DNA from: Xylanimonas allomyrinae
GTDB taxonomy: Bacteria; Actinomycetota; Actinomycetes; Actinomycetales; Cellulomonadaceae
DNA length: 64,000 bases
Reading direction: 5' to 3'
NCBI RefSeq assembly: GCF_004135345.1
Contig: NZ_CP035495.1
Location: 1,736,001 to 1,800,000, forward strand
The notes beneath the pieces were generated by a model, which was not told the origin of the DNA, did no database searches, and saw only the letters and a list, made by a program, of their open reading frames with translations. This document shows positions 1 through 64,000 of the stretch, piece by piece; the first letter of the stretch is position 1, and the number at the start of each line of letters is the position of its first letter. A program made the translations under genes and the position numbers.

Positions 1-1
1 C

Positions 2-571
2 ACCGGGCGGGACGTGCGGCTGCTGACCCGCCGCGTGCTGCCCGGCGCGCTGGGCCCCGTCGCGACGTTCGCCGAGCGCTCGCCCGAGTTCCTGTGGGCG
101 CCGACGACGGCGGCGCTGGCCGCCCGGATGAACGCGCTCACCGAGGCCACCCCCGGCTCGGCAGGTCACGTGGACGCCGACGAGCTCGCACGCCTCGTCG
201 CGCTGCGCGACGCCCAGGTGTCCAGCGGGCTGGGCAAAGATCCTCAGGTGACGGCGACGGCCGCCGCGCGGCGGTACCGGGTCGACCGCCACATGCGTGT
301 GGCCACGCCGCGCGCGCTCACAGACCCGAAGGACGGACCCCTGCTCGCGGTGCGCTTGTCGGTGCTGACGCGCAAGACCCTGGGCGGCCTGTGGTGCGAC
401 GAGAGCGGCCGGGCGCTGCGCGCCGACGGCTCGGTGCTCGACGGCCTGTGGGCCGTGGGCGAGGCCGCCGGGTTCGGCGGTGGCGGCGCCCACGGCCGCC
501 GCGCGCTCGAGGGCACGTTCCTGGGCGGCTGCCTGCACACGGCCCACGTCACGTCGCGGGCGCTCGGGTGA
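2..571 (+). CDS. FAD-binding dehydrogenase, C-terminal part (KstD-like)
   Basis: The gene begins before the window; the reading frame is open from base 2 to the TGA at 569-571, so about 189 C-terminal residues are visible. The tail contains GLWAVGEAAGFGGGGAHG followed by ALEGTFLGG, the C-terminal FAD-contacting segment typical of the fumarate reductase/3-ketosteroid dehydrogenase-like flavoprotein superfamily, where the isoalloxazine and ribityl part of FAD is held. The N-terminal dinucleotide-binding GxGxxG motif would lie outside the window. The substrate cannot be told from this fragment; annotation pipelines usually call such proteins FAD-binding dehydrogenase. It stands apart from the downstream glucan cluster by about 165 bp and is probably not part of that operon. 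Confidence 0.75.
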   Translation, partial: TGRDVRLLTRRVLPGALGPVATFAERSPEFLWAPTTAALAARMNALTEATPGSAGHVDADELARLVALRDAQVSSGLGKDPQVTATAAARRYRVDRHMRVATPRALTDPKDGPLLAVRLSVLTRKTLGGLWCDESGRALRADGSVLDGLWAVGEAAGFGGGGAHGRRALEGTFLGGCLHTAHVTSRALG

Positions 572-724
572 GCAGCCGATGAACGGCCCGCGATGCCACC
601 GGGGCGACGGCTGGCGCGTCGCGGGGCGGGGCGCGCCTCGTCTCGGTGGCCGCAGGAGGGCTGATTTCCGTCGGGTCTCGGTGTGGCGGCGCGTCCAGCG
701 CGCGCGTGGGCCTATCGCGCTGGT

Positions 725-737
725 TAGCGTGGTCGCG
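725..737 (+). promoter_or_regulatory. putative -10 element for a leaderless glgE transcript
   Basis: TAGCGT at 725-730 fits the actinobacterial TANNNT -10 pattern and lies six bases before the GTG start of glgE. There is no Shine-Dalgarno sequence in between. The spacing would place the transcription start at or next to the start codon, which is a leaderless arrangement. No convincing -35 hexamer is seen, so this is a weak prediction. Confidence 0.35.
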
Positions 738-3024
738 TGACAGCGACCAGACGAACCACCCCGGCAGCGACGACGCAGGCCACCGCGGCCGAGACGCCGG
801 CCGCGCCGGCGAAGACGGCGAAGGCAGCACCCAAGCGGCGCGCCGCAGCACCCGCGCGCAAACGGGTCGCGGCCGACGCCCAGGCCGGTCCGGGCTCCGC
901 TGCGTCCGTCGCGGACGTCCGCGAACCCACCGCGCACCACGTCCCCGTGACCGTCGGGGCCGCCGTTCCCGAGCCCGCCCCGCACGCCTCGATCGGCCGC
1001 ATCCCCGTCGTCGAGGTCTCCCCCGTCGTCGAGGGCGGGCGCTGGACCGCCAAGGCGAGCGTCGGCGAGGTCGTGCCCGTGGAGGCGACCGTGTTCCGCG
1101 AGGGTCACGACGCCGTCAACGCGACGGCGGTGCTCGTCGCGCCCGACGGCACCGTCCGCCAGACGGCCCCCATGCGCGACATCGCACCGGGCCTCGACCG
1201 CTTCCAGGGGTTCCTCCAGCCCGACGCCGAGGGCGACTGGTCGTTCCGTGTCGAGGCGTGGGGCGACCCGTACGCGACGTGGGCGCACGACGCGACGGTC
1301 AAGTTCGAGGCCGGCATCGACCAGGAGCTCATGCTCGCCGAGGGCGTGCTGCTGTTCGAGCGCATCACCGCGCCCGAGGAGCAGGCCGCCCGCAGCCCCG
1401 AGGACGCTGCGACCCTCGCCGAGGCCGCGCAGATCCTCGGTGACACGAGCCGGCTGCCCGAGGCTCGCCTCGCGATCGCCACCACGCAGGCGGTCCGGGA
1501 CGCCCTGACGCGCAGCCCGCTGCGCGAGATGGTCTCGCCGAGCGCCACATACCCGCTGCGGGTGCACCGCCGTCGGGCGCTGTACGGCTCGTGGTACGAG
1601 ATCTTCCCGCGCTCGGAGGGCGCCGTGCGCGGCGAGGACGGCACGTGGACGTCGGGCACGTTCACGACGGCGGCACGACGCCTGCCCGCCATCGCCGGCA
1701 TGGGCTTCGACGTCGTGTACCTGACGCCGGTCAGCCCCATCGGCACGCAGTTCCGCAAGGGCCGCAACAACTCGCTCGACGCCAAGCCGGGCGACCCCGG
1801 CAGCCCCTACGCCATCGGCGCGGCCGAGGGCGGGCACGACGCCATCCACCCCGACCTGGGCACCGAGGACGACTTCCGGGCGTTCGTGCAGGCTGCGGCC
1901 GACAACGGTCTCGAGGTCGCCCTCGACCTGGCCCTGCAGTGCTCGCCCGACCACCCGTGGGTCACCGCACATCCGGAGTGGTTCAGGACGCGCGCCGACG
2001 GCACCATCGCCTACGCCGAGAACCCGCCCAAGAAGTACCAGGACATCTACCCGCTGTACTTCGACAACGACCCGGTCGGGCTGCGCGAGGAGATCCTGCG
2101 CGTCGTCGAGGTGTGGATCGAGCGCGGGGTGACGCTGTTCCGCGTCGACAACCCGCACACCAAGCCGCTCGACTTCTGGGAGTGGCTGCTCGCGCAGGTG
2201 CACGCCAGGCACCCGCACGTGCTGTTCCTGTCCGAGGCGTTCACCAAGCCCGCGATGATGGCGACCCTCGCCCGCATCGGGTTCCACCAGTCGTACACGT
2301 ACTTCACGTGGCGCAACCACAAGGACGAGATCCTCGACTACCTGCAGGAGGTCTCCGGGCCGCAGGGCTCGGTCATGCGCCCGTCGTTCTGGCCGACGAC
2401 GCACGACATCCTCCCGCCCTACCTCCAGCACGGCGGCGTCGGCGGCTTCGCCGTGCGTGCCGTCCTGGCCGCCACCGGCAGCCCGACCTGGGGCATCTAC
2501 TCCGGCTACGAGCTCGTGGAGAACGTGCCGCGACCGGGCGTCGAGGAACAGGTCGACAACGAGAAGTACGAGTTCAAGCCGCGCCCCTGGGAGCACGCGG
2601 ACGGCATCGGCATCTCGCGGCTGCTGACCCGGCTCAACGAGGTGCGCCGCGAGCATCCCGCGCTCCAGCAGCTGCGCAACCTCGCGGTGCACCAGTCCGA
2701 CAACGGCAACGTCCTGGTGTACTCGCGGCGCGTGCGCGCCGAGCACCTGCCGCTCGCGAGCGGCGACCCCGCCGCGGAGCCCGGGCACAGCGACGACGTC
2801 GTGCTGGTCGTGCTCAACCTCGACCCGTGGGGCGCGCAGGAGTCGACGATCCACCTCGACCTCGACGCGCTCGGCCTCACCCCGCCGCCCGGCACCGACG
2901 GCAGCGCCGCGTTCTTCGAGGCGCGCGACCTGCTGACCGGCGCGTCCTACCCGTGGGGGGCGCACCCGTTCGTCCGTCTGGACCCCCGCGCGCAGGTGGC
3001 CCATGTGCTCCAGGTAGGCCGGGG

Positions 3025-3028
<4 letters not shown>
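737..3028 (+). CDS. glgE: alpha-1,4-glucan:maltose-1-phosphate maltosyltransferase GlgE
   Basis: GlgE is a GH13_3 enzyme that transfers maltosyl units from maltose-1-phosphate to the non-reducing end of alpha-1,4-glucan in the cytoplasm. The product is 763 residues, about 60 longer than typical GlgE because of an Ala/Lys/Pro-rich N-terminal extension (about residues 1-75) before the N-terminal beta domain. The catalytic barrel shows the expected triad: nucleophile Asp471 in [10 protein letters not shown], acid/base Glu500 in [10 protein letters not shown], and the transition-state stabiliser Asp557 in [10 protein letters not shown]. The Asn-Pro-His after the nucleophile is characteristic of GlgE and differs from TreS and GlgB. 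Its stop overlaps the treS start in an ATGA junction, so the two are translationally coupled. The GTG start is chosen because it follows a -10-like element; the low-complexity extension leaves a downstream start possible. Confidence 0.93.
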
Positions 3029-4979
<1,951 letters not shown>

Positions 4980-4983
<4 letters not shown>

Positions 4984-6350
4984 GCCTCGGACCCGATGCC
5001 GTGCGCGTCGTCCCGGCCGGGTCGCACCTACCGGCGGACGTCACCGACCTCGTCGCCGCGTGGGCGCCCGGCCGCCGCTGGTTCCCCGGCGGGCTCACGG
5101 GCCGCCCGACGCCGTGGCTCGAGGTCACCGTCGACGGCTCGCCCGACGTCGTCCTGGCCCTGCTGCGCATGGCCGACACCGTCCTGCAGGTGCCCCTCGT
5201 CGTGACGCCCGCGGGACGCGACGAGCACGCGGCACCGGGATACATCGGCACCGCGGCCGGCGTCGCCGTCCACGACGGCGGCGTCCACCCCGCCGCCTGG
5301 GCCGCGCTGCTGCACGCCGCGGGGGTGGCGGCCCCGGACCTCACGGGCGGGCACGCCATCGCGGGCGAGCAGTCGAACACCTCCGTCGTCCTGCCCGCGG
5401 TGCGGCCCGACGGCGCCCCGCACGGGGCGATGCTCAAGATCCTGCGCACGGTCGCGGGCGGAGACCACCCCGACGTGACGGTGCCCCAGGCGCTCACCGC
5501 GGCAGGGTTCGCCGGCACACCACGCTTCCTGGGCGCGGTCGAGGCCGCGCTGCCGGGGTCGGCGCCGGCGCACCTGGCCGTGCTGGCGGCCCTGGTGCCC
5601 GATGCCCGCGACGGCTTCGAGCTCGCGTGCGAGCACGCCCGGCGCGGCGAGCCGATGGACGCGCTCGCCGCCGAGCTCGGCACCGTCGTCGCGCACCTGC
5701 ACGCCGCCCTGCGGGTCGCGCTGCCCACGACGGCGACGCTCGACCCTACGGCCTTCGTCGCCGGGCTGCGCACGCGGGCGAGCGCCGCCGTCGAGGCCGC
5801 GCCCGCGGCGCTGGAGGCGCACGCCGGCGCCGTGGCACGCGTGCTCGACGACCTCGAGGCGCGGCTGGCCGCCGTCCCGCTCCAGCGCATCCACGGCGAC
5901 CTGCACCTGGGGCAGGCCCTCTACGGCGCCGACGGCTGGCAGGTTCTCGACTTCGAGGGCGAGCCTCAGCGGCCCGTGGCCGAGCGCACCGCGCCCGACC
6001 TGCCGTTGCGTGACGTCGCAGGCGTGCTGCGCTCGTTCGGGTACGCCGCCGCCGTCGGCGGCGCGGCCGACCCGTCGTGGGAGGCGCGCGCGCGGCAGGC
6101 GTTCCTGGCCGCCTACCGCGCGGTCGACGGCGACGGCGGCGACGGCGGCGGCGGCGACGACGGCGACGGCGACGCGGCACCGAGCGACGCGGCACCGAGC
6201 GACGCGGCACTGAGCGACGCCGTGCTGCGCGCCCTCGTGCTCGACAAGGCGCTCTACGAGGTCGTCTACGAGACCCGTCAGCGCCCGCACTGGGTCCACA
6301 TCCCGCTGCGGGCGATCGAGGAGCTCCTCACCGACCGAACGTCACGATAA
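4980..6350 (+). CDS. mak: maltokinase (Mak/Pep2)
   Basis: Maltokinase phosphorylates maltose with ATP to give maltose-1-phosphate, the GlgE donor. The GTG start lies in a GTGA overlap with the treS stop, giving 456 residues. The aminoglycoside-phosphotransferase-like C-lobe shows the Brenner motif as IHGDLHLGQ and the metal-binding VLDFEGEP. The conserved C-terminal segment [15 protein letters not shown] precedes a helix that is typical of Mak. Between the kinase core and this segment is an unusual Gly/Asp-rich insertion (about residues 383-412) encoded by GC-rich repeats, including three DAA(P/L)S units. With glgE and treS it forms one operon turning trehalose into alpha-glucan. Confidence 0.9.
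6171..6215 (+). repeat. three tandem 15-bp units inside mak
   Basis: Three copies of a 15-bp unit (GACGCGGCACCGAGC, the last with one C to T change) lie head to tail and encode [15 protein letters not shown]. They follow a GGC/GAC-rich stretch encoding Gly and Asp. The unit length preserves the frame, so copy-number change would alter only the linker length. Confidence 0.85.
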
Positions 6351-6412
6351 GGTCAAGCGCGACCCATCGCGGCGTCCTTCACGCCAGGTGTGCGTCAAGT
6401 GCGGCGCGGGCG

Positions 6413-7930
<1,518 letters not shown>

Positions 7931-7943
7931 GCGGATGAAGCTT

Positions 7944-7975
7944 GCGATCCGGGCTCGCCGCAACGCCCGGATCGC
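7944..7975 (+). terminator. hairpin after the purine permease
   Basis: Perfect 11-bp arms (GCGATCCGGGC and its complement) flank a 10-base loop, 13 bp past the permease stop. No T tract follows, as is common in high-GC actinomycetes. Confidence 0.6.
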
Positions 7976-8031
7976 GAGCCGCCTACGCCTTGAGCACGCA
8001 CACGAAACACCGGCGTGGAAAGGTGGGCACC

Positions 8032-10263
8032 ATGACGAACGGCCCTGTCAGCACGCCACCCACCGCCCCTGCCGTCGACCCCGCGGTCTTCACCGCCGTC
8101 GCCCAGGGACACACCCACGACCCGCACTCGGTGCTCGGTCCGCACCTCATGCCGACCAGCGCGGACGGCTCGGCCTGGGCCGTCGTGCGCGCCCTGCGCC
8201 CGCTGGCCGACGAGGTCGTCGTGGTGACCGCGGACGGCGAGTTCCCCGCCCGCCACGAGGCGGCCGGGGTGTGGGAGGCCGTGGTGCCGGCACCGGTCGG
8301 CGACGACCGCGCCGCGCACGCCCCCGACTACCGCATCCGCACCCGCTACGGCGCCGACGCGCAGACGGCCGACGACCCCTACCGGTTCCTGCCCACGCTC
8401 GGGTCCATGGACCTGCACCTCATCGGCGAGGGCCGTCACGAGGAGCTGTGGCGAGCACTGGGCGCCAACCCGCACCGGTACTCCAGCACCCTGGGCGACG
8501 TCGAGGGAACGGGCTTCGCGGTGTGGGCCCCCAACGCGCGCGGCGTGCGCCTGGTCGGCGACCACAACCGCTGGACGCCCGTCCACCCGATGCGATCGCT
8601 CGGCTCGACGGGCGTGTGGGAGATCTTCGTGCCCGGCGTCGGCGAGGGCACGCGGTACAAGTACGAGATCCTCGGCCCCGACGACGGGTGGCGCGCCAAG
8701 GCCGACCCCATGGCCAAGGGCACCGAGGTGCCGCCCGCGACGGCCTCCGTCGTCGTCCACACCCAGCACGAGTGGGACGACCTGGAGTGGATGACGGCAC
8801 GCGCGCGGCGCGACCCGCACTCGGGCCCCATCAGCGTCTACGAGGTCCACCTGGGCTCGTGGCGGCCCGGGCTCGGCTACCGCGAGCTGGCCGACCAGCT
8901 CACCGCGTACGTCGCCGAGCAGGGCTTCACGCACGTCGAGTTCATGCCGGTCGCCGAGCACCCGTTCGGCGGCTCGTGGGGCTACCAGGTCACGTCGTAC
9001 TACGCGCCCACCTCACGCTTCGGCCACCCCGACGACCTGCGCCACCTCATCGACCGGCTGCACCAGGCGGGCATCGGCGTCGTCGTCGACTGGGTGCCGG
9101 CGCACTTCCCCAAGGACGACTTCGCGCTCGCGCGCTTCGACGGCACGCCGCTGTACGAGCACCCGGACCCGCGCCGCGGCGAGCACCCCGACTGGGGCAC
9201 GTACGTCTTCGACTACGGGCGCACCGAGGTGCGCAACTTCCTCGTCGCCAACGCCACCTACTGGTTCGAAGAGTTCCACGTGGACGCGCTGCGCGTCGAC
9301 GCGGTGGCCTCGATGCTCTACCTCGACTACTCGCGCAACGACGGCGAGTGGGCGCCCAACCAGTACGGCGGCCGCGAGAACCTGGAGGCGATCTCGTTCC
9401 TCCAGGAGGCCAACGCGACGGCGTACCGCCGCTCCCCCGGCGTCATGATGATCGCCGAGGAGTCGACGGCGTTCCCCGGCGTCACCGCCCAGACGGCGCA
9501 CGGCGGGCTCGGGTTCGGCCTCAAGTGGAACATGGGCTGGATGAACGACTCGCTGCGCTACATCGCGGAGAACCCGATGTACCGCCGCTACCACCACGGC
9601 GAGCTGACCTTCTCGCTCATCTACGCGTTCTCCGAGCAGTACGTGCTGCCCATCAGCCACGACGAGGTCGTGCACGGCAAGGGCTCGCTGCTGCGCAAGA
9701 TGCCGGGCGACCGCTGGCAGCAGCTCGCGGGCGTGCGCGCGTTCCTCGCCTACATGTGGACGCACCCGGGCAAGCAGCTGCTGTTCATGGGGTCGGAGTT
9801 CGCGCAGGACGCCGAGTGGAACGAGAGCGTCGGCCTGGACTGGTGGCTGCTCGACAACCCGTCGCACGCGGCCATCGCGCGCCTGGTGCGCGACCTCAAC
9901 ATCTTCTACAAGGCGACGCCGTCGCTGTGGGAGCGAGACTTCACGCCCGACGGCTTCGAGTGGATCGACTCGAACGACGCCGACCACAACACGCTCGCCT
10001 ACCTGCGCAAGGACAAGGCGGGCAAGCCCGTCGTCGTCGTCGTCAACTTCGCGGGCATCCCGCACGAGGGCTACCGTCTCGCCCTGCCCTTCGGGGGCGT
10101 GTGGCGCGAGGCGTTCAACACCGACTCCGAGACGTACGGCGGATCGGGCGTGGTCAACGCCGGCACGGTGCCCGCCGAGCCGGTGCCGTGGCACGGCCGG
10201 TCGCACTCGGCCGCGGTGCGCGTGCCTCCGCTGGGCGCGCTGGTGCTCGTACCGGAGGACTGA
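8032..10263 (+). CDS. glgB: 1,4-alpha-glucan branching enzyme GlgB
   Basis: GlgB (GH13_9) introduces alpha-1,6 branches into the linear glucan made by GlgE. The 743-residue protein has an N1 domain, a CBM48 domain (about 110-225), the barrel, and a C-terminal beta domain. Catalytic residues are visible as Asp423 in ALRVDAVASMLYLDYSR, Glu476 in MMIAEESTAFP, and the stabilising Asp in PISHDEVVHGKGS. The ATG at 8032 is chosen because GAAAGGTGGG lies just upstream; an in-frame extension to 7942 is possible but would run through the preceding hairpin. It completes the GlgE pathway together with glgE, treS and mak. Confidence 0.95.
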   Translation: MTNGPVSTPPTAPAVDPAVFTAVAQGHTHDPHSVLGPHLMPTSADGSAWAVVRALRPLADEVVVVTADGEFPARHEAAGVWEAVVPAPVGDDRAAHAPDYRIRTRYGADAQTADDPYRFLPTLGSMDLHLIGEGRHEELWRALGANPHRYSSTLGDVEGTGFAVWAPNARGVRLVGDHNRWTPVHPMRSLGSTGVWEIFVPGVGEGTRYKYEILGPDDGWRAKADPMAKGTEVPPATASVVVHTQHEWDDLEWMTARARRDPHSGPISVYEVHLGSWRPGLGYRELADQLTAYVAEQGFTHVEFMPVAEHPFGGSWGYQVTSYYAPTSRFGHPDDLRHLIDRLHQAGIGVVVDWVPAHFPKDDFALARFDGTPLYEHPDPRRGEHPDWGTYVFDYGRTEVRNFLVANATYWFEEFHVDALRVDAVASMLYLDYSRNDGEWAPNQYGGRENLEAISFLQEANATAYRRSPGVMMIAEESTAFPGVTAQTAHGGLGFGLKWNMGWMNDSLRYIAENPMYRRYHHGELTFSLIYAFSEQYVLPISHDEVVHGKGSLLRKMPGDRWQQLAGVRAFLAYMWTHPGKQLLFMGSEFAQDAEWNESVGLDWWLLDNPSHAAIARLVRDLNIFYKATPSLWERDFTPDGFEWIDSNDADHNTLAYLRKDKAGKPVVVVVNFAGIPHEGYRLALPFGGVWREAFNTDSETYGGSGVVNAGTVPAEPVPWHGRSHSAAVRVPPLGALVLVPED

Positions 10264-10285
10264 GCCCCGGAGCCGGTCACTGCGC

Positions 10286-10335
10286 GAGAAGCCTCGGGCC
10301 CGGCCCCCTGACGGGGGCCGGGCCCGAGGCTTCTC
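10286..10335. terminator. strong bidirectional-type hairpin between glgB and cnoX
   Basis: Two perfect 23-bp arms (10286-10308 and 10313-10335) enclose the four-base loop TGAC. It lies 22 bp after the glgB stop and about 37 bp past the end of the convergent cnoX-like gene, so it can serve both. The right arm ends TTCTC, with only a short pyrimidine run. Confidence 0.9.
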
Positions 10336-10372
10336 CGCGCTCGCGGCGCGGGCGGGTCGTGGTGCGGGTGGT

Positions 10373-11319
10373 TCAGTACAGGCTGATCGCGAGCCGCTGG
10401 CGAGCCTTGGCCACGCGCGGGTCGGCGGGGCCGACGATCTCGAAGTACTCCACGAGCCTCGCGCGCACCTGCTCCTTGGCGTCCGCGTCGGCGCCCGGCA
10501 GGAGGTCGAGCAGGCGCTCGAAGGCGTCGGTGACCTTGCCGCCCAGCATGTCGAGGTCGGCGACGGCGAGCTGCGCCTCGACGTCCGCCGGAGCCTGCGC
10601 CCCGGCGTCGCGCACGGCCTGGAGGTTCACGTCGTGCGTGCGCGCCAGCAGGCGCACCTGCGCGAGCCCGGCGGTCGCGAGCGCGTCCTTGGGGTCCTGC
10701 CGCAGGGCCTTCTCGTATGCGGCGATCGCGGCCTCGTAGTCACCCCGCTCGATGGCGTCGTACGCGTCCTGGTGCAGGGGGGCAGCTCGGGCTCCGGCTC
10801 GGGCTGGGCGGCGGCCTGCCCGTCGTCCTCGACGGCGCCCTGCGCGGGGGCCCGCCCGACGATGCCGTTCTGCTCGGCGGCGGCGAGCACCTGGTCGAGC
10901 ACGGCCCGGACCTGGTCCTCGGGTGCGGCACCGGCGAACAGCGGCAGCGGCTGGCCCTGCAGCACGGCGACGACGGTCGGGACGCCCTCGACGCGGAACG
11001 CGGCGGCGACCTGCGGGAGGGCCTGCGCGTCGACGCGCGCGAGCAGGAACCGCCCGGCGTACTCGTCGGCCAGCCGCCCCAGCAGCGTCCCGAGCTCGGC
11101 GTTCGCCTGGTCGGTCGGGATCCACAGCAGCACGACGACGGGGTACGTCGCGGAGTCCTGCACGACCTGCGGGAACGACTCCTCGGTCAGGTCCAGCACG
11201 TAGCCGCCTGCTGCCGGGGCGCCGCCGGGCTCCCCCGGTGGCGGCGACTGCGGGCGCTGGAGCGCGGACAGGTCGACGGCGCCGCGCACTGAGAATGCCG
11301 GCTCAGGAGAAGTGCTCAT
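10373..11319 (-). CDS. CnoX/YbbN-like thioredoxin-TPR co-chaperone (frameshifted as read)
   Basis: The first part (11319 down to about 10780) encodes a thioredoxin fold: DLTEESFPQVV, VVLLWIPTDQANAELGTLLG, then VAAAFRVEGVPTVVAVLQG with the cis-Pro. The CxxC pair is absent, as in CnoX-type chaperedoxins. The second part is in another frame and encodes a TPR-like tail (AYDAIERGDYEAAIAAYEKAL ... ARLVEYFEIVGPADPRV) that matches the C-terminus of the family. The frames meet at a run of six G (10777-10782 on the plus strand); one more G gives a continuous 315-residue protein reading ELPPLHQDAYDAI. In the family this protein hands oxidised or unfolding clients to chaperones. I regard the break as a probable base-calling error, although a real mutation is possible. 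Confidence 0.8.
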
Positions 11320-11331
11320 GGCGCTATCTTG

Positions 11332-12369
11332 TCAGCCGATCGTGGCCGAGGTCTGCACGTGCGAGTACCCCAGCAGCTTGACCCGCTCGTCGGAGCCGAC
11401 CGGCGGTACGAACAGCGCCACCATGTCGGAGAACCCGCTGCTGAGCCTGTTGGTCACCGTCTGCCCCTGGAGCAGCGCCTGGCCCGTCTTCGTGGACGGC
11501 GCGAGCTTCGCGTTCTCGACCGCCGCCATCTGCTCGGTCGCGTCGAGCGCGGCCAGCACCATCGCGCCGCCGTCGGCCGTGCGCACGGTCTGGATGGCGA
11601 CGCCGGGCGTCGGCGTCGCCGAGAACGTGTAGGTGCCCTGGATCGCAGGGTTGTCCGGTTCGAGGTTTCTGAGCTGGGCCGCGGCGGCCGACGCGAGCAG
11701 CGCCCGGAAGGGGTCTTCCTCGGCGGGCTCGAAAGTGTCCACGAAGGCGGACTGGTCGCCTGTGGTGATCAGGTCGGCATATTGAGCGACGACGTCCCTC
11801 GGGCTCACCTTCAGCGACGCGTCGTCCTCCGCGAGCAGCTCGCTGCCCAGCTTGGGGTCGGCGAACCGGGGCATGGTCACGCCGGGCCGAAGCTGCACCC
11901 AGCCCCACAGCTTGTACGGGTCTCGCGGCGAGTCCTGGGTCAGCGCGATCAGCCGCGGCGGCTGGAGCTCGTCGGTCGCCTTCGTGATGGCGAACGACGT
12001 ACGCGGCCAGCCGTCCGTCGCCGGCAGGATGATCTGGAGGTACTCCGACGGCAGGTCGGTCACCAGGTCGGCACTCCCGCGAATCTGGGCGACCTGGAGC
12101 TGGCTGGTGCGGACCGTCAGCGCGGGGCCGGTCACGCGCCCCGCGAGCATCTCGGGGTCCGTCGCCTCCGACGCCGCCGCGAGCGCGGCGTTGACGGCCT
12201 CGAGCACGCGTGCGTTCTGGTCGATCGAGAGCACCGGACTGACGGCGGCGGCGTCGGGCGCCGGCGCCGGCGGCGTCGCCGCACAGCCGCCCAGGGCGAA
12301 GCCGGCGGCGAGCAGACCGCAGAGCGCGGCCCCCCGCGCGCCGTGCCGGCGGGGGGTCATGGACGTCAT
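11332..12369 (-). CDS. conserved actinobacterial lipoprotein of unknown function
   Basis: The 345-residue product starts with a basic n-region, a hydrophobic stretch and the lipobox LGGC (Cys29), so it should be acylated and anchored to the outer face of the membrane. The mature part is a mixed alpha/beta domain with no catalytic motif that I recognise; TFEPAEEDPFRALL and FSDMVALFVPPVGSDERV are the most distinctive stretches. The ATG overlaps the stop of the upstream membrane-protein gene by ATGA, so the two are co-translated and probably work together at the cell surface. Confidence 0.75.
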   Translation of the reverse strand: MTSMTPRRHGARGAALCGLLAAGFALGGCAATPPAPAPDAAAVSPVLSIDQNARVLEAVNAALAAASEATDPEMLAGRVTGPALTVRTSQLQVAQIRGSADLVTDLPSEYLQIILPATDGWPRTSFAITKATDELQPPRLIALTQDSPRDPYKLWGWVQLRPGVTMPRFADPKLGSELLAEDDASLKVSPRDVVAQYADLITTGDQSAFVDTFEPAEEDPFRALLASAAAAQLRNLEPDNPAIQGTYTFSATPTPGVAIQTVRTADGGAMVLAALDATEQMAAVENAKLAPSTKTGQALLQGQTVTNRLSSGFSDMVALFVPPVGSDERVKLLGYSHVQTSATIG

Positions 12370-13880
12370 CGGGCACCTCCCTCGTCGTGTCGTTCCTCGG
12401 TCGCCTCAGGGTCGAACCCCCACGCCTGACGCCAGGCCCGCGAGCGGCTCGCCCGGGTGGGCGCCGTCGCCGCGTCCGTGGCCGGCGGCGCCGGCGGCGA
12501 CTGGCGGACCACCGGGATGGCTCCGGTCAGCGCACGCAGCTTGCCGGTGATCCCGGTCTGCTCGGCCGCTCTGCGCGCCTCCTCCTGCTCGCGCAGCTCG
12601 CGGCGCGTGATGAGGGGCATCGAGCCCGTGACCGTGCGGGCATCGCCTGCGGCGTCCGTCGGCTCCGCGCCCGCGGGCCCGTCCGTCCCGGCGCGCTCAG
12701 CGGAGCCCTGCGTGTCGGCCTGCGCGGGCGGGGCCTCCGGTGCGGCGCGCTCGGCCTCGGCATCCGGTGCGGCCAGGGCGCGCCGACGCGCGCGCCGGCT
12801 CAGCAGCGCGGGACGCTCGGGCTTCTCGGCCTGGGCATCGGGGCCCGCGTCCTGCCTCGCGGACCACGCCGCGGGCGCGCTCGCGGACTCGTCGGGCCCG
12901 CCCTCCGCAGCACCCGGGGCCGGCGCGTCGCCGCGCGACTCCTCGGCCCCCTCGCCGGTGTCCTTGGCGCGGTGCCTGCGCCCGCGCATCCGCCTGCCGG
13001 TCGCCACCGGAGGGTCCGCCTCGTCCGCAGCCGACGCCGTCGGCACGTCCCAAGGTCCGGTGTCGCCGACGCCGTCGGCGACGTCGTCGCCGGTGGAGCC
13101 GGCGTCGCCGGTGGCACCCGTGTCACCTGTGGCACCTGTGGCACCCGTGGCACCCGTGGCACCCGTGGCACCGGGCATGCTGCCGGCGGTGCCTTCCGCT
13201 GCGCTCCCGGTGCCGTCGCCCGCGGGCCCGGGAACCGCCGGGGCAGGGCTCTTGCGGCGCAGCAGCAGCAGCGCGACCCCGCCGAGCACGAGCACGATGC
13301 CGGCGCCCACGCCCCGCCACAGCCACGGGGTGCCGGCGGTCCGCGGCCAGGTCAGCTCGACGGTCGGGGCGACGGCGTCGTCGCCGACTCCCGCTGCCAG
13401 GAGCGACCACCGCCCCGGGCGGTCGTCCCACCGCAGCGTGGCCGAGCCCTCCCCTGTCGCCTCGACGACCCACATGTCGTTGCCTGCCGGATCTGCTCCC
13501 GGTGTCGGCACGGGCGCTTCCTCGCCCTCGGCGGGCGCGGGGATCTCGGGCACGACGCTCGCCGCGGCGAGCGTCGTCCAGTCGCTCAGGCCGCGGACTC
13601 GCGTGTAGTGGTCGATGCCCACCCAGCCGTCGACGTCGACGTCGCGGCCGATCGCGAGCGTGACCCTCCCGTCGCCGGGCACCCGCGCGGCCACCGTGAC
13701 GTCGGCGCCGACGAGCTCGAGCACGCCCGGGTCGGTCACGACGAGCGTGCCGTCACCCTGGGGGGTCGCCGTGGCGACGACGGAGTCGGGCTCACGCCAG
13801 ACCGTCGCCGACGCGACCCCGAGGCCGGCCGCCACCAAGCCCAGGACGATCAGGGCGGTCCCGAGCAATCTCCGCAGCAC
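12366..13880 (-). CDS. two-pass membrane protein with collagen-like repeats and long disordered tail
   Basis: This is a 504-residue protein not recognised by function. It has an N-terminal hydrophobic segment (about 4-26) and an extracellular beta-rich domain (about 30-185) with the segments VATATPQGDGTLVVTDPGVLE and WVGIDHYTRVRG. A second TM follows (about 190-210, WRGVGAGIVLVLGGVALLLL, then RRKS). A cytoplasmic tail of about 290 Pro/Ala/Glu-rich residues comes next. That tail opens with Gly-Ala-Thr triplets (GATGATGATGATGDTGATG), collagen-like in period, and later has basic patches such as RRMRGRRHRAK. The gene is directly upstream of, and overlaps, the lipoprotein gene. The extracellular domain plus lipoprotein pairing suggests an envelope role, which is inference. 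Confidence 0.7.
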   Translation of the reverse strand: MLRRLLGTALIVLGLVAAGLGVASATVWREPDSVVATATPQGDGTLVVTDPGVLELVGADVTVAARVPGDGRVTLAIGRDVDVDGWVGIDHYTRVRGLSDWTTLAAASVVPEIPAPAEGEEAPVPTPGADPAGNDMWVVEATGEGSATLRWDDRPGRWSLLAAGVGDDAVAPTVELTWPRTAGTPWLWRGVGAGIVLVLGGVALLLLRRKSPAPAVPGPAGDGTGSAAEGTAGSMPGATGATGATGATGATGDTGATGDAGSTGDDVADGVGDTGPWDVPTASAADEADPPVATGRRMRGRRHRAKDTGEGAEESRGDAPAPGAAEGGPDESASAPAAWSARQDAGPDAQAEKPERPALLSRRARRRALAAPDAEAERAAPEAPPAQADTQGSAERAGTDGPAGAEPTDAAGDARTVTGSMPLITRRELREQEEARRAAEQTGITGKLRALTGAIPVVRQSPPAPPATDAATAPTRASRSRAWRQAWGFDPEATEERHDEGGAR

Positions 13881-14170
13881 CGAGGACTTCCTTCCGGTTG
13901 GCTCGCACGAACGACATCCCAGGATACGGAGTCAGGGCGGGTCCCAGTCCAGGCGGAGGCCGCCGGACGACGCCGTTGCGGCGCAAGAGCGGAATCTGCA
14001 CCACTCCTTCACGCGCAAGAGCCACGTGTCCCACCCTGCCAGTGTGACCCATCAGCCGCGACGGACCCTGGTTTCGTCCGTTATGCACGCCACTGCCCAT
14101 GACGTCGGCCCTGCCTGCCACTATCCTGACGCGAGCGTCTCCCCACCCCCATCCTTTCGGAGGTCCCGCC

Positions 14171-15595
14171 GTGTCCGACGAGCGCACGCTCTTCCCGATC
14201 ACCATGCGCGGCTACGACCGCGCTCAGGTCGAGAACCAGCTCGCACGCCTCGACCAAGCACTCGACGAGGCCCGCCGCCTGGTCGAGGCCTCGGACGGGC
14301 GTGCGATGCACCTCCAGTCCGAGCTCGCCGAGGCGCAGCGCCAGCTGCGCGAGCAGGACCGTCCGTCGTACTCGGGGCTCGGCTCGCGCATCGAGCAGCT
14401 CCTGCGCTCGGCCGAGGAGCAGTCTGCCGACGTGCTGACGCAGGCCAACCAGCAGTCGTCCGACGTCATGGCGCGCGCCAAGCTCGCAGCCGGGCAGGTG
14501 CGCGCACGCGCCGAGTCCGAGGTGTCGGAGCTGCTCGCCTCCGCACGCCGCGAGGCCGAGGAGATCCGCTCGACGACGGGCGCCGAGGCCGAGGGCACGC
14601 TGCTGGCCGCCCAGCGTCGCGCCGAGGAGCTGGTCGGATCGGCCGAGCGCGAGGCCGCGCTCATCGCGAGCACGATCCAGACCGAGGAGTCGGAGCGCCG
14701 AGCGAGCATCGAGCGCGAGCTCGGCGTGCTGCGCTCGACGACGGAGCGCGAGGTCACCGAGCTGCGTCTCGCCGCGGAGCGTGACGCCGCCCAGCTGCGC
14801 GCGCAGGCCGCCGCCGACGCCGCGGCCTTGCGCCAGGAGTCCGAGCGCGAGGCCAACGACCTCCTGGAGTCCACGCGCCGCGAGGCCGCGCGGATCATCG
14901 CCGAGGCCAAGCACCAGGCCACCGAGGCGGCGCACACCGCCGCGACGGAGATCGAGGAGCTGCGCGAGGCCGCACGCAGCGCCCTCGCGGACGCCGAGCT
15001 CGAGATCACCCAGCGCCGCGAGCAGGTCGAGCGCGAGGCCGCCGATCGCCACGAGGTCGCCAAGGCGGAGACCGACCGGCTCGTCCGGACCGCCGAGGAG
15101 CACGCCGCCGAGGCCGAGAAGCGCGTCGCCGTCGCCCTGCAGCAGGCCGAGAAGGTGCGCACCGAGTCGGACCAGTACGTCAAGGACCTGGTGGGCGAGT
15201 CACGCCGCACCGCCGACCGCATCGTCTCCGAGGCGCGGGCGTTCGCCGAGCAGACGGTCAACGATGCGCGCGCCGAGGCCGAGGCTCACCGCGGAGCGGC
15301 GCAGCGCCAGTTCGAGGACCTCTCGCGCAAGCAGGAGTCGATCAACACCTACCTCGACGAGCTGCGCGGGCTGCTCGGGACGGAGAAGGACGAGTCGGCC
15401 CCGTCGGTTCCCGTCGCGACGGTCGCCGCGCCCTCGTCGCGCCGGTCGGCCGGCCGCACCCCCGCCGAGCCCTCTCGCGCGACGACGCCGGCCGAGTCGA
15501 CCCCGACCGGTCAGGACGCGACGACGGTCGCGCCGGACGCACCGGGATCGGAGCCCACGGCACAGGACGCAGCCGAGGAGGCGTCGCCGGCCTGA
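14171..15595 (+). CDS. DivIVA/Scy-like coiled-coil cell-pole protein
   Basis: The GTG start follows a good Shine-Dalgarno (CGGAGGTCC) and gives 474 residues. The N-terminus FPITMRGYDRAQVENQL is the DivIVA-family membrane-binding and dimerisation signature. Residues 25-405 are almost uninterrupted heptad coiled coil rich in Glu, Ala and Arg (repeated AxREAxx blocks). A Pro/Ser/Thr/Ala-rich disordered tail (about 410-474) ends the protein. It is longer than Wag31/DivIVA (about 260-400) and resembles the long polar scaffold proteins (Scy/FilP type) that organise tip growth or septum placement in Actinobacteria. Which of these it is cannot be decided from sequence alone. Confidence 0.8.
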   Translation: MSDERTLFPITMRGYDRAQVENQLARLDQALDEARRLVEASDGRAMHLQSELAEAQRQLREQDRPSYSGLGSRIEQLLRSAEEQSADVLTQANQQSSDVMARAKLAAGQVRARAESEVSELLASARREAEEIRSTTGAEAEGTLLAAQRRAEELVGSAEREAALIASTIQTEESERRASIERELGVLRSTTEREVTELRLAAERDAAQLRAQAAADAAALRQESEREANDLLESTRREAARIIAEAKHQATEAAHTAATEIEELREAARSALADAELEITQRREQVEREAADRHEVAKAETDRLVRTAEEHAAEAEKRVAVALQQAEKVRTESDQYVKDLVGESRRTADRIVSEARAFAEQTVNDARAEAEAHRGAAQRQFEDLSRKQESINTYLDELRGLLGTEKDESAPSVPVATVAAPSSRRSAGRTPAEPSRATTPAESTPTGQDATTVAPDAPGSEPTAQDAAEEASPA

Positions 15596-15626
15596 CCGGG
15601 ACGGTCCGGCCGCGCCGGCGATCCCG

Positions 15627-16430
15627 TCAGCGGCGCCCGCGCACCACGCGGCGGTGCAGCAGCGCCAGCGCCGCCGCGACCGTGCGCGGGTCCTCCAGCG
15701 GGCTCAGGTGCCCCGCACCGGGGACGACGGTCAGCGCTGCATCCTTTGCCGCCTGGACCATGTGCTCGGCGTCCGTCAGGGGCGTCACCGCATCCTCCGC
15801 ACCGACGACGACCGCGACGGGCCCGGCGAACCGTTCGAGCACCGCAGTGCGGTCGGGGCGGTTCGCCATGGTGCGCAATGCCCAGGCGAGGCCACGCGGC
15901 GCCTGCGAGTGCACCCACGCGTCGAGGGTCGGCAGAAGCTGGCGCCGCACGCGCAGGCTCGTCTCGCCCAAGAGCTGCGACGGGAGCGCGAGCACCGGCT
16001 GGAGCGACTGCCCCATCTCCATCTCGCGCGCGATGCGCAACCGGTTGGACCGCGCCTGCGGCGCGTCGGCCGTGGACTTGGTGTCGACGAGCCCGAGGCC
16101 CGAGACGAACCCGGGGTGCCGGTCGGTCAGGGCGAGCGCCGCATATCCGCCCATGGACAGGCCGACGACGACGGCGTTGGCGATGCCCGCGTTCTGGAGC
16201 GTGTGGTAGACGGCGTCGGCCACCAGATCCATGCTGGCTGCGATGCCGCCGGACTCGCTGTACCCCTGCCCGGGGAGGTCGACCGCGACGGCGCGCAGGT
16301 TCGCCGGGAGTGCCTCCGCCGCGGGAATCCACACGCGGTGGTCCAGCGGGAACGCGTGGATCAGCACGATCGGCACGCCGCCGCCGTCGTGAAGCTCGTG
16401 CAGTGCCAGGGTTGGCAGCGAGGTCATCAT
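15627..16430 (-). CDS. alpha/beta hydrolase
   Basis: The 267-residue cytoplasmic protein has the classic fold markers: IVLIHAFPLDHRVW with the oxyanion-hole HAFP segment, the nucleophile elbow GLSMGG, the acid Asp in VVVGAEDAVTP, and the catalytic His in VPGAGHLSPLEDP. This matches the 3-oxoadipate enol-lactonase/bromoperoxidase-like branch, but the substrate is unknown. It converges with the DivIVA-like gene and lies 57 bp downstream of another hydrolase gene on the same strand, with which it could be co-transcribed. Confidence 0.82.
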   Translation of the reverse strand: MMTSLPTLALHELHDGGGVPIVLIHAFPLDHRVWIPAAEALPANLRAVAVDLPGQGYSESGGIAASMDLVADAVYHTLQNAGIANAVVVGLSMGGYAALALTDRHPGFVSGLGLVDTKSTADAPQARSNRLRIAREMEMGQSLQPVLALPSQLLGETSLRVRRQLLPTLDAWVHSQAPRGLAWALRTMANRPDRTAVLERFAGPVAVVVGAEDAVTPLTDAEHMVQAAKDAALTVVPGAGHLSPLEDPRTVAAALALLHRRVVRGRR

Positions 16431-16487
16431 CGCCCTCCGTCGGGTCGTGTCCGGTCTGTAGTCATTTGAGGCATCGGCGGCGGTCTG

Positions 16488-17216
16488 TCAAGTGCTGGTC
16501 TCACCGTCCCACGTCACGGGCAAAGTCGCCTGGCCAGGAGTCACGTGCGACACGATCTCATCCAGCACACGTCGCACCGCGGGCTCGCCCACCCAGAGGT
16601 GCTTCGCGCCGTCGACGCCGATCACCTCGGCCTGCGGTACGCGCGCGAACCGCTCGCGTGCCTCTGCGGGCCGCAGGTAGTCGTCGTGCTCGGGCACGAG
16701 CACGACGAGCGGGCGACCGAAGTCCGCCCACCGGTCGAGATCGGCGTCGGTCGCGCGCCGCAGCGGGGGCGACAGCAGGATCGCGCCCTCGATGCTCGGA
16801 TCGGCGCCATGCTGGAGGATCAGCTCGGTGCCGAAGGACCAGCCCACGGCCCAGCGCCGCGGCAGGCCGTGAAACTGCGCGTACTCGTACGCGGCCGCGA
16901 CGTCGAACCGCTCGGCGGCGCCGCCGTCGAACGTTCCCTCGGAGGTGCCCCGCGGCGAGGCGGTGCCACGCGTGTTGAAGCGGAGCACCGCGAGGTCGGC
17001 CAGCGCGGGCAGCCGCCACGCGGCCTTGCGGAAGACGTGCGAGTCCATGAAGCCGCCGTGCGTGGGCAGCGGGTGGAAGGTGACCAGGGTCGCCGCCGGG
17101 TCGACGTCGACGGGCCGCGCCAGCTCGCCGACGAGAGTCAGGCCGTCGGCCGTGTGCAGCTCGATCTCCTCGCGCAGGGCGGGGAGGACGGTGAGCGAGC
17201 GGATCTGATGCACCAC
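16488..17216 (-). CDS. alpha/beta hydrolase (dienelactone-hydrolase-like)
   Basis: The 242-residue product reads LVTFHPLPTHGGFMDS near the oxyanion hole, GWSFG at the nucleophile elbow, VPEHDDYLRP for the acid and GAKHLWVG for the catalytic His. The compact form without a cap and the HPLPxHGG sequence are typical of a conserved actinobacterial alpha/beta family of unknown substrate. It lacks a signal peptide. It is the first gene of a possible two-gene unit with the hydrolase that follows it. Confidence 0.8.
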   Translation of the reverse strand: MVHQIRSLTVLPALREEIELHTADGLTLVGELARPVDVDPAATLVTFHPLPTHGGFMDSHVFRKAAWRLPALADLAVLRFNTRGTASPRGTSEGTFDGGAAERFDVAAAYEYAQFHGLPRRWAVGWSFGTELILQHGADPSIEGAILLSPPLRRATDADLDRWADFGRPLVVLVPEHDDYLRPAEARERFARVPQAEVIGVDGAKHLWVGEPAVRRVLDEIVSHVTPGQATLPVTWDGETST

Positions 17217-17248
17217 GCGTCAGAGCCTAGTCGGCCGAACAGGAGCGA

Positions 17249-17548
17249 TCAGCGCAAACGCGAGCGGCGGTCCCAACAGCTGCGGTGCCAGTGGCGACGG
17301 GCGTCGAGGCCCGCCGCCTCTCCTCCGATGGCGTCGCGCGACCACGCCACGACGTGCGCCGTGCCGGGCGCGATCTCCTGCTGGCAGCCCGGGCACCGGT
17401 AGGTCTTGTCTGCTCCCCGGACCGGGCGGACCGTCCACTCGCCGTCGTCGGCCGACACGTGCCTGACGCCACCGAGCGCGCGGTCCAGGTCGACCGGGAC
17501 GTGCTCGGCACCGTACGGGCGTCGCGAGGATCGGCGAGAAGACGGCAT
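17249..17548 (-). CDS. small conserved zinc-ribbon-like protein
   Basis: The 99-residue basic protein carries CPGC near residue 53 and a later RHWHRSCW segment, which together could bind one zinc (CxxC plus His/Cys). The pattern KTYRCPGCQQEIAPGTAHVVAW is widespread in actinobacteria in proteins often mislabelled ATP/GTP-binding; no P-loop is present here. It is divergent from the FKBP gene, sharing an 86-bp promoter region. Function unknown. Confidence 0.7.
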   Translation of the reverse strand: MPSSRRSSRRPYGAEHVPVDLDRALGGVRHVSADDGEWTVRPVRGADKTYRCPGCQQEIAPGTAHVVAWSRDAIGGEAAGLDARRHWHRSCWDRRSRLR

Positions 17549-17634
17549 ACCCCTATTCTTCCCTGACTTCTCACGGGTCGTCCGGTTGCGGCCGTTAGCA
17601 TGGCTCGCGACTCCTCACTGCTAAGGACCTTCCC

Positions 17635-18594
17635 GTGAACCTCCGCATCACCGCGGGCGCCGCCGCGCTCGCTCTCTCAGCCGCCCTTGCCCTGACGGGC
17701 TGCGCATCCGGCGACAACGACGGGTCGACAGACGCCACGGCGTCGTCGTCGACGCCTGCGGCCGACGACCCCACTCCCACCGCGCAGGACGTCGCCGCCC
17801 TCGCCGCGGTTCGCGTCAAGGGAGACGCCGGCGCCGAGCCCACGCTCGAGTTCGACGCGCCGCTGTCGGTCTCCGTTCCGACGACCCGCCTGGTCGACAA
17901 GGGCGACGGCGAGGCGCTGCGCGAGGGGGCGAAGCTCGAGCTGCACTACGTGATCTTCAACGCCGACGGCTCGCGGGCAGGCTCGACGTGGAAGGAGGGC
18001 ACCAACACGCCCGAGGCCGTCACGCTGGGCGACCCGAACCTTGGCGCCATCAACGACACGCTCAAGGGGGCCAACGTCGGCGCACGCGCCCTGGTGGCCA
18101 ACCCGTCCGCACAGCAGGACGGCTCGACGACGACGATGCTCATGCTCCTCGAGGTCGCAACCCAGGGCGAGTGGCGCGCCGAGGGCGAACCGGTGACGCC
18201 GCCTGAGGGGCTCCCGACCGTCACGCTCGGCGAGCACGGCAAGCCGTCCATCGACATCCCGGAGGGCTTCGAGCCGTCAGGCGACCTCGTCGCCCAGACC
18301 CTCATCAAGGGGGCCGGTCCGGAGGTGACGTCCGCTCAGACCCTCACGGTGCACTACACGGGCTGGCTGACCGACGGTACTCAGTTCGACTCGTCGTGGG
18401 ACAAGCAGGTGCCGGCGACCTTCTCGCTGCAGCAGGTCATCCCGGGCTGGACCGAGGGGCTGGCCGGGCAGACCGTCGGCAGCCAGGTGCTTCTCGTCGT
18501 GCCCGCCGACAAGGGATACGGCGCCGAAGGCAAGGGTTCGATCCCCGGCGGGGCGACGCTCATCTTCGTCGTCGACATCCTCGCCGCGCAGTGA
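17635..18594 (+). CDS. FKBP-type peptidyl-prolyl isomerase lipoprotein
   Basis: The protein has 319 residues with a GTG start after TAAGGACC. The lipobox LTGC (Cys23) marks it as a membrane-anchored exported lipoprotein. Residues 80-180 form a degenerate FKBP-like domain. Residues 205-319 form a canonical one with VHYTGWLTDGTQFDSSW, the VIPGWTEGL active-site strand, GYG and IPGGATLIFVVDIL. It should catalyse prolyl isomerisation or assist folding of secreted proteins outside the membrane. A TAGCAT at 17596-17601 is a plausible -10. A clear terminator follows, so it is monocistronic. Confidence 0.9.
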   Translation: MNLRITAGAAALALSAALALTGCASGDNDGSTDATASSSTPAADDPTPTAQDVAALAAVRVKGDAGAEPTLEFDAPLSVSVPTTRLVDKGDGEALREGAKLELHYVIFNADGSRAGSTWKEGTNTPEAVTLGDPNLGAINDTLKGANVGARALVANPSAQQDGSTTTMLMLLEVATQGEWRAEGEPVTPPEGLPTVTLGEHGKPSIDIPEGFEPSGDLVAQTLIKGAGPEVTSAQTLTVHYTGWLTDGTQFDSSWDKQVPATFSLQQVIPGWTEGLAGQTVGSQVLLVVPADKGYGAEGKGSIPGGATLIFVVDILAAQ

Positions 18595-18614
18595 GGCACT
18601 GACCGCAGAGCGAC

Positions 18615-18648
18615 GCGAGGCCGCCCCCCCGACCGGGGGCGGCCTCGC
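18615..18648 (+). terminator. hairpin after the FKBP lipoprotein gene
   Basis: Perfect 14-bp arms (18615-18628 and 18635-18648, GCGAGGCCGCCCCC and its complement) enclose a six-base loop, 20 bp past the stop codon. Confidence 0.85.
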
Positions 18649-18960
18649 GCATGTGGAGCCCGCGGCGCAAATCGGCAGACACCGGGATGCCTCGCATCGT
18701 GAGCACCGGATGAAGCGTGTTCACGGTGCGGCCCAGGATTTGGCTCCGGTATTCGTAGTTCTTCGGACGAACGACACCATGCGCCAGTGACCGGCGCGAT
18801 CTGGTGGCTCTTCACCGCGACCTCCCCCACCCGCCATTTCTATCGCAGGTCGCGCCCGCTTCGGCGCCAATCTCCCGGTCAGCGTCCTGCCCAGAAGGTC
18901 ATCGACGGGCAATTGTGCGCGTTCCGCAGGGGAATCTCATCGACGACGGCCCCGCAACGC
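18649..18960. other. intergenic region without a recognisable gene
   Basis: About 310 bp between the FKBP terminator and the lsr2 promoter. Short open frames exist, but none has a ribosome binding site or recognisable protein character. The DNA is slightly less GC-rich than its neighbours, which fits a regulatory leader for lsr2. Confidence 0.4.
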
Positions 18961-18997
18961 TTGCATCTTCTCAAAGCGCGCGATTAGTCTCATTGGC
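18961..18997 (+). promoter_or_regulatory. predicted promoter of a leaderless lsr2 mRNA
   Basis: TTGCAT (18961-18966) and TAGTCT (18985-18990) are 18 bases apart and resemble -35 and -10 elements. The ATG of lsr2 is only seven bases past the -10, and no Shine-Dalgarno lies between. Transcription would therefore start at the initiation codon. Confidence 0.5.
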
Positions 18998-19321
18998 ATG
19001 GCACAGAGAACTATCGTCGAAACCTACTCGGACATCTCCGGAGCACCGGAGGCGGTCACAGTCAGCTTCGCTTTCGAGAACGCCGCCTACAGCATTGACC
19101 TGACCCACACGGAACGCGAGGACTTCGTGCGGGCCATCGCCGCATACACGGCCGCCGCACGCAAGACGGCGGGTGCCCGATCGGCGCGCGGCGCCGGAAC
19201 GCGCCCGGCGTCCCGCGCCGACCTCGACGCGATTCGGGAGTGGGCACGGGCCAACGGTCACACGGTCGCCGACCGGGGCCGGATCCCGGGCGCGGTGCTC
19301 GCCGCGTACGAGGCTCGCTGA
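18998..19321 (+). CDS. lsr2: Lsr2 nucleoid-associated xenogeneic silencer
   Basis: The 107-residue product has the N-terminal beta-rich dimerisation/oligomerisation domain (TIVETYSDISGAPEAVTVSFAFENAAYSIDL) and an Ala/Arg-rich linker. The C-terminal AT-hook-like DNA-binding domain ends in IREWARANGHTVADRGRIP, where the RGR loop inserts into the minor groove of AT-rich DNA. Lsr2 is the actinobacterial counterpart of H-NS and bridges DNA to silence acquired genes. Its presence is pertinent here because much of the window from 21 kb on is accessory DNA. Confidence 0.93.
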   Translation: MAQRTIVETYSDISGAPEAVTVSFAFENAAYSIDLTHTEREDFVRAIAAYTAAARKTAGARSARGAGTRPASRADLDAIREWARANGHTVADRGRIPGAVLAAYEAR

Positions 19322-19355
19322 CCCGAACCGCGACGCGCCGCCCGGCGCGCCAGGT

Positions 19356-19378
19356 CAGGAGGCACGGAGCGCCTCCTG
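19356..19378 (+). terminator. small hairpin after lsr2
   Basis: CAGGAGGC and GCCTCCTG form a perfect 8-bp stem with a seven-base loop, 34 bp after the lsr2 stop and directly before the first Zur-like box. It may terminate lsr2. Confidence 0.5.
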
Positions 19379-19379
19379 C

Positions 19380-19394
19380 TAAGAATGATTCTCA
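19380..19394 (+). promoter_or_regulatory. Zur-box-like palindrome 1
   Basis: TAAGAATGATTCTCA is a near-perfect palindrome matching the actinobacterial Zur consensus TGAAAATGATTTTCA at most positions. It lies 22 bp upstream of a second copy and precedes a zinc-binding-protein gene, so zinc-dependent repression is expected. Confidence 0.75.
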
Positions 19395-19401
19395 TTGCAG
19401 G

Positions 19402-19416
19402 TGAGGATCATTCTCA
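19402..19416 (+). promoter_or_regulatory. Zur-box-like palindrome 2, overlapping the start site
   Basis: TGAGGATCATTCTCA has a TGAG/CTCA outer pair and an ATCAT core. It overlaps the Shine-Dalgarno AGGTGAGG and ends on the A of the proposed ATG. Bound Zur would cover the start region of the znuA-like gene. The 22-bp centre-to-centre spacing places both boxes two helical turns apart. Confidence 0.75.
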
Positions 19417-20534
19417 TGATCAAACGTCGTCACCTCCTCGTCGCCGCAGCCGCACTGCCCGTCGCGCTCGTCACGACGGCCCTGACCCTCGGCACCACCG
19501 ACCCGGCACCCTCCCCCGAAGGCACGGCGCGCCCCCGGGTCGTCACGTCGTTCTACCCCTTGCAGTTCGTGGCGGAGCGGGTCGCCGGTGACCTCGCCGA
19601 CGTCGACAACCTGACCCCGCCCGCAGCGGACCCCCACCACCTCGAGCTCTCCATGGCGCGCGTGCGCGACGTGGGGGCCGCAGACGTCGTCGTGACCCTC
19701 AGCGGGTTCATGCACGCCGTCGACGCCGCCGTCGAGACCCAGCAGCCGGGCCGCGTCGTCGACGCCGCAACGATCGTCGACCTGCTGCCCGCCTCCGTGA
19801 CCGGCGGACACACTCACGACGACGGCGTCTGCCCCCACGACCACTCGCACGACGGGCACTCGCACGACCACGGGCACGCCACGCACGAACACGGGCACTC
19901 GCACGACGGGCACTCGCACGAACACGGGCACGGGCACGGGCACGACCACTCGCACGACGGGCACTCGCACGACCACCACGGGCAGGACCACGCGCACGAG
20001 ATGGGGGGCGACGACCCGCACTTCTGGCTCGACCCGACGCGCCTGGCGCAGCTCGCGCAGCCCGTCGCGGCGGCGCTCGCCGACGTCGACCCCGAGAACG
20101 CCGCGACCTTCCACGCCAACGCGGCAGCGCTCGAGCAGGATCTCGCCGCGCTCGACGTCGAGTTCGCCGAGGCGCTCGCCCCGTTCGCCGGTGCGACGCT
20201 CGTGACCAACCACACCGCGTTCGGCTACCTCGCCCAGCGATTCGGCCTGCACCAGGTCGGCATCACCGGGCTCGACCACGGCATCGAGCCGTCGCCCGCA
20301 CGCCTGCGCGAGATCAGCGACATCGTGCGCGCTCACGACGTCGGAACCCTCTTCTACGAGACGCTGTCCAGCCCCCGCGTCGTGCGCACTCTCGCCGACG
20401 ACCTGGGCATCGAGGCTCGCCTGATCGACACGCTCGAAGGCCTGACGACGCAGAACGCCGCGGCGGGCGAGGACTTCCTCTCGATCATGCGCAGCAACCT
20501 CGCGGCGCTCACCGAGGGGCTCGTCGCACCGTGA
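19416..20534 (+). CDS. znuA: zinc ABC transporter substrate-binding protein (ZnuA-like) with long His-rich loop
   Basis: The 372-residue product is a cluster A-I metal-binding protein. It has an N-terminal signal sequence (IKRRHLLVAAAALPVALVTTAL), apparently without a lipobox Cys. Predicted zinc ligands are His in DPHHLELS, His in DDPHFWLDP, His in TNHTAFGYL and an acidic residue near LFYETLSS. Between the first two lies a loop of about 60 residues with some 30 His (repeats of HSHDGHSHDHGH), a zinc-chelating loop typical of ZnuA. The ATG at 19416 is supported by AGGTGAGG; TTG at 19395 and GTG at 19401 are alternatives. No znuB or znuC follows, so the transporter partners must be elsewhere. 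Two Zur-like boxes indicate zinc-starvation induction. Confidence 0.9.
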   Translation: MIKRRHLLVAAAALPVALVTTALTLGTTDPAPSPEGTARPRVVTSFYPLQFVAERVAGDLADVDNLTPPAADPHHLELSMARVRDVGAADVVVTLSGFMHAVDAAVETQQPGRVVDAATIVDLLPASVTGGHTHDDGVCPHDHSHDGHSHDHGHATHEHGHSHDGHSHEHGHGHGHDHSHDGHSHDHHGQDHAHEMGGDDPHFWLDPTRLAQLAQPVAAALADVDPENAATFHANAAALEQDLAALDVEFAEALAPFAGATLVTNHTAFGYLAQRFGLHQVGITGLDHGIEPSPARLREISDIVRAHDVGTLFYETLSSPRVVRTLADDLGIEARLIDTLEGLTTQNAAAGEDFLSIMRSNLAALTEGLVAP

Positions 20535-21056
20535 CGCCGGCAGGAGTCTGAGGGAAGGCCAGGCACCGCGGCCGATCACGTCCCGCGAGTCGTCTCTCGC
20601 GTCGTGGTCCGCCGTGCTGCCTGGGTTGCCAGCCGAGGAAGTCGGCGAGGTTCTTTTCGAGGTGGCGGCCGGTCGCCATGATGCGGCCGCCCGCCCGCGT
20701 CGTCGGCCGTCACTCCGGCGACGCGCACTGGCCGATCTGCACCACCTTTCCGGACTCCACTGCATGGGTTCGGTCCGAGGTTCGCCCGTGCGTCCTCACC
20801 CTGCAGATCGGGCATAACCAGAAAAGCGGGCCTTGGCACAGCGCAGTCCCCGCGACAACGGTGATCCCCAGTGCGACAACACCAAGGACGGAGTGACCGT
20901 GCGTGGCATTCTCGCCACACACTCACCGCTACCGAACCCCCAGCCAGTTCGTTGTCGCTGCAGACACCTTGCCTCACGTACGGCGGCAGTCCCCCGACCA
21001 CCGCTCGTCTCCTGAACCGGGTGCCTGCCACCCACCATCATCAGGAACGATCCACC
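20535..21056. other. 522-bp region with no convincing gene
   Basis: The stretch between znuA and the coiled-coil protein gene has short overlapping frames on both strands but none with clear coding character. A minus-strand piece around 20560-20685 reads RHLEKNLADFLGW and could be a remnant of a lost gene. It marks the passage from stable chromosome to the accessory cassette. Confidence 0.4.
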
Positions 21057-22091
21057 ATGAAAAACACCACCAAGATCCTCGTGGCAGCCGCCGCAGCCGT
21101 CACCCTCACGGGTGGTGGCCTCGTGGCCGCGGTCTGGATCGATCACACGGCCACCCACCGGGCGATCGCCGAGGCGGCCACGCTCGGTGACCAGGTCGCC
21201 GCCGCCCAGCGAGACCTGTGCGCCCAGATCGACACGGCGCAGACGCTGGTGTCCGACACCGTCGACAAGGTCCGCGACCCGCAGGTGCACACCCACCTCA
21301 AGGACGAAGTCCTGGACGCACAGGCCGCCTGCGCCCTGCGCATCAACCAGCCCGACGACGACGCCGACCGCTCGAGCGCCGAACGGCAGCGCGACGCCAT
21401 CGCCCGCGCCCTGCGCGACGTGCGCGCTCACAAAGCCCCGCTCCAGGCGGCATCCGATGCCGTGAGCGAGCAGCACGCGCTGTGGCTCCTCGACCAGGCC
21501 AAGATCGCAGCCCAGCAGGCCAGCGACGACCTGGCGGCCACGATCGCCGCCGTCAACACCGCTCCAGCCGAAGAGCAGCTGACCGCCACCGACGGCAGAG
21601 TCCTGGACAACGCGCCTCGCCAGGTGCTGCGCGACTCCATCGACTCCCTCAACGCCGCGGTCGCCACCGCTACGAACCTCCCGGCCATCGACGAGTCCAC
21701 CGTCGAGGGCTGCAACGCCGCCGCCAAGGCTCGCGCTGACGCGAAGGCTGCCATCGAGGCAGCCTCCACCGCTGTCGCCGAAGCCCAGGGCGGGGTCACG
21801 CAGGCCAAGGCCGCCTGGGACGCCGAGCAGGCGCGCATCGCCGCCGAGCAGGCGCGACACGCTGCCGCGAGCTCGTCCTCAGGCACCAAGAAGCCCTCGC
21901 CCTCAACGTCAGGGTCGTCCGGTTCCACCAAGCCGTCCGGCACCACCAAGCCGTCCGGCACCGGGTCTTCCGGCAAGGCGCCGTCGGGCATGGTGCCGAT
22001 CCCAGACCGCTGGAAAGACAGAGAGGCGCCCGGCGTTGCGCCCAGCACTGACTGCACCCTTCGCCCCGGAACCTGCGAGTTCGAGAAGTAG
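21057..22091 (+). CDS. secreted or membrane-anchored coiled-coil protein, unknown function
   Basis: The 344-residue protein starts at ATG after AGGAACGA. A hydrophobic segment (about 6-26) is a signal peptide or anchor. Residues 30-285 are alpha-helical and Ala-rich with four widely spaced Cys (LCAQ, AACAL, EGCNAA, DCTL). A Ser/Gly/Lys/Pro linker with SGTTKPSGT-type repeats then leads to a C-terminal segment DCTLRPGTCEFEK. No family recognised. It converges with the radical SAM gene, 31 bp away, and may belong to the same accessory block. Confidence 0.6.
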   Translation: MKNTTKILVAAAAAVTLTGGGLVAAVWIDHTATHRAIAEAATLGDQVAAAQRDLCAQIDTAQTLVSDTVDKVRDPQVHTHLKDEVLDAQAACALRINQPDDDADRSSAERQRDAIARALRDVRAHKAPLQAASDAVSEQHALWLLDQAKIAAQQASDDLAATIAAVNTAPAEEQLTATDGRVLDNAPRQVLRDSIDSLNAAVATATNLPAIDESTVEGCNAAAKARADAKAAIEAASTAVAEAQGGVTQAKAAWDAEQARIAAEQARHAAASSSSGTKKPSPSTSGSSGSTKPSGTTKPSGTGSSGKAPSGMVPIPDRWKDREAPGVAPSTDCTLRPGTCEFEK

Positions 22092-22122
22092 CCCGCCTCG
22101 GACGCGGTTGCCGGGCTGCTTG

Positions 22123-22758
22123 CTACCGGATGTGACCGCGGCCCACGGTGGGTGTCGTGCCAGTCAGTAGTTGGTCCAGGTGGTCGACGTCTGTCCACCC
22201 GTTGACCGCTACCGCACCGTTGGCGGCGACACGAACCTCGACACGGTCGGGTAGGAGCCCCAGGGTGTCCTTCAAGTGCACGTACCGGTCAGTCAGGTGG
22301 TGGAACTCCTGGTTGTCCGACCCGACCCACGGCCGTGTCATGTCCCGACGGTCCGCGAGATATGGGCCGTCGATGAGCAGGTCGGTCACCGCGAGCAGCT
22401 CAGCCGCGCCCGCGGGCGCCTCCGGTCCGGTCAGTGTTCCGAGCGTGTGGCCGGTGAAGACCACCGTCGAGAGGCCCGCCGCCTGGACCTGCGCGCACAG
22501 GCGGGCGAACCCGGAAGCCTGGTCGAAGGGTTCCCCGCCCAGCAGCGTGACACCCTCGATAATGCCGTCTGCCGCTGTCACAAGGATCTCATCCATGAGC
22601 TCGTCAACCGTGACGGCGTAGCCGCCGACAGTTCCCCACAGGTGCGGGTTGAAGCAGCCCTCGCAGCGGATCGTGCAGCCCTGCGCCCAGATCGCAAACC
22701 GCGATCCTGGCCCTTCAGCATCCGTGCGAGCCACGACGTGCCCGATCCGCACCGTCAC
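22123..22758 (-). CDS. NrdG-like 4Fe-4S radical SAM protein
   Basis: The product has 211 residues from a GTG start. It begins VTVRIGHVVARTDAEGPGSR and then FAIWAQGCTIRCEGC, giving Cys28, Cys32 and Cys35 in the CxxxCxxC radical SAM motif. LLGGEPFDQ is the GGE motif that holds the SAM amino group. The short length and the EGPG/WxQGC layout match activase-like proteins related to anaerobic ribonucleotide reductase activase, but no glycyl-radical enzyme is nearby. It is the last gene of the minus-strand cassette that starts with a Ycf46-like AAA ATPase, so a role in modifying or activating a partner of that cassette is more likely than NrdG function. This role is inference. Confidence 0.82.
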   Translation of the reverse strand: MTVRIGHVVARTDAEGPGSRFAIWAQGCTIRCEGCFNPHLWGTVGGYAVTVDELMDEILVTAADGIIEGVTLLGGEPFDQASGFARLCAQVQAAGLSTVVFTGHTLGTLTGPEAPAGAAELLAVTDLLIDGPYLADRRDMTRPWVGSDNQEFHHLTDRYVHLKDTLGLLPDRVEVRVAANGAVAVNGWTDVDHLDQLLTGTTPTVGRGHIR

Positions 22759-22789
22759 CGTCCCCGGTGCGGGTGCCTGACGGTCGGGC

Positions 22790-23832
22790 TCAGTAGTCCA
22801 GGACGCGGCCACCACCGCTCCCCTCGAAAGGCTCGTGCACAGGCGCGCCCATGCCGGGCGCGTCGAGCTCGGCCTGGGACCCCGTGGGCGTGCGGGGCTC
22901 GAAGACGACAACGTCACGCACCCGGACGAACTCGTGCGGTGCCAGCCGTGCTGCGGACACCATGTCGTCCAGGCTCGCGAACCCGCCGTGCGCGTCGCGA
23001 GCGGCCACGATCCGAGACGCCAGCGCTCCATCCCCACCCAGAGCAGCAGCCAACTGGTCGGGTACCGCATTGTTGACGTCGACACGCCCGCCCGCAGCGC
23101 GCACCACGCCAGGCTGGGAGCCCTGCGGGGGTGGTTGCACCTCCGCCGCCGGTGTGGCGGGTGCGTAGTACTGCGACCCATCGATACCGAAGGGCGGAGA
23201 CGTCGACGGCCCGTAGCCGGGCGCACCGGATCCGGGCGCCGTGTAGCCGGGGACCAGATGCCCGGGTGCTGGGTAGGCAGGTGGGAACCCCTGCGGAGGT
23301 ACGTGCGCCGGCGGTACACCCCCCGGGGAGGCGAAGAACGGCTGGGGCCCGAGCTGTCCGGGACCACGATGCGCAGGACCGTCGTCGAGCGGGCCGGCAG
23401 GCACGGGAATGCCCGGGACACCGGGGCGGGCGTCGGCCCTGCCGTCGCGGGCTGCGCGTACCAGTCCCGCATCTTGGCCGGGCGAGACCGCCACTGCAGA
23501 TACGCCCGGTTGTGCAAGATGGCGAAGATGATCATGCCGAGCCAGATACCGAACAGCGCGTAGTCCTGCCAGACAAGTGGCGCGTCCTCCACGTTCGCGT
23601 CGTCGGTGGGCGTCGTCGCAAACGCGTAGAAACAGAACACCGACGCCGCACACGCCGCCCCTGCAATGACCCAGAAGCGCGCAGTCCCGACACGGATCGC
23701 TGTGTACAAGAACCCGACGAAGGAGAACATCCCCATCCCGAGAACCACTGCGAGCAGCCACGCACTGTGACGCACCCGCCATCCTCGCCGGGCAAGCAGT
23801 TGCGCCGGGTCAGTACTGGCGGACGTCATCAT
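22790..23832 (-). CDS. membrane protein with C-terminal helix-hairpin-helix domain (frameshifted as read)
   Basis: The 5' part encodes three hydrophobic segments (SAWLLAVVLGMGMFSFVGFL, FWVIAGAACAASVFCFYAF and ALFGIWLGMIIFAIL), then HNRAYLQWRSRPAKMRDWY. After about 23425 the protein continues in the next frame with a Pro/Gly/Tyr-rich spacer. It then forms a ComEA-like helix-hairpin-helix unit (GRVDVNNAVPDQLAAAL ... ASLDDMVSAARLAPHEFVRV) and ends RVLDY. One additional C in the run at 23423-23426 (plus-strand G) joins them into 347 residues reading TPAPGVPGIPVP. The HhH may contact nucleic acid or act as a protein interaction module. It overlaps the DUF2997-like gene by 23 bp and lies between that gene and the radical SAM gene. 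Confidence 0.7.
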
Positions 23833-24037
23833 CGACCTCGACCACCGTGTCGGCAGTCACGGACGACTGCGTGTACTCACGGGTGAACTCGCTCGAGACG
23901 GTCGCCGCGTCGAGCAGATCCTCCAAGACACCGATGCTGTCCACGCATGCCGAACCCTTGATCCCGACGGTGTGTGCAGTGACCGTGCCGTCGGTAGCGA
24001 CGGACACCACGACCTGCTGCGGCTCGATGGCGTTCAT
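23810..24037 (-). CDS. DUF2997-like small protein
   Basis: The 75-residue acidic protein reads VVVSVATDGTVTAHTVGIKGSACVDSIGVLEDLL, then FTREYTQ. It fits the DUF2997 pattern: a beta hairpin with a G(F/I)KG-xx-C motif, a helix, and a terminal Tyr-Gln-like end. That family is found in cyanobacteria and other bacteria near DUF1257 proteins and Ycf46-type ATPases. No catalytic residues are obvious; the single conserved Cys could be a ligand or a modification site. Its ATG overlaps the upstream stop (ATGA). Confidence 0.6.
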   Translation of the reverse strand: MNAIEPQQVVVSVATDGTVTAHTVGIKGSACVDSIGVLEDLLDAATVSSEFTREYTQSSVTADTVVEVDDDVRQY

Positions 24038-24489
24038 CCGGCTGGCCGATCAAGGGTCAGGACGAGCGTGACCGAGTCGTCCGCCTCGACCCTCTCGGAT
24101 GTCACCGTCATGCCCGCAACCGGGGCCTGCGCCCGCACCCGCGCCAAGACGCTCTGCTGCACCTGACGGCCGTACGCCACATCCACAGCCGTCACGATCG
24201 CGGTCGCACGCTCCGCGTCGACCTTTCCGGTGAACTGCGCCGCCCAGATCCCTTGCCCGTCTCGGGAGAACTCGGCGCGCACATCACGCCACGCCGCCAC
24301 GATCACCTCACCGGCAGCAGTGACCTGCGCTTCGGTGTCCGCCAACGCAGCCCGCAACAGCGCCGCGTCCCGCATGCGTGTGCGGACATGCTGCACGAGC
24401 ACGCCGTCCGCGGACAGTTCTGGGACGGCGGCGCCCAGCGCGGAGGCCGCAGCCAACGCGAGCGGGATCAGCACGACTCCGATACTCAA
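24034..24489 (-). CDS. DUF1257/Ycf35-like protein with N-terminal hydrophobic segment
   Basis: The 151-residue protein has an N-terminal hydrophobic stretch ([21 protein letters not shown]), then VRTRMRDAALLRAAL, FSRDGQGIWAAQF, and VDVAYGRQVQQSVLARV before a final beta strand (DSVTLVLTL). The order (metal-free beta/helix start, FxRDG strand, an A/YxxQ helix, last strand) resembles DUF1257, which is related to chloroplast Ycf35. The resemblance is from recalled family patterns and is moderate. Position supports it: it sits between a Ycf46-like ATPase and a DUF2997-like protein, with ATGA overlaps on both sides. Confidence 0.5.
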   Translation of the reverse strand: MSIGVVLIPLALAAASALGAAVPELSADGVLVQHVRTRMRDAALLRAALADTEAQVTAAGEVIVAAWRDVRAEFSRDGQGIWAAQFTGKVDAERATAIVTAVDVAYGRQVQQSVLARVRAQAPVAGMTVTSERVEADDSVTLVLTLDRPAG

Positions 24490-25730
24490 TTCAACTCACC
24501 CTTCTGCCACCCCGATTTGGGGAAGCCGTCCACGTTCCCGTCCGTACCCAAAGGCCCACCAGGTCCAGCCCCCGGCAGACCGCCGAGCGGCGCCACCCGG
24601 TCTTGTGGCGCGGTGGCCGGGACCGCGTGCGTCGACGCCCAGGAGCGCACCTGGGCAACCTCGTCAGCCTGCGTCACACTCACCGGCACCATCGCATCGA
24701 CCGCGCGGAACAGGTCTGCCTCCAACAACTGGCGACGATCAGCGAACGCTTCCACCAAAGCCGTCGCCACGCTCTGCTCGATCTCCGCTCCGGAGAACCC
24801 CTCCGATGCGGCCGCCAGGCGCGTACACAACCCCTGATCGACTTGCACCGCGCCACCGGCCCGAGAGCCCTCCAGGCGGGCGCGCAGTCGCACCGCCCAG
24901 ATTTCCTCCCGCTCCACAGCGGTGGGCAGGTCGACGAAGAAGACTTCGTCGAAGCGGCCCTTACGCACCAGCTCCGGCGGCAGCCGGTCGGCACGATTCG
25001 CCGTCGCGATCACGAACACCGGCGCCGTCTTCTCCGCCATCCACGTCAGGAACGACCCGAACACACGCGCAGTCGTACCCGAGTCACCACCACTGGCCAG
25101 CCCAGCGAAGCCCTTGTCGATCTCGTCAACCCACACGATGCATGGTGCGACTGCCTCCGCCGTCCGCAGCACCGCACGCATGTTCGCCTCGCTCGAACCC
25201 ATCAGCCCGCCAAACACCCGCCCCACGTCCAGGCGCAGCAACGGCAGCCCCCACACCCCCGCCACGGCCTTCGCCGTCAACGACTTCCCACACCCCGGCA
25301 CCCCGGTGATCAGCACGCCTTTCGGTGGTGGCACCCCGAACGCGCGTGCCTCCTGAAGCCATAACCCGTCCCGCTTTTCGAACCAGCATTTCAGGTCCGA
25401 CATCCCGCCAACATCCATCAACCCCGCGTCCGCATCGACGAACTCCAACAGGCCGGCCTTACGCACCACCGAACGCTTCTCAGCCAGTACGACCTCTGCG
25501 TCCTCGGTGGTCAGGCGGCCGTCGGCGACCATCGCCTTCGCGAACGCGTTCGACGCCTCATTGACCGTCAGCCCGAGAGCGGCCACCACCAGACCCTCAC
25601 GACCCGCGGCATCCAGGTCGACCACGATCCGACCCGACCGGTTCGCCTCAACGATCCCGTCCAGGACTCGGCCAATCTCCACCGCGCCCGGCAACGGGAA
25701 GTCGACCAGAGTCACGTCCCGCTCGCGCAC
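24486..25730 (-). CDS. Ycf46-like AAA+ ATPase, 5'-truncated
   Basis: From the first available start (GTG at 25730) 414 residues remain. A helical domain beginning [18 protein letters not shown] is followed by the AAA+ module: Walker A GVPGCGKS (143-150), Walker B IVWVDEID (198-205), sensor 1 VIATANR, arginine-finger region [11 protein letters not shown], and the GFSGAEIEQ helix of sensor 2. The wording [19 protein letters not shown] before Walker A is a Ycf46 hallmark. Family members are about 490-500 residues and carry about 100 residues upstream of VTLVDFPLP; here that segment is replaced by an oppositely oriented gene. It is the first gene of the cassette, so its promoter is probably lost with its 5' end. 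Confidence 0.8.
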
Positions 25731-25745
25731 GCTGCCGGCCCGGAG
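25731..25745. other. junction where two genes are both cut at their 5' ends
   Basis: Coding similarity for the Ycf46-like ATPase stops at about 25735 on the minus strand. In the opposite direction the frame of the first Tad-locus gene is open and protein-like right from this point (ECRTIDSWTGLC...) with no signal peptide or promoter. Both genes normally need about 50-100 more 5' codons, and there is no room for them. The place is therefore a deletion or recombination joint, or an assembly joint. Confidence 0.65.
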
Positions 25746-25790
25746 TGCCGCACGATCGACTCCTGGACCGGCCTGTGCGTCATCGCAGTC

Positions 25791-26618
25791 TTGCCCCCGA
25801 CGACAGAGCCCGTCGTCGACCCGGTCGACGACGGTCCTCAGGACTCTGGCGCAGGCTCTCCGTGCTTCTTCGACCCGTCGCGCTTCGGTTACGCGGACGT
25901 TCCGGCTGGCCCGGTGCCGTGCACGAGCGACTTGGGCTACTGGTCGTCGTCGTTGCAGTGCTATGTGCGGGTGATGGATCCGCAGCCGGATGCGGGTGAT
26001 CCCTCCTGGGCGGGCCGCTCGCCGGAGGATGGCGGTGCGGTCTACGGCTGCTATCAGCCGCTGCCGGTCGACGTCGACGTCTACGTGTGGTTGCTGAATC
26101 CGCCGACCCCGGCGTCGGCGGGTCCGTCTCCGCGGGCGGTGGCGCAGATGGCGGTCGACGAGATGGGTCTGTCGGCGATCGAGATCGGGATCGTTCCCGA
26201 GCCGCGGCCGGGGTCCATCGGGATCGTGGGCATGCCGGTGTGGATGTGGGCACGCAACCCGGGTCCGTCGACTGTCGGGCCGATCACCGCTTCGGCGTCT
26301 GCTGGTGGGATCACGGTGACGGCGACGGCGCGGATCCACAAGTACACCTGGTCGATGGGCGACGGCGGGACCGTCGTCTGCTCGGGGCCTGGCACACCTT
26401 TCACCGACGACCGTGGCGGCGAGCCCTCGCCGGACTGTGGGTACACGTACTCGTCCTCGAGCGCCGGGCTTCCGGGTGACTCGTTCACGGTGACCGCGTC
26501 TTCTGACTGGGTCATCGACTGGGCTGGTGCAGGCCAGACCGGCACGATCCGCATGGACGACCTGGAGCGTTCGGTGCAGATCGTGGTCGGTGAGGCGCAG
26601 GTGCTCGTGACCAACTGA
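25791..26618 (+). CDS. Tad-locus secreted protein of unknown function, probably 5'-truncated
   Basis: The nominal TTG start gives 275 residues, but the frame is open and protein-like back to about 25740. The family is Cys-rich (CFFDPSRFGY, VPCTSDLGYWSSSLQCYV, GAVYGCY) and then forms a Big/PKD-like beta domain with ITVTATARIHKYTWSMGDGGT and an SSSAGLPGDSFTVTASSDWVIDWAG stretch. Such proteins regularly head actinobacterial SAF-CpaE-CpaF-TadBC loci and normally have an N-terminal signal peptide, which is missing here. It probably sits outside the membrane as a pilus or secretion accessory. Whether the present form is exported is doubtful. Confidence 0.6.
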   Translation: MPPTTEPVVDPVDDGPQDSGAGSPCFFDPSRFGYADVPAGPVPCTSDLGYWSSSLQCYVRVMDPQPDAGDPSWAGRSPEDGGAVYGCYQPLPVDVDVYVWLLNPPTPASAGPSPRAVAQMAVDEMGLSAIEIGIVPEPRPGSIGIVGMPVWMWARNPGPSTVGPITASASAGGITVTATARIHKYTWSMGDGGTVVCSGPGTPFTDDRGGEPSPDCGYTYSSSSAGLPGDSFTVTASSDWVIDWAGAGQTGTIRMDDLERSVQIVVGEAQVLVTN

Positions 26619-26648
26619 GGTTGCGAGGAGGAGGGAAGGACGGGCCCC

Positions 26649-27317
26649 GTGTCCGAGACCACCACTCGTCAGCGTTCGTCGAGCGGCGCCCCAGCGCCCG
26701 CACCAGTGAAGGCCGTGCCCCCGCCGGGGATGCGACGGCGCCCGGCGGTGCTGATCGCCGGGCTCACGCTTGTCGCGGTGGGTGTCGTGTCGGGGTGGAT
26801 GGTGTGGTCGCGCGACGACACGACGATCGAGGTCCTCGCCGCCCGGGACGGGATCGAGCGGGGGCAGGTGATCGCGTCCGACGACGTCGCGGTCGCCCGC
26901 ATCCCGTCGGATCTCGGCTGGGCGGTCGTCCCCGCATCGAGGCTCGACGACGTCGTCGGCAAGCGCGCCGCGGTCGACGTCGCGGCGGGTACGTCGATCT
27001 CGGCCGACGCCGTGACCGACATCCAGGTCCCGGCGGACGGGTACTCGATCGTCGGAGTCGAGCTGTCCTCGAAGCAGGCGCCCGGCATGGGGTTGCGGGT
27101 CGGTGACCGGGTGACCGTCGTCGTAACGCCGTCGGCTGCGACCGAGGCGAGTGACGTCCCGGCGTCGACGCCCGCGGAGGTGGCAGGGGTCTCAATGTCG
27201 GTGGAGACGGGGAACACGGTCCTGGACCTGCTGGTGCCGCAGGCGCAGTCGGCGCTGCTCGCGGCCCGGGTCGCGACCGGTGACTTCGCGGTCGTGCTCG
27301 AGTCGAGGGACCGGTGA
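26649..27317 (+). CDS. SAF-domain membrane protein (CpaB/RcpC-like)
   Basis: A strong GAGGAGGAGGGAAGG precedes the GTG start. The 222-residue protein has a Pro/Ala-rich N-terminal tail, one TM (PAVLIAGLTLVAVGVVSGWMVW), and a SAF domain (about 58-125, with IEVLAARDGIERGQVIASDDV). In Tad systems CpaB/RcpC proteins sit outside the membrane and help assemble or gate the pilus. It precedes the CpaE-like gene by seven bases. Confidence 0.82.
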   Translation: MSETTTRQRSSSGAPAPAPVKAVPPPGMRRRPAVLIAGLTLVAVGVVSGWMVWSRDDTTIEVLAARDGIERGQVIASDDVAVARIPSDLGWAVVPASRLDDVVGKRAAVDVAAGTSISADAVTDIQVPADGYSIVGVELSSKQAPGMGLRVGDRVTVVVTPSAATEASDVPASTPAEVAGVSMSVETGNTVLDLLVPQAQSALLAARVATGDFAVVLESRDR

Positions 27318-27324
27318 GCGCACG

Positions 27325-28092
27325 GTGGCCGTGATCGCGTTGTGCTCGGCGTCCGGGTCGCCTGGGGTGACGACCACGGCGGTGGCTCTGGCGTGGAACT
27401 GGCACCGGCCGGTGTGGCTGGTGGATGCCGACCCGGTGGGCGGGTCGGCGATCCTGGCGGGGATCTTCCGCGGGATGCGGGAGTACGAGGCGGGCCTCGT
27501 CGAGCTCGCCCTGTCTCCTCTCGACACCGCGGACGCCTTGCTGGACGTCGGCCAGCCGGTCGAGGGCACCTCGGTCACGTTCGTTCCCGGTCCCCGCTCC
27601 CGCGCGCAGGTCCCCAGCCTGGAGCCGATGTGGGGTCGTCTCGGCGATGCGCTGGACGATCTCGACAAGGGCGGGCAGGACGTCATCGTCGACGCCGGAC
27701 GGCTCGGGATGCGCGGGTCGCCCGAGCCGCTTCTCGCACTGGCTGACCTCACGCTGGTCGTCACGCGCGCGAACCTTGTCGCGTTGTCCGCGGTGCGGTC
27801 GTGGGCGTCGCCGCTGGCCGAACGGAGCCCGGCCTGGCGTGATCCTGGGCTGCTGGTCGTCGGGGCCGGGCGCCCGTACCCGTCGAAGGAGGTCGCCGAG
27901 TTCCTGGGGTTGCCGGTGGTGGCGTCGGTGCACGACGACGCCCGCGCTGCCGGGGTGTATCACAGCGGGCTCGCACCAGAGCGGAAGTGGGCGACGGGCA
28001 CCTACGCCCGGTCGGTGCGGGGCGCGGCGGACGCCATCACGAGCCGGATCGCCCGGGGCCGGGCCGAGCTGCTGGAAGGGGTCACGTCATGA
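27325..28092 (+). CDS. CpaE/MinD-like P-loop protein with atypical Walker A
   Basis: The 255-residue protein follows the MinD/ParA fold: ALCSASGSPGVTTTAVALA at the P-loop, VWLVDADPVGGSAILAG as switch I, DVIVDAGRLG as Walker B and DLTLVVTRANLVAL as a later strand. The Walker A reads GSPGVTTT rather than GKGGxGKTT, so both deviant lysines are missing. This is usual for the actinobacterial Tad-locus CpaE-like group and suggests weak or no ATP hydrolysis. It likely positions the Tad machine at a pole. GTG at 27331 is an alternative start. The stop overlaps the cpaF ATG. Confidence 0.75.
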   Translation: MAVIALCSASGSPGVTTTAVALAWNWHRPVWLVDADPVGGSAILAGIFRGMREYEAGLVELALSPLDTADALLDVGQPVEGTSVTFVPGPRSRAQVPSLEPMWGRLGDALDDLDKGGQDVIVDAGRLGMRGSPEPLLALADLTLVVTRANLVALSAVRSWASPLAERSPAWRDPGLLVVGAGRPYPSKEVAEFLGLPVVASVHDDARAAGVYHSGLAPERKWATGTYARSVRGAADAITSRIARGRAELLEGVTS

Positions 28093-29768
28093 CCGACGTC
28101 GAAGCCACCCACCACGACCAGGCGCCCGCGGAGGCTGCGGCGTCGCCGCCGTCGTCGCTGGCGAGGATCCCGCTGTTCGGCTCCCGCCTGCGGGTGAACC
28201 CCGCCGCTCCGGCGTCGAGGACTTCGAGGGGCGTGCCCCGCGCGGGTTCCCCTGGTGCACCGTCTGGTCGCGTCCCGCGCCCTGCGCGCGAGCCGGGTGC
28301 TTCGAGCCGGGCGGCGGCCGCGCCGCCGCCGAGCAGCGACGCGGCCGCTGGGCTGCCCGGCGGCGACGCGCTGCTGTCCGAGCCGGCTCTGCCGCCCTTC
28401 CCGCAGCACCTGTCGGGCGGGGCGGACGAGGTGGACTGGAAGGTGGTCGAGCTTCTGCGACGGCAGGCGTCCGAGCAGATCGCCGCCGCGATCCGCGCCG
28501 ACGACGCCCCCGCGGACCGGGCGGACGACAGGCAGCGTGGTCTGGCGATCGTGCTGGACCTGGTCGCCGCAGTGAACGCCGACCGCGCCGACACCGGCTC
28601 CACCGCCTGGACCTCCGATCAGCAGCACGCCCTCGTGCGCGCCGTGATGGACCAGCTCTTCGGACTGGGACGCCTGCAGCCGTTGGTGGACCGCGAGGAC
28701 CTGGAGAACATTGAGATCGACGGACACGCGAACGTCCGCCTGCAACGCTCCGACGGGACGTACGAGAAGGGGGCGCCTGTCGCCGGTTCCGACGAGGAGC
28801 TGATCGCGTTGCTGCAGCAGATCGCGTCCAAGGGTGACGCGAACGCCCGCGCGTTCTCCCCCGCCCAGCCGAACCTCGACCTGCGGCTCGAGGGCGGGCA
28901 CCGATTGTCGGCGGCGGCGTGGGTCTCGACCCGTCCGCAGATCAACATCCGCCGCCACCGCCTCGTGGACGTCTCGCTCGCGGACATGGTCGAGACCGGG
29001 GAGCTCTCCGAGGTCATGGCCTCGTTCCTGGCCGCGGCGGTGCGGGCTCGCAGATCGATCGTCGTCTCGGGCGCGCAGGGCGCGGGGAAGACGACCCTGA
29101 CGCGGGCGCTGTGCGCGGCGATCGCGTACGAGGAGGCGATCGGGACGTTCGAGACCGAGTACGAGCTCATGCTCCACGAGATGCCGGACCGGCACGCGAT
29201 GGTGCGCCACTACGAGGCCCGGCCCGGAACCGGTGAGATCGGCCCGGACGGCCGTCCGGCCGGCGAGTACCCGCTGCACCGGTTGCTGTACAACTCGATG
29301 CGGCAGAACCTGTCGCGCCTCATCGTCGGGGAGGTTCGCGGACCCGAGGTCTGGACGATGCTCACGGCGATGGAGTCGGGCACCGGGTCGATCTCGACGA
29401 CGCACGCCTCGCACGCCGACGCCGCCCTGCGCAAGCTCGTCACCTGCGCGATGGAGGCCGGCGTCTCCGCCGAGCTCGCGACGGCGAAGCTCGCGCAGAC
29501 CATCGACCTGATCGTCCACATCGACCTCGACACCGCTACGACCCGCCCCGTTGACACGCCGCGGCCACGGCGGCGGGTCACCGAGATCATCGCGGTCACC
29601 CCTGGGGAGGACGCGAAGGGGTACGCGACCGAGCACGTCTTTCGAGCCGAGCCCGACGACCCCGGCCCTGGGCGCCCGCACGTGCTCCCCCACGAGTACC
29701 GGAGCCTGGCACGCCACGGGTTCGACATGGACGCCTACACCCGAGCGCAGAACGGCAGGGCCGCCTGA
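28089..29768 (+). CDS. cpaF: CpaF/TadA secretion ATPase
   Basis: The hexameric type II/IV secretion ATPase that powers Tad pilus assembly, 559 residues. An Ala/Pro-rich N-terminus (1-110) precedes the N-terminal domain (VRAVMDQLFGLGRLQPLVD, EIDGHANVRLQR) and the RecA core. Walker A is GAQGAGKTT (about 328-336), Walker B LIVGEVRGPEVW (about 411), and the His-box-like GSISTTHASHADAAL follows. The ATG sits in an ATGA overlap with the CpaE-like gene, and its stop overlaps the TadB start. Confidence 0.92.
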   Translation: MTDVEATHHDQAPAEAAASPPSSLARIPLFGSRLRVNPAAPASRTSRGVPRAGSPGAPSGRVPRPAREPGASSRAAAAPPPSSDAAAGLPGGDALLSEPALPPFPQHLSGGADEVDWKVVELLRRQASEQIAAAIRADDAPADRADDRQRGLAIVLDLVAAVNADRADTGSTAWTSDQQHALVRAVMDQLFGLGRLQPLVDREDLENIEIDGHANVRLQRSDGTYEKGAPVAGSDEELIALLQQIASKGDANARAFSPAQPNLDLRLEGGHRLSAAAWVSTRPQINIRRHRLVDVSLADMVETGELSEVMASFLAAAVRARRSIVVSGAQGAGKTTLTRALCAAIAYEEAIGTFETEYELMLHEMPDRHAMVRHYEARPGTGEIGPDGRPAGEYPLHRLLYNSMRQNLSRLIVGEVRGPEVWTMLTAMESGTGSISTTHASHADAALRKLVTCAMEAGVSAELATAKLAQTIDLIVHIDLDTATTRPVDTPRPRRRVTEIIAVTPGEDAKGYATEHVFRAEPDDPGPGRPHVLPHEYRSLARHGFDMDAYTRAQNGRAA

Positions 29769-30637
29769 TGGACCCCCGCCTCCTGGCGGCCATGGTCGGC
29801 GGCGGACTCATCGCCCTCGGCCTGCTCCTGGCCCTGCTGGCCGTCTTCGACACCCGCGACCTCGACCCCGTCGCCACACCAGCCCGGCCGAACGTCCGGG
29901 GTGCGCGGCTGGGGAAGGTGACCCGCCGGTCCTGGACCCTGCTCGGGGTCGGCGTCCTCGCCGGGATCGTGCTGTGGCAGGTCACCGGGCTGGCGATCAC
30001 CGTCGTCGCCGTACCCCTGGCCGCCGTCGGGCTGCCGTGGCTGATGTCCGCCCAGGGCGCCAAGGTCCGCATCGACCGGCTCGACGCAATGGCCGAGTGG
30101 ACCCGGTCCCTGTCCGGGATCCTGACCGTCGGCGTCGGGCTCGAGGAGGCCCTCGCGTCCTCCATCCGTTCCACCCCGGCCACGATCCACCCCGAGGTGG
30201 CCCGCCTCGTGGCCCGGCTGCGCGCCCGCTGGACCCCGGAGGACGCACTGCGCGCCTTCGCCGACGACCTCGACGACGCCACCGGAGATCTCATCGCCGG
30301 CGCCCTGATCCTCGCCTCCCCAAGACGCGGCCGCGGCCTGTCCGACGTGCTCAAAGCGCTGGCCAGCACCGTGGGCGACGAGATCCGCAACCGGCGCCAG
30401 ATCGAGGCCGACCGCGCCAAACCGCGGGCGACCGCCCGCTGGGTCACCCTGATCTCCGTCGCCGTCCTCGCCGTGCTGTCCCTGACCGGGGACTACGTCG
30501 AGCCGTACCGCACCCCGCTCGGGCAGGTCGTCCTCACGGTCCTCCTGGCCGCCTACGTCGCCTGCCTGCTGTGGCTCAAACGGATCGCGACCGGCGCCCC
30601 CGCCGCCCGCTGGCTGAACAAGCAGGTGAGCCGATGA
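29768..30637 (+). CDS. tadB: TadB-like platform membrane protein (T2SSF family)
   Basis: The 289-residue protein has two N-terminal TM segments, a cytoplasmic T2SSF helical bundle (WTRSLSGILTVGVGLEEALASSIRS) and two C-terminal TM segments, the usual TadB layout. It forms the inner-membrane platform contacted by CpaF. It starts within the cpaF stop (TGATG). Confidence 0.88.
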   Translation: MDPRLLAAMVGGGLIALGLLLALLAVFDTRDLDPVATPARPNVRGARLGKVTRRSWTLLGVGVLAGIVLWQVTGLAITVVAVPLAAVGLPWLMSAQGAKVRIDRLDAMAEWTRSLSGILTVGVGLEEALASSIRSTPATIHPEVARLVARLRARWTPEDALRAFADDLDDATGDLIAGALILASPRRGRGLSDVLKALASTVGDEIRNRRQIEADRAKPRATARWVTLISVAVLAVLSLTGDYVEPYRTPLGQVVLTVLLAAYVACLLWLKRIATGAPAARWLNKQVSR

Positions 30638-31536
30638 GCACCTCACTCGCCCTGTCGATCGCCGCCGGGGGAAGCATCGGCCTCGGGGTCGCCCTGCTGA
30701 TCGGGTGGCTGACCCCCGCCCGGGTCGACCTCGGCGACGCCCTGACCCGCCTGACCCCCACGCACCGCGCCCCCACGCTCGAGGATGCCCGGGCAGCGGA
30801 CCCGACAGAACGGCTGGGAAGGTGGGCGATGACGCACCTGCCCGCCCGGGTGTGGGCCCGCACCCCGCGCGCCGAGCTCACCCTGCTCAACCGGCCGCTG
30901 GGCAGGTTCTACGGGGACAAGCTCACGTTCGCCGCCGTCGGCCTGCTCGCCCCACCGTTCCTGACCACCCTGTACGGCGCGATCGGGTTGCAGGTGCCGT
31001 TCGTGATCCCCGCGACCGCGTCCCTGCTGTGCGCGGCCGGCCTGTTCTACCTGCCGAACCACAACGTCGTCTCCGACGCCGCGAAAGCGCGCGTCGAGTT
31101 CCGGCGCACCCTGTCCGGGTTCATCGAGCTCGTCGCCCTCGAACGCACCAACGGGTCAGGGGTGCGCCAGTCCCTGGAAGCCGCCGCCGACATCGGCAAC
31201 ACATGGGTCTTCGACCGCATCGACGAGGAGCTCAACCGTGCCAACCTGTCCGGCGTCGCACCCTGGACCGCGCTGCGCGAGGTCGGCGACGAGCTCGGCC
31301 TGCCCGAGCTGCACGACTTCGCCGACATCATGCGCCTGTCCGGGGAACAGGGCGCCGCGATCTACACCAACCTGCGCGCCCGCGCCGACACCATGCGCGC
31401 CGCCCTGCTCGGCGAAGAGCTTGCCGCGGCGAACGCCGAGTCCGAACGCATGACGATCCCCGGATCGCTGCTCGGCGTGGTGTTCATGGGCCTGCTCATC
31501 GCACCCCCGCTCCTGCGGATGCTCCTGCACACCTGA
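30634..31536 (+). CDS. tadC: TadC-like platform membrane protein (T2SSF family)
   Basis: The ATG overlaps the tadB stop. The 300-residue product has an N-terminal TM (LALSIAAGGSIGLGVALLIGW) and a pair of TMs near 95-145. A T2SSF bundle (RRTLSGFIELVALERTNGSGVRQSLEAA ... FADIMRLSGEQGAAIYTNLRARADTM) and a last TM complete it. It partners TadB as the second platform subunit. Confidence 0.88.
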   Translation: MSTSLALSIAAGGSIGLGVALLIGWLTPARVDLGDALTRLTPTHRAPTLEDARAADPTERLGRWAMTHLPARVWARTPRAELTLLNRPLGRFYGDKLTFAAVGLLAPPFLTTLYGAIGLQVPFVIPATASLLCAAGLFYLPNHNVVSDAAKARVEFRRTLSGFIELVALERTNGSGVRQSLEAAADIGNTWVFDRIDEELNRANLSGVAPWTALREVGDELGLPELHDFADIMRLSGEQGAAIYTNLRARADTMRAALLGEELAAANAESERMTIPGSLLGVVFMGLLIAPPLLRMLLHT

Positions 31537-31570
31537 CCCGAAGGAACCCCACCCACCAAGGAGAGTCACC

Positions 31571-31762
31571 ATGTTGCGCCTTTACGTCACCCTGCTGGCC
31601 GTCAGGTCCGCGCTGCTCTCCCGCTTCGAGGACGACGACCCCGAGCGGGGGAACTTCACCATCGAGAACGTCCTGTGGGCCGTCGCCGTCATCGCCATCG
31701 TCGGGATCGTCGTGGTGGCGATCAAGAGCTATGTCACCGACCAGGCCGAGCTCATCCAGTAA
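31571..31762 (+). CDS. Flp/TadE-type major pilin-like prepilin
   Basis: The 63-residue protein preceded by AAGGAGAG has a type IVb prepilin signal: a charged leader ending ERG27, then NFTIE with Glu at +5, then a long hydrophobic helix (NVLWAVAVIAIVGIVVVAIK) and a short tail. Cleavage after Gly27 would leave a 36-residue pilin, very close to Flp size. A prepilin peptidase is not encoded in the window. It is the best candidate for the major fibre subunit. Confidence 0.8.
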   Translation: MLRLYVTLLAVRSALLSRFEDDDPERGNFTIENVLWAVAVIAIVGIVVVAIKSYVTDQAELIQ

Positions 31763-32162
31763 CCCCCGCCACGCACGCCACCCCCGGCAGACGTGGCGCT
31801 CGGAGCGAGGGTCGAGCACGATCGAGATGGCGATCGTGTTTCCCGCCGTGCTCGCCCTGATGTTCCTCGGCATCCAGTCCGCACTGTACTTTCACGCCCG
31901 AACCGTCGCCCTGACCGCCGCCACCGAGGGCGTCAAGGCCGCCGCCGCCGAACACGGGCAGGCCGCGGACGGAACGGCCACAGCCCTCGCGTTCGTCGCC
32001 GACGCCGGCGGCGACGACGTCCTGCCCGACGCCGCCGCCACCGCGACCACGTCCGCGACGACCGCCACCGTCCAGGTCACCGGGCACTCGATGTCCGTCA
32101 TCCCCGGCTGGACACCCGACATCACCGCCACCGCCACCGCACCACGAGAGGCGCTGCGATGA
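31731..32162 (+). CDS. TadE-like pseudopilin
   Basis: The 143-residue protein starts at an ATG inside the 3' end of the pilin gene. ERGSSTIEMAIVFPAVLALMF is a TadE prepilin-like start (Gly followed by SSTIE, Glu at +5) leading to one TM; the remainder is a Ser/Thr/Ala-rich extracytoplasmic domain. It is one of three consecutive minor pilin-like genes. The unusually deep overlap with the pilin gene makes the exact start less certain. Confidence 0.78.
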   Translation: MSPTRPSSSSNPRHARHPRQTWRSERGSSTIEMAIVFPAVLALMFLGIQSALYFHARTVALTAATEGVKAAAAEHGQAADGTATALAFVADAGGDDVLPDAAATATTSATTATVQVTGHSMSVIPGWTPDITATATAPREALR

Positions 32163-32641
32163 CACGGCTGCGCGCCCCGCACCACACACCGCCCACCGGC
32201 CGGCGCGACCACGGCAAGCGCGAGGACGGGCAGCGCGGGTCGGCGGCCATCGAGGCGGCCATCGTCGTGCCAGCGTTCGGGCTGCTCGTCGCGCTCGTCG
32301 TGCTCGGCGGGCGTGTCACCCTCGCCCACCAGATCGTCCAGTCCGCCGCCGCCGACGCCGCCCGGTCCGCCTCCCTCGAACGCGCCCCCGCGGCCGCCGC
32401 CGACGCCGCCACCGCTGCGGCCCGGCTGACCCTCGACGGGCAGCACCCCGAGTGCACCGCCGCCACCGTGAACGTCACCCCCACCAGCCTCGACGGCCCA
32501 CCCGGGACGGACGCGACCGTGACCGTCACCGTGACCTGCGACGTCACCCTGAGCGACCTGACGTTCATCCCCGGCGTGCCCGGCACCCGCACCGTCTCAG
32601 CGACCATGACCAGCCCCGTCGACAGGTGGACCGCACGATGA
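32159..32641 (+). CDS. TadE/TadF-like pseudopilin 2
   Basis: This 160-residue protein begins at ATG in an ATGA overlap. QRGSAAIEAAIVVPAFGLLVAL repeats the prepilin-like start (Gly, then SAAIE) and TM. The outer domain contains one Cys pair (HPECTAATV, TVTCDVTL) that could form a disulphide. It is probably a minor pilus component. Confidence 0.78.
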   Translation: MTRLRAPHHTPPTGRRDHGKREDGQRGSAAIEAAIVVPAFGLLVALVVLGGRVTLAHQIVQSAAADAARSASLERAPAAAADAATAAARLTLDGQHPECTAATVNVTPTSLDGPPGTDATVTVTVTCDVTLSDLTFIPGVPGTRTVSATMTSPVDRWTAR

Positions 32642-33114
32642 GCCCACGACACGCCGCCCCCACCCGCCACGACCCACGCGACCGACACGACCGACGTCGC
32701 ACGGGCGGTGAACGAGGGTCGATCTCGGCGTGGGCGGCGCTCAGCGCCGCCGTGATCATCATCTGCGTAGGCCTGGCCGTCGACCTCGGCGGACAGGTCC
32801 ACGCCCTGCAACGCGCGCACGACCTCGCCGCGCAGGCCGCCCGCGCCGGCGGTCAAGCCCTCTCCGAAGCGACCGCGATGCGCGGGGGCGTCCTGGCCGT
32901 CGACGTCGCCCAGGCCAAGGCCGAAGCCCAGCGCTACCTCGACGCGGCGGGAGCCACCGGGACCGTCACCGTCACCGGCGGGACCCGCGTCACCGTCACC
33001 GTCACCGACTCCTACGACACGGTCTTCCTCGGGGCGATCGGCATCAACCGGCTCGACGTCACCTCCGATGCGACCGCACGCACCATCCGCACCGTGGGAG
33101 GCGACGAACGATGA
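32638..33114 (+). CDS. TadE/TadG-like pilus assembly protein
   Basis: The 158-residue protein overlaps the preceding gene by ATGA. ERGSISAWAALSAAVIIICVGLAVDLGG is a Tad-type N-terminal anchor in which the +5 Glu is replaced, so prepilin cleavage is uncertain, as in TadG-like proteins. The rest is an outer domain with helix (HDLAAQAARAGGQAL) and beta strands. It forms a block with the two TadE-like genes. Confidence 0.75.
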   Translation: MSPRHAAPTRHDPRDRHDRRRTGGERGSISAWAALSAAVIIICVGLAVDLGGQVHALQRAHDLAAQAARAGGQALSEATAMRGGVLAVDVAQAKAEAQRYLDAAGATGTVTVTGGTRVTVTVTDSYDTVFLGAIGINRLDVTSDATARTIRTVGGDER

Positions 33115-36100
33115 GACCCGCCACCGCGCGCCTCCACGGAGTCGCCGGCATCCTCGCGATCGTCGCGTTCCTCGTCGCCGTCCCAGCCCTCCTCACCACC
33201 GCCCGCATCACCCCCTGGGACATCGACTGGGCCATGGTCGGGCAGCGCCTGTCCCTGCCCGACAACGGGACCCTGCTCGTCATCCTCATCGGGCTGGCCG
33301 CCTGGGCCGGTTGGGCATACTTCGCCCTGGCGATCCTCACCGAGCTCACCGCCCGCGCCCGCGGAACCCGCACCCCGCACCTGCACGGCTTCGCCCTGCC
33401 CCAGGGCGTCGCACGCAGGATCATCGACGTCGCCGCCCTCGCCTTCACCGCGCTGCCCACCCTGGCCGCGACCGCCCCGCCCGCACACGGCGAGCCCATC
33501 ACCGTCGTCGCACCCCGCGACCCGACGCCGACCGCCCTCACGGCGGGTGCGACCAGCCCGCCCAGCACCGCCACCGCCACCGTGACCGCCGATGCGCCGG
33601 CGACCGTGGAGTACACGGTGCGCCGCGGTGACTCCCTGTGGCGCATCGCCGACCAACGGCTCGGCGACGGACACCGGTGGACCGAGATCCACGACCTCAA
33701 CAGGGCCTCCCTCGGGGACACGCCCGACCTCATCACACCCGGCACCCGCCTGCTGCTGCCCGCCGAGACAACCGCCCCTGCACCGAGCGGCGACTACATC
33801 GTCCAGCCCGGCGACACCCTCTCCCAGATCGCCATGAACGAGCTCGGCGACCCGAACGCCTACCCCCGCATCGCCGACGCCTCCCGGGACATCGTCCAGC
33901 CCGGCGGGCAGCACCTCACCGACCCCGACCACATCGAACCCGGCTGGACCCTCGACCTCACCCCCGACGGCCCGCCCCCGGCTCCCATCGCGTCCACGAC
34001 ACCGGCCCCTACTTCGCCGCGCGAGACGCCTGCGGCGACGCCCGATCCCGCGCCAGACTCCTCGCCCGCCACCCCGATCCCGTCACCCACGACGCCTGCC
34101 CCGTCGACCGCGCCCGGGCAAGCCGAGGCACACCCACCGGCTGCAGCCGCGGCGACGGCGCCGGACCCCGCCGCGGACGAGGCCCCGCGGACGAGGCCGA
34201 CACGGACCGTGGCGCACCTGCCTGGCTGCTCTCGGGCCTGTCCGGCTCCTCGGCGCTGCTCGGCGCCGGGATCTTCCTGACGATCCGCGCCCGACGCCGC
34301 TCCCAGCAACGATTCCGGGACCCCGGCCACATCATCGCCCCGCCCCCCGCCGACCTCACTCCCGTTGCCCACACCGCCCAGTCGGCCGGAGAGCCGCTGG
34401 CCCACCACCTCGTCCAGCTCGACCTCGCACTGCGGGCGATGACCGCCCCGTTCCTCGACCCCGCACACCACCCCCGCGTCCAGACCGTCGCGCTCAGCCG
34501 CGACCGCATCACCCTCCACCTCGACCAACCCGCCGACCTCGTCTCCCCCTGGGCCGGCGAGGGCACCACCTGGAGCACCCCGGTCGACGCCGACTTCCCC
34601 GACGTCGAAACCACCGCGCCCTACCCGATGCTCGTCTCGATCGGCGCCGCCACCGACGGGACCGTCTGGCTCCTCAACCTCGAACAGACCCGCACCCTGC
34701 ACGTCACCGGCACCCCCAGCGAAGTCGAAGCGTTCGCCCGGCACGTCGCCGTCGAGCTCGCCACCGCCCCGTGGGCGGCCCTCGTCGATGTCCACACCAT
34801 CGCCGTCGGCGCGGACCTCGACGACCTCAACGGCACCCGCCTGACCCACCACCGCGACCCGTCCGACGCTCTCCTGACCGCCACGGCCGAACAGGTCGAG
34901 TCGACCGCCCACAGCGGTGACTGGGATCCCGAAGACCGCACGGTCCTGGTCCTCGGCGCCACCGTCGACCCCGCAACGACCAGGCGCCTGGCGACCGGAC
35001 TCGCCGCCCACGAGACGCGCCCTGCCGTCGCGGTCCTCGCCCTGGGAGAGGCCAACAGTGACGACACCCTTGAGGTGCGGATCCTCGACGGCCGGTTGCA
35101 CATCGACGCGCTCGCCATCGACGTCCAGGCCGCGCTCCTGCCCGCGGACGACGCCGCAGGCATCAAACGCCTCCTCACAGTCCTCGACACCCACGAGAAC
35201 ACACCCATGCCCGTCGACGAGATCACCGTCGACGGCATCGGCGCCCTCGTCGACCGCGCCGGCGCCATCCGCCCCACACTCACCGAACCGCGCACCCCAG
35301 CGACGCTCGCGACCGGGCGCACCGTCCTACCCGAGCCGGAACTGGAGTACGCCGACGCCGCCGCCCTGACCGTCGAGGACGTCCACACCCTCGCCCCGGC
35401 CGTCAGCGACCACGTCGCAGAACAGGTCATCGCCGCCGACCCCGACCTGGACCGCGACCTCGCCTGGTGGCACCAAGGCAACGACTGCCCCGTGCCGCGC
35501 GTCGAGCTTCTCGGATCCGTCACGATCCACGGCCACGGCAGACCAGGCGAGGTCATCAACCGCCGCGAGCACTACGCCGAGATCGCCACCTTCATCACCA
35601 TCACCCCCGGCGAGCCCAGCGCCCGCGACATCGCCGAGGCCTTCCACATCTCCGAAGAACGCGCGCGCGTCAGCGTCTCGAACCTGCGTGCCTACCTCGG
35701 CGAACACCACCTACCCAAGTCCGTCCACAGCACAGCAGGGCCGCACGGCTGGACCGGGTACCACCTCGACGGCGTCCTGTTCGACGTTGAACTCTTCACC
35801 CGGCTGCGCGCCCGCGCCCAAGCCCTGGGAACCCTCAACGACGGCGAGGGCATCGCCTACCTCGTCGAAGCCCTCCGACTCGTACGCGGCGAACCCTTCA
35901 CCGACCGCCGCGCCGGATCCTGGGCCTGGCTCAACGACCGACCCGACAGACCCGACATGATCGCCGCCGCAGCCGCCGTCGACGTCGCACTCATCCTCCA
36001 CGGCCACGACCTGCACCCGGCCACCACCAACCTGCCCCGCGCCCGCTGGGCCGCCGAGACCGCACTCAAAGCAGCGCCCTACGACGACAGTGCATGGCTC

Positions 36101-36229
36101 GCCCTCGCCCAGGTCGCCGACGCCGAAGGCAACCACGCCGAAGCCCACGCGATCCGCGTCGCCGTCGACCAACGCACCGACGACGAGCGACCTCCACTCG
36201 ACCCGCCTGCCCGCACCCGGCGGGGATAG
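33111..36229 (+). CDS. membrane LysM protein with BTAD-type C-terminal domain (frameshifted as read)
   Basis: Three N-terminal hydrophobic segments (to about residue 125) are followed by two LysM domains (about 165-220 and 225-285; VEYTVRRGDSLWRIADQ and YIVQPGDTLSQIAMNELG), which bind peptidoglycan. A Pro/Thr linker and a further TM (LLSGLSGSSALLGAGIFLTI) come next. The long cytoplasmic part contains an OmpR/SARP-like winged helix and BTAD repeats near the end (TPGEPSARDIAEAFHISEERARVSVSNLRAYLG ... VDVALILHGHDLHPATTNLPRARW). The frame changes at a run of four C (34183-34186); one more C gives ADEAPADEADTDRG and a single protein of 1039 residues. Such proteins close actinobacterial Tad loci. 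They may couple the cell wall to assembly or to gene control; the role is not known. Confidence 0.75.
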
Positions 36230-36416
36230 CCGCACCGCGCGAGGCCTGGCGACTCTGCCGGATGGGTTTCGATCAACCGCGCCAACGGCGCCGTCGTCAC
36301 GCCCGCTCCGCCGACCCGATGACACTCATCCTTCCGGTGACCACTATCAATCGGTCAGCCCTGACGGCAACGCGAGCAAGACCTCGCGTGTCGCAGTGCC
36401 CGACCTGCAACGGTGG

Positions 36417-37079
36417 CTATGGGTGGGCGAGGCCGGTCTGATAGGCGAGGACGACGAGCTGGGCGCGGTCTCGCAGGCCGAGCTTGAGGATGGCGCGGTT
36501 GACGTGGGTCTTGACGGTCAGCGGTGAGATGTACAGGCGGTCGGCGATCTCCTGGTTGCTCAGCCCCTCGGCAACCAGTGCGGAGACCTGGCGTTCGCGT
36601 TCGGTCAGGTCTCGCAGCCGGTCCTCACCGCCCGCCGCGGGGGCGGTCGGCGCGGCGAGGAAGGTGCCGATCAGCGCGCGTGTCGCGGCGGGTGACAGGA
36701 GCGCCTCGCCGGCGGCGACGAGGCGGACGGCGTCGAGGAGGTCGTCGGGCTCGACGGCCTTGCTCAGGAAGCCGCTGGCTCCGGCGCGCAGCGCCTCGAA
36801 GACGTACTCGTCCTGTTCGAACGTGGTCACGATGAGGACCTTGATGCCGGCCAGGGAGTCGTCCGAGCTGATCTGCTGGGTCGCAGCGAGCCCGTCGACG
36901 TCGGGCATGCGAATGTCCATGAGCACGACGTCGGCGCGCTCGGCGCGCGCGACCCGGACGGCCTGGGCGCCGTCGGGCGCTTCGCCGACGACCTGCATGT
37001 CGGGTGCGGAGTCGATGATGACGCGAAAGCCGAGGCGCACGAGCGCCTGGTCGTCCGCGATGACGACCTTGATGGTCAC
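36417..37079 (-). CDS. NarL/FixJ-type response regulator
   Basis: The 220-residue protein has a receiver domain with the acidic pair in IADDQ, the phospho-acceptor Asp in [12 protein letters not shown] and Lys in FLSKAV. A LuxR-type helix-turn-helix follows ([40 protein letters not shown]). It is translated by overlap with the kinase gene (ATGA). The target genes are unknown; no neighbouring transporter marks the stimulus. Confidence 0.92.
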
Positions 37080-38014
37080 GCCGGTCTCTCCTTGGTGGAC
37101 GTGGGCAGGTGGGCGACGACGGCGAAGCCGCCGTCCGGGGTGGGTCTGGCGTCGAGGGTCCCGCCGGCACCGGTGACGCGTTCGCGCATGCCGACAAGGC
37201 CGAGGCCGCTGCCGGGCACCGCGTCGGCCGTCGACCGCGGGGCGGTCTCGGCCCGGGGGTTGGTGACGGTGATCTCGAGGTCGTCGCGGCAGGTGATGGT
37301 CACCGTGACCGGGGTGCCCGGGGCATGCTTGCGGGCGTTGGTCAGCGCCTCCTGCACGACGCGGAACGCGGCCAGGTCGACGTCGGGGAGCAGCGTGGTC
37401 GGGACGGGCCCGAGGTGCAGGTGCACGGACGTCCCGTCCTCGCGGACCGCCTCGACGAGGGCCGCGACGTCGTCGAGCCCGCGCACCGGTGCCGTCACCG
37501 CGTCGACGGCGGTGCCGTCGCGGCGCAGCACGGCCAGCACGGAGTGAAGCTCGCCGAGGACGGTCTTGGCCGAGGTGCGGATGTTGCGCACGGCGTCGGC
37601 GACGACCTGCTCGTCACGGCCGAGCATGTGCTCGGCCATCCCCGCCTGGACGCTGATCGCCGAAACGTGGTGGGCCATGACGTCGTGCAGCTCGCGCGCG
37701 ATCCGCAGCCGTTCCTCGGCAACCCGGCGCCGCGCGGCCTCCTCACGCCCCTGCTCGGCGCGCACGGCCCGGTCCGTGAGCGCCGCGACCGTGTCGCGGC
37801 GGCTACGGATCGCGATGGCGATCGCCGTCAGGGTCCACAACCACAGCACCACGTCCTCACGGCGCAGCAGGCCGTCGCTCGCGAACGCGGTCGCGAGGGC
37901 GAGCCCCTCGAAGATGACCGTGGCCGCCCCGGCGGCGATGATCGCCCTGCGCGGCGGCCGGGCGAGCGCGTAACCGAAGACGGCGACGCATGAGCCACGG
38001 CCCGCGGACGCCAC
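37076..38014 (-). CDS. NarL-family sensor histidine kinase, N-terminus short
   Basis: The 312 residues from a GTG start include one or two hydrophobic segments ([21 protein letters not shown] and [13 protein letters not shown]). The HisKA_3 dimerisation helix with the phospho-acceptor His is [18 protein letters not shown], and the HATPase_c domain contains the N box ([13 protein letters not shown]) and [13 protein letters not shown]. Relatives have four to six TM segments; here the sequence upstream of 38014 has stops and no TM-like frame, so about 60-100 N-terminal residues appear to be lost or decayed. Signalling from the membrane may be impaired. Confidence 0.85.
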
Positions 38015-38280
38015 GTGGGCGCTTTGCCACGTGAGCCTCCGAGCCTGTCCATCCCGGTCGTCTAGCCGACGCCGTCATTGGCCCAGCGTCGGTGTCTGGG
38101 TAGCGGTGGCCAGCCTGTCGTCGACCGTCGTGGCCGCCTCGCCGTCGTCGGCGTCTGCTCCCCCACCGCCACCTCAGCAGCCCGCACGACGAGTCCACCC
38201 TCCGCGGCCGGCCGCAGGGCGCGTCGGACGGGCGGGCGGCGGACCTGGCCGCAGATGCCGGATTGCGCTGCGCCCGCCGG

Positions 38281-39138
38281 TCACGGATCGGTGTCGAGGT
38301 CGGTGACTTCGAGCTCCGCGTAGGTGAAGGCGCCCTCGGGGGCGTGCCACACAGCGGACGCGGCTGTCGCGGTCCGCCGTCCACGCAGTTCTCGGTGGCC
38401 GCTGATGGGGGTGGACCAGCGCATGGGGGTAAACTCGCGACCGCGTGCGTCGGCCTGCAACCGGTCGTCCGAGACGAAGTCGACCAGGTCGCCATCCGGG
38501 CTGAACTCCAGGATCGCGGTCACGGTCTGGCCCGCCGCGGTGAAGATCCCGCGGACGTGATGCTCGTCGAGCGTCTCCCAGGTAACGGGTGCGAAGGGCA
38601 GCGCGCCGGGTGCCAGGATGCACAGGTCGTTGAAGACGGTGACGGTCTCGCCCTGGTTCATCGCTGGGCCCGAGCCGTCCACGACCCGGACGAGCGATAG
38701 CAGGTCGACGTGCATCACGGCGTGGCCACCGGCCATGACGTGCAGTACGTCGACGGGCAGTCCGCGCATGGTCGCGTCGAGCAGGAACAGTCGTGTCGGG
38801 TGGGGCCCGTAGGTGTTGACCTGCTCGCCGAGGAACGCCATCCATGGTCCGTCGGCGCTGGAGCGGATGCGACCACGCAGCGTGGCACGGAAGCGCGTCA
38901 CGCGCGGCAGCCCGACGGCGCCGGAACGGCGCACGTAGCGGGCGACGGCGTCGGGCAGGTGGTCTAGGTCGCGTTCGGTGAGTGCCTCGGTTGCCCCGGC
39001 AGGGCCGGCGAGGGCGGTTGCCACGTGTCGGCGGTACTGCGCGCGCAGGCCGCGGCGTCGCGACGCGAAATACCGGTACGGCGCGCCCAGCGCCTGCATC
39101 ACGGCGCGGCGCAACCTGCTGGAACCCGGCCGGTTCAC
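38281..39138 (-). CDS. DUF6544/DUF6920-like protein
   Basis: The GTG at 39138 overlaps the MarR stop (GTGA) and gives 285 residues. The sequence LTERDLDHLPDAVARYVRRSGAVGLPRV, then FRATLRGRIRSSADGPWMAFLGEQVNTY, then SLVRVVDGSGPAMNQGETVTVFNDLCILAPGAL matches a widespread family of unknown biochemistry, probably with a lipid- or ligand-binding beta barrel. It is translated with a MarR regulator, so a stress or small-molecule response is likely. No TM segment is evident. Confidence 0.75.
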   Translation of the reverse strand: MNRPGSSRLRRAVMQALGAPYRYFASRRRGLRAQYRRHVATALAGPAGATEALTERDLDHLPDAVARYVRRSGAVGLPRVTRFRATLRGRIRSSADGPWMAFLGEQVNTYGPHPTRLFLLDATMRGLPVDVLHVMAGGHAVMHVDLLSLVRVVDGSGPAMNQGETVTVFNDLCILAPGALPFAPVTWETLDEHHVRGIFTAAGQTVTAILEFSPDGDLVDFVSDDRLQADARGREFTPMRWSTPISGHRELRGRRTATAASAVWHAPEGAFTYAELEVTDLDTDP

Positions 39139-39608
39139 GCGGGCACCTCCCCCGTGGCGTCGGTGCGCTGGAGCGTGTCGATGCACCGCGACACCAGCCC
39201 GAACAAGGTGGCGACCTCGCAGTCGGTCAGGTCGGCGAAGACGGCGCCGAGGAACGCGCGCTGCTGGGCTACGGCCTCGGTGGTGTCGAAGACGGCGCTG
39301 ACCTTGTCGGTGACCGCCAGGCGCACCGTGCGACCGTCAGACGGATCAGGAAGGAGCTCCACCAGGCCGCGCGCCGCGACCTGTCCGGCGATCTTCTTGA
39401 CGTTCTGCCGCGACGTGCCGAACACCGCGGCGGTCTGGCTGAGCGTGGGCCGCTGGCCCGGGAAGGCCCTGGTCAGTACCGCCAGGAGCAGCCACTGCCT
39501 GCTGGTGACCCCAAACGGCACGAGCGCCGCTTCGGTGTGCCGTGTCAGGTGCTGGCCGAGCACGAACAGGGATCCGAAGATCTCGGCTTCAGTTTCAGAT
39601 CGATCCAT
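39135..39608 (-). CDS. MarR-family transcriptional regulator
   Basis: The 157-residue protein has the winged helix-turn-helix TLSQTAAVFGTSRQNVKKIAGQVAARGLVELLPDPSDGRTVRLAVT, with the wing DPSDGR. It is co-translated with the DUF6544-like gene. An 18-bp inverted repeat starting one base upstream of its start codon is the obvious autoregulatory operator. Confidence 0.9.
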   Translation of the reverse strand: MDRSETEAEIFGSLFVLGQHLTRHTEAALVPFGVTSRQWLLLAVLTRAFPGQRPTLSQTAAVFGTSRQNVKKIAGQVAARGLVELLPDPSDGRTVRLAVTDKVSAVFDTTEAVAQQRAFLGAVFADLTDCEVATLFGLVSRCIDTLQRTDATGEVPA

Positions 39609-39609
39609 C

Positions 39610-39627
39610 TGCGTAACCTATTACGCA
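39610..39627. promoter_or_regulatory. MarR operator candidate (inverted repeat)
   Basis: TGCGTAA, four bases, TTACGCA: perfect 7-bp arms one base upstream of the marR start codon. A bound dimer would block the promoter or the initiation region. The arms are AT-richer than the surroundings. Confidence 0.7.
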
Positions 39628-40005
39628 TCTGATGACCGCGCATTCTTCGCCGGAGGGCTACCGCCGGCGGTCGGCTTGATCGCGGCGCCGGACGCTCATT
39701 GCCCTTCCCTGCGGTCGTTGGCCGGCGGCCCCTGTCGTGGTGTCTCCCGCGCCGTCGCGCTTGTCTCTGCGGTCACTGGAGCCACCGCGAGGTGAGCCTC
39801 GGCCGTGGGCGGGCTGCATTTCTCCTGGGACGGTGTTGTCGCTTCCCGACCTGGCGCGCCCGCGGCTGTCAACGAAATCGCTGAGAAATCGATCACGATC
39901 GGGCCTGAAACACATCGTTCCTACAGTCGGCCCGCCGGCACGCACCACAGTCCGCAACCCTCGCCACGCTCGGCGTGCCACGGCGCGCACGAAGGAGCCG
40001 CATAC
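39628..40005. other. divergent intergenic region upstream of the secreted hydrolase
   Basis: About 380 bp without a supportable gene. It must hold the promoter of the secreted hydrolase; GAAGGAG at 39991-39997 is its ribosome binding site. A repeated AAATCG pattern (GAAATCGCTGAGAAATCGATC, near 39878) is the only notable motif and could be an operator. Confidence 0.4.
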
Positions 40006-42912
40006 ATGTCACACCACGTCTCGATTCGGTGGAGGGCGGCATCAGCGGCCACCTTTGCCGCCCTGGTCGCCGGCCTGCTTGCGGCGGTCGCGCCGTCCGC
40101 GGCAGCCGACGACAAAGCTGTCGGTCCCGGGTGGAACGCCATCGCAACTGCCGGTGGCGCGGAGGTCACGTACACCCTCCCCGACACGCTGCCGATCATC
40201 GACGACGCACCGACACTCGTCGTCAACGGCACGCCTGTCCCCGCCACGGAGTCGGCGGACGGCACGACCCTCTCCGCGACCGTGCCCCTCGCTGTCAGCG
40301 ACGTCGACTCGGTCTCGTTCGCGTGGACCTCGGGCGAGACCGTCATCGACAAGACCTCGCCGGAAGCGGTCGCCGAGCGCAGCGCCAAGGCGGCCCCTGC
40401 CGCCTCGACGGCCGCCGCGCCGAGCACCGCGGTGCTCGAGGCCGCCGCTGCCGACGGCGCCGAGGTCGGCCCGTACTCCTACACCGTCGACGACTACGAC
40501 TTCGGCGACCAGGCGATCGACCTCGCAGCGATCGGCGGCATCCGCGGAGAGCTCACTGGCCGCATCTACCTCCCGACGGCCGGTGGCGCCCGCCCCGTCG
40601 TCATCCTCCTTCACGGCCGCCACACCTCGTGCTCCACCCTCGTCAGCGGCACGCAGAACCCGAACCGCTGGCCGTGCGTCGGCGGGCAGACCGAGGTCCC
40701 GAGCTACAAGGGCTACGACGGCACCGGCGAGACGCTCGCGAGCCAGGGCTACGCGGTCGTGTCGATCTCGGCGAACGCGATCAACGCGAACGACAACCAG
40801 CTCGCCGCCGACAACGGCGCCGAGGCCCGCGGCCAGCTCGTGCTCGACACGCTGTCCTTCCTGCAGAAGGCCACCGAGGGCAAGGTCGTGTCATTCCATG
40901 ACGACGCTCTCGACCGCGACATGACGCTCGATGACGCGCTCGATGCCCCGCAGGCCGACCTCGGCTCCACGGACCCGAACACGCTCGACGCGTCCGGCCT
41001 CATCGGCCGTCTCGACTTCTCGAGCATCGGCCTCATGGGTCACTCGCGCGGCGGTGAGGGCGTCGTCTCGGCCGTCGAGCTCAACCAGGCGCTCGACAAG
41101 CCGTTCTCCATCAAGTCCGTCCTGCCGCTCGCGCCCGTCGACTTCGGTCGCATGACCGTCGCGAACACGCCGATGCTCCTGATCCTCCCCTACTGCGACG
41201 GCGATGTCTCCAACCAGCAGGGCCAGCATTTCGTCGACGACTCGCGGTACGCGTTCGACCAGTCCGTCCTGATCTCGACGGTGTGGGTCATGGGCGCCAA
41301 CCACAACTTCTTCAACTCCGTGTGGACGCCGGGCAAGTACGGCTACTCGACGTCGGACGACTGGGGCGCCACCTCGACCGACTCCTACTGCGGCCCGCGC
41401 TCTTCCACCAACCAGCGCCTAACGGCGGACGAGCAGTACGACGTCGGTACGTCCCTGATGAGCGCCTGGTTCCGTCTCACCCTGGGCGGCGACGACGACC
41501 TCATGTCCGCCTTCGACGGTTCGACGCCGCAGACGCCGATCCCCTCCGTCCCGACGGCCGATGTTCGCACCGTGGGCTTCGCCCCGACCGCGTCCCGCGT
41601 CGACCTCGAACCGTTCACGACTGCGAGTGCCACGACGACGGCCTCGGGTTCGGCGTCGTACGTGACGTGCGCGAGCGCGGGTGGCCGCACCCTGCCGCAG
41701 GACCTGCCGGCCTGTGCGACGGCGATCAGCGGCGTGCGCAGCACGAGCGGTATGCCGCACTGGACGCCGGCGTCGTTCGCACCGAACGTCCCCGCCTCGC
41801 CCATGGGTGAGTTCACGTGGACCTCGACGTCAGACGCGGGCCTCACCGTCACCCTGCCAGGGCAGCAGAAGAACGCCAGCAAGTACGACTATCTGACATT
41901 CAAGACGGCCCCGGAGGAGAACGTCGTCTCCGGCACCGACCTGGTCGTCACGGTGAAGGACACGTCCGGGAAGTCGTGGAGCGCGCCGGTCTCCGAGCTC
42001 AACCCGCTCGCCGTCCAGCGCATGCCGAAGAGCACCTCGACGACGCTCAACAAGATCGTGCTCCAGCAGGTCTCGATCCCCATCACCTCCCTGACCGGCG
42101 TCGACACGAAGAAGCTGGCCTCGGTTACCTTCTCCGGTGGGGTCGGTGCCGACGGCACCGAGTCGGGCGGCGTCTACCTCTCCGACCTCGCGTACTCGAG
42201 CTACTCGGTCGGCGACACCCTCGCCACGGGCACTCCGTGGACGATGAAGAAGGAGCCGACCATCAACGTCGACGCCACCTTCCTCGAGGAGGGCTCGGGC
42301 CCGTCGACCAAGCAGGTCGCGGTGTACCTCTCCAAGCCGTCGAACCACGAGACGAGCGCGTGGTTCTCCCTCGTCGGCTCGACCGCGTCGAGCGCCAAGG
42401 CGGGCCTCGCCCTCCAGAAGGTCACCTTCGCCAAGGGCGAGACCTGCAAGGCGATCGACATCCCGACGAACGGAGACACCACGGCGAGCAGCTCGACGCT
42501 GACGACCTACAAGATGTCGGTGTCGCAGAACGAGGGCGTCATCGCGGGCAAGAGCGCCGTGACGTTCCTGACCGTCCGCGAGGACGACGGTATGACAGGT
42601 TCGGCCACGCCTGCTCCGGCGGTCGGCGTCCAGGGTGACGCGTGCGCCGAGGCACTCGCCAAGTCGCAGACGTTCCCGCTGTCGGTGACCACGTCGAAGC
42701 CGGCGCTCGGATCAACCGTCACGGTGAAGGCGACGGGCTACCGCGCCGGCGAGGCCGTCACCTTCACCGTCGACGACGTGGCTTCCACCGTCGCCGCCGA
42801 CGGGTCGGGAGCGGCAACCTCTCCCGTCGTCGTCTCGACCTCAAGGGTCGCCGTGACGGCGGTCGGCGCCGGCTCCAGCCGCACCTCGACGGCGACCATC
42901 ACGGCGAAGTAG
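40006..42912 (+). CDS. large secreted alpha/beta hydrolase with C-terminal beta domains
   Basis: The ATG follows GAAGGAG. The 968-residue protein has a signal peptide (RWRAASAATFAALVAGLLAAV, cleavage near AADDK). An Ig-like N-region (35-125) leads to an alpha/beta hydrolase domain (about 150-500) with VVILLHGRHTSC, the nucleophile elbow GHSRGGEG and WVMGANHNFFNS as the catalytic His region. It continues with a jelly-roll-like domain (about 540-730), a Calx-beta-like segment (PTINVDATFLEEGSGPSTKQVAVYLS) and a final Ig-like domain (about 890-968). This resembles secreted esterase/lipase or polymer-active hydrolases of saprophytic actinomycetes; the substrate is not evident. Monocistronic, with a clear terminator. 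Confidence 0.82.
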   Translation: MSHHVSIRWRAASAATFAALVAGLLAAVAPSAAADDKAVGPGWNAIATAGGAEVTYTLPDTLPIIDDAPTLVVNGTPVPATESADGTTLSATVPLAVSDVDSVSFAWTSGETVIDKTSPEAVAERSAKAAPAASTAAAPSTAVLEAAAADGAEVGPYSYTVDDYDFGDQAIDLAAIGGIRGELTGRIYLPTAGGARPVVILLHGRHTSCSTLVSGTQNPNRWPCVGGQTEVPSYKGYDGTGETLASQGYAVVSISANAINANDNQLAADNGAEARGQLVLDTLSFLQKATEGKVVSFHDDALDRDMTLDDALDAPQADLGSTDPNTLDASGLIGRLDFSSIGLMGHSRGGEGVVSAVELNQALDKPFSIKSVLPLAPVDFGRMTVANTPMLLILPYCDGDVSNQQGQHFVDDSRYAFDQSVLISTVWVMGANHNFFNSVWTPGKYGYSTSDDWGATSTDSYCGPRSSTNQRLTADEQYDVGTSLMSAWFRLTLGGDDDLMSAFDGSTPQTPIPSVPTADVRTVGFAPTASRVDLEPFTTASATTTASGSASYVTCASAGGRTLPQDLPACATAISGVRSTSGMPHWTPASFAPNVPASPMGEFTWTSTSDAGLTVTLPGQQKNASKYDYLTFKTAPEENVVSGTDLVVTVKDTSGKSWSAPVSELNPLAVQRMPKSTSTTLNKIVLQQVSIPITSLTGVDTKKLASVTFSGGVGADGTESGGVYLSDLAYSSYSVGDTLATGTPWTMKKEPTINVDATFLEEGSGPSTKQVAVYLSKPSNHETSAWFSLVGSTASSAKAGLALQKVTFAKGETCKAIDIPTNGDTTASSSTLTTYKMSVSQNEGVIAGKSAVTFLTVREDDGMTGSATPAPAVGVQGDACAEALAKSQTFPLSVTTSKPALGSTVTVKATGYRAGEAVTFTVDDVASTVAADGSGAATSPVVVSTSRVAVTAVGAGSSRTSTATITAK

Positions 42913-42943
42913 CCCTTCGTCAGAGCACCGCACGGTGAGCACG

Positions 42944-42973
42944 GTGGCCGCCCCGACTCGTCGGGGCGGCCAC
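42944..42973 (+). terminator. hairpin after the secreted hydrolase gene
   Basis: Perfect 13-bp arms (GTGGCCGCCCCGA and its complement) around the loop CTCG, 31 bp after the stop codon. Confidence 0.88.
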
Positions 42974-43121
42974 CTCCTGTTTCACGGAGTGACTCCCCGC
43001 AGGGCTCCTGTTCCACGATGCAGGTCGACCGGGTGACGGTGATCTCCCAGGCGTTGACCTGGGAGCAGCCAGCGGAGCGTGGGAGATCCTCGCGCCCGAA
43101 GCGACGTCACCGGCTCGCGGG

Positions 43122-43212
43122 TCAGAGCTCCTCGCGGCGGAGCACGATGGCGGCTGTGGCGAGGAGTGCTGCGGCGAGGGCGAGCCCGGTGCCGAGGGGC
43201 CACCACGGGCCT
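43122..43212 (-). pseudogene. 3' fragment of an ABC-2 type permease gene
   Basis: On the minus strand, up to the TGA at 43122-43124, the sequence encodes PLGTGLALAAALLATAAIVLRREEL, the last TM and basic tail typical of ABC-2 permeases. The matching 5' fragment lies at 47353-47642 on the other side of the IS3 element. About half of a normal permease (roughly 140 residues) is missing between the fragments, so the gene is dead. Confidence 0.7.
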
Positions 43213-43244
43213 TGACCCCGTTTCTCGGACACGGGGTTTGCAGG

Positions 43245-43556
43245 CTATGCAGCCTTGGTGATCGTAGCGGTGATGGTTGTCGTGCTCGGGGTCAGGGCGC
43301 GTTCGTAGGCGTCGGGTGAGACGTTGCCGATCGCGGTGTGACGGCGGCGTGTGTTGTACCTGTTGACCCACCGGAACGTCTCTCGGCGTGCGGTGTGGAC
43401 ATCGGCGAACGCGGGGGCGCCGGCGAGGGTCTCGCGCTTGTAGGACGCGTTGAACGCCTCGGCCAGCGCGTTGTCCGCAGACGACCCGATGGCGCCCATC
43501 GACTGGATGACGCCGTAGCGGGTGCACAGGTCGGCGTAGGCCTTGGCTGTGTAGAC
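43245..43556 (-). pseudogene. IS3 orfB transposase, 3' half
   Basis: From codon GTC at 43556 the minus strand reads VYTAKAYADLCTRYGVIQSMGAIGSSADNALAEAFNASYKRETL ending in PDAYERAL: the C-terminal half of the rve integrase core, including the catalytic Glu in NALAEAF. The 5' half is at 45009-45629 beyond the IS30. Joined through one GTC the halves give an in-frame 309-residue protein. Confidence 0.9.
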
Positions 43557-45008
43557 GCTGGGTTCAACCGATGGTCGCAACACTCCAGGTCAGGAGGAGT
43601 GTCGTGGGTCGACCGTCGGATTGGATGCGTGAGGTCACGGGGCGCGCGCCGCTGAAGTCGCCAGGGGCGCCGAGTCGTCCCCGCGCGGTGGAGCGCCGGT
43701 TCTGGGACGAGATCGCCACGGGGAAGCTGCCGCGTGAGGCCGCGGAGGCGGTAGGCGTGGCGCAGGCCGTGGGGCAGCGGTGGTTCCGTCACGCTGGCGG
43801 GATGACACCGTACTCCTGGCCTGCGCCGTCGGGCCGGTATCTTTCGTTCGCGGAGCGTGAGGAGATCGCGATCGGCAACGCGCTCGGCAAGGGCGTTCGC
43901 GAGATCGCTGGCGCGCTCGGGCGGAGCCCGTCGACGATCTCGCGCGAGCTGCGCCGCAACGCCGCCACTCGCGGCGGCAAGCTCGACTACCGGGCGTCGG
44001 TGGCGCAGTGGAAGGCGGAGATGTACGCCCGCCGACCCAAGCTTGCAAAGCTCGCCACGAACGCGCGGTTGCGTGAGTACGTCGAGGACCGCCTGGCGGG
44101 CCAGATCCGGATGCCGAACGGCGCGGTCGTCGCCGGCCCCGTCGAGCGGGACTGGAAGGGCCTGAACAAGCCCCACCGCCAGGACCGGCGCTGGGTCAAG
44201 GCATGGAGCCCCGAGCAGATCTCCAACCGGCTGAAGATCGACTTCCCCGATGATGAGGCCATGAGGATCAGCCACGAGGCGATCTACCAGGCCCTGTTCA
44301 TCGAGGCCCGCGGTGCGCTCAAGCGTGAGCTCATCCTCTGCCTGCGCACCGGGCGGGCCCTGCGAATGCCTCGGGCTCGTTCGAAGCGTGTGCCCTGGGC
44401 GCACGTGACCGAGGATGTGCTGATCAGCGAGCGGCCCGCCGAGGCCGAGGACCGCGCGATCCCTGGCCACCACGAGGGCGACCTGATCATCGGCATCAAC
44501 CGGTCAGCGATCGGCACCGTCGTCGAACGCACAACGGGCTACACCACCCTGGTCCACCTGCCCCGCGAGGCGGGCTGGCGTGAGCAGCCGCTCGTGAAGA
44601 ACGGTCCCGCGCTCTCCGGCTATGGCGCCATCTCGATGAACAAGGCCCTCGCCCGAGCGCTGGCGTCGATGCCTGACGATCTCAAGCGCTCCCTGACCTG
44701 GGACCGCGGCAAAGAGATGTCGGCCCACGCACAGTTCACCATCGACACCGGTCTCAAGGTCTACTTCGCCGATCCGCGCAGCCCGTGGCAGCGCGGCACG
44801 AACGAGAACACCAACGGGCTGCTCCGGCAGTACTTCCCCAAGGGCACCGACCTCTCGAGGTGGGATGCCGCAGACCTGGCCGCGGTTGCTCACGCCCTCA
44901 ACACACGGCCGCGGAAGAGGCTCGGCTGGCGAACCCCGGCCGAAGCGTGGGACGAGCACCTACGATCTACCGAACAGCAACGTGTTGCGACGACCAGTTG
45001 ATTCCGCC
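43557..45008. mobile_element. IS30-family insertion sequence
   Basis: The 1452-bp element is bounded by 27-bp imperfect inverted repeats (20 of 27 matches, inner ends GTCGCAACAC) and flanked by a 3-bp target duplication GAC at 43554-43556 and 45009-45011. Removing the element and one GAC restores the IS3 orfB reading HGSVYTAKAY. One transposase gene fills it. Confidence 0.9.
43604..45001 (+). CDS. IS30-family transposase
   Basis: The GTG at 43604 is chosen because AGGAGG lies six bases upstream; the open frame extends further into the terminal repeat. The 465-residue protein has helix-turn-helix domains (LPREAAEAVGVAQAVGQRWFRHAGG and YLSFAEREEIAIGNALGKGVREIAGALGRSPSTISRELRRNA). The DDE core has Asp in GHHEGDLIIG, Asp in LTWDRGKEM and Glu in NENTNGLLRQYFPKG. 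It appears intact and could be the mobile copy. Confidence 0.93.
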   Translation: MGRPSDWMREVTGRAPLKSPGAPSRPRAVERRFWDEIATGKLPREAAEAVGVAQAVGQRWFRHAGGMTPYSWPAPSGRYLSFAEREEIAIGNALGKGVREIAGALGRSPSTISRELRRNAATRGGKLDYRASVAQWKAEMYARRPKLAKLATNARLREYVEDRLAGQIRMPNGAVVAGPVERDWKGLNKPHRQDRRWVKAWSPEQISNRLKIDFPDDEAMRISHEAIYQALFIEARGALKRELILCLRTGRALRMPRARSKRVPWAHVTEDVLISERPAEAEDRAIPGHHEGDLIIGINRSAIGTVVERTTGYTTLVHLPREAGWREQPLVKNGPALSGYGAISMNKALARALASMPDDLKRSLTWDRGKEMSAHAQFTIDTGLKVYFADPRSPWQRGTNENTNGLLRQYFPKGTDLSRWDAADLAAVAHALNTRPRKRLGWRTPAEAWDEHLRSTEQQRVATTS

Positions 45009-45629
45009 GACCGATCCGTGATCGCTGTGGAAGATCGCCCCGGCCAGGGAGCCGCGCACGCCGGCGGCCATCGTCAGGGCGTCGGCGACGAGGTCGGTGC
45101 GCATGTGGTCGGCCAGCGCCCACCCGGCGAGCTTGCGTGAGTGCAGGTCGATCACCGTGGCCAGGTACCAGTTCGAGCCGTCCGCGATGGGGACGTACGT
45201 GATATCGCCGACGTAGCGGCAGTTGACCGCCTCGGCGGTGAAGTCCCGCCCGAGCAGGTCGGGGAACTTGCGACCCGACTGATCCGGGACCGTGGTCCGC
45301 ACGCGGCGGCGCAGCCGGATCCCGGCCAGCCCGTGGTCGCGCATGACCCGGGCGACGCGCTTGTGGTTCACCCGCTCACGGTCGGGCGCCCCGTCGTTGA
45401 GCTCGCCGGTGACCCTGGGGGCACCGTAGGCACGGTCCCCACCCCGGGCGGGGTCCTGAGCTGCCCGGATGCGGGCGGCCAGCGCCTCGTCCGCGGCCGC
45501 CCTCGCGTGACGTCTCGGGGCGGCCTTGACCCAGTCGTAGTACGACGAGCGGGCCACCTGAACGACCTGGCACAACCGCTTCACCTCGAAGGCGTGCTGG
45601 TGGTCGGCGACGAACTGGAAGCGGTTCAC
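45009..45629 (-). pseudogene. IS3 orfB transposase, 5' half
   Basis: It starts at a GTG overlapping the orfA stop. The sequence FQFVADHQHAFEVKRLCQVVQVARSSYYDW is the HTH_21 region; CRYVGDITYVP and AIFHSDHGSV contain the first two catalytic Asp residues. It runs into IS30 sequence after SDHGSV. Confidence 0.9.
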
Positions 45630-45665
45630 CAGCGCGTCTCCCCGGCGACGCTTCTATGTCTCGTG

Positions 45666-46711
45666 TCAAGCCGACAGGGCCCACATCTGCCGATAGAGCT
45701 GGCGGGCGATGTACCGCTTGAGGCAGCGGCGGATCTCTCGGGGGTGCGTCCTTCTGCGGTGCGCCGGGCGACGTACGCGCGGGTCTCCTCGTCGTGCACC
45801 ATGCGGACCTTCGCGACGATGTCGAGTGCCATGTTGAGATGCCGGTCGCCGCTGCGAGACAGTCGGTGGCGTGTCGTCTTCCCCGAGGACGCCGGCAGCG
45901 GGGCGGTGCCGGCGAGGGCGGCGAAGGCGGCCTCGGAGCGGACGCGTCCTCGGTGCGACCAGACGGTCAGGAGCGTCGCGGCGACGACCGGGCCGACTCC
46001 CGGGATCTCGAGCAGGCCGGGCATGAGCTCGCCGACATGCGTGGCCAGCGCAGCCCGGTTGTCCTTGAGCGACTCGGTTGCTGACTCGACGGACTTGGCG
46101 AGGCGGCGTGCCTCGCTGCGGATCGTCGAGGTCGCGAGATCGTCACTGGCGCGGGTGCGCCATGCGGCGATCGTGCGGACCTGGGCGTCGCTCAGCGCCT
46201 TGCGTGCGTCCACGTTGAGACCGTGCGTCCGCACCAGGGCGTTGAGGGCGTTGCGGTCAGCGGTGCGCCGCGCGTCCATCGCCCGGCGGGCCACGAGCAG
46301 GACACGCAGCGCCGACCGCCGACCCTCGGCCCGCGGGGTGATCAGCTCGGCCTCGTCGCTGGCCAGCGCTGTGCGCGCCGCAGCACGAGCGTCGATCGGG
46401 TCCGACTTGCCGTGCACGGCCCGCTGCGCACGCTTGGGCGGCTTGACCTCGCACACCCGCTCCTCGCGGCGCGCGAGCTCGCGCGCCAGCCCAGCCCCGT
46501 AGGAGCCGGTGCACTCGATCGCGACGAGCCGGCGGCCCGGGGCGCGACGGGCGATCCAGTCCGCAGCCCGCGCCAGCCCGGCCGGGTGCGTCGGGAACTG
46601 CGCCTGGTCGACGACGGCGCCGGTCGCGGCTGCCAGGACCGCGTAGTCGTGGGTGGCGGCGTGGGTGTCCACGCCGATGACGTACTCGAACAGCTCGGCA
46701 ACTTGGGCCAC
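45666..46711 (-). CDS. IS110-family transposase (frameshifted near its end as read)
   Basis: DEDD recombinase: YVIGVDTHAATHDYAVL with the first acidic residue, VAIECTGSYGAGLARELA, and SDPIDARAAARTAL. A coiled helical middle leads to the transposase_20 domain (LLEIPGVGPVVAATLLTVW ... TAPLPASSGKTTRHRLSRSGDRHLN) with its catalytic Ser region. After RTAEGRTP the read frame drifts; adding one G to the G5 run at 45740-45744 (plus strand) gives PREIRRCLKRYIARQLYRQM, the usual IS110 C-terminus, and a 348-residue protein ending at 45666. The element may be functional if this is a read error. Confidence 0.85.
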
Positions 46712-46982
46712 GAAGACTCCTGTGTGTTCTCCAGCATGGGCAGCGCCGAACCTGGAGGAGGTCTCGCGGCAGTTCTCTAACGAGTCACACGCGCAAGGCG
46801 CGGACGAGCTTCTATCAAGCCAGCAGGACCGGACAGGCCCGGCCCCGACCTCGCCCGGCGGACAAGTCGCAGGAAGAGCAGACGACCACAGGAAGTGACG
46901 CGCCGCCAGAAATACTTCGGGTCACGCCGAGCGAGGCCGGGCCAAGTCTGTCAGCCGACCCCAGGCCAGCTGGGATCATTAG
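46712..46982 (-). ncRNA. candidate bridge-RNA region of the IS110 element
   Basis: In IS110-type elements the long non-coding end upstream of the recombinase encodes a structured bridge RNA that pairs with donor and target DNA. Here about 270 bp lie between the inferred left end and the transposase start, with no other gene. The target half-sites around the joint read GATTTCT and TCGCC. I could not fold the RNA or find the guide loops by eye, so only the position is supported. Confidence 0.4.
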
Positions 46983-47292
46983 AGAAATCCTTCGCCGCCG
47001 ACCGCAGGATGTCCCGCTCGGTCACGAGCTTCTTGACCTCGGCGCGTTGTGCCGCCAGCTCGGCCTCGAGCCGCGCGATCCGCGCCGTGTCCGACTCGGG
47101 TGCCGCTCCCGCATCCGGCCCGGTGGCCGACGGCGTCTTGGCCCCGGTCCCGAACGTCTTGACCCAGACCCGCAGCGTCTCGCGTGAGACCCCCAGATCC
47201 GCCCCGATCCCCTGGATCGTCGCGCCCGGCGTCGACTCGTACAAGTCCACCGCCCGCCGCTTGAACTCCTCGTCGTAGAACTTCCCAGCCAT
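46983..47292 (-). pseudogene. IS3 orfA, 5' part (tail at 45626-45648)
   Basis: It reads MAGKFYDEEFKRRAVDLYES, a helix-turn-helix (IQGIGADLGVSRETLRVWVKTF) and the leucine-zipper-like segment IARLEAELAAQRAEVKKLVTERDILRSAAKDF. The remaining codons (FAGETRW-stop) are at 45626-45648 on the far side of the IS110. The joined length is 110 residues. Confidence 0.88.
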
Positions 47293-47352
47293 CCTCAGAT
47301 TCTCGCTTCCCCCGCCCCACGGCGGATTCAGCGTGTCCGAGAAACGGGGTCA

Positions 47353-47642
47353 GGGCCCATGGACCCGAGGACACCGGCGATCATGACGGCCAGGTCCGAA
47401 CCGCCCAGCACGGTCGCCAGAGGATCGGACGCCTGACCGGGAGCTGCCGTGATCAGGATCCCGGCCAGCGCCGCGACCCCCACCATGACCAGCGCCAGCA
47501 GCCCGCAGGTCAACCACGTCCCGCGCAGCGAGCGCGCCTTGATCCACTCCGAGCGCACCACACGCGCGAACGTCTGCCGGTAGGCGGTGCCGGGCTCGCT
47601 GGTGCCGACCGGCGTCCTGTCCATCACTGCCACGGTCATCAC
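47353..47642 (-). pseudogene. 5' fragment of an ABC-2 type permease gene
   Basis: MTVAVMDRTPVGTSEPG leads to FARVVRSEWIKARSLRGTWLTCGLLALVMVGVAALAGILI, then DPLATVLGGSDLAVMIAGVLGSMG where the IS3 element begins. The WIKxRSLRGTW amphipathic start and first TM are typical of ABC-2 permeases paired with antibiotic- or peptide-export ATPases. Its ATG overlaps the stop of the ATPase gene (ATGA), showing they were one operon. Confidence 0.8.
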
Positions 47643-48592
47643 GCCGCCTCCTTCGTCTCGATGCTGTCCTGCACGGCGCTGACCTGCGCGGACCCGGAGC
47701 CGTACTCCACGCTCCCGCGCGTCAACGCCCAGTACGCCGACTCCAGGCTGGCGCCCACCGGCGCCAGGTGATGCAGCCGCACCCCGGCCTGGGCGGCGAT
47801 GTCACCGATCAGCCCCGCGTCCAGGCCACGGACCTGCACCAGCGCGTCGCCGCCCACCGCGACCGACCCGCCCGCCCGCGCCAGCAACGGCACGAGCACC
47901 GCCGCGTCAGGCGAACCCACCGACACCGCGCCCCCGGTCGAACGGGCGATGAACTCCTCGATCGGGCTGTCCGCCAAGATCCGGCCCTGCCCGATCACCA
48001 GCAGATGGTCCGCCACCAGCTCCATCTCGCTCATCAGGTGCGAGGACAGCAAGATCGTGCAGCCCTCCCCAGCGAGCTGCGTGAGCAGGTTCCGGATCCA
48101 CTGGATCCCGTCGACGTCCAGACCGTTGACCGGCTCGTCCAGGATCAGCACCTGCGGCTCGGCCAGCAGCGCCGCAGCGATGCCCAGCCGCTGGCTCATG
48201 CCCAAAGAGAACAGCCCCACCCGGCGGTGCGCCACCTCCGACAGGCCGACGACCTCCAGCACCGCCTCCACCCGCCGCGGCCCCGCACCCACCGTCGCAC
48301 CCAGCGCGAGCAGATGGTTGCGCGCCGACCGCGCGCCGTCGGCAGCCTTCGCGTCCAACAGCGCGCCCACCTCGGACAACGGCGCACTCGTCCGCTCGAA
48401 CGGGCGGCCGTTGACCAACGCCCGCCCCGACGTCGGACGATCCAGCCCGAGAATCGCGCGCATCGTCGTCGACTTGCCCGCACCATTCGGCCCCAGGAAC
48501 CCAGTCACCCTCCCCGGCTGGACGACAGCACTCACATGGTCCACGGCAACCTTCGAGCCGTACACCTTGGTCAACTCCTGCAACTCGATCAT
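47639..48592 (-). CDS. ABC transporter ATP-binding protein (drug/peptide export type)
   Basis: The ATG at 48592 follows GAAGGATTCC and gives 317 residues. Walker A is FLGPNGAGKST, the signature is LFSLGMSQRLG, Walker B is QVLILDEPVNGLD and the switch His is LLSSHLMSEME. The C-terminal domain (about 225-317) resembles that of bacitracin- or lantibiotic-resistance ATPases. The cognate permease gene downstream is destroyed by an IS3 element, so the ATPase is probably an orphan. Confidence 0.9.
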   Translation of the reverse strand: MIELQELTKVYGSKVAVDHVSAVVQPGRVTGFLGPNGAGKSTTMRAILGLDRPTSGRALVNGRPFERTSAPLSEVGALLDAKAADGARSARNHLLALGATVGAGPRRVEAVLEVVGLSEVAHRRVGLFSLGMSQRLGIAAALLAEPQVLILDEPVNGLDVDGIQWIRNLLTQLAGEGCTILLSSHLMSEMELVADHLLVIGQGRILADSPIEEFIARSTGGAVSVGSPDAAVLVPLLARAGGSVAVGGDALVQVRGLDAGLIGDIAAQAGVRLHHLAPVGASLESAYWALTRGSVEYGSGSAQVSAVQDSIETKEAA

Positions 48593-48819
48593 GAGGAATC
48601 CTTCGTTCGGTTCCCCCAAGGCTCCCCGGGTCGCCCCGGCTTGTCGTCGTCCCGACGAAGCGTCTTCAGTACTCCATCCAGAGCACATCCGACTCACCCG
48701 ACCGACGATCCACGGCGACGGGCCGCCCAGACGTGCGCGCGTTCGCTCAACTGCCGGAGTAGCCCGACCCGGGCTCGACGTCTGCCATCAGCGCCAGCCG
48801 GTCGAGCCCCGCGCTCTTC

Positions 48820-49047
48820 ATGCTGCGACTGGCACGACCGAACAGGTCAAATCGACCGCCCCAGGCGGCGACGCGCATCCCGAAGACCGCACGGTCTCGG
48901 TCCTCGGCGCCGCCACCGACCCCGCAACGACCAGGCGCCGGGCTACCGGCATCGCCGCCCACGAGACGCGCCCCGCCGTCGCGGTCCTCGCCCTCGGCGG
49001 GACCCCCAGCACCGGCACCATCGACGCCTGGATCGACGCGTCCATGT
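48820..49047 (+). pseudogene. fragment of a LysM/BTAD gene paralogue
   Basis: The plus strand encodes TEQVKSTAPGGDAHPEDRTVSVLGAATDPATTRRRATGIAAHETRPAVAVLALGG. The LysM/BTAD gene of the Tad locus (34880-35060) encodes the closely similar TEQVESTAHSGDWDPEDRTVLVLGATVDPATTRRLATGLAAHETRPAVAVLALGE. Neither the beginning nor the end of the gene is present. This is a remnant of a second, diverged copy, so another Tad-type locus or element once stood here. Confidence 0.8.
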
Positions 49048-49296
49048 GATCGACGGCGGAACTCCAGCCACACCAGGCAGTGGCGCGGCTGCGCGACCCG
49101 CCACGACACGCTCGCCATCACCGACCGCGCCGCGACCGTCCTGCGGGCATGCATCCGCTTCTGAAGCGACTGGGAGACATGGCGGGCGCCGGGCTAGAGG
49201 CCACCGTGCGCTGGGCGTGGCTGCCTGCGCCGGCGGAAAGGAGCCGCGACAAGTGACGTGCCGAAGTGGCCAGTCTCTGGTCGCCTGCCTGGCGGT

Positions 49297-49956
49297 TCAG
49301 CCTCGCTGGAGGGCGCTGGTCGTGTCCGCGCGACGTGCACGCCGCGACCGGACGGCCACGCTCGCAGCGATCGGCAGGACCGACACGAGGACGACGATGA
49401 CGGCGAGCAGATCGATGTGGTTGCGCACGAGGGGAAGCCCGCCGAGCAGCGTTCCCGCGAGAGTCAGCCCGCCGGCCCAAAGGATGCCGCCGAGGGCATT
49501 CCACCGCAGGAACCGCTGGTGGTGCAGCGCCCCGACGCCGGCGGTGAGGGGGACGTACGTGCGCACGACGGGCACGAACCGGCCAAGTACGAGCGCGGCC
49601 GGTCCGTAGCGGGTGAAGAAGCGCTCCGCATCCTCGAGCCGGGACGTGCGCAGGACCCGCGCGCCCGGGCGGAACAGGCGGCGCCCGAGGCGGCGCCCGA
49701 TGGTGTAGCCGACCTGGTCGCCAGCGATCGCGGCCGCCGTCGCGACGGCGGCGATCGTCCAGGGCGAGAAACCGAGCCCGGGCGCGAGGATCGCGGCGGC
49801 GACCAGTAGAGAGTCCCCGGGAAGGAACGGGAAGAGCACGCCGGACTCGACGAACACGGTCAGAGCGACGCCGAGCAGCGCCCACGATCCGAACGAGTGG
49901 AGCAGGGCGGCGGGGTCGAGTGGTCCTGCGGCTGGCAGAAGCGTGGCAGCGAGCAT
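49297..49956 (-). CDS. DedA-family membrane protein
   Basis: The 219-residue polytopic protein has the DedA signature: FVESGVLFPFLPGDSLL, GYTIGRRLGRRL, FFTRYGPAALVLGRFVPVVRTYVPLTAG and RFLRWNALGGILWAG. DedA proteins include undecaprenyl-phosphate flippases (UptA/PopT type) that recycle the cell-wall lipid carrier. The 18-bp box 45 bp upstream is shared with the two-component system and uppP, which supports a lipid-carrier role. This is inference. Confidence 0.88.
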   Translation of the reverse strand: MLAATLLPAAGPLDPAALLHSFGSWALLGVALTVFVESGVLFPFLPGDSLLVAAAILAPGLGFSPWTIAAVATAAAIAGDQVGYTIGRRLGRRLFRPGARVLRTSRLEDAERFFTRYGPAALVLGRFVPVVRTYVPLTAGVGALHHQRFLRWNALGGILWAGGLTLAGTLLGGLPLVRNHIDLLAVIVVLVSVLPIAASVAVRSRRARRADTTSALQRG

Positions 49957-50000
49957 CGGATGGGGTTCCCTTCGTCACCGCGATGGTCTCGGACGGCGTC

Positions 50001-50018
50001 CGAAGAAACGTCGAAGGA
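50001..50018 (-). promoter_or_regulatory. 18-bp regulator box upstream of dedA
   Basis: CGAAGAAACGTCGAAGGA. Two CGAAG(A/G)A half-sites lie 11 bp apart in direct orientation, the arrangement used by OmpR-type regulators. It lies 45 bp upstream of the dedA start codon. Two further copies lie at 51760 and 51811. Confidence 0.7.
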
Positions 50019-50044
50019 TGCGGCGTGGGCGACCCGCGCCGGGT

Positions 50045-51052
50045 TCACGCGGACGGGACGGTCAGGACGATCGTCGTGCCGGCGGCGGACGTGCTCGCAA
50101 CGGCCACTGTCCCTCCGTTGCGAACGGCAAGGTCGCGTATCAGTGCCAGGCCGATCCCGAACCCCGGCCGACGCCCGGTGGTGCCCGGCCTCGACGGCGG
50201 TTCCGCATGGGCGAACCGGTCGAACACGCGGGACGGGTCGATCCCGCTGATACCCGAGCCGTGGTCGATCACCACCAGGTCGACGACGCTGCCCCGGCTT
50301 GTCAGGCTGACCACGACCTGGGCCCCGTCGTTCGAGTGGTTGACGGCATTGTCCACGAGCGCCGTGACGCAGCGGCGCAGACTCGTCGCGGGCATCGCGA
50401 CGGCGGCCGCGTCGTCGTGCTCGACCAGGATCGAGATCCCTCGCGGCGCAGCGAGGGCCCGCATCGACTCGACCGCAGCCGTGACCGTGGCTACGGCGTC
50501 GGTCGGGGCCGCGGAACCCTCGGCGGTGTCCTCGCCCGCCGCCAGGAGCAGGTCGTTCACGAGATCGACGAGCGTGCGCGAGTCGGTTCGCAGCTCGGCG
50601 ACGGACCGGCCGACGTCGGTCGTCGGGTCGGTGCGGAGCTGCAGGAGCTGAACGCGGGCGTCCAGCGCCGCGAGCGGCGTGCGCAGCTCGTGGCTCGCGT
50701 CAGCGACGAACGTGCGCTGGATGCGCAGCGCGTCGCCGAGCGGGCGCACGGCCCGGCGGGCGATGAGCCAGCTCAGGACGCCCGCCACGACGATCGCGCC
50801 CGCCCCGAGAAGCATGAGCGCCACAATCAGCTCCACGGAGTCGACGTAGATGCGCCCCGCGCCGGGCCGTACCGGCTCCAGGAGCTCGCTGGGGCGCGAC
50901 TGGCGAACGACCACGAGGACGGCACCCGCGACCACGGCCAGCACCAGGACGGACGTCGCGACGGTGATCTGTCGTGTCACTGTCCACGCCGCGCTGCGGA
51001 CCGCAGCGGCGTCGCCGTCCGTGGCCCGACCGCGACGGAATCGGCGGATCAC
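50045..51052 (-). CDS. sensor histidine kinase of an OmpR-type system
   Basis: The GTG at 51052 overlaps the response-regulator stop (GTGA), giving 335 residues. Two TM segments (ITVATSVLVLAVVAGAVLVVV and LIVALMLLGAGAIVVAGVLSWLI) flank a very short extracytoplasmic loop of about 35 residues. The H box is FVADASHELRTPLAALDARV, the N box LRRCVTALVDNAVNH, then DHGSGI and FGIGLALIRDLA. A loop this small suggests intramembrane or lipid sensing, as in kinases that detect antibiotics or lipid II stress. The neighbouring UppP and DedA fit this. Confidence 0.9.
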   Translation of the reverse strand: MIRRFRRGRATDGDAAAVRSAAWTVTRQITVATSVLVLAVVAGAVLVVVRQSRPSELLEPVRPGAGRIYVDSVELIVALMLLGAGAIVVAGVLSWLIARRAVRPLGDALRIQRTFVADASHELRTPLAALDARVQLLQLRTDPTTDVGRSVAELRTDSRTLVDLVNDLLLAAGEDTAEGSAAPTDAVATVTAAVESMRALAAPRGISILVEHDDAAAVAMPATSLRRCVTALVDNAVNHSNDGAQVVVSLTSRGSVVDLVVIDHGSGISGIDPSRVFDRFAHAEPPSRPGTTGRRPGFGIGLALIRDLAVRNGGTVAVASTSAAGTTIVLTVPSA

Positions 51053-51735
51053 AGCGTCCCCAGCCGATAGCCCTGGCCACGGACGGTGACGACGATGCTC
51101 GGCTCGGTCTTGCGGCGCAGGTAGTGGACGTAAGCGTCGACGGCGCCCACCTGCGCCGCGCCCGCGAACACGGCCTCGGCGACCTGCCCGCGAGAGAACG
51201 TGCGGTGCGGCTCGCCGACGAGCAGGCGCAGCAGGTCGTTCTCCTTCGGCGTGAGCACCACGGGCGCGCCATAGGGGGAGTACAAGCAGCGGCTGGCCGG
51301 GTAGTAGTCCCAGACGCCGATCGGGACGGCATCGGACTCCTCGCCGAACGTGCGCCGCAGCGCGCGCAGGCGCGCGAGCAGCTCGTCGAAGTCGAACGGC
51401 TTGACCAGGTAGTCGTTCGCACCGGCATCGAGGCCGGCTACCTTGTCCGGGACGGTGCCCAGCGCCGTGAGCACAAGGATCGGTGTGGCGATGCCGGCCC
51501 GCCGGATCGCGGCCACGACCTCGATGCCGTCGAGGCCCGGCAGCCTGCGGTCCACGACCATCGCGTCGAACACCCCGCCGAGCGCCGCGTCCAGACCAGC
51601 CGCGCCGTCGACGCACAGGGTGACGTCGTACGTGTCCGACAGGTAGTCGGTCATGACGGGACCCAGACGCGGGTCGTCCTCGATCAGCAGCAAGCGCGGT
51701 GCCGGGCCGGCCGTTCGGGGAGTGACGTCGTTCAT
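51049..51735 (-). CDS. OmpR-family response regulator
   Basis: The 228-residue protein has a receiver domain (LLLIEDDPRLG, phospho-Asp in AMVVDRRLPGLDG, Lys in DYLVKPFDFDELLARL) and a C-terminal winged helix (VVLTPKENDLLRLLVGEPHRTFSRGQVAEAVF ... VHYLRRKTEPSIVVTVRGQGYRL). It is co-translated with the histidine kinase. A box of its presumed binding motif lies 25 bp upstream, so autoregulation is likely. Confidence 0.92.
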   Translation of the reverse strand: MNDVTPRTAGPAPRLLLIEDDPRLGPVMTDYLSDTYDVTLCVDGAAGLDAALGGVFDAMVVDRRLPGLDGIEVVAAIRRAGIATPILVLTALGTVPDKVAGLDAGANDYLVKPFDFDELLARLRALRRTFGEESDAVPIGVWDYYPASRCLYSPYGAPVVLTPKENDLLRLLVGEPHRTFSRGQVAEAVFAGAAQVGAVDAYVHYLRRKTEPSIVVTVRGQGYRLGTL

Positions 51736-51759
51736 GGGGCCGAGCGTGCACCATCGCGT

Positions 51760-51777
51760 CGAAGAAACAACGAAGGA
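51760..51777 (-). promoter_or_regulatory. 18-bp regulator box upstream of the two-component operon
   Basis: CGAAGAAACAACGAAGGA matches the dedA box at 16 of 18 positions. It lies 25 bp upstream of the response-regulator start codon in the 117-bp divergent region shared with uppP. Confidence 0.7.
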
Positions 51778-51810
51778 CCATCTGTGACGCGGGTGGACCA
51801 TGAGCCACCC

Positions 51811-51828
51811 TCCTTCGAAGATTCTTCG
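51811..51828. promoter_or_regulatory. 18-bp regulator box upstream of uppP
   Basis: Read on the minus strand it is CGAAGAATCTTCGAAGGA, the third copy of the motif. The CGAAGATTCTTCG core is also palindromic. It lies 25 bp upstream of the uppP start codon. Confidence 0.65.
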
Positions 51829-51852
51829 CGCCCGGCCGCGAGGCTGACGCGC

Positions 51853-52686
51853 ATGAATCTGCTGTCCGCGATCCTGCTCGGCGTCGTCGAGGGTGTGACC
51901 GAGTTCCTCCCCGTGTCCTCCACAGGCCACCTGACGATCACCGAGAGGCTGCTCGGTCTGCCGATCAACGACGCCGGTGTTACCGCGTTCACCGCGATCG
52001 TGCAGATCGGGGCGGTTGCCGCTGTCGTGTCCTACTTCCGGCGCGACATCGTCCACCTCGCCGCGACAGGGGTGCGCGGTCTGCGGGATGCCAGCGCCCG
52101 CGGGACCGACTACCGGCTCGCGTGGTGGGTGGTCGTCGGGTCGGTCCCGGTGGGTGTCGTCGGGCTCGCGACCCGGCACGTCGTCTCTGGACCGCTGCGC
52201 AACCTGTGGGTGGTCGTCGCGGCGCTCGCCGGCTGGAGCGTCGTCATGTGGCTGGCCGAGCGTGCGGCGACGCTGAACCGGACCGAGGGAGACCTCACGC
52301 TCACCGACGCCGTCGTGATCGGGCTGGTGCAGTGCCTGGCCCTGGTGCCGGGTGTGTCCCGCTCGGGCGCCACCATCAGTGCCGGACTCTTCCGTGGCCT
52401 GGACCGCGTGGTCGCCACACGCGTCTCGTTCTTCCTGTCGATCCCTGCGCTGGTGGCCGCCGGCGGGTACGAGGCAGCCGCCAGCGCTTCAGACGTCGGC
52501 GCGTCGGTCGGCTGGGGTGCCACCGTTCTCGCGACGCTCGTGAGCTTCGCCGTCGCCTACGCGTCGATCGCGTGGCTCCTCCGGTTGGTCGTGCACCGCC
52601 CGATCAGCGTGTTCGCCGGGTACCGGGTCGGTCTTGCCACCGCGGTCGCGGTGCTGCTCAGCACCGGCGCCCTCAGCGCGACATGA
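51853..52686 (+). CDS. uppP: undecaprenyl-diphosphatase UppP (BacA type)
   Basis: UppP removes a phosphate from undecaprenyl pyrophosphate on the outer side of the membrane, regenerating the carrier lipid for peptidoglycan; extra activity gives bacitracin resistance. The 277-residue polytopic protein has the two signatures VVEGVTEFLPVSSTGHL (with the catalytic Glu pair and His) and PGVSRSGATIS (Ser/Arg). It is divergent from the OmpR-type regulator and shares its upstream motif. Actinomycetes often have another copy as housekeeping enzyme, so this one may be the stress-inducible paralogue. Confidence 0.95.
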   Translation: MNLLSAILLGVVEGVTEFLPVSSTGHLTITERLLGLPINDAGVTAFTAIVQIGAVAAVVSYFRRDIVHLAATGVRGLRDASARGTDYRLAWWVVVGSVPVGVVGLATRHVVSGPLRNLWVVVAALAGWSVVMWLAERAATLNRTEGDLTLTDAVVIGLVQCLALVPGVSRSGATISAGLFRGLDRVVATRVSFFLSIPALVAAGGYEAAASASDVGASVGWGATVLATLVSFAVAYASIAWLLRLVVHRPISVFAGYRVGLATAVAVLLSTGALSAT

Positions 52687-52746
52687 CCCGACGCACACTC
52701 CACCCCCGGCGCACGTCGGCGTACCGACCGGCGTCAGGATGTGGCC

Positions 52747-53493
52747 ATGACTGAGACGCTCGTCCGTGCCGTGGCCGGAGTAGCACTCCTGGTCGTGATC
52801 ACGGCGACGGTGCTGTGGTGGGCGCGGGTGCCGCGACCGTGGGCGCCTGGCAAGGCCGTGCTGCGCGGCACCCTGCAGCTCGCCGCGATCAGCCTGGTGC
52901 TGCGCGGCGTCATCGGCGACGCACGCTGGGTGGCCCTGGCGATGACCGTGATGTTCGCCGTCGCGTCCGTCACCGTGGCACGCCGTCTCGGACTGGGCCC
53001 GTCACGAGCCGTTCCCGTCGTCGCAGCGATGGGCGTCGGCGTGGCCGTTGCACTCGGCACGGCGTTCGGCACCGGCGCCATCGACGCGACACCCCGGTAC
53101 ACGCTCGCGCTCGGAGGCATCGTCATCGGCGGGTCCATGACGACGGCCACGCTCGCGGGACGCCGGCTGGCATCGAGTCTCCGCCTGCGCTGGGCCGAGG
53201 TCGAAGCCTGGCTCGCACTCGGGGCCACACGCCGACAGGCGACGGCGGTCATCGCACGCGAGTCTGTCGCCGAGGCCCTCGTCCCGGCCATCGACCAGAC
53301 CCGCACCACCGGGCTGGTCACCTTGCCGGGGGCGTTCGTCGGCGCGATCTTCGGTGGCGCATCTCCGGTCGAGGCCGGACGCTTCCAGATCGTCGTGCTT
53401 GCTGCCATTCTCGCTGCAGGGGCCGTGACTGCCGTCCTGCTACTGACCGCCATCGCGCCGACCCCGACCAGACCTATGGCACCCCCGGGCTGA
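52747..53493 (+). CDS. FetB/UPF0014-family ABC permease
   Basis: The 248-residue polytopic membrane protein has about seven TM segments. The signature GATRRQATAVIARESVAEALVPAIDQTRTTGLVTLPGAFVG is the cytoplasmic loop of the FetB (YbbM) family, which forms an iron- or cation-exporting ABC transporter with FetA. No ATPase gene lies beside it, so the partner would be elsewhere. The start ATG at 52747 is weakly supported; GTG at 52741 is possible. Confidence 0.82.
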   Translation: MTETLVRAVAGVALLVVITATVLWWARVPRPWAPGKAVLRGTLQLAAISLVLRGVIGDARWVALAMTVMFAVASVTVARRLGLGPSRAVPVVAAMGVGVAVALGTAFGTGAIDATPRYTLALGGIVIGGSMTTATLAGRRLASSLRLRWAEVEAWLALGATRRQATAVIARESVAEALVPAIDQTRTTGLVTLPGAFVGAIFGGASPVEAGRFQIVVLAAILAAGAVTAVLLLTAIAPTPTRPMAPPG

Positions 53494-53891
53494 GCAGGCC
53501 CACTGCAATCTGGACAGCGCCTCCGCGACGCACACTCAGCCCAAATCCACCGCTCGGCGGCTGTCCGGGTGGGTCTGTCTTGTGCCCGAGAGCCGCGGGT
53601 GTGGCCGCTGATCTGCGAAAATGGGTACCTCTGGCATGGACTGGTCCGCGGTGAAGCCCTGTCACCTTGTGGGTGAAGAGGCTTCGGGCAGGCGATCGCG
53701 GCACTGGCGGTGCGGCAGGCTCTCGCCTCAGGTTGCCCAGTCGCTCTTGACGGATCATCTGAAGGCCGAGGTCGACCAGCGCGAGCGGACAACTGGCTGA
53801 CCGCCACCGCGCCCGAGCGATCTCCCGCTTGTCGAACCGTTCGGTCAGCGTCAGCACGGCATCGGGCGGGCCGCGTGTCGGAGACTCGACC
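53494..53891. other. 398-bp region with no recognised gene
   Basis: A minus-strand frame (to about 53870) encodes LTLTERFDKREIARARWRSASCPLALVDLGLQ, but it lacks a start signal and any family likeness; the plus strand is equally unremarkable. It may be decayed mobile-element sequence. It includes the promoter region of the I36-like gene. Confidence 0.35.
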
Positions 53892-54284
53892 ATGCTCCGT
53901 TCGATGCGCCGTCCGCCCATCCGCCTTCCTCGACTCGCCGCAGCCCTGCTTGTTCTGTGCACGCTGTCGTTCGGTCTTGCCTCCCCTGCGGCGGCATCTG
54001 CGCCGGAAGTGATGCCCTTGAGTTCGGCTTCGTGTGCTGCCGGTCGCTTCTGCCTGTGGTCGGGCAGCATGTATGCCGGTACGTTCTACGGCACGACTGG
54101 CAACCAGAACGTGACTGGATTGTCGAGCGCAAAGTCGGTGTGGAACCGGTCTGGGCGAGCCGTCCGCGTGTTCTCGGGTGCTGCGGGCACCGGCACGTCC
54201 CAGTGCTTCGCGGCCGGGGTGCAGTCTGCGTCGGTGTCGGTGCCCGCCGGATCGGTGCGGTTCTTGACCACGACGTCGTGCTAG
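53892..54284 (+). CDS. secreted I36-type peptidase-inhibitor-like protein
   Basis: The 130-residue protein has a signal peptide (PRLAAALLVLCTLSFGLASPAAA) followed by CAAGRFCLWSGSMYAGTFYG and TGLSSAKSVWNRSGRAVRVFSG, the beta/gamma-crystallin-like fold of the peptidase inhibitor I36 (SMI) family. Four Cys could form two disulphides. Actual inhibitor activity is not proven for most members. Its stop is overlapped by the sigma-factor start, so expression is coupled to the ECF sigma system. Confidence 0.75.
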   Translation: MLRSMRRPPIRLPRLAAALLVLCTLSFGLASPAAASAPEVMPLSSASCAAGRFCLWSGSMYAGTFYGTTGNQNVTGLSSAKSVWNRSGRAVRVFSGAAGTGTSQCFAAGVQSASVSVPAGSVRFLTTTSC

Positions 54285-54871
54285 ATCGCTTCCGTCACGG
54301 CCCTGGTCCTCAGACTGAGTTCGACGGTTTCGAGGAGTTTGCGCGTTGCGTGTACTCCTGTCTTCACGGGTACGTGCTGCGCCAGGTCGGCCCGAACGAT
54401 GTCGACGACGTCGTCTCTGAGGCACTCACGGTGGCGTGGCGTCGCTGGGGCGACCGCCCGCCAACGGGGGACCGGTGCCGGGCGTGGGTGTTCGGGATCG
54501 CCCACAAGAAGGTCCTCGAGTTGTACCGCGCCCGCGACCGGGACCGGTGCGTCGTGGATGCCGTCGCGGCCCAGCCGCCTGGCGCGTCTGCGGCCGTCGA
54601 CGACGTCGTGGCCACGGACCGGGTGCAGCGCTGGCTCGGCGAGTTGCCCGTGCATGAACGGGCGTCGGTGTACCTGGTGGCGATCTGCGGGTTCACCCTC
54701 GCCGAGGTGGGGATGATCCTGGGGCACCCGACCTCGACGATCAGTGCGCGGGTCACCCGCGCGCTGCGGCGGATGCGCCCGCTCGCCGACACCGAGATGG
54801 CATCCGGCGACACCGAGATGGCGCTGGTCAACACGCAGATGGAAGGGAGCGGTCGTGGCCTCGGACGATGA
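54278..54871 (+). CDS. ECF-type sigma-70 factor
   Basis: The GTG at 54278 lies inside the end of the I36-like gene and gives 197 residues. Region 2 is FEEFARCVYSCLHGYVLRQVGPNDVDDVVSEALTVAWRRW; region 4 is LGELPVHERASVYLVAICGFTLAEVGMILGHPTSTISARVTRALRRMRP. The tail holds DTEMASGDTEMALVNTQME. Its ribosome binding site is not obvious, which fits coupling to the gene before. The next gene encodes a probable membrane partner that may act as anti-sigma factor. Confidence 0.88.
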   Translation: MLDRFRHGPGPQTEFDGFEEFARCVYSCLHGYVLRQVGPNDVDDVVSEALTVAWRRWGDRPPTGDRCRAWVFGIAHKKVLELYRARDRDRCVVDAVAAQPPGASAAVDDVVATDRVQRWLGELPVHERASVYLVAICGFTLAEVGMILGHPTSTISARVTRALRRMRPLADTEMASGDTEMALVNTQMEGSGRGLGR

Positions 54872-55911
54872 GCAGGTTGTCGCCGAGCTGCGCGCGCTCC
54901 TTCGCGAGCAAGGCGTGTTGCCGTTGCCTGCCGAGCACCTCCCGGACCCCGACGACGTCGAGCGGATGCTGTGGCGGATCCGGGCCGCCGATCGGCGCCG
55001 CAAGGTCACGCGGGGGCGTGGCTGGCGTCGGCGGCCGCCGTGGTGACTGCGGTCACGCTCGCGATGACCATGGTGTTCGGGTCGGCTCCTGCGATGGCGT
55101 TCCCGGCGCCCCTGGAGTACACCATCGCTACCCCGCAGGGCGCGGCTGATGCTCCCGGCGCACACGAGGAGCTCCGCGAGGCGGCGCTAGCCGCACGGAA
55201 CTACCCGCTGTCGGGCACGGGCGACGTGCACTATGTCGCACGTTCGGGATGGCTGATGTCCGTGGACGCGGGCGACGACGTCGAGGCCGACCTGGTCCCG
55301 ACCGTCACGCAAATGTGGCTGGGACCAGACGGGTCGGCCCGCATGGACCAGTCACGCGGCGCCCCCTCGACCTGGACGGTCTGCTCAAGTCGACCGACAC
55401 CCCAGCACCGGGTGTCCTGGAGTCCACCGACACCGCCGAAGCAGGGACCTTCGACCCGCACCTGCCCGACACGCTGCCCCGCGACCCGCAGACCCTTCGA
55501 GTAGCCCTCCTGGACCGTTCGGCGTTGCCTGCCACCGCAAGCGCTGCGGAGCGAGCCTGGACACTCGCCGCCCAGATCGCGGACCTTCATGGTCTTTACG
55601 TCATCCCGTCCGACCTCGCCGCCGCCATGTGGGAGGTCCTCGCCGACGAGCCCGCTGTCCGTCTCCTCGGGCTCACCACGGCACGCGACGGGCGACCCGC
55701 TCACGGGTTCGCCATCGCCTGGGACCGGCCCGACACGGGCGCGCACCAGGTCTTCGTGCTCCACGTCTCGACGACCACCGGTCAGCTCATTGGCACCGAG
55801 ACCATCACCGTCACCGACCCGGCACTCGACGTCACGGAACCCACGGTGACCGGGTTCGAGGTCTGGCTGAGCACCGGGATGGTCGACACGATCGGGACAC
55901 CCGGCCCGTGA
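54855..55911 (+). CDS. membrane partner of the ECF sigma factor, CU044_5270-like (two frameshifts as read)
   Basis: The gene starts at GTG 54855 after GGAAGGGAG and overlaps the sigma gene. The protein reads in three successive frames: VASDDEQVVAELRALLREQG to RRRKVTR; then a TM (WLASAAAVVTAVTLAMTMVFG), FPAPLEYTIATPQG and DGSARMDQSRGAP; then LDLDGLLKSTDTPAPG to the end. One more G at 55012-55016 and one more C at 55362-55366 give one protein of 352 residues (KVTRGAWLAS and SRGAPLDLDG). It resembles CU044_5270-like extracytoplasmic proteins encoded with ECF sigma factors, which sense and hold the sigma factor. Both breaks are single-base losses in homopolymers and probably read errors. Confidence 0.72.
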
Positions 55912-55969
55912 TGTGACGCACGCCATACGGAATCCTGCGTAAATCCGAGGCCCAGATGTCACGTACAGG

Positions 55970-55996
55970 GTGAGCGGGCCAACCGGCCACGCTCAC
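55970..55996 (+). terminator. hairpin after the sigma-partner gene
   Basis: GTGAGCGGGCC, loop AACC, GGCC(A)CGCTCAC: a stem of 11 pairs with one bulged or mismatched base, about 58 bp past the stop. Confidence 0.55.
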
Positions 55997-56039
55997 ACCG
56001 GGTCAGATACCCGGCGTCACTCGGCAAGGAGGGACAGCA

Positions 56040-56316
56040 ATGAGCACCATCAAGAGACCGCTGCTCCGGAAGCCCCAACTCGTCGTTCTCGATGGAAGTC
56101 AAACTCTCCACCTCCCGCAACAAGATCAACTCCATCGTCAACAACGGCACCAAGAAGATGGCGTACTTCTACGACAACTTGGACTACAGCGGAGCCGTCG
56201 TCTTCCTGGGCAACCCGGTGATCGGGGGCCAGTGGCGGGATCCGAACCTCTCGAACGGGACGGACGCGACCCCGATCGCGTTCGCCAACCGGATCGAGTC
56301 TGCCCGGTTCCAGTAG
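56040..56316 (+). pseudogene. broken I36/crystallin-like gene
   Basis: A very strong AAGGAGGG precedes the ATG at 56040, but that frame gives only MSTIKRPLLRKPQLVVLDG before losing protein character. The following frame, open from 56092, encodes RNKINSIVNNGTKKMAYFYDNLDYSGAVVFLG ... FANRIESARFQ, the C-terminal half of an I36-like domain. The frames differ by +1 (one extra or two missing bases), unlike the single-base losses elsewhere in the window. It lacks a signal peptide and the N-terminal half. It is either a relic or a small protein starting at 56092. Confidence 0.55.
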
Positions 56317-56347
56317 GAGTCGGCCCAGGAAGAGGACAAGCAAAGAC

Positions 56348-57244
56348 ATGACACGGCACAGAGTCCCGGCCATTCTCGTGATGGCTGGGGCTCTGCTCGC
56401 AGGCGGTCTGATCACCGCGTGCGAGCAGAGTCCCGCATCGAGCAGCGAAGCTCTCACGGCCCAAGAGGTGGCGGCCCGCTACGGCTATGACATCGACCGT
56501 GAGACGACAACCCCCGTGTACGCGCTGGTCCCGCAGTTTCGTGATCCTGACGACATCTACGCCCGGGAGTTGCTCGGACGCGAGTGCCTGGCCGGGGTGG
56601 TCGAGTACCGTCCCTCTCGGCCCGGTGAGGACACGAACCCCACATTCGACGAACGCACGATGCAGATCGTGTTCACCGAGGAGATCGCACAGCAGTTCGG
56701 CTACCCGCAACTACGGACGATCCCGCAGCCCGACACTGCCATACCTGACTCGGTCACGATCACCGCTGAGATTCAGGCCCGGATGGTCGAGTGCGGGCAG
56801 CGAGCCGATGAGCGACTTGGCGTCGCTCCGCAGCGACTGCTCAACGCCATCGAAGCCACGGCCTGGATGGGGGTCGAGGACGACGACGCTGTGGCTCAGG
56901 CGACCACCCGATGGCGCGAGTGCATGGCTCCCGTTGGCCTGATCGACCTTCCGGATCGGCCTCAGCTCATGCCTACTGACTCGATCAGGAACGCTGCATC
57001 GCCGACGGGTCAGGACGAGTCGGACAGCGGTTCGGTCGCTGCCTCCGAGTGGGAACGCGGCATCGCAGTAGCTGACGCGCACTGCCGCACTACAAGCGGA
57101 TACGACCGGGCGGTGCACGTCTCGCGGACAACCGCGGAACTGGCGGCCATCGGCGCCGACATCGAGGGGTTCGAGGCTGCCCGCGCGGAGTATGTCGAGT
57201 ATCAGAAGGGCGTCGACGCCGTCATTGCGGAGCTCGGTGGTTGA
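56348..57244 (+). CDS. lipoprotein of unknown function
   Basis: The 298-residue protein has a lipoprotein signal (RVPAILVMAGALLAGGLITAC, Cys25). The mature part has several Cys (RECLAG, VECGQ, RECMAP, AHCRTT) and a helical, acidic character; the spacing of the four Cys suggests two disulphides or a binding cage. No family recognised. It lies 50 bp before the adaptor-exporter pair below and could serve it as a surface-exposed partner. Confidence 0.65.
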   Translation: MTRHRVPAILVMAGALLAGGLITACEQSPASSSEALTAQEVAARYGYDIDRETTTPVYALVPQFRDPDDIYARELLGRECLAGVVEYRPSRPGEDTNPTFDERTMQIVFTEEIAQQFGYPQLRTIPQPDTAIPDSVTITAEIQARMVECGQRADERLGVAPQRLLNAIEATAWMGVEDDDAVAQATTRWRECMAPVGLIDLPDRPQLMPTDSIRNAASPTGQDESDSGSVAASEWERGIAVADAHCRTTSGYDRAVHVSRTTAELAAIGADIEGFEAARAEYVEYQKGVDAVIAELGG

Positions 57245-57293
57245 GCTGTGGGCGACCCGGGCGGGCCCTGTCGGCGTGACGAGGGAGAGTTGA

Positions 57294-58538
57294 GTGCGTA
57301 GGTGGTTGGTGGCGCTCTTGGCGCTCGTCGTTGTCGGGGTGGGGGCGTGGGCTGCGGCGGCCCGCTTGGAGTCGCCTGATCAGGCGGCGGCGAACGCTCA
57401 GCCGCCTGCCCCGGCCCCGCTGACTGCCGTCGTGCGGGCCGGGTACTTGCACGGCGCGGTCACGATCGCGGTGACGGTGGAGCCGCAGCAGGTGCGTTCG
57501 CAGGTGGCGCCTGCGGCGCTCACGGGAGTGGTCACCGCCCAGGTGGTCGCCCCTGGTGATGTGCTGCGGCCCGGTGCTCCTGTACTGCGGGTGGATGGTC
57601 GGCCGTTGTTCGTGCTGCCGGGCGACTTCCCGTTGTACCGCGACATCGAGCCGGGTGATCAAGGCGATGATGTCGCCGCGTTGCAGGAAGGGCTGCGTGC
57701 TGCCGGGTTCTTCGCGGGGCGCACCGACGGGAGTTACGGGCCGCGGACGCAGGCGGCGGTCAAGGCGATGTACCAGGCTGCGGGGTACGAGGTGCCGCGG
57801 GCCACTGTGGAGGTCCCCGTCCCGCCCGCCGCTGACCCTCAAGCCGGCGCTGCGGCGGGCGGCGGCGACGCCGCGGAGGCCGAGGGCGTTCCGGCTGACG
57901 CCGTCCCGGCCGACGTCCCGGACCCGGCCGGGACGCGCACGGTGCCGGGCGGGCCGCGGGTGCTGCGCTCTGAGGTGCTCATGGTTGGCGGGCTGCCCGC
58001 GACGGTGCGGTCGTTGGCCGCTGTGGGCTCACAGCTGGCTGAAGGTGCCGCGGTCTTCGACGTCACCGTCGGGGACCTTGTCCTTGCCACGACCGTGCCG
58101 GGGGCGTCGGCTGGTGTGCTCGCTGTCGGTGCCGAGGCCGTGTTCGCCGGCGACGAGGGGGATGCCAGGGCGAGTGTCACGGCTATCGACCACGACGCGG
58201 AGACTGGTGATGCGCGCATCGTGCTGACCGTGTCCGAGGGCGTCATCAGTGCGGGCATCACCTACACGGTGACCATCGAGAACCCCGCAGGTGAGGATGA
58301 GGCCGGGTTGCTCGTGCCTGTGACCGCCGTCGTCTCGCGCGGCGGGGTGTCCAGCGTGTACGTCGCCGACGGGGACTCGTTCCGGGAGGTGGCCGTGACG
58401 GTCGCGGGGCAACAGGGCGGGGTGGCCGCGGTGGAGGCGCTCGACCCGGATGCCGGGCTGGTAGCGGGGGCGAGCGTGCGGATCGGCCCGGAAGCCGCAG
58501 GTGCTCCCGCGGACACGGCGGACGCCACCGATGGGTGA
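57294..58538 (+). CDS. periplasmic-adaptor-like protein with peptidoglycan-binding domain
   Basis: The 414-residue protein begins with a TM (RRWLVALLALVVVGVGAWAAA) and then a lipoyl/barrel-sandwich region (LTGVVTAQVVAPGDVLRPGAPVLRVDGRPLFVL). A PG_binding_1 domain is inserted (PGDQGDDVAALQEGLRAAGFFAGRTDGSYGPRTQAAVKAMY), then a Pro/Ala linker, and a second barrel half that ends with VSRGGVSSVYVADGDSFREVAVTV. This is the adaptor of MacAB-like exporters in Gram-positives, where it docks to the cell wall. Its stop overlaps the exporter start. Confidence 0.82.
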   Translation: MRRWLVALLALVVVGVGAWAAAARLESPDQAAANAQPPAPAPLTAVVRAGYLHGAVTIAVTVEPQQVRSQVAPAALTGVVTAQVVAPGDVLRPGAPVLRVDGRPLFVLPGDFPLYRDIEPGDQGDDVAALQEGLRAAGFFAGRTDGSYGPRTQAAVKAMYQAAGYEVPRATVEVPVPPAADPQAGAAAGGGDAAEAEGVPADAVPADVPDPAGTRTVPGGPRVLRSEVLMVGGLPATVRSLAAVGSQLAEGAAVFDVTVGDLVLATTVPGASAGVLAVGAEAVFAGDEGDARASVTAIDHDAETGDARIVLTVSEGVISAGITYTVTIENPAGEDEAGLLVPVTAVVSRGGVSSVYVADGDSFREVAVTVAGQQGGVAAVEALDPDAGLVAGASVRIGPEAAGAPADTADATDG

Positions 58539-60525
58539 GGCACGCGGCGCCGACCTCGGCGAGGGTTGCCGCCAGGTACGGGCGGTGGACCAGGCGAGCG
58601 AAGCACTGATCCGGCTCGACGGTGTCACACGGCGCTTCGGGCAGGACACGGTCGCGCTGGACCGCGTGAGCCTGACAATCGCCCCTGGTGAGACCGTGGC
58701 GATCGTGGGGCGCTCGGGCAGCGGGAAGAGCACTCTGCTCAACATCCTCGGCCTGCTCGACGCCCCGGACGAGGGCACGGTCGTCGTCGACGGGCAGCCG
58801 CTGACCCGCACCGACGACGCGACCCGCACCGCGTGGCGGGCGGCGGCGCTCGGGTTCGTCTTCCAGCGCTCGCACCTCATCGGCGGGCTCAGCGTCCGCG
58901 AGAACGTCGCACTCGGGCTGCGCTACGCCGCCACCTGGGACGGCGACGAACGATCCCTCACCTCCCGCGTCGACGCCGCACTGGCCGACGTCGACCTCGG
59001 CCACCGCGCCGACGCGCGCGCCTCGACCCTGTCCGGTGGGGAGATGCAGCGGGCAGCCATCGCGCGCACGCTGGTGCGCGGAGCCCGGCTGTGGCTGGCC
59101 GACGAGCCCACCGGGAACCTCGACACCACGCAGTCCGCCGAGATCATCGAGCTGCTGCGCCTGCGCGCCCGCCAGCACGGCGCAGCGCTCGTCGTCGTCA
59201 CCCATGAGCCCGACATCGCCGCCCTGCTGGACCGTGTGATCACGCTCAGCGACGGACGGGTGGTGTCGGACACCGGTGACCGCACCGGGGGCGCGCGGCA
59301 CGAGAAGGTGCTGGCCTCATCGGGCGTCGTCCCCGAGCGCCACGCGGCCCTGCCCGCCGGTGCGAGAACGTCTCGCAGGATCCGTCGGCAGGTCGCCCGC
59401 ACGGCACGCTTCGTGCGGCAGGGCTTCGCGGCGGGGCCGGGACGGACGCGGGCCGGGATGCTCGCCGCTGCCCTCGCCGTCGCCCTCACGGTGACCGCAC
59501 TCGGGCTCTCGCAGAGCGCGGCCACCCAGGTCACGGCCATGTTCGACGCTCGCCGCGCCTCGCAGGTGACCGCGACGTTCACCCACGACACCGGCACCCC
59601 GCGCTGGGACCTCGACATCGACTCGGTGCGCGCCTTCCCCGGCGTGACGGCAGCCGAGCGGTGGCGGCAATGGGACTTCATCGCGATGAGCAACGGCGAG
59701 GTAGCCGCCACCGACGCCCAGCTCAACGCCGTCGACGCGACCCCGGCGTCGGGCTCGGACGCGCGGATCCGCTGGGCCACCTCGGCCGACACGCATCTGC
59801 GGCCCGGGGAGGTCGTGCTCGGCAAAGTCCTGGCCGAACGGCTCGGCGTCACACAGCTCGACCTCAGCCCCGAGATCACCATCGCCGGCCAACGGCTGCG
59901 CGTGTCCGGGATCCTCACCGAAGCCCGTCCCGGGACCGCCGTCGGCGCCGCCTTCGTCACCCCGGACACCGTCTCCGGGCTGCCACCGTCCTACACCACC
60001 ACGGTGTTCGCCCTCACCGAGCCCGGCGCCGCCAGCCTGCTCGCCACCCGGATCGGCCTGCTCGCCGACCCCTTCGAAGAGCATCGCCTGACCGTCGACC
60101 CCGTACTCGGCGCAGACGCCTACCGCGGCCAGCTCGAAGCATCGGTGTCCGTGGCCCTGCAGGTGCTGGCCGTCGTCGCGTCCCTCGCCGGACTCGCCGG
60201 GGTGGTCCTCGTCAACATCTTGTCGGTGACGAGCCGAATCCCGGAGTTCGGGCTACGCCGAGCACTGGGATCCAGGCGCGGCGAACTCGTCGGGCTGGTC
60301 GTCGCCGAATGCGGGGTGCTCGGGCTGCTCGGTGCCGGACTCGGGTTCGCGGTCGGGTTCGCCGCCATCATGGTCGTCACCGCCGTCGCCCGCTGGCAGC
60401 CGGTCTTCGACCCCAAGTTGGCGCTCATCCCCCTCGCCGCGGTGCTTGTCTTCTCGCTCGCCGCTGCGTCCTTCCCGGCCGTCATCGCCGCCCGCACCCA
60501 GCCCGCCGACGCCGTCCGCATCTGA
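58531..60525 (+). CDS. MacB-like ABC exporter, ATPase fused to permease
   Basis: The 664-residue protein: an N-terminal ATPase (IRLDGVTRRFGQDTVALDRVSL; Walker A VGRSGSGKST; signature TLSGGEMQRAAIAR; Walker B RLWLADEPTGNLD) joins a MacB-type permease. The permease has one TM (LAAALAVALTVTALGLSQSAATQV), a large outer MacB_PCD domain, and three C-terminal TMs with FtsX features (VTSRIPEFGLRRALGSRRGELVGLVV). With the adaptor before it, the pair likely exports a peptide, lipid or antibiotic across the membrane by mechanotransmission. The ATPase-first fusion is unusual for actinobacterial FtsX-type exporters, which are normally two proteins. Confidence 0.88.
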   Translation: MGEARGADLGEGCRQVRAVDQASEALIRLDGVTRRFGQDTVALDRVSLTIAPGETVAIVGRSGSGKSTLLNILGLLDAPDEGTVVVDGQPLTRTDDATRTAWRAAALGFVFQRSHLIGGLSVRENVALGLRYAATWDGDERSLTSRVDAALADVDLGHRADARASTLSGGEMQRAAIARTLVRGARLWLADEPTGNLDTTQSAEIIELLRLRARQHGAALVVVTHEPDIAALLDRVITLSDGRVVSDTGDRTGGARHEKVLASSGVVPERHAALPAGARTSRRIRRQVARTARFVRQGFAAGPGRTRAGMLAAALAVALTVTALGLSQSAATQVTAMFDARRASQVTATFTHDTGTPRWDLDIDSVRAFPGVTAAERWRQWDFIAMSNGEVAATDAQLNAVDATPASGSDARIRWATSADTHLRPGEVVLGKVLAERLGVTQLDLSPEITIAGQRLRVSGILTEARPGTAVGAAFVTPDTVSGLPPSYTTTVFALTEPGAASLLATRIGLLADPFEEHRLTVDPVLGADAYRGQLEASVSVALQVLAVVASLAGLAGVVLVNILSVTSRIPEFGLRRALGSRRGELVGLVVAECGVLGLLGAGLGFAVGFAAIMVVTAVARWQPVFDPKLALIPLAAVLVFSLAAASFPAVIAARTQPADAVRI

Positions 60526-60682
60526 CCGTCGAACCGGACGGATTGCGTTAGCTTCAGCCCCGATCCGCGGCGGGTCCGTGGACGGTGTGGCGCGCCGGGC
60601 CTAGATCGCCGGAGTGCCCCGCTGACTGGGATGATGTTGGTTGCGAAGACAGCATCAGTCCAAGCAGAGGGGCACCCGGTAA

Positions 60683-62047
60683 GTGAGAGCATGCCACGGC
60701 GTCGTGCCGGTGTTCGACGATCCCAAACTCGTGTCCGCAGCAGGCCTGGTACCGGTGCTGGAACTGGCCGAGTCGGCCGGGTTGTCCGAGGCGATCGACG
60801 AGGCGTGCACGCTGCCGGCCGCGAACCTGGCGGCGAAGGTGCGCACGGTGGTTGCGGGGATGCTGGCCGGGGCGGACAGCATCGATGACCTGAACCTGCT
60901 GCGCGCGGGTGGCACCGCCCGGGTGCTGGGTCCGGTGCGGGCGCCGTCGACGATCGGGACTTTCCTGCGTTCGTTCACCCACGGGCACGTGCTGCAACTG
61001 CACGCCGCGCACCGTCGCCTGCTGGGCGGGCTTGCCGCGAAGGTCCCCGCCCTGGTCGGGGAGGACGACCTGGTGTTCGTCGACGTGGACGACACGATCC
61101 GCGAGGTCCACGGGTACGCCAAGGATGGTGCCGGGTTCGGGTATTCCGGGGTGCGCGGGCTGAACGCGATGATCACGACGATCAGCACGCCGTCCACGGC
61201 GCCGCTGATCGCGGAGTGCTCGCTGCGTCAGGGGTCGACGAGGTCGGGCAAGAGCGCCGACTGGCACCTCAAGCGAACCCTGACGACCGTCAAGGCGGTG
61301 ACCGGCCCCGCCCAGCGGGTGTGGGTGCGCGGGGACTCCGCGTTCGCCACGGCCAAGAACGTCGCAGCCGCGCTCAAGGCGGGGGCGTGGTTCTCCTTCA
61401 CGATCCCGGCGTGGAGGACCGTGACCACGGCGATCTCCCAGATCCCCGAGCAGGCGTGGACCGCGATCCAGTACCCGAACGCGATCCTCGACGAGGAGAC
61501 CGGGCAGTGGGTCTCCGAGGCCGAGGTCGCCGAGACCTCGTTCACCGCGTTCGTCTCCAAGAAGAAGTCCGAGCAGGTGGTCTGCCGGCTGGTCGTGCGG
61601 CGTGTGAAGCGGCTCGGGCAGGCGCCCGCCACCGGGCAGGGCGAACTGTTCGACGTCTACCGCCACCACGCCTTCATCACCAACACCACCCTGCCCGCGG
61701 TAGAAGCAGACCGGTATCACCGAGGGCATGCGATCGTCGAGCAGGTCATCGCCGAGCTCAAGGCCGGCCCCCTGGCCCACCTGCCCTCGGGGAAGTTCGC
61801 CGCGAACGCCGCCTGGCTCGCCTTCGCGGCCATGGCGTTCAACATCTCCCGCGCCGCGGCCGTCGCCGCCGGCACGGGCAAGGCCCGCATGGCCACCATG
61901 CTCCGCACGATCATCTCCACCCCGGCCCGCCTCGCGGCCACCGGGAGGCGGCTGGTCATGCACCTCCCCGACCGGTGGCCCTGGCAGGCCGCGTGGACCA
62001 GCCTGTGGGACCACGCCGTCGGCCCACCCGCCCCAGCAACGTCCTGA
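60683..62047 (+). CDS. IS1380-family transposase
   Basis: The 454-residue DDE transposase starts at GTG 60683. It reads VFDDPKLVSAAGLVPVLELAE, FVDVDDTIREVHGYAKDGAGFGYSG (first Asp), RVWVRGDSAFATAKNV (second Asp) and YHRGHAIVEQVIAELKAGPLAHLPSGKFAANAAWL (Glu), the IS1380 core. It appears complete. The ends of the element could not be fixed: no convincing inverted-repeat pair was seen, so only the gene is annotated. Non-coding flanks extend to about 60600 and 62100. Confidence 0.88.
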   Translation: MRACHGVVPVFDDPKLVSAAGLVPVLELAESAGLSEAIDEACTLPAANLAAKVRTVVAGMLAGADSIDDLNLLRAGGTARVLGPVRAPSTIGTFLRSFTHGHVLQLHAAHRRLLGGLAAKVPALVGEDDLVFVDVDDTIREVHGYAKDGAGFGYSGVRGLNAMITTISTPSTAPLIAECSLRQGSTRSGKSADWHLKRTLTTVKAVTGPAQRVWVRGDSAFATAKNVAAALKAGAWFSFTIPAWRTVTTAISQIPEQAWTAIQYPNAILDEETGQWVSEAEVAETSFTAFVSKKKSEQVVCRLVVRRVKRLGQAPATGQGELFDVYRHHAFITNTTLPAVEADRYHRGHAIVEQVIAELKAGPLAHLPSGKFAANAAWLAFAAMAFNISRAAAVAAGTGKARMATMLRTIISTPARLAATGRRLVMHLPDRWPWQAAWTSLWDHAVGPPAPATS

Positions 62048-62230
62048 CCACCCAGCCCCGACGGGCACGACCGGAGAACCGCAGTGGAAGAGCCGTCCAG
62101 AGCGGCGGGTTCCGCACGCCCATCTCCGGTTATCCACAACCACGCTCCCCGAAACGCCACCGACGACCATCAAGAACCATCGACGGTGGATTCAGGCTCA
62201 GGTCGAGGCGCGTCCTGCGCGAGCACCTCA

Positions 62231-62299
62231 CGTACGGCGCCTGACCTGCACTGACGCCAGTCGGACGCTCCGTACGTGGTCCGTACGTGGTGCCGTACG
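62231..62299. repeat. CGTACG iteron cluster upstream of the prim-pol gene
   Basis: CGTACG occurs at 62231, 62271, 62282 and 62294. The middle pair is part of an 11-bp tandem repeat CCGTACGTGGT (62270-62280 and 62281-62291), and the next copy follows after 12 bp as GCCGTACGCCGT. The one-turn spacing places the sites on one face of the helix. They lie 42 bp upstream of a replication-type gene and may be an operator or replication iterons. Confidence 0.65.
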
Positions 62300-62340
62300 C
62301 CGTGCGTTCGCGGTAACGGTGGCGGCCGAGCGTGGTGGGC

Positions 62341-63246
62341 ATGTCAACACCGGCCGACCTCACCTCGTCGCGGCTCTCACCGCTGCGTCGTGCCGCCGCC
62401 GCGCCCTCGCTGCCGGCGGCCGCGGCCTCGCTGGCGCGGGCCGGGGTGCCTGTGTTTCCGTGCGCGCCGACGGGTAAGCAGCCGCTGACGCAGCGCGGGT
62501 TCCTGGACGCGACCACCGACGTCGACCAGGTCGCGGCGTGGTGGCGGCGTCGTCCGGACGCGAACATCGGCGTGCCGACCGGTGAGCGATCGGGGTTCGA
62601 CGTCGTCGATGTGGACCTGCACCCGGGTTCGTCGGGGTTCCCGGCGTTCGAGCGGGCCCGCCGCGGCGGCCTGGTGGCGGGGTGGTCGGTGGTGGTGCGC
62701 ACGCCCTCGGGCGGGATCCACGCCTACTTCCCGCACTCTGCGGGGGTTGAACAGAGGTCGTGGCAGTCGCCGCGCACGCACATCGACTTCCGCGGGGACG
62801 GCGGGTATGTGGTCGCGCCGCCGTCGTGGTGCCTGACGCCGGTCGGGCCGCGTCGGTACGAGCTGGTCGCGGTGTCTGGCCGCGACCCGCATCCGGTGGA
62901 CGCCGGCGCGTTGCGGGCGTTCCTCGATCCCCCGCGCCCGACGCCGTCACCGTCGGGTGCGGGCGTACTGCCTGGGGTGGGTGCCTCGCCGGATCGGTTG
63001 GCGGCCTGGGTCGCGAGCCGCCCGGAGGGCGGGCGCAACGCCGGGCTGTTCTGGGCGTCCTGCCGGATGGTCGAGGGCGGGTTCGACCTGCCCTCGACGG
63101 TGGGCGCTCTTGCCGAGGCCGCGCAGCACGCCGGCCTTCCGCGGCGGGAGGTCGAGGCGACGATCCGCTCGGCCTTCCGCCGCACTGCTGCCCTGCCCGC
63201 TCCGGGCGGTCTGCGCCCGGCCCCGACCCCGGAGGTGTCGACGTGA
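62341..63246 (+). CDS. bifunctional DNA primase/polymerase-type protein (prim-pol)
   Basis: The 301-residue protein belongs to the archaeo-eukaryotic-primase-like prim-pol family of plasmids and integrative elements. Visible motifs are FDVVDVDLH (catalytic Asp pair), RTPSGGIHAYF (basic and His) and HIDFRGDGGYVVAPPS (second acidic position and the Pro-Pro-Ser loop). A C-terminal helical part (RNAGLFWASCRMVEGGFDL) follows. It lacks the helicase part found in larger relatives. An upstream GTG at 62332 is possible. It starts a GTGA-coupled operon of replication genes. Confidence 0.85.
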   Translation: MSTPADLTSSRLSPLRRAAAAPSLPAAAASLARAGVPVFPCAPTGKQPLTQRGFLDATTDVDQVAAWWRRRPDANIGVPTGERSGFDVVDVDLHPGSSGFPAFERARRGGLVAGWSVVVRTPSGGIHAYFPHSAGVEQRSWQSPRTHIDFRGDGGYVVAPPSWCLTPVGPRRYELVAVSGRDPHPVDAGALRAFLDPPRPTPSPSGAGVLPGVGASPDRLAAWVASRPEGGRNAGLFWASCRMVEGGFDLPSTVGALAEAAQHAGLPRREVEATIRSAFRRTAALPAPGGLRPAPTPEVST

Positions 63247-63638
63247 TCCCCGCCCCGTACCAGCCTGGCCGACCACCGCAGTTCCAGCCCTTCCCGACGA
63301 TGACAGCCCCACACGCGGCGTCGAAGGTGAGCCTGCCCGACCCGATGGCCGTGCACCGCGACCCGTCCCGCCGCCGCCTGACCGGTGGGACGCTCGCGTC
63401 CCATGCCCGTGTCACGGGCGACTACCAGTGGACCCGGCTGGCGGACCTGTCGGTGCTCGGGTCCCAGGCGCTCGTCGGGCGAGGGATCTCGCTCGAACGG
63501 GCCGTCATGCGGCACGCCTACGCCATCCCCCGCACCTCCGTGCGCGCGATCCGTCAGCACCGCGCCGCCCGGACAGCACCGCAGGCGACGCCGTCGCCGT
63601 CCGCCGCGACCCGTTCGACGTCGGCGGTGGACCTGTGA
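63243..63638 (+). CDS. small conserved mobile-element protein, unknown function
   Basis: The 131-residue basic protein starts at a GTG in a GTGA overlap. Its core GDYQWTRLADLSVLGSQALVGRGISLERAVMRHAYAIPRTSVRAIRQHRA looks like a helical DNA-binding module. It sits between the prim-pol and a further coupled gene, as in actinobacterial integrative elements. Function unknown. Confidence 0.6.
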   Translation: MIPAPYQPGRPPQFQPFPTMTAPHAASKVSLPDPMAVHRDPSRRRLTGGTLASHARVTGDYQWTRLADLSVLGSQALVGRGISLERAVMRHAYAIPRTSVRAIRQHRAARTAPQATPSPSAATRSTSAVDL

Positions 63639-64000
63639 ACGGCGACGACGCCGGCCTCGCCACCGTGGACCGCGTCGGCGTGGATAGCGTCGGCGTGGAT
63701 GGCGGCGGCGTGGACCTGACCGACGCCGAGCAGCTGCGGGTGGTGCTGGCGGACCTGGGCCGTGATGGTCGCCGGTCGTGGGCGTCGGATCCGCGGGCGG
63801 CAGAGCTGATGCGGGTGTGCGAGCGAAAGTATGCGTGGCTGGCGCGCCGGTACGGGCGGACCCCGCACGACGCTGTCGTGGCCGCGTTCCTGCAGCTGCG
63901 CAACCCGGCGACCGTGACCGCGACGAACCCGTGGGCGCTGGTGACGACGGCGGTCGGGTCGATGCTCAAGGCCGACGCGCTCGCCGAGGAACGCCTGTGC
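63635..64000 (+). CDS. start of a mobile-element protein, possibly sigma-like, cut by the window end
   Basis: A GTG in a GTGA overlap starts this frame, open to the window end (122 residues). ERKYAWLARRYGRTPHDAVVAAFLQLRNPATVTATNPWALVTTAVGSMLKADALAEERL resembles the helical half of sigma-factor-like proteins found in actinobacterial integrative elements. The N-terminus has a VGVDSVGVDGGGVD repeat. The identification is tentative. Confidence 0.5.
   Translation, partial: MNGDDAGLATVDRVGVDSVGVDGGGVDLTDAEQLRVVLADLGRDGRRSWASDPRAAELMRVCERKYAWLARRYGRTPHDAVVAAFLQLRNPATVTATNPWALVTTAVGSMLKADALAEERLC

Follow-up and report, generated by a model that had tools for sequence, protein, structure and literature searches.

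A partial copy of a Tad-locus LysM gene beside an IS5-family remnant in Xylanimonas allomyrinae

Organization of the Region

The window, that is, the whole analyzed stretch of 64,000 nt of contig NZ_CP035495.1 (positions 1,736,001 to 1,800,000), carried the following features relevant to the fragment at 49 kb:

33111–36229, + strand: parent LysM gene of a Tad-like locus (LysM, PF01476), ORFs in two frames, start counted by hand from the translation
34876–35046, + strand: segment of the parent gene matching the relic, from the same alignment
36416–37989, − strand: presumed response regulator/histidine kinase genes, 98.6% copy of one part of a locus at 2.907 Mb
43203–47362, − strand: presumed IS3-type element bounded by 31-nt inverted ends and split by IS110-type (45629–46711) and presumed IS30-type (43571–44998) transposases
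47359–48704, − strand: ABC ATPase gene (ABC_tran) and the start of a truncated permease, 98.1% copy of another part of the 2.907-Mb locus
48827–48997, + strand: relic, duplicating part of the C-terminal half of the LysM gene in the Tad locus (148/171, ungapped), the sole strong second match in own-genome searches
48998–49067, + strand: junction between the relic and the IS5 remnant, with neither the gene nor the IS5 alignment clearly above shuffles; some IS matches extend back to 49046–49062
49068–49183, + strand: remnant of the 3′ end of an IS5-family transposase, 85–86% identical to two places in genome G010, one of which matches DDE_Tnp_1
49297–49956, − strand: dedA (VTT domain), with neighbours unlike those in genomes G003, G006, and G002
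62332–63243, + strand: Prim-Pol gene, located 26 kb downstream of the LysM gene

The regulator and kinase genes at 36416–37989 were named from their sequence, and the IS3 and IS30 names within 43203–47362 are those that we take to follow from domain make-up. The relic lies between an ABC gene on the left and dedA on the right, as the first-pass annotation of this DNA had stated.

The Relic and Its Parent Gene

A BLAST search with positions 48000–50000 as the query against the whole window aligned 48827–48997 (+) with 34876–35046 over 171 nt without gaps, of which 148 were identical (86.5%; E = 2e-54 and 6e-55), and the E-value of the same pair was 1.7e-53 in the own-genome search and 1.9e-53 in the comparison with 24.5–36.4 kb. 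All other off-diagonal matches of the query in the window had E-values of 7e-4 or worse. In the own genome, scoring the best 40 of 241 candidates returned three places, namely, the relic itself, the parent segment (87%), and 41 nt at 2.142 Mb (E = 3.3e-5). The earlier view that a second copy of part of the Tad-locus gene left this fragment as a relic is upheld (148/171 nt, E = 2e-54), and the peptides quoted for it, PEDRTV(L/S)VLGA and DPATTRR, are present; the match is real, but its extent by DNA is 171 nt or approximately 57 residues, not the 228 nt and 70 residues previously given.

Read in the frame of the parent gene, the relic aligned over 56 codons, 18 of which differed and 12 of which changed the residue, so that 44 of 56 residues were identical (79% identity to the LysM gene protein), with no stop codons. 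The relic thus shows significant homology to a portion of a longer gene, corresponding to 5.5% of this one gene, and the remainder of the gene is absent from the site according to the flank alignments (ambiguous for 50–70 nt on the right) and the search of the window plus 34 kb beyond it, as in a partial-gene pseudogene. Being a short truncated part-copy adjoining IS fragments, it resembles the bacterial partial-gene pseudogenes (gene remnants) located beside insertion sequences, from which no feature distinguishes it; the parent copy here is itself frame-shifted in the assembly.

The LysM half of the parent gene (~33.11–34.28 kb) and its C-terminal half (from ~34.2 kb) are in different frames. 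Consequently, the product formerly described as a 1039-residue protein is not one open frame but two, with a switch near 34.17–34.2 kb; a 12-nt unit occurs at this switch (34173–34198), at 34173 and again at 34187 (14 nt apart). The G003 relative of the gene is a single frame of 1066 aa. On the phylogenetic tree, the branch of the parent gene was longer than that of its sister (0.64 vs. 0.37; fork support 90/93). The parent gene could itself be undergoing decay, or an assembly error could lie at the frame switch, and the shifted frame suggests that the Tad part of the element may be in decay. The LysM half of the former LysM/BTAD label is supported by Pfam (PF01476), whereas BTAD is not, since none of six family members had a Pfam match in the C-terminal half at E 0.001.

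Flanks of the Relic

The left flank of the relic gave no alignment with the LysM gene beyond chance, as 192 of 500 shuffles reached its score. To the right, the alignment score of 48998–49067 was reached by 18 of 500 shuffles against the LysM gene and by 121 of 500 against the IS5-type element; positions 48998–49046 are in frame with the LysM gene and resemble the related locus L029 (DNA score reached by 18/500 shuffles). IS5 homology, to the 3′ end of a transposase of this family, begins 50–70 nt right of the relic. Compared with a complete IS5-family element, only ~116–137 nt remain here, and the relic itself is not IS sequence. One of the two G010 places (the L010 copy) lies in an element matching DDE_Tnp_1, and among ten plasmid records matching the IS5 part, five annotate an IS5 family transposase there and five have no feature. 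Neither an IS end nor a target duplication was found to coincide with the edges of the relic, the right edge being blurred by the ambiguous 50–70 nt. IS5 pieces also occur 14–16 kb downstream of the LysM gene in G010; this positional parallel was set aside as coincidence or shared IS-richness, and over the 58.5 kb compared, G010 and the window had in common only the Tad locus, Prim-Pol, and IS pieces.

On the left side, 36416–37989 and 47359–48704 match a single own-genome locus at 2.907 Mb with order and orientation kept but without an intervening 866 nt of that locus. The first part begins 187 nt past the stop of the LysM gene, and the second ends 123 nt before the relic. Other genes and nested IS elements lie between the two parts, including the IS3-type element, whose 31-nt inverted ends are at 43203–43233 and 47332–47362. 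The source locus contains a 122-nt piece 75% similar to the IS3 transposase of the window, ~320 nt beyond the kinase/regulator part. The coding signal was strong in an open frame of 1035 residues in this interval (39805–42909), for which Pfam gave no match at E 0.001.

After the relic come dedA, a second kinase/regulator pair, and two genes that we take, from domain make-up or the look of the sequence, to be uppP and a fetB-like gene. In G003 and G006, dedA adjoins uppP instead, and in G002, no window ORF other than dedA was matched in the 19 kb around dedA; the neighbours of dedA thus vary in the genus. None of the Tad-locus ORFs of the window matched the dedA regions of these three genus genomes (9–10 kb to the left and 8–9 kb to the right in G003 and G002; 1 kb to the left and 10 kb to the right in G006).

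Divergence and Selection

The differences between the relic and its parent were distributed over the codon positions as 9/6/8, with dN/dS = 0.73 (bootstrap 0.30–2.02). For the same segment, dN/dS in four pairs of LysM genes was 0.38, 0.46, 0.65, and 0.63, the last being the window gene with G003, and for the whole C-terminal half it was 0.21–0.24 in three pairs and 0.67 for the window gene with G003, a far-apart pair. A reading of decay or age from codon positions was therefore dropped, given the range of 0.38–0.65 among homologues and the bootstrap interval of the relic. The relic–parent pair has neither a stop nor an indel, and 68% of simulations with 23 random substitutions were likewise stop-free. 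Nucleotide identity, which the first-pass annotation had proposed for dating the duplication, was measured (86.5%); no date is claimed from it in view of the bootstrap dN/dS interval of 0.30–2.02, and a scrap of 171 nt is insufficient either to date or to prove the loss of a whole locus. The relic diverges by 13.5% and the ABC/kinase copy by 1.4–1.9%, so there was no obvious joint arrival, and the greater divergence suggests that the relic may be the older of the two.

Search for Other Sources and Further Copies

Among 26 related loci, the relic peptide scored 85 bits against the window's own gene and 39 bits against the next locus (G003, 0.18 Mb). When up to three best candidates were scored in each of 221 genomes of the same family, 30 genomes had a match at E 1e-8, with 42 places in total, of which 39 lay at 49046 or later (the IS5 part), one (66 nt, G013) fell in the relic core, and the rest were the query and the parent segment; no allele nearer than the 34.9-kb copy was found among these candidates. 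The G013 match overlaps the frame of an ABC ATPase (named by eye) and was rejected as chance similarity of GC-rich coding DNA, and the 41-nt match at 2.142 Mb and weak matches in G001, G006, and G010 (E = 3e-5 to 7e-4) were treated in the same way. For 11 genomes of the genus, where at most 40 candidates each were scored, the matches to the relic beyond the own genome were all short, with E-values no better than 3e-5. The best place in each of the ten matching plasmid records was the IS part, with no nearer match to the relic, and phages gave no relic match. Exact-pattern scans of species genomes and viral contigs, in which the own or very near genomes are possibly absent, returned 0 matches, and a protein scan of species genomes, which detects close relatives only, confirmed no relative. 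These searches agree with the earlier view that the fragment arose by duplication rather than transfer, the 34.9-kb copy being the nearest of the 26 related loci (85 vs. 39 bits).

A whole-genome search with 28500–36300 at E 1e-8 (best 40 of 1002 candidates scored) recovered the segment itself, a diverged locus at 2.20–2.21 Mb, and the 171 nt of the relic. This second Tad/LysM locus is 66–68% identical in DNA, and the C-terminal half of its LysM gene is 37% identical in protein. When 24500–36400 was compared with all other parts of the window and with 34 kb beyond its end, only the 171 nt of the relic and three matches of 25–54 nt (E = 5e-4) were obtained, two of them left of the Tad locus and one in the downstream DNA (L067). 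Apart from the relic, Tad/LysM genes or remnants that would mark a second locus were not found at the 49-kb site.

The Wider Element

The LysM and Prim-Pol genes are 26 kb apart in the window. In three of five related loci examined, the spacing is 1.3–4 kb, namely, 1.3 kb at 2.2 Mb of the own genome, 4.0 kb at the G003 locus (0.18 Mb), and 3.0 kb in G010. For the other two, no Prim-Pol match was found within 8.7 kb after the LysM gene in the G003 locus at 3.8 Mb, and the contig of the G002 locus stops 0.9 kb past it. Collinearity with 25–36 kb plus 62–69 kb of the window comprises, in G003 (0.18 Mb) and at the own 2.2-Mb locus, the Tad genes, the LysM gene, Prim-Pol, and some of the genes after it; in G010, it comprises the Tad genes, the LysM gene, and Prim-Pol. 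Downstream of the window are an M23 peptidase, a TraG/TraD-type coupling protein, and a phage-type integrase (at 1829.6 kb); no tRNA genes were found in the window or the next 19.9 kb. The collinearity and these three downstream genes make it most likely that the Tad locus is part of an integrated conjugation-like element. The interval 36229–62332 is rich in IS and duplicated DNA and holds chromosomal-type genes such as dedA and uppP; the relic would accordingly sit in extra DNA in the middle of the element.

The genus genomes contain from zero to two Tad/LysM loci at differing places (11 genomes, five with none, four of these less than 80% complete). Mobility of the wider element is likely on these grounds more than on that of the relic; the movement of the whole locus proposed earlier is thus retained as probable from the varying place and number of loci, the relic adding little to it.

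Origin of the Relic

The relic is best read as an ordinary duplication scar among jumping-gene fragments. We consider it probable (roughly 0.7) that it represents a dead partial duplication formed by IS-associated or illegitimate recombination inside the integrated Tad/conjugation-like element. On this view, such recombination would have joined IS5-family DNA to a copied short piece of the LysM gene or a near allele, and this piece would now lie in a debris zone within the ~26 kb between the LysM gene and Prim-Pol, the element being otherwise collinear; the recombination route, the order of events, and the absence of a relic product are what we infer. This reading is supported by the confinement of the match to an internal part of one gene with no other locus parts nearby, by the IS5 3′ end within 50–70 nt, the IS3/IS110/IS30 stack, and the split ABC/kinase duplicate, as well as by the 26-kb gap with collinearity resuming after Prim-Pol and by dedA neighbours unlike those of G003 and G006. 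Against it, no IS end or target duplication was seen at the relic edges, so that the IS route is drawn from the neighbourhood; the close LysM–Prim-Pol spacing is not universal (G003, 3.8 Mb); and the relic, free of stops and indels, shows no decay in its dN/dS.

According to the first-pass annotation, the 49-kb site once held a second Tad/LysM locus or a mobile block that included it, since lost save for the relic. Such a whole lost locus is possible, with the relic as its support, and we regard it as unlikely: genus genomes do carry 0–2 such loci at differing places, and the own genome has a second one at 2.2 Mb, but the 171 nt are the only clear remnant of 24.5–36.4 kb in the remaining window or the 34 kb beyond it, no further remnant was found elsewhere at E 1e-8 among the best 40 of 1002 candidates, the right neighbour is an IS5 remnant, and the 2.2-Mb locus, just 37% identical in protein over the C-terminal half, is not the source.

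It is also doubtful that two related elements recombined, the left Tad part coming from one and the relic with the Prim-Pol part from the other, in which case the relic would be what is left of the second LysM gene. The position of the relic between the Tad part and Prim-Pol, its orientation, which is that of the LysM gene, and the coexistence of related elements in one genome fit this scheme. However, dedA, the kinase/regulator pair, uppP, and other genes separate the relic from Prim-Pol, and since the other loci are 35–51% identical to the window gene vs. 79% for the relic, a near allele seen nowhere else would be required. The version in which two closely related Tad/Prim-Pol integrative elements captured the chromosomal-type genes (dedA to the fetB-like gene) between their halves, leaving the relic as a recombination scar, appears similarly improbable.

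Introduction of the relic from another species carrying a near allele is the least credible origin. In its favour, a divergence of 13.5% is large for a recent copy, and since three close pairs of LysM genes between genus species are 74%, 83%, and 88% identical in protein, the 79% of the relic also fits an allele from another, unsampled relative, but a nearer match is absent from the 221 family genomes (best three or fewer candidates each), plasmids, phages, and exact scans.

Apart from the partial duplication favoured here, the analysis delimited, as a by-product, a 26-kb interval rich in IS and duplicates between the Tad and Prim-Pol parts of the integrated conjugation-like element. In the DNA downstream of the window (L067), an open frame of ~1200 residues with five GntR-type domain stretches (15128–18724) adjoins a TraG/TraD-type gene, and a single open frame at 9922–10944 joins part of a DDE transposase to a GNAT acetyltransferase.
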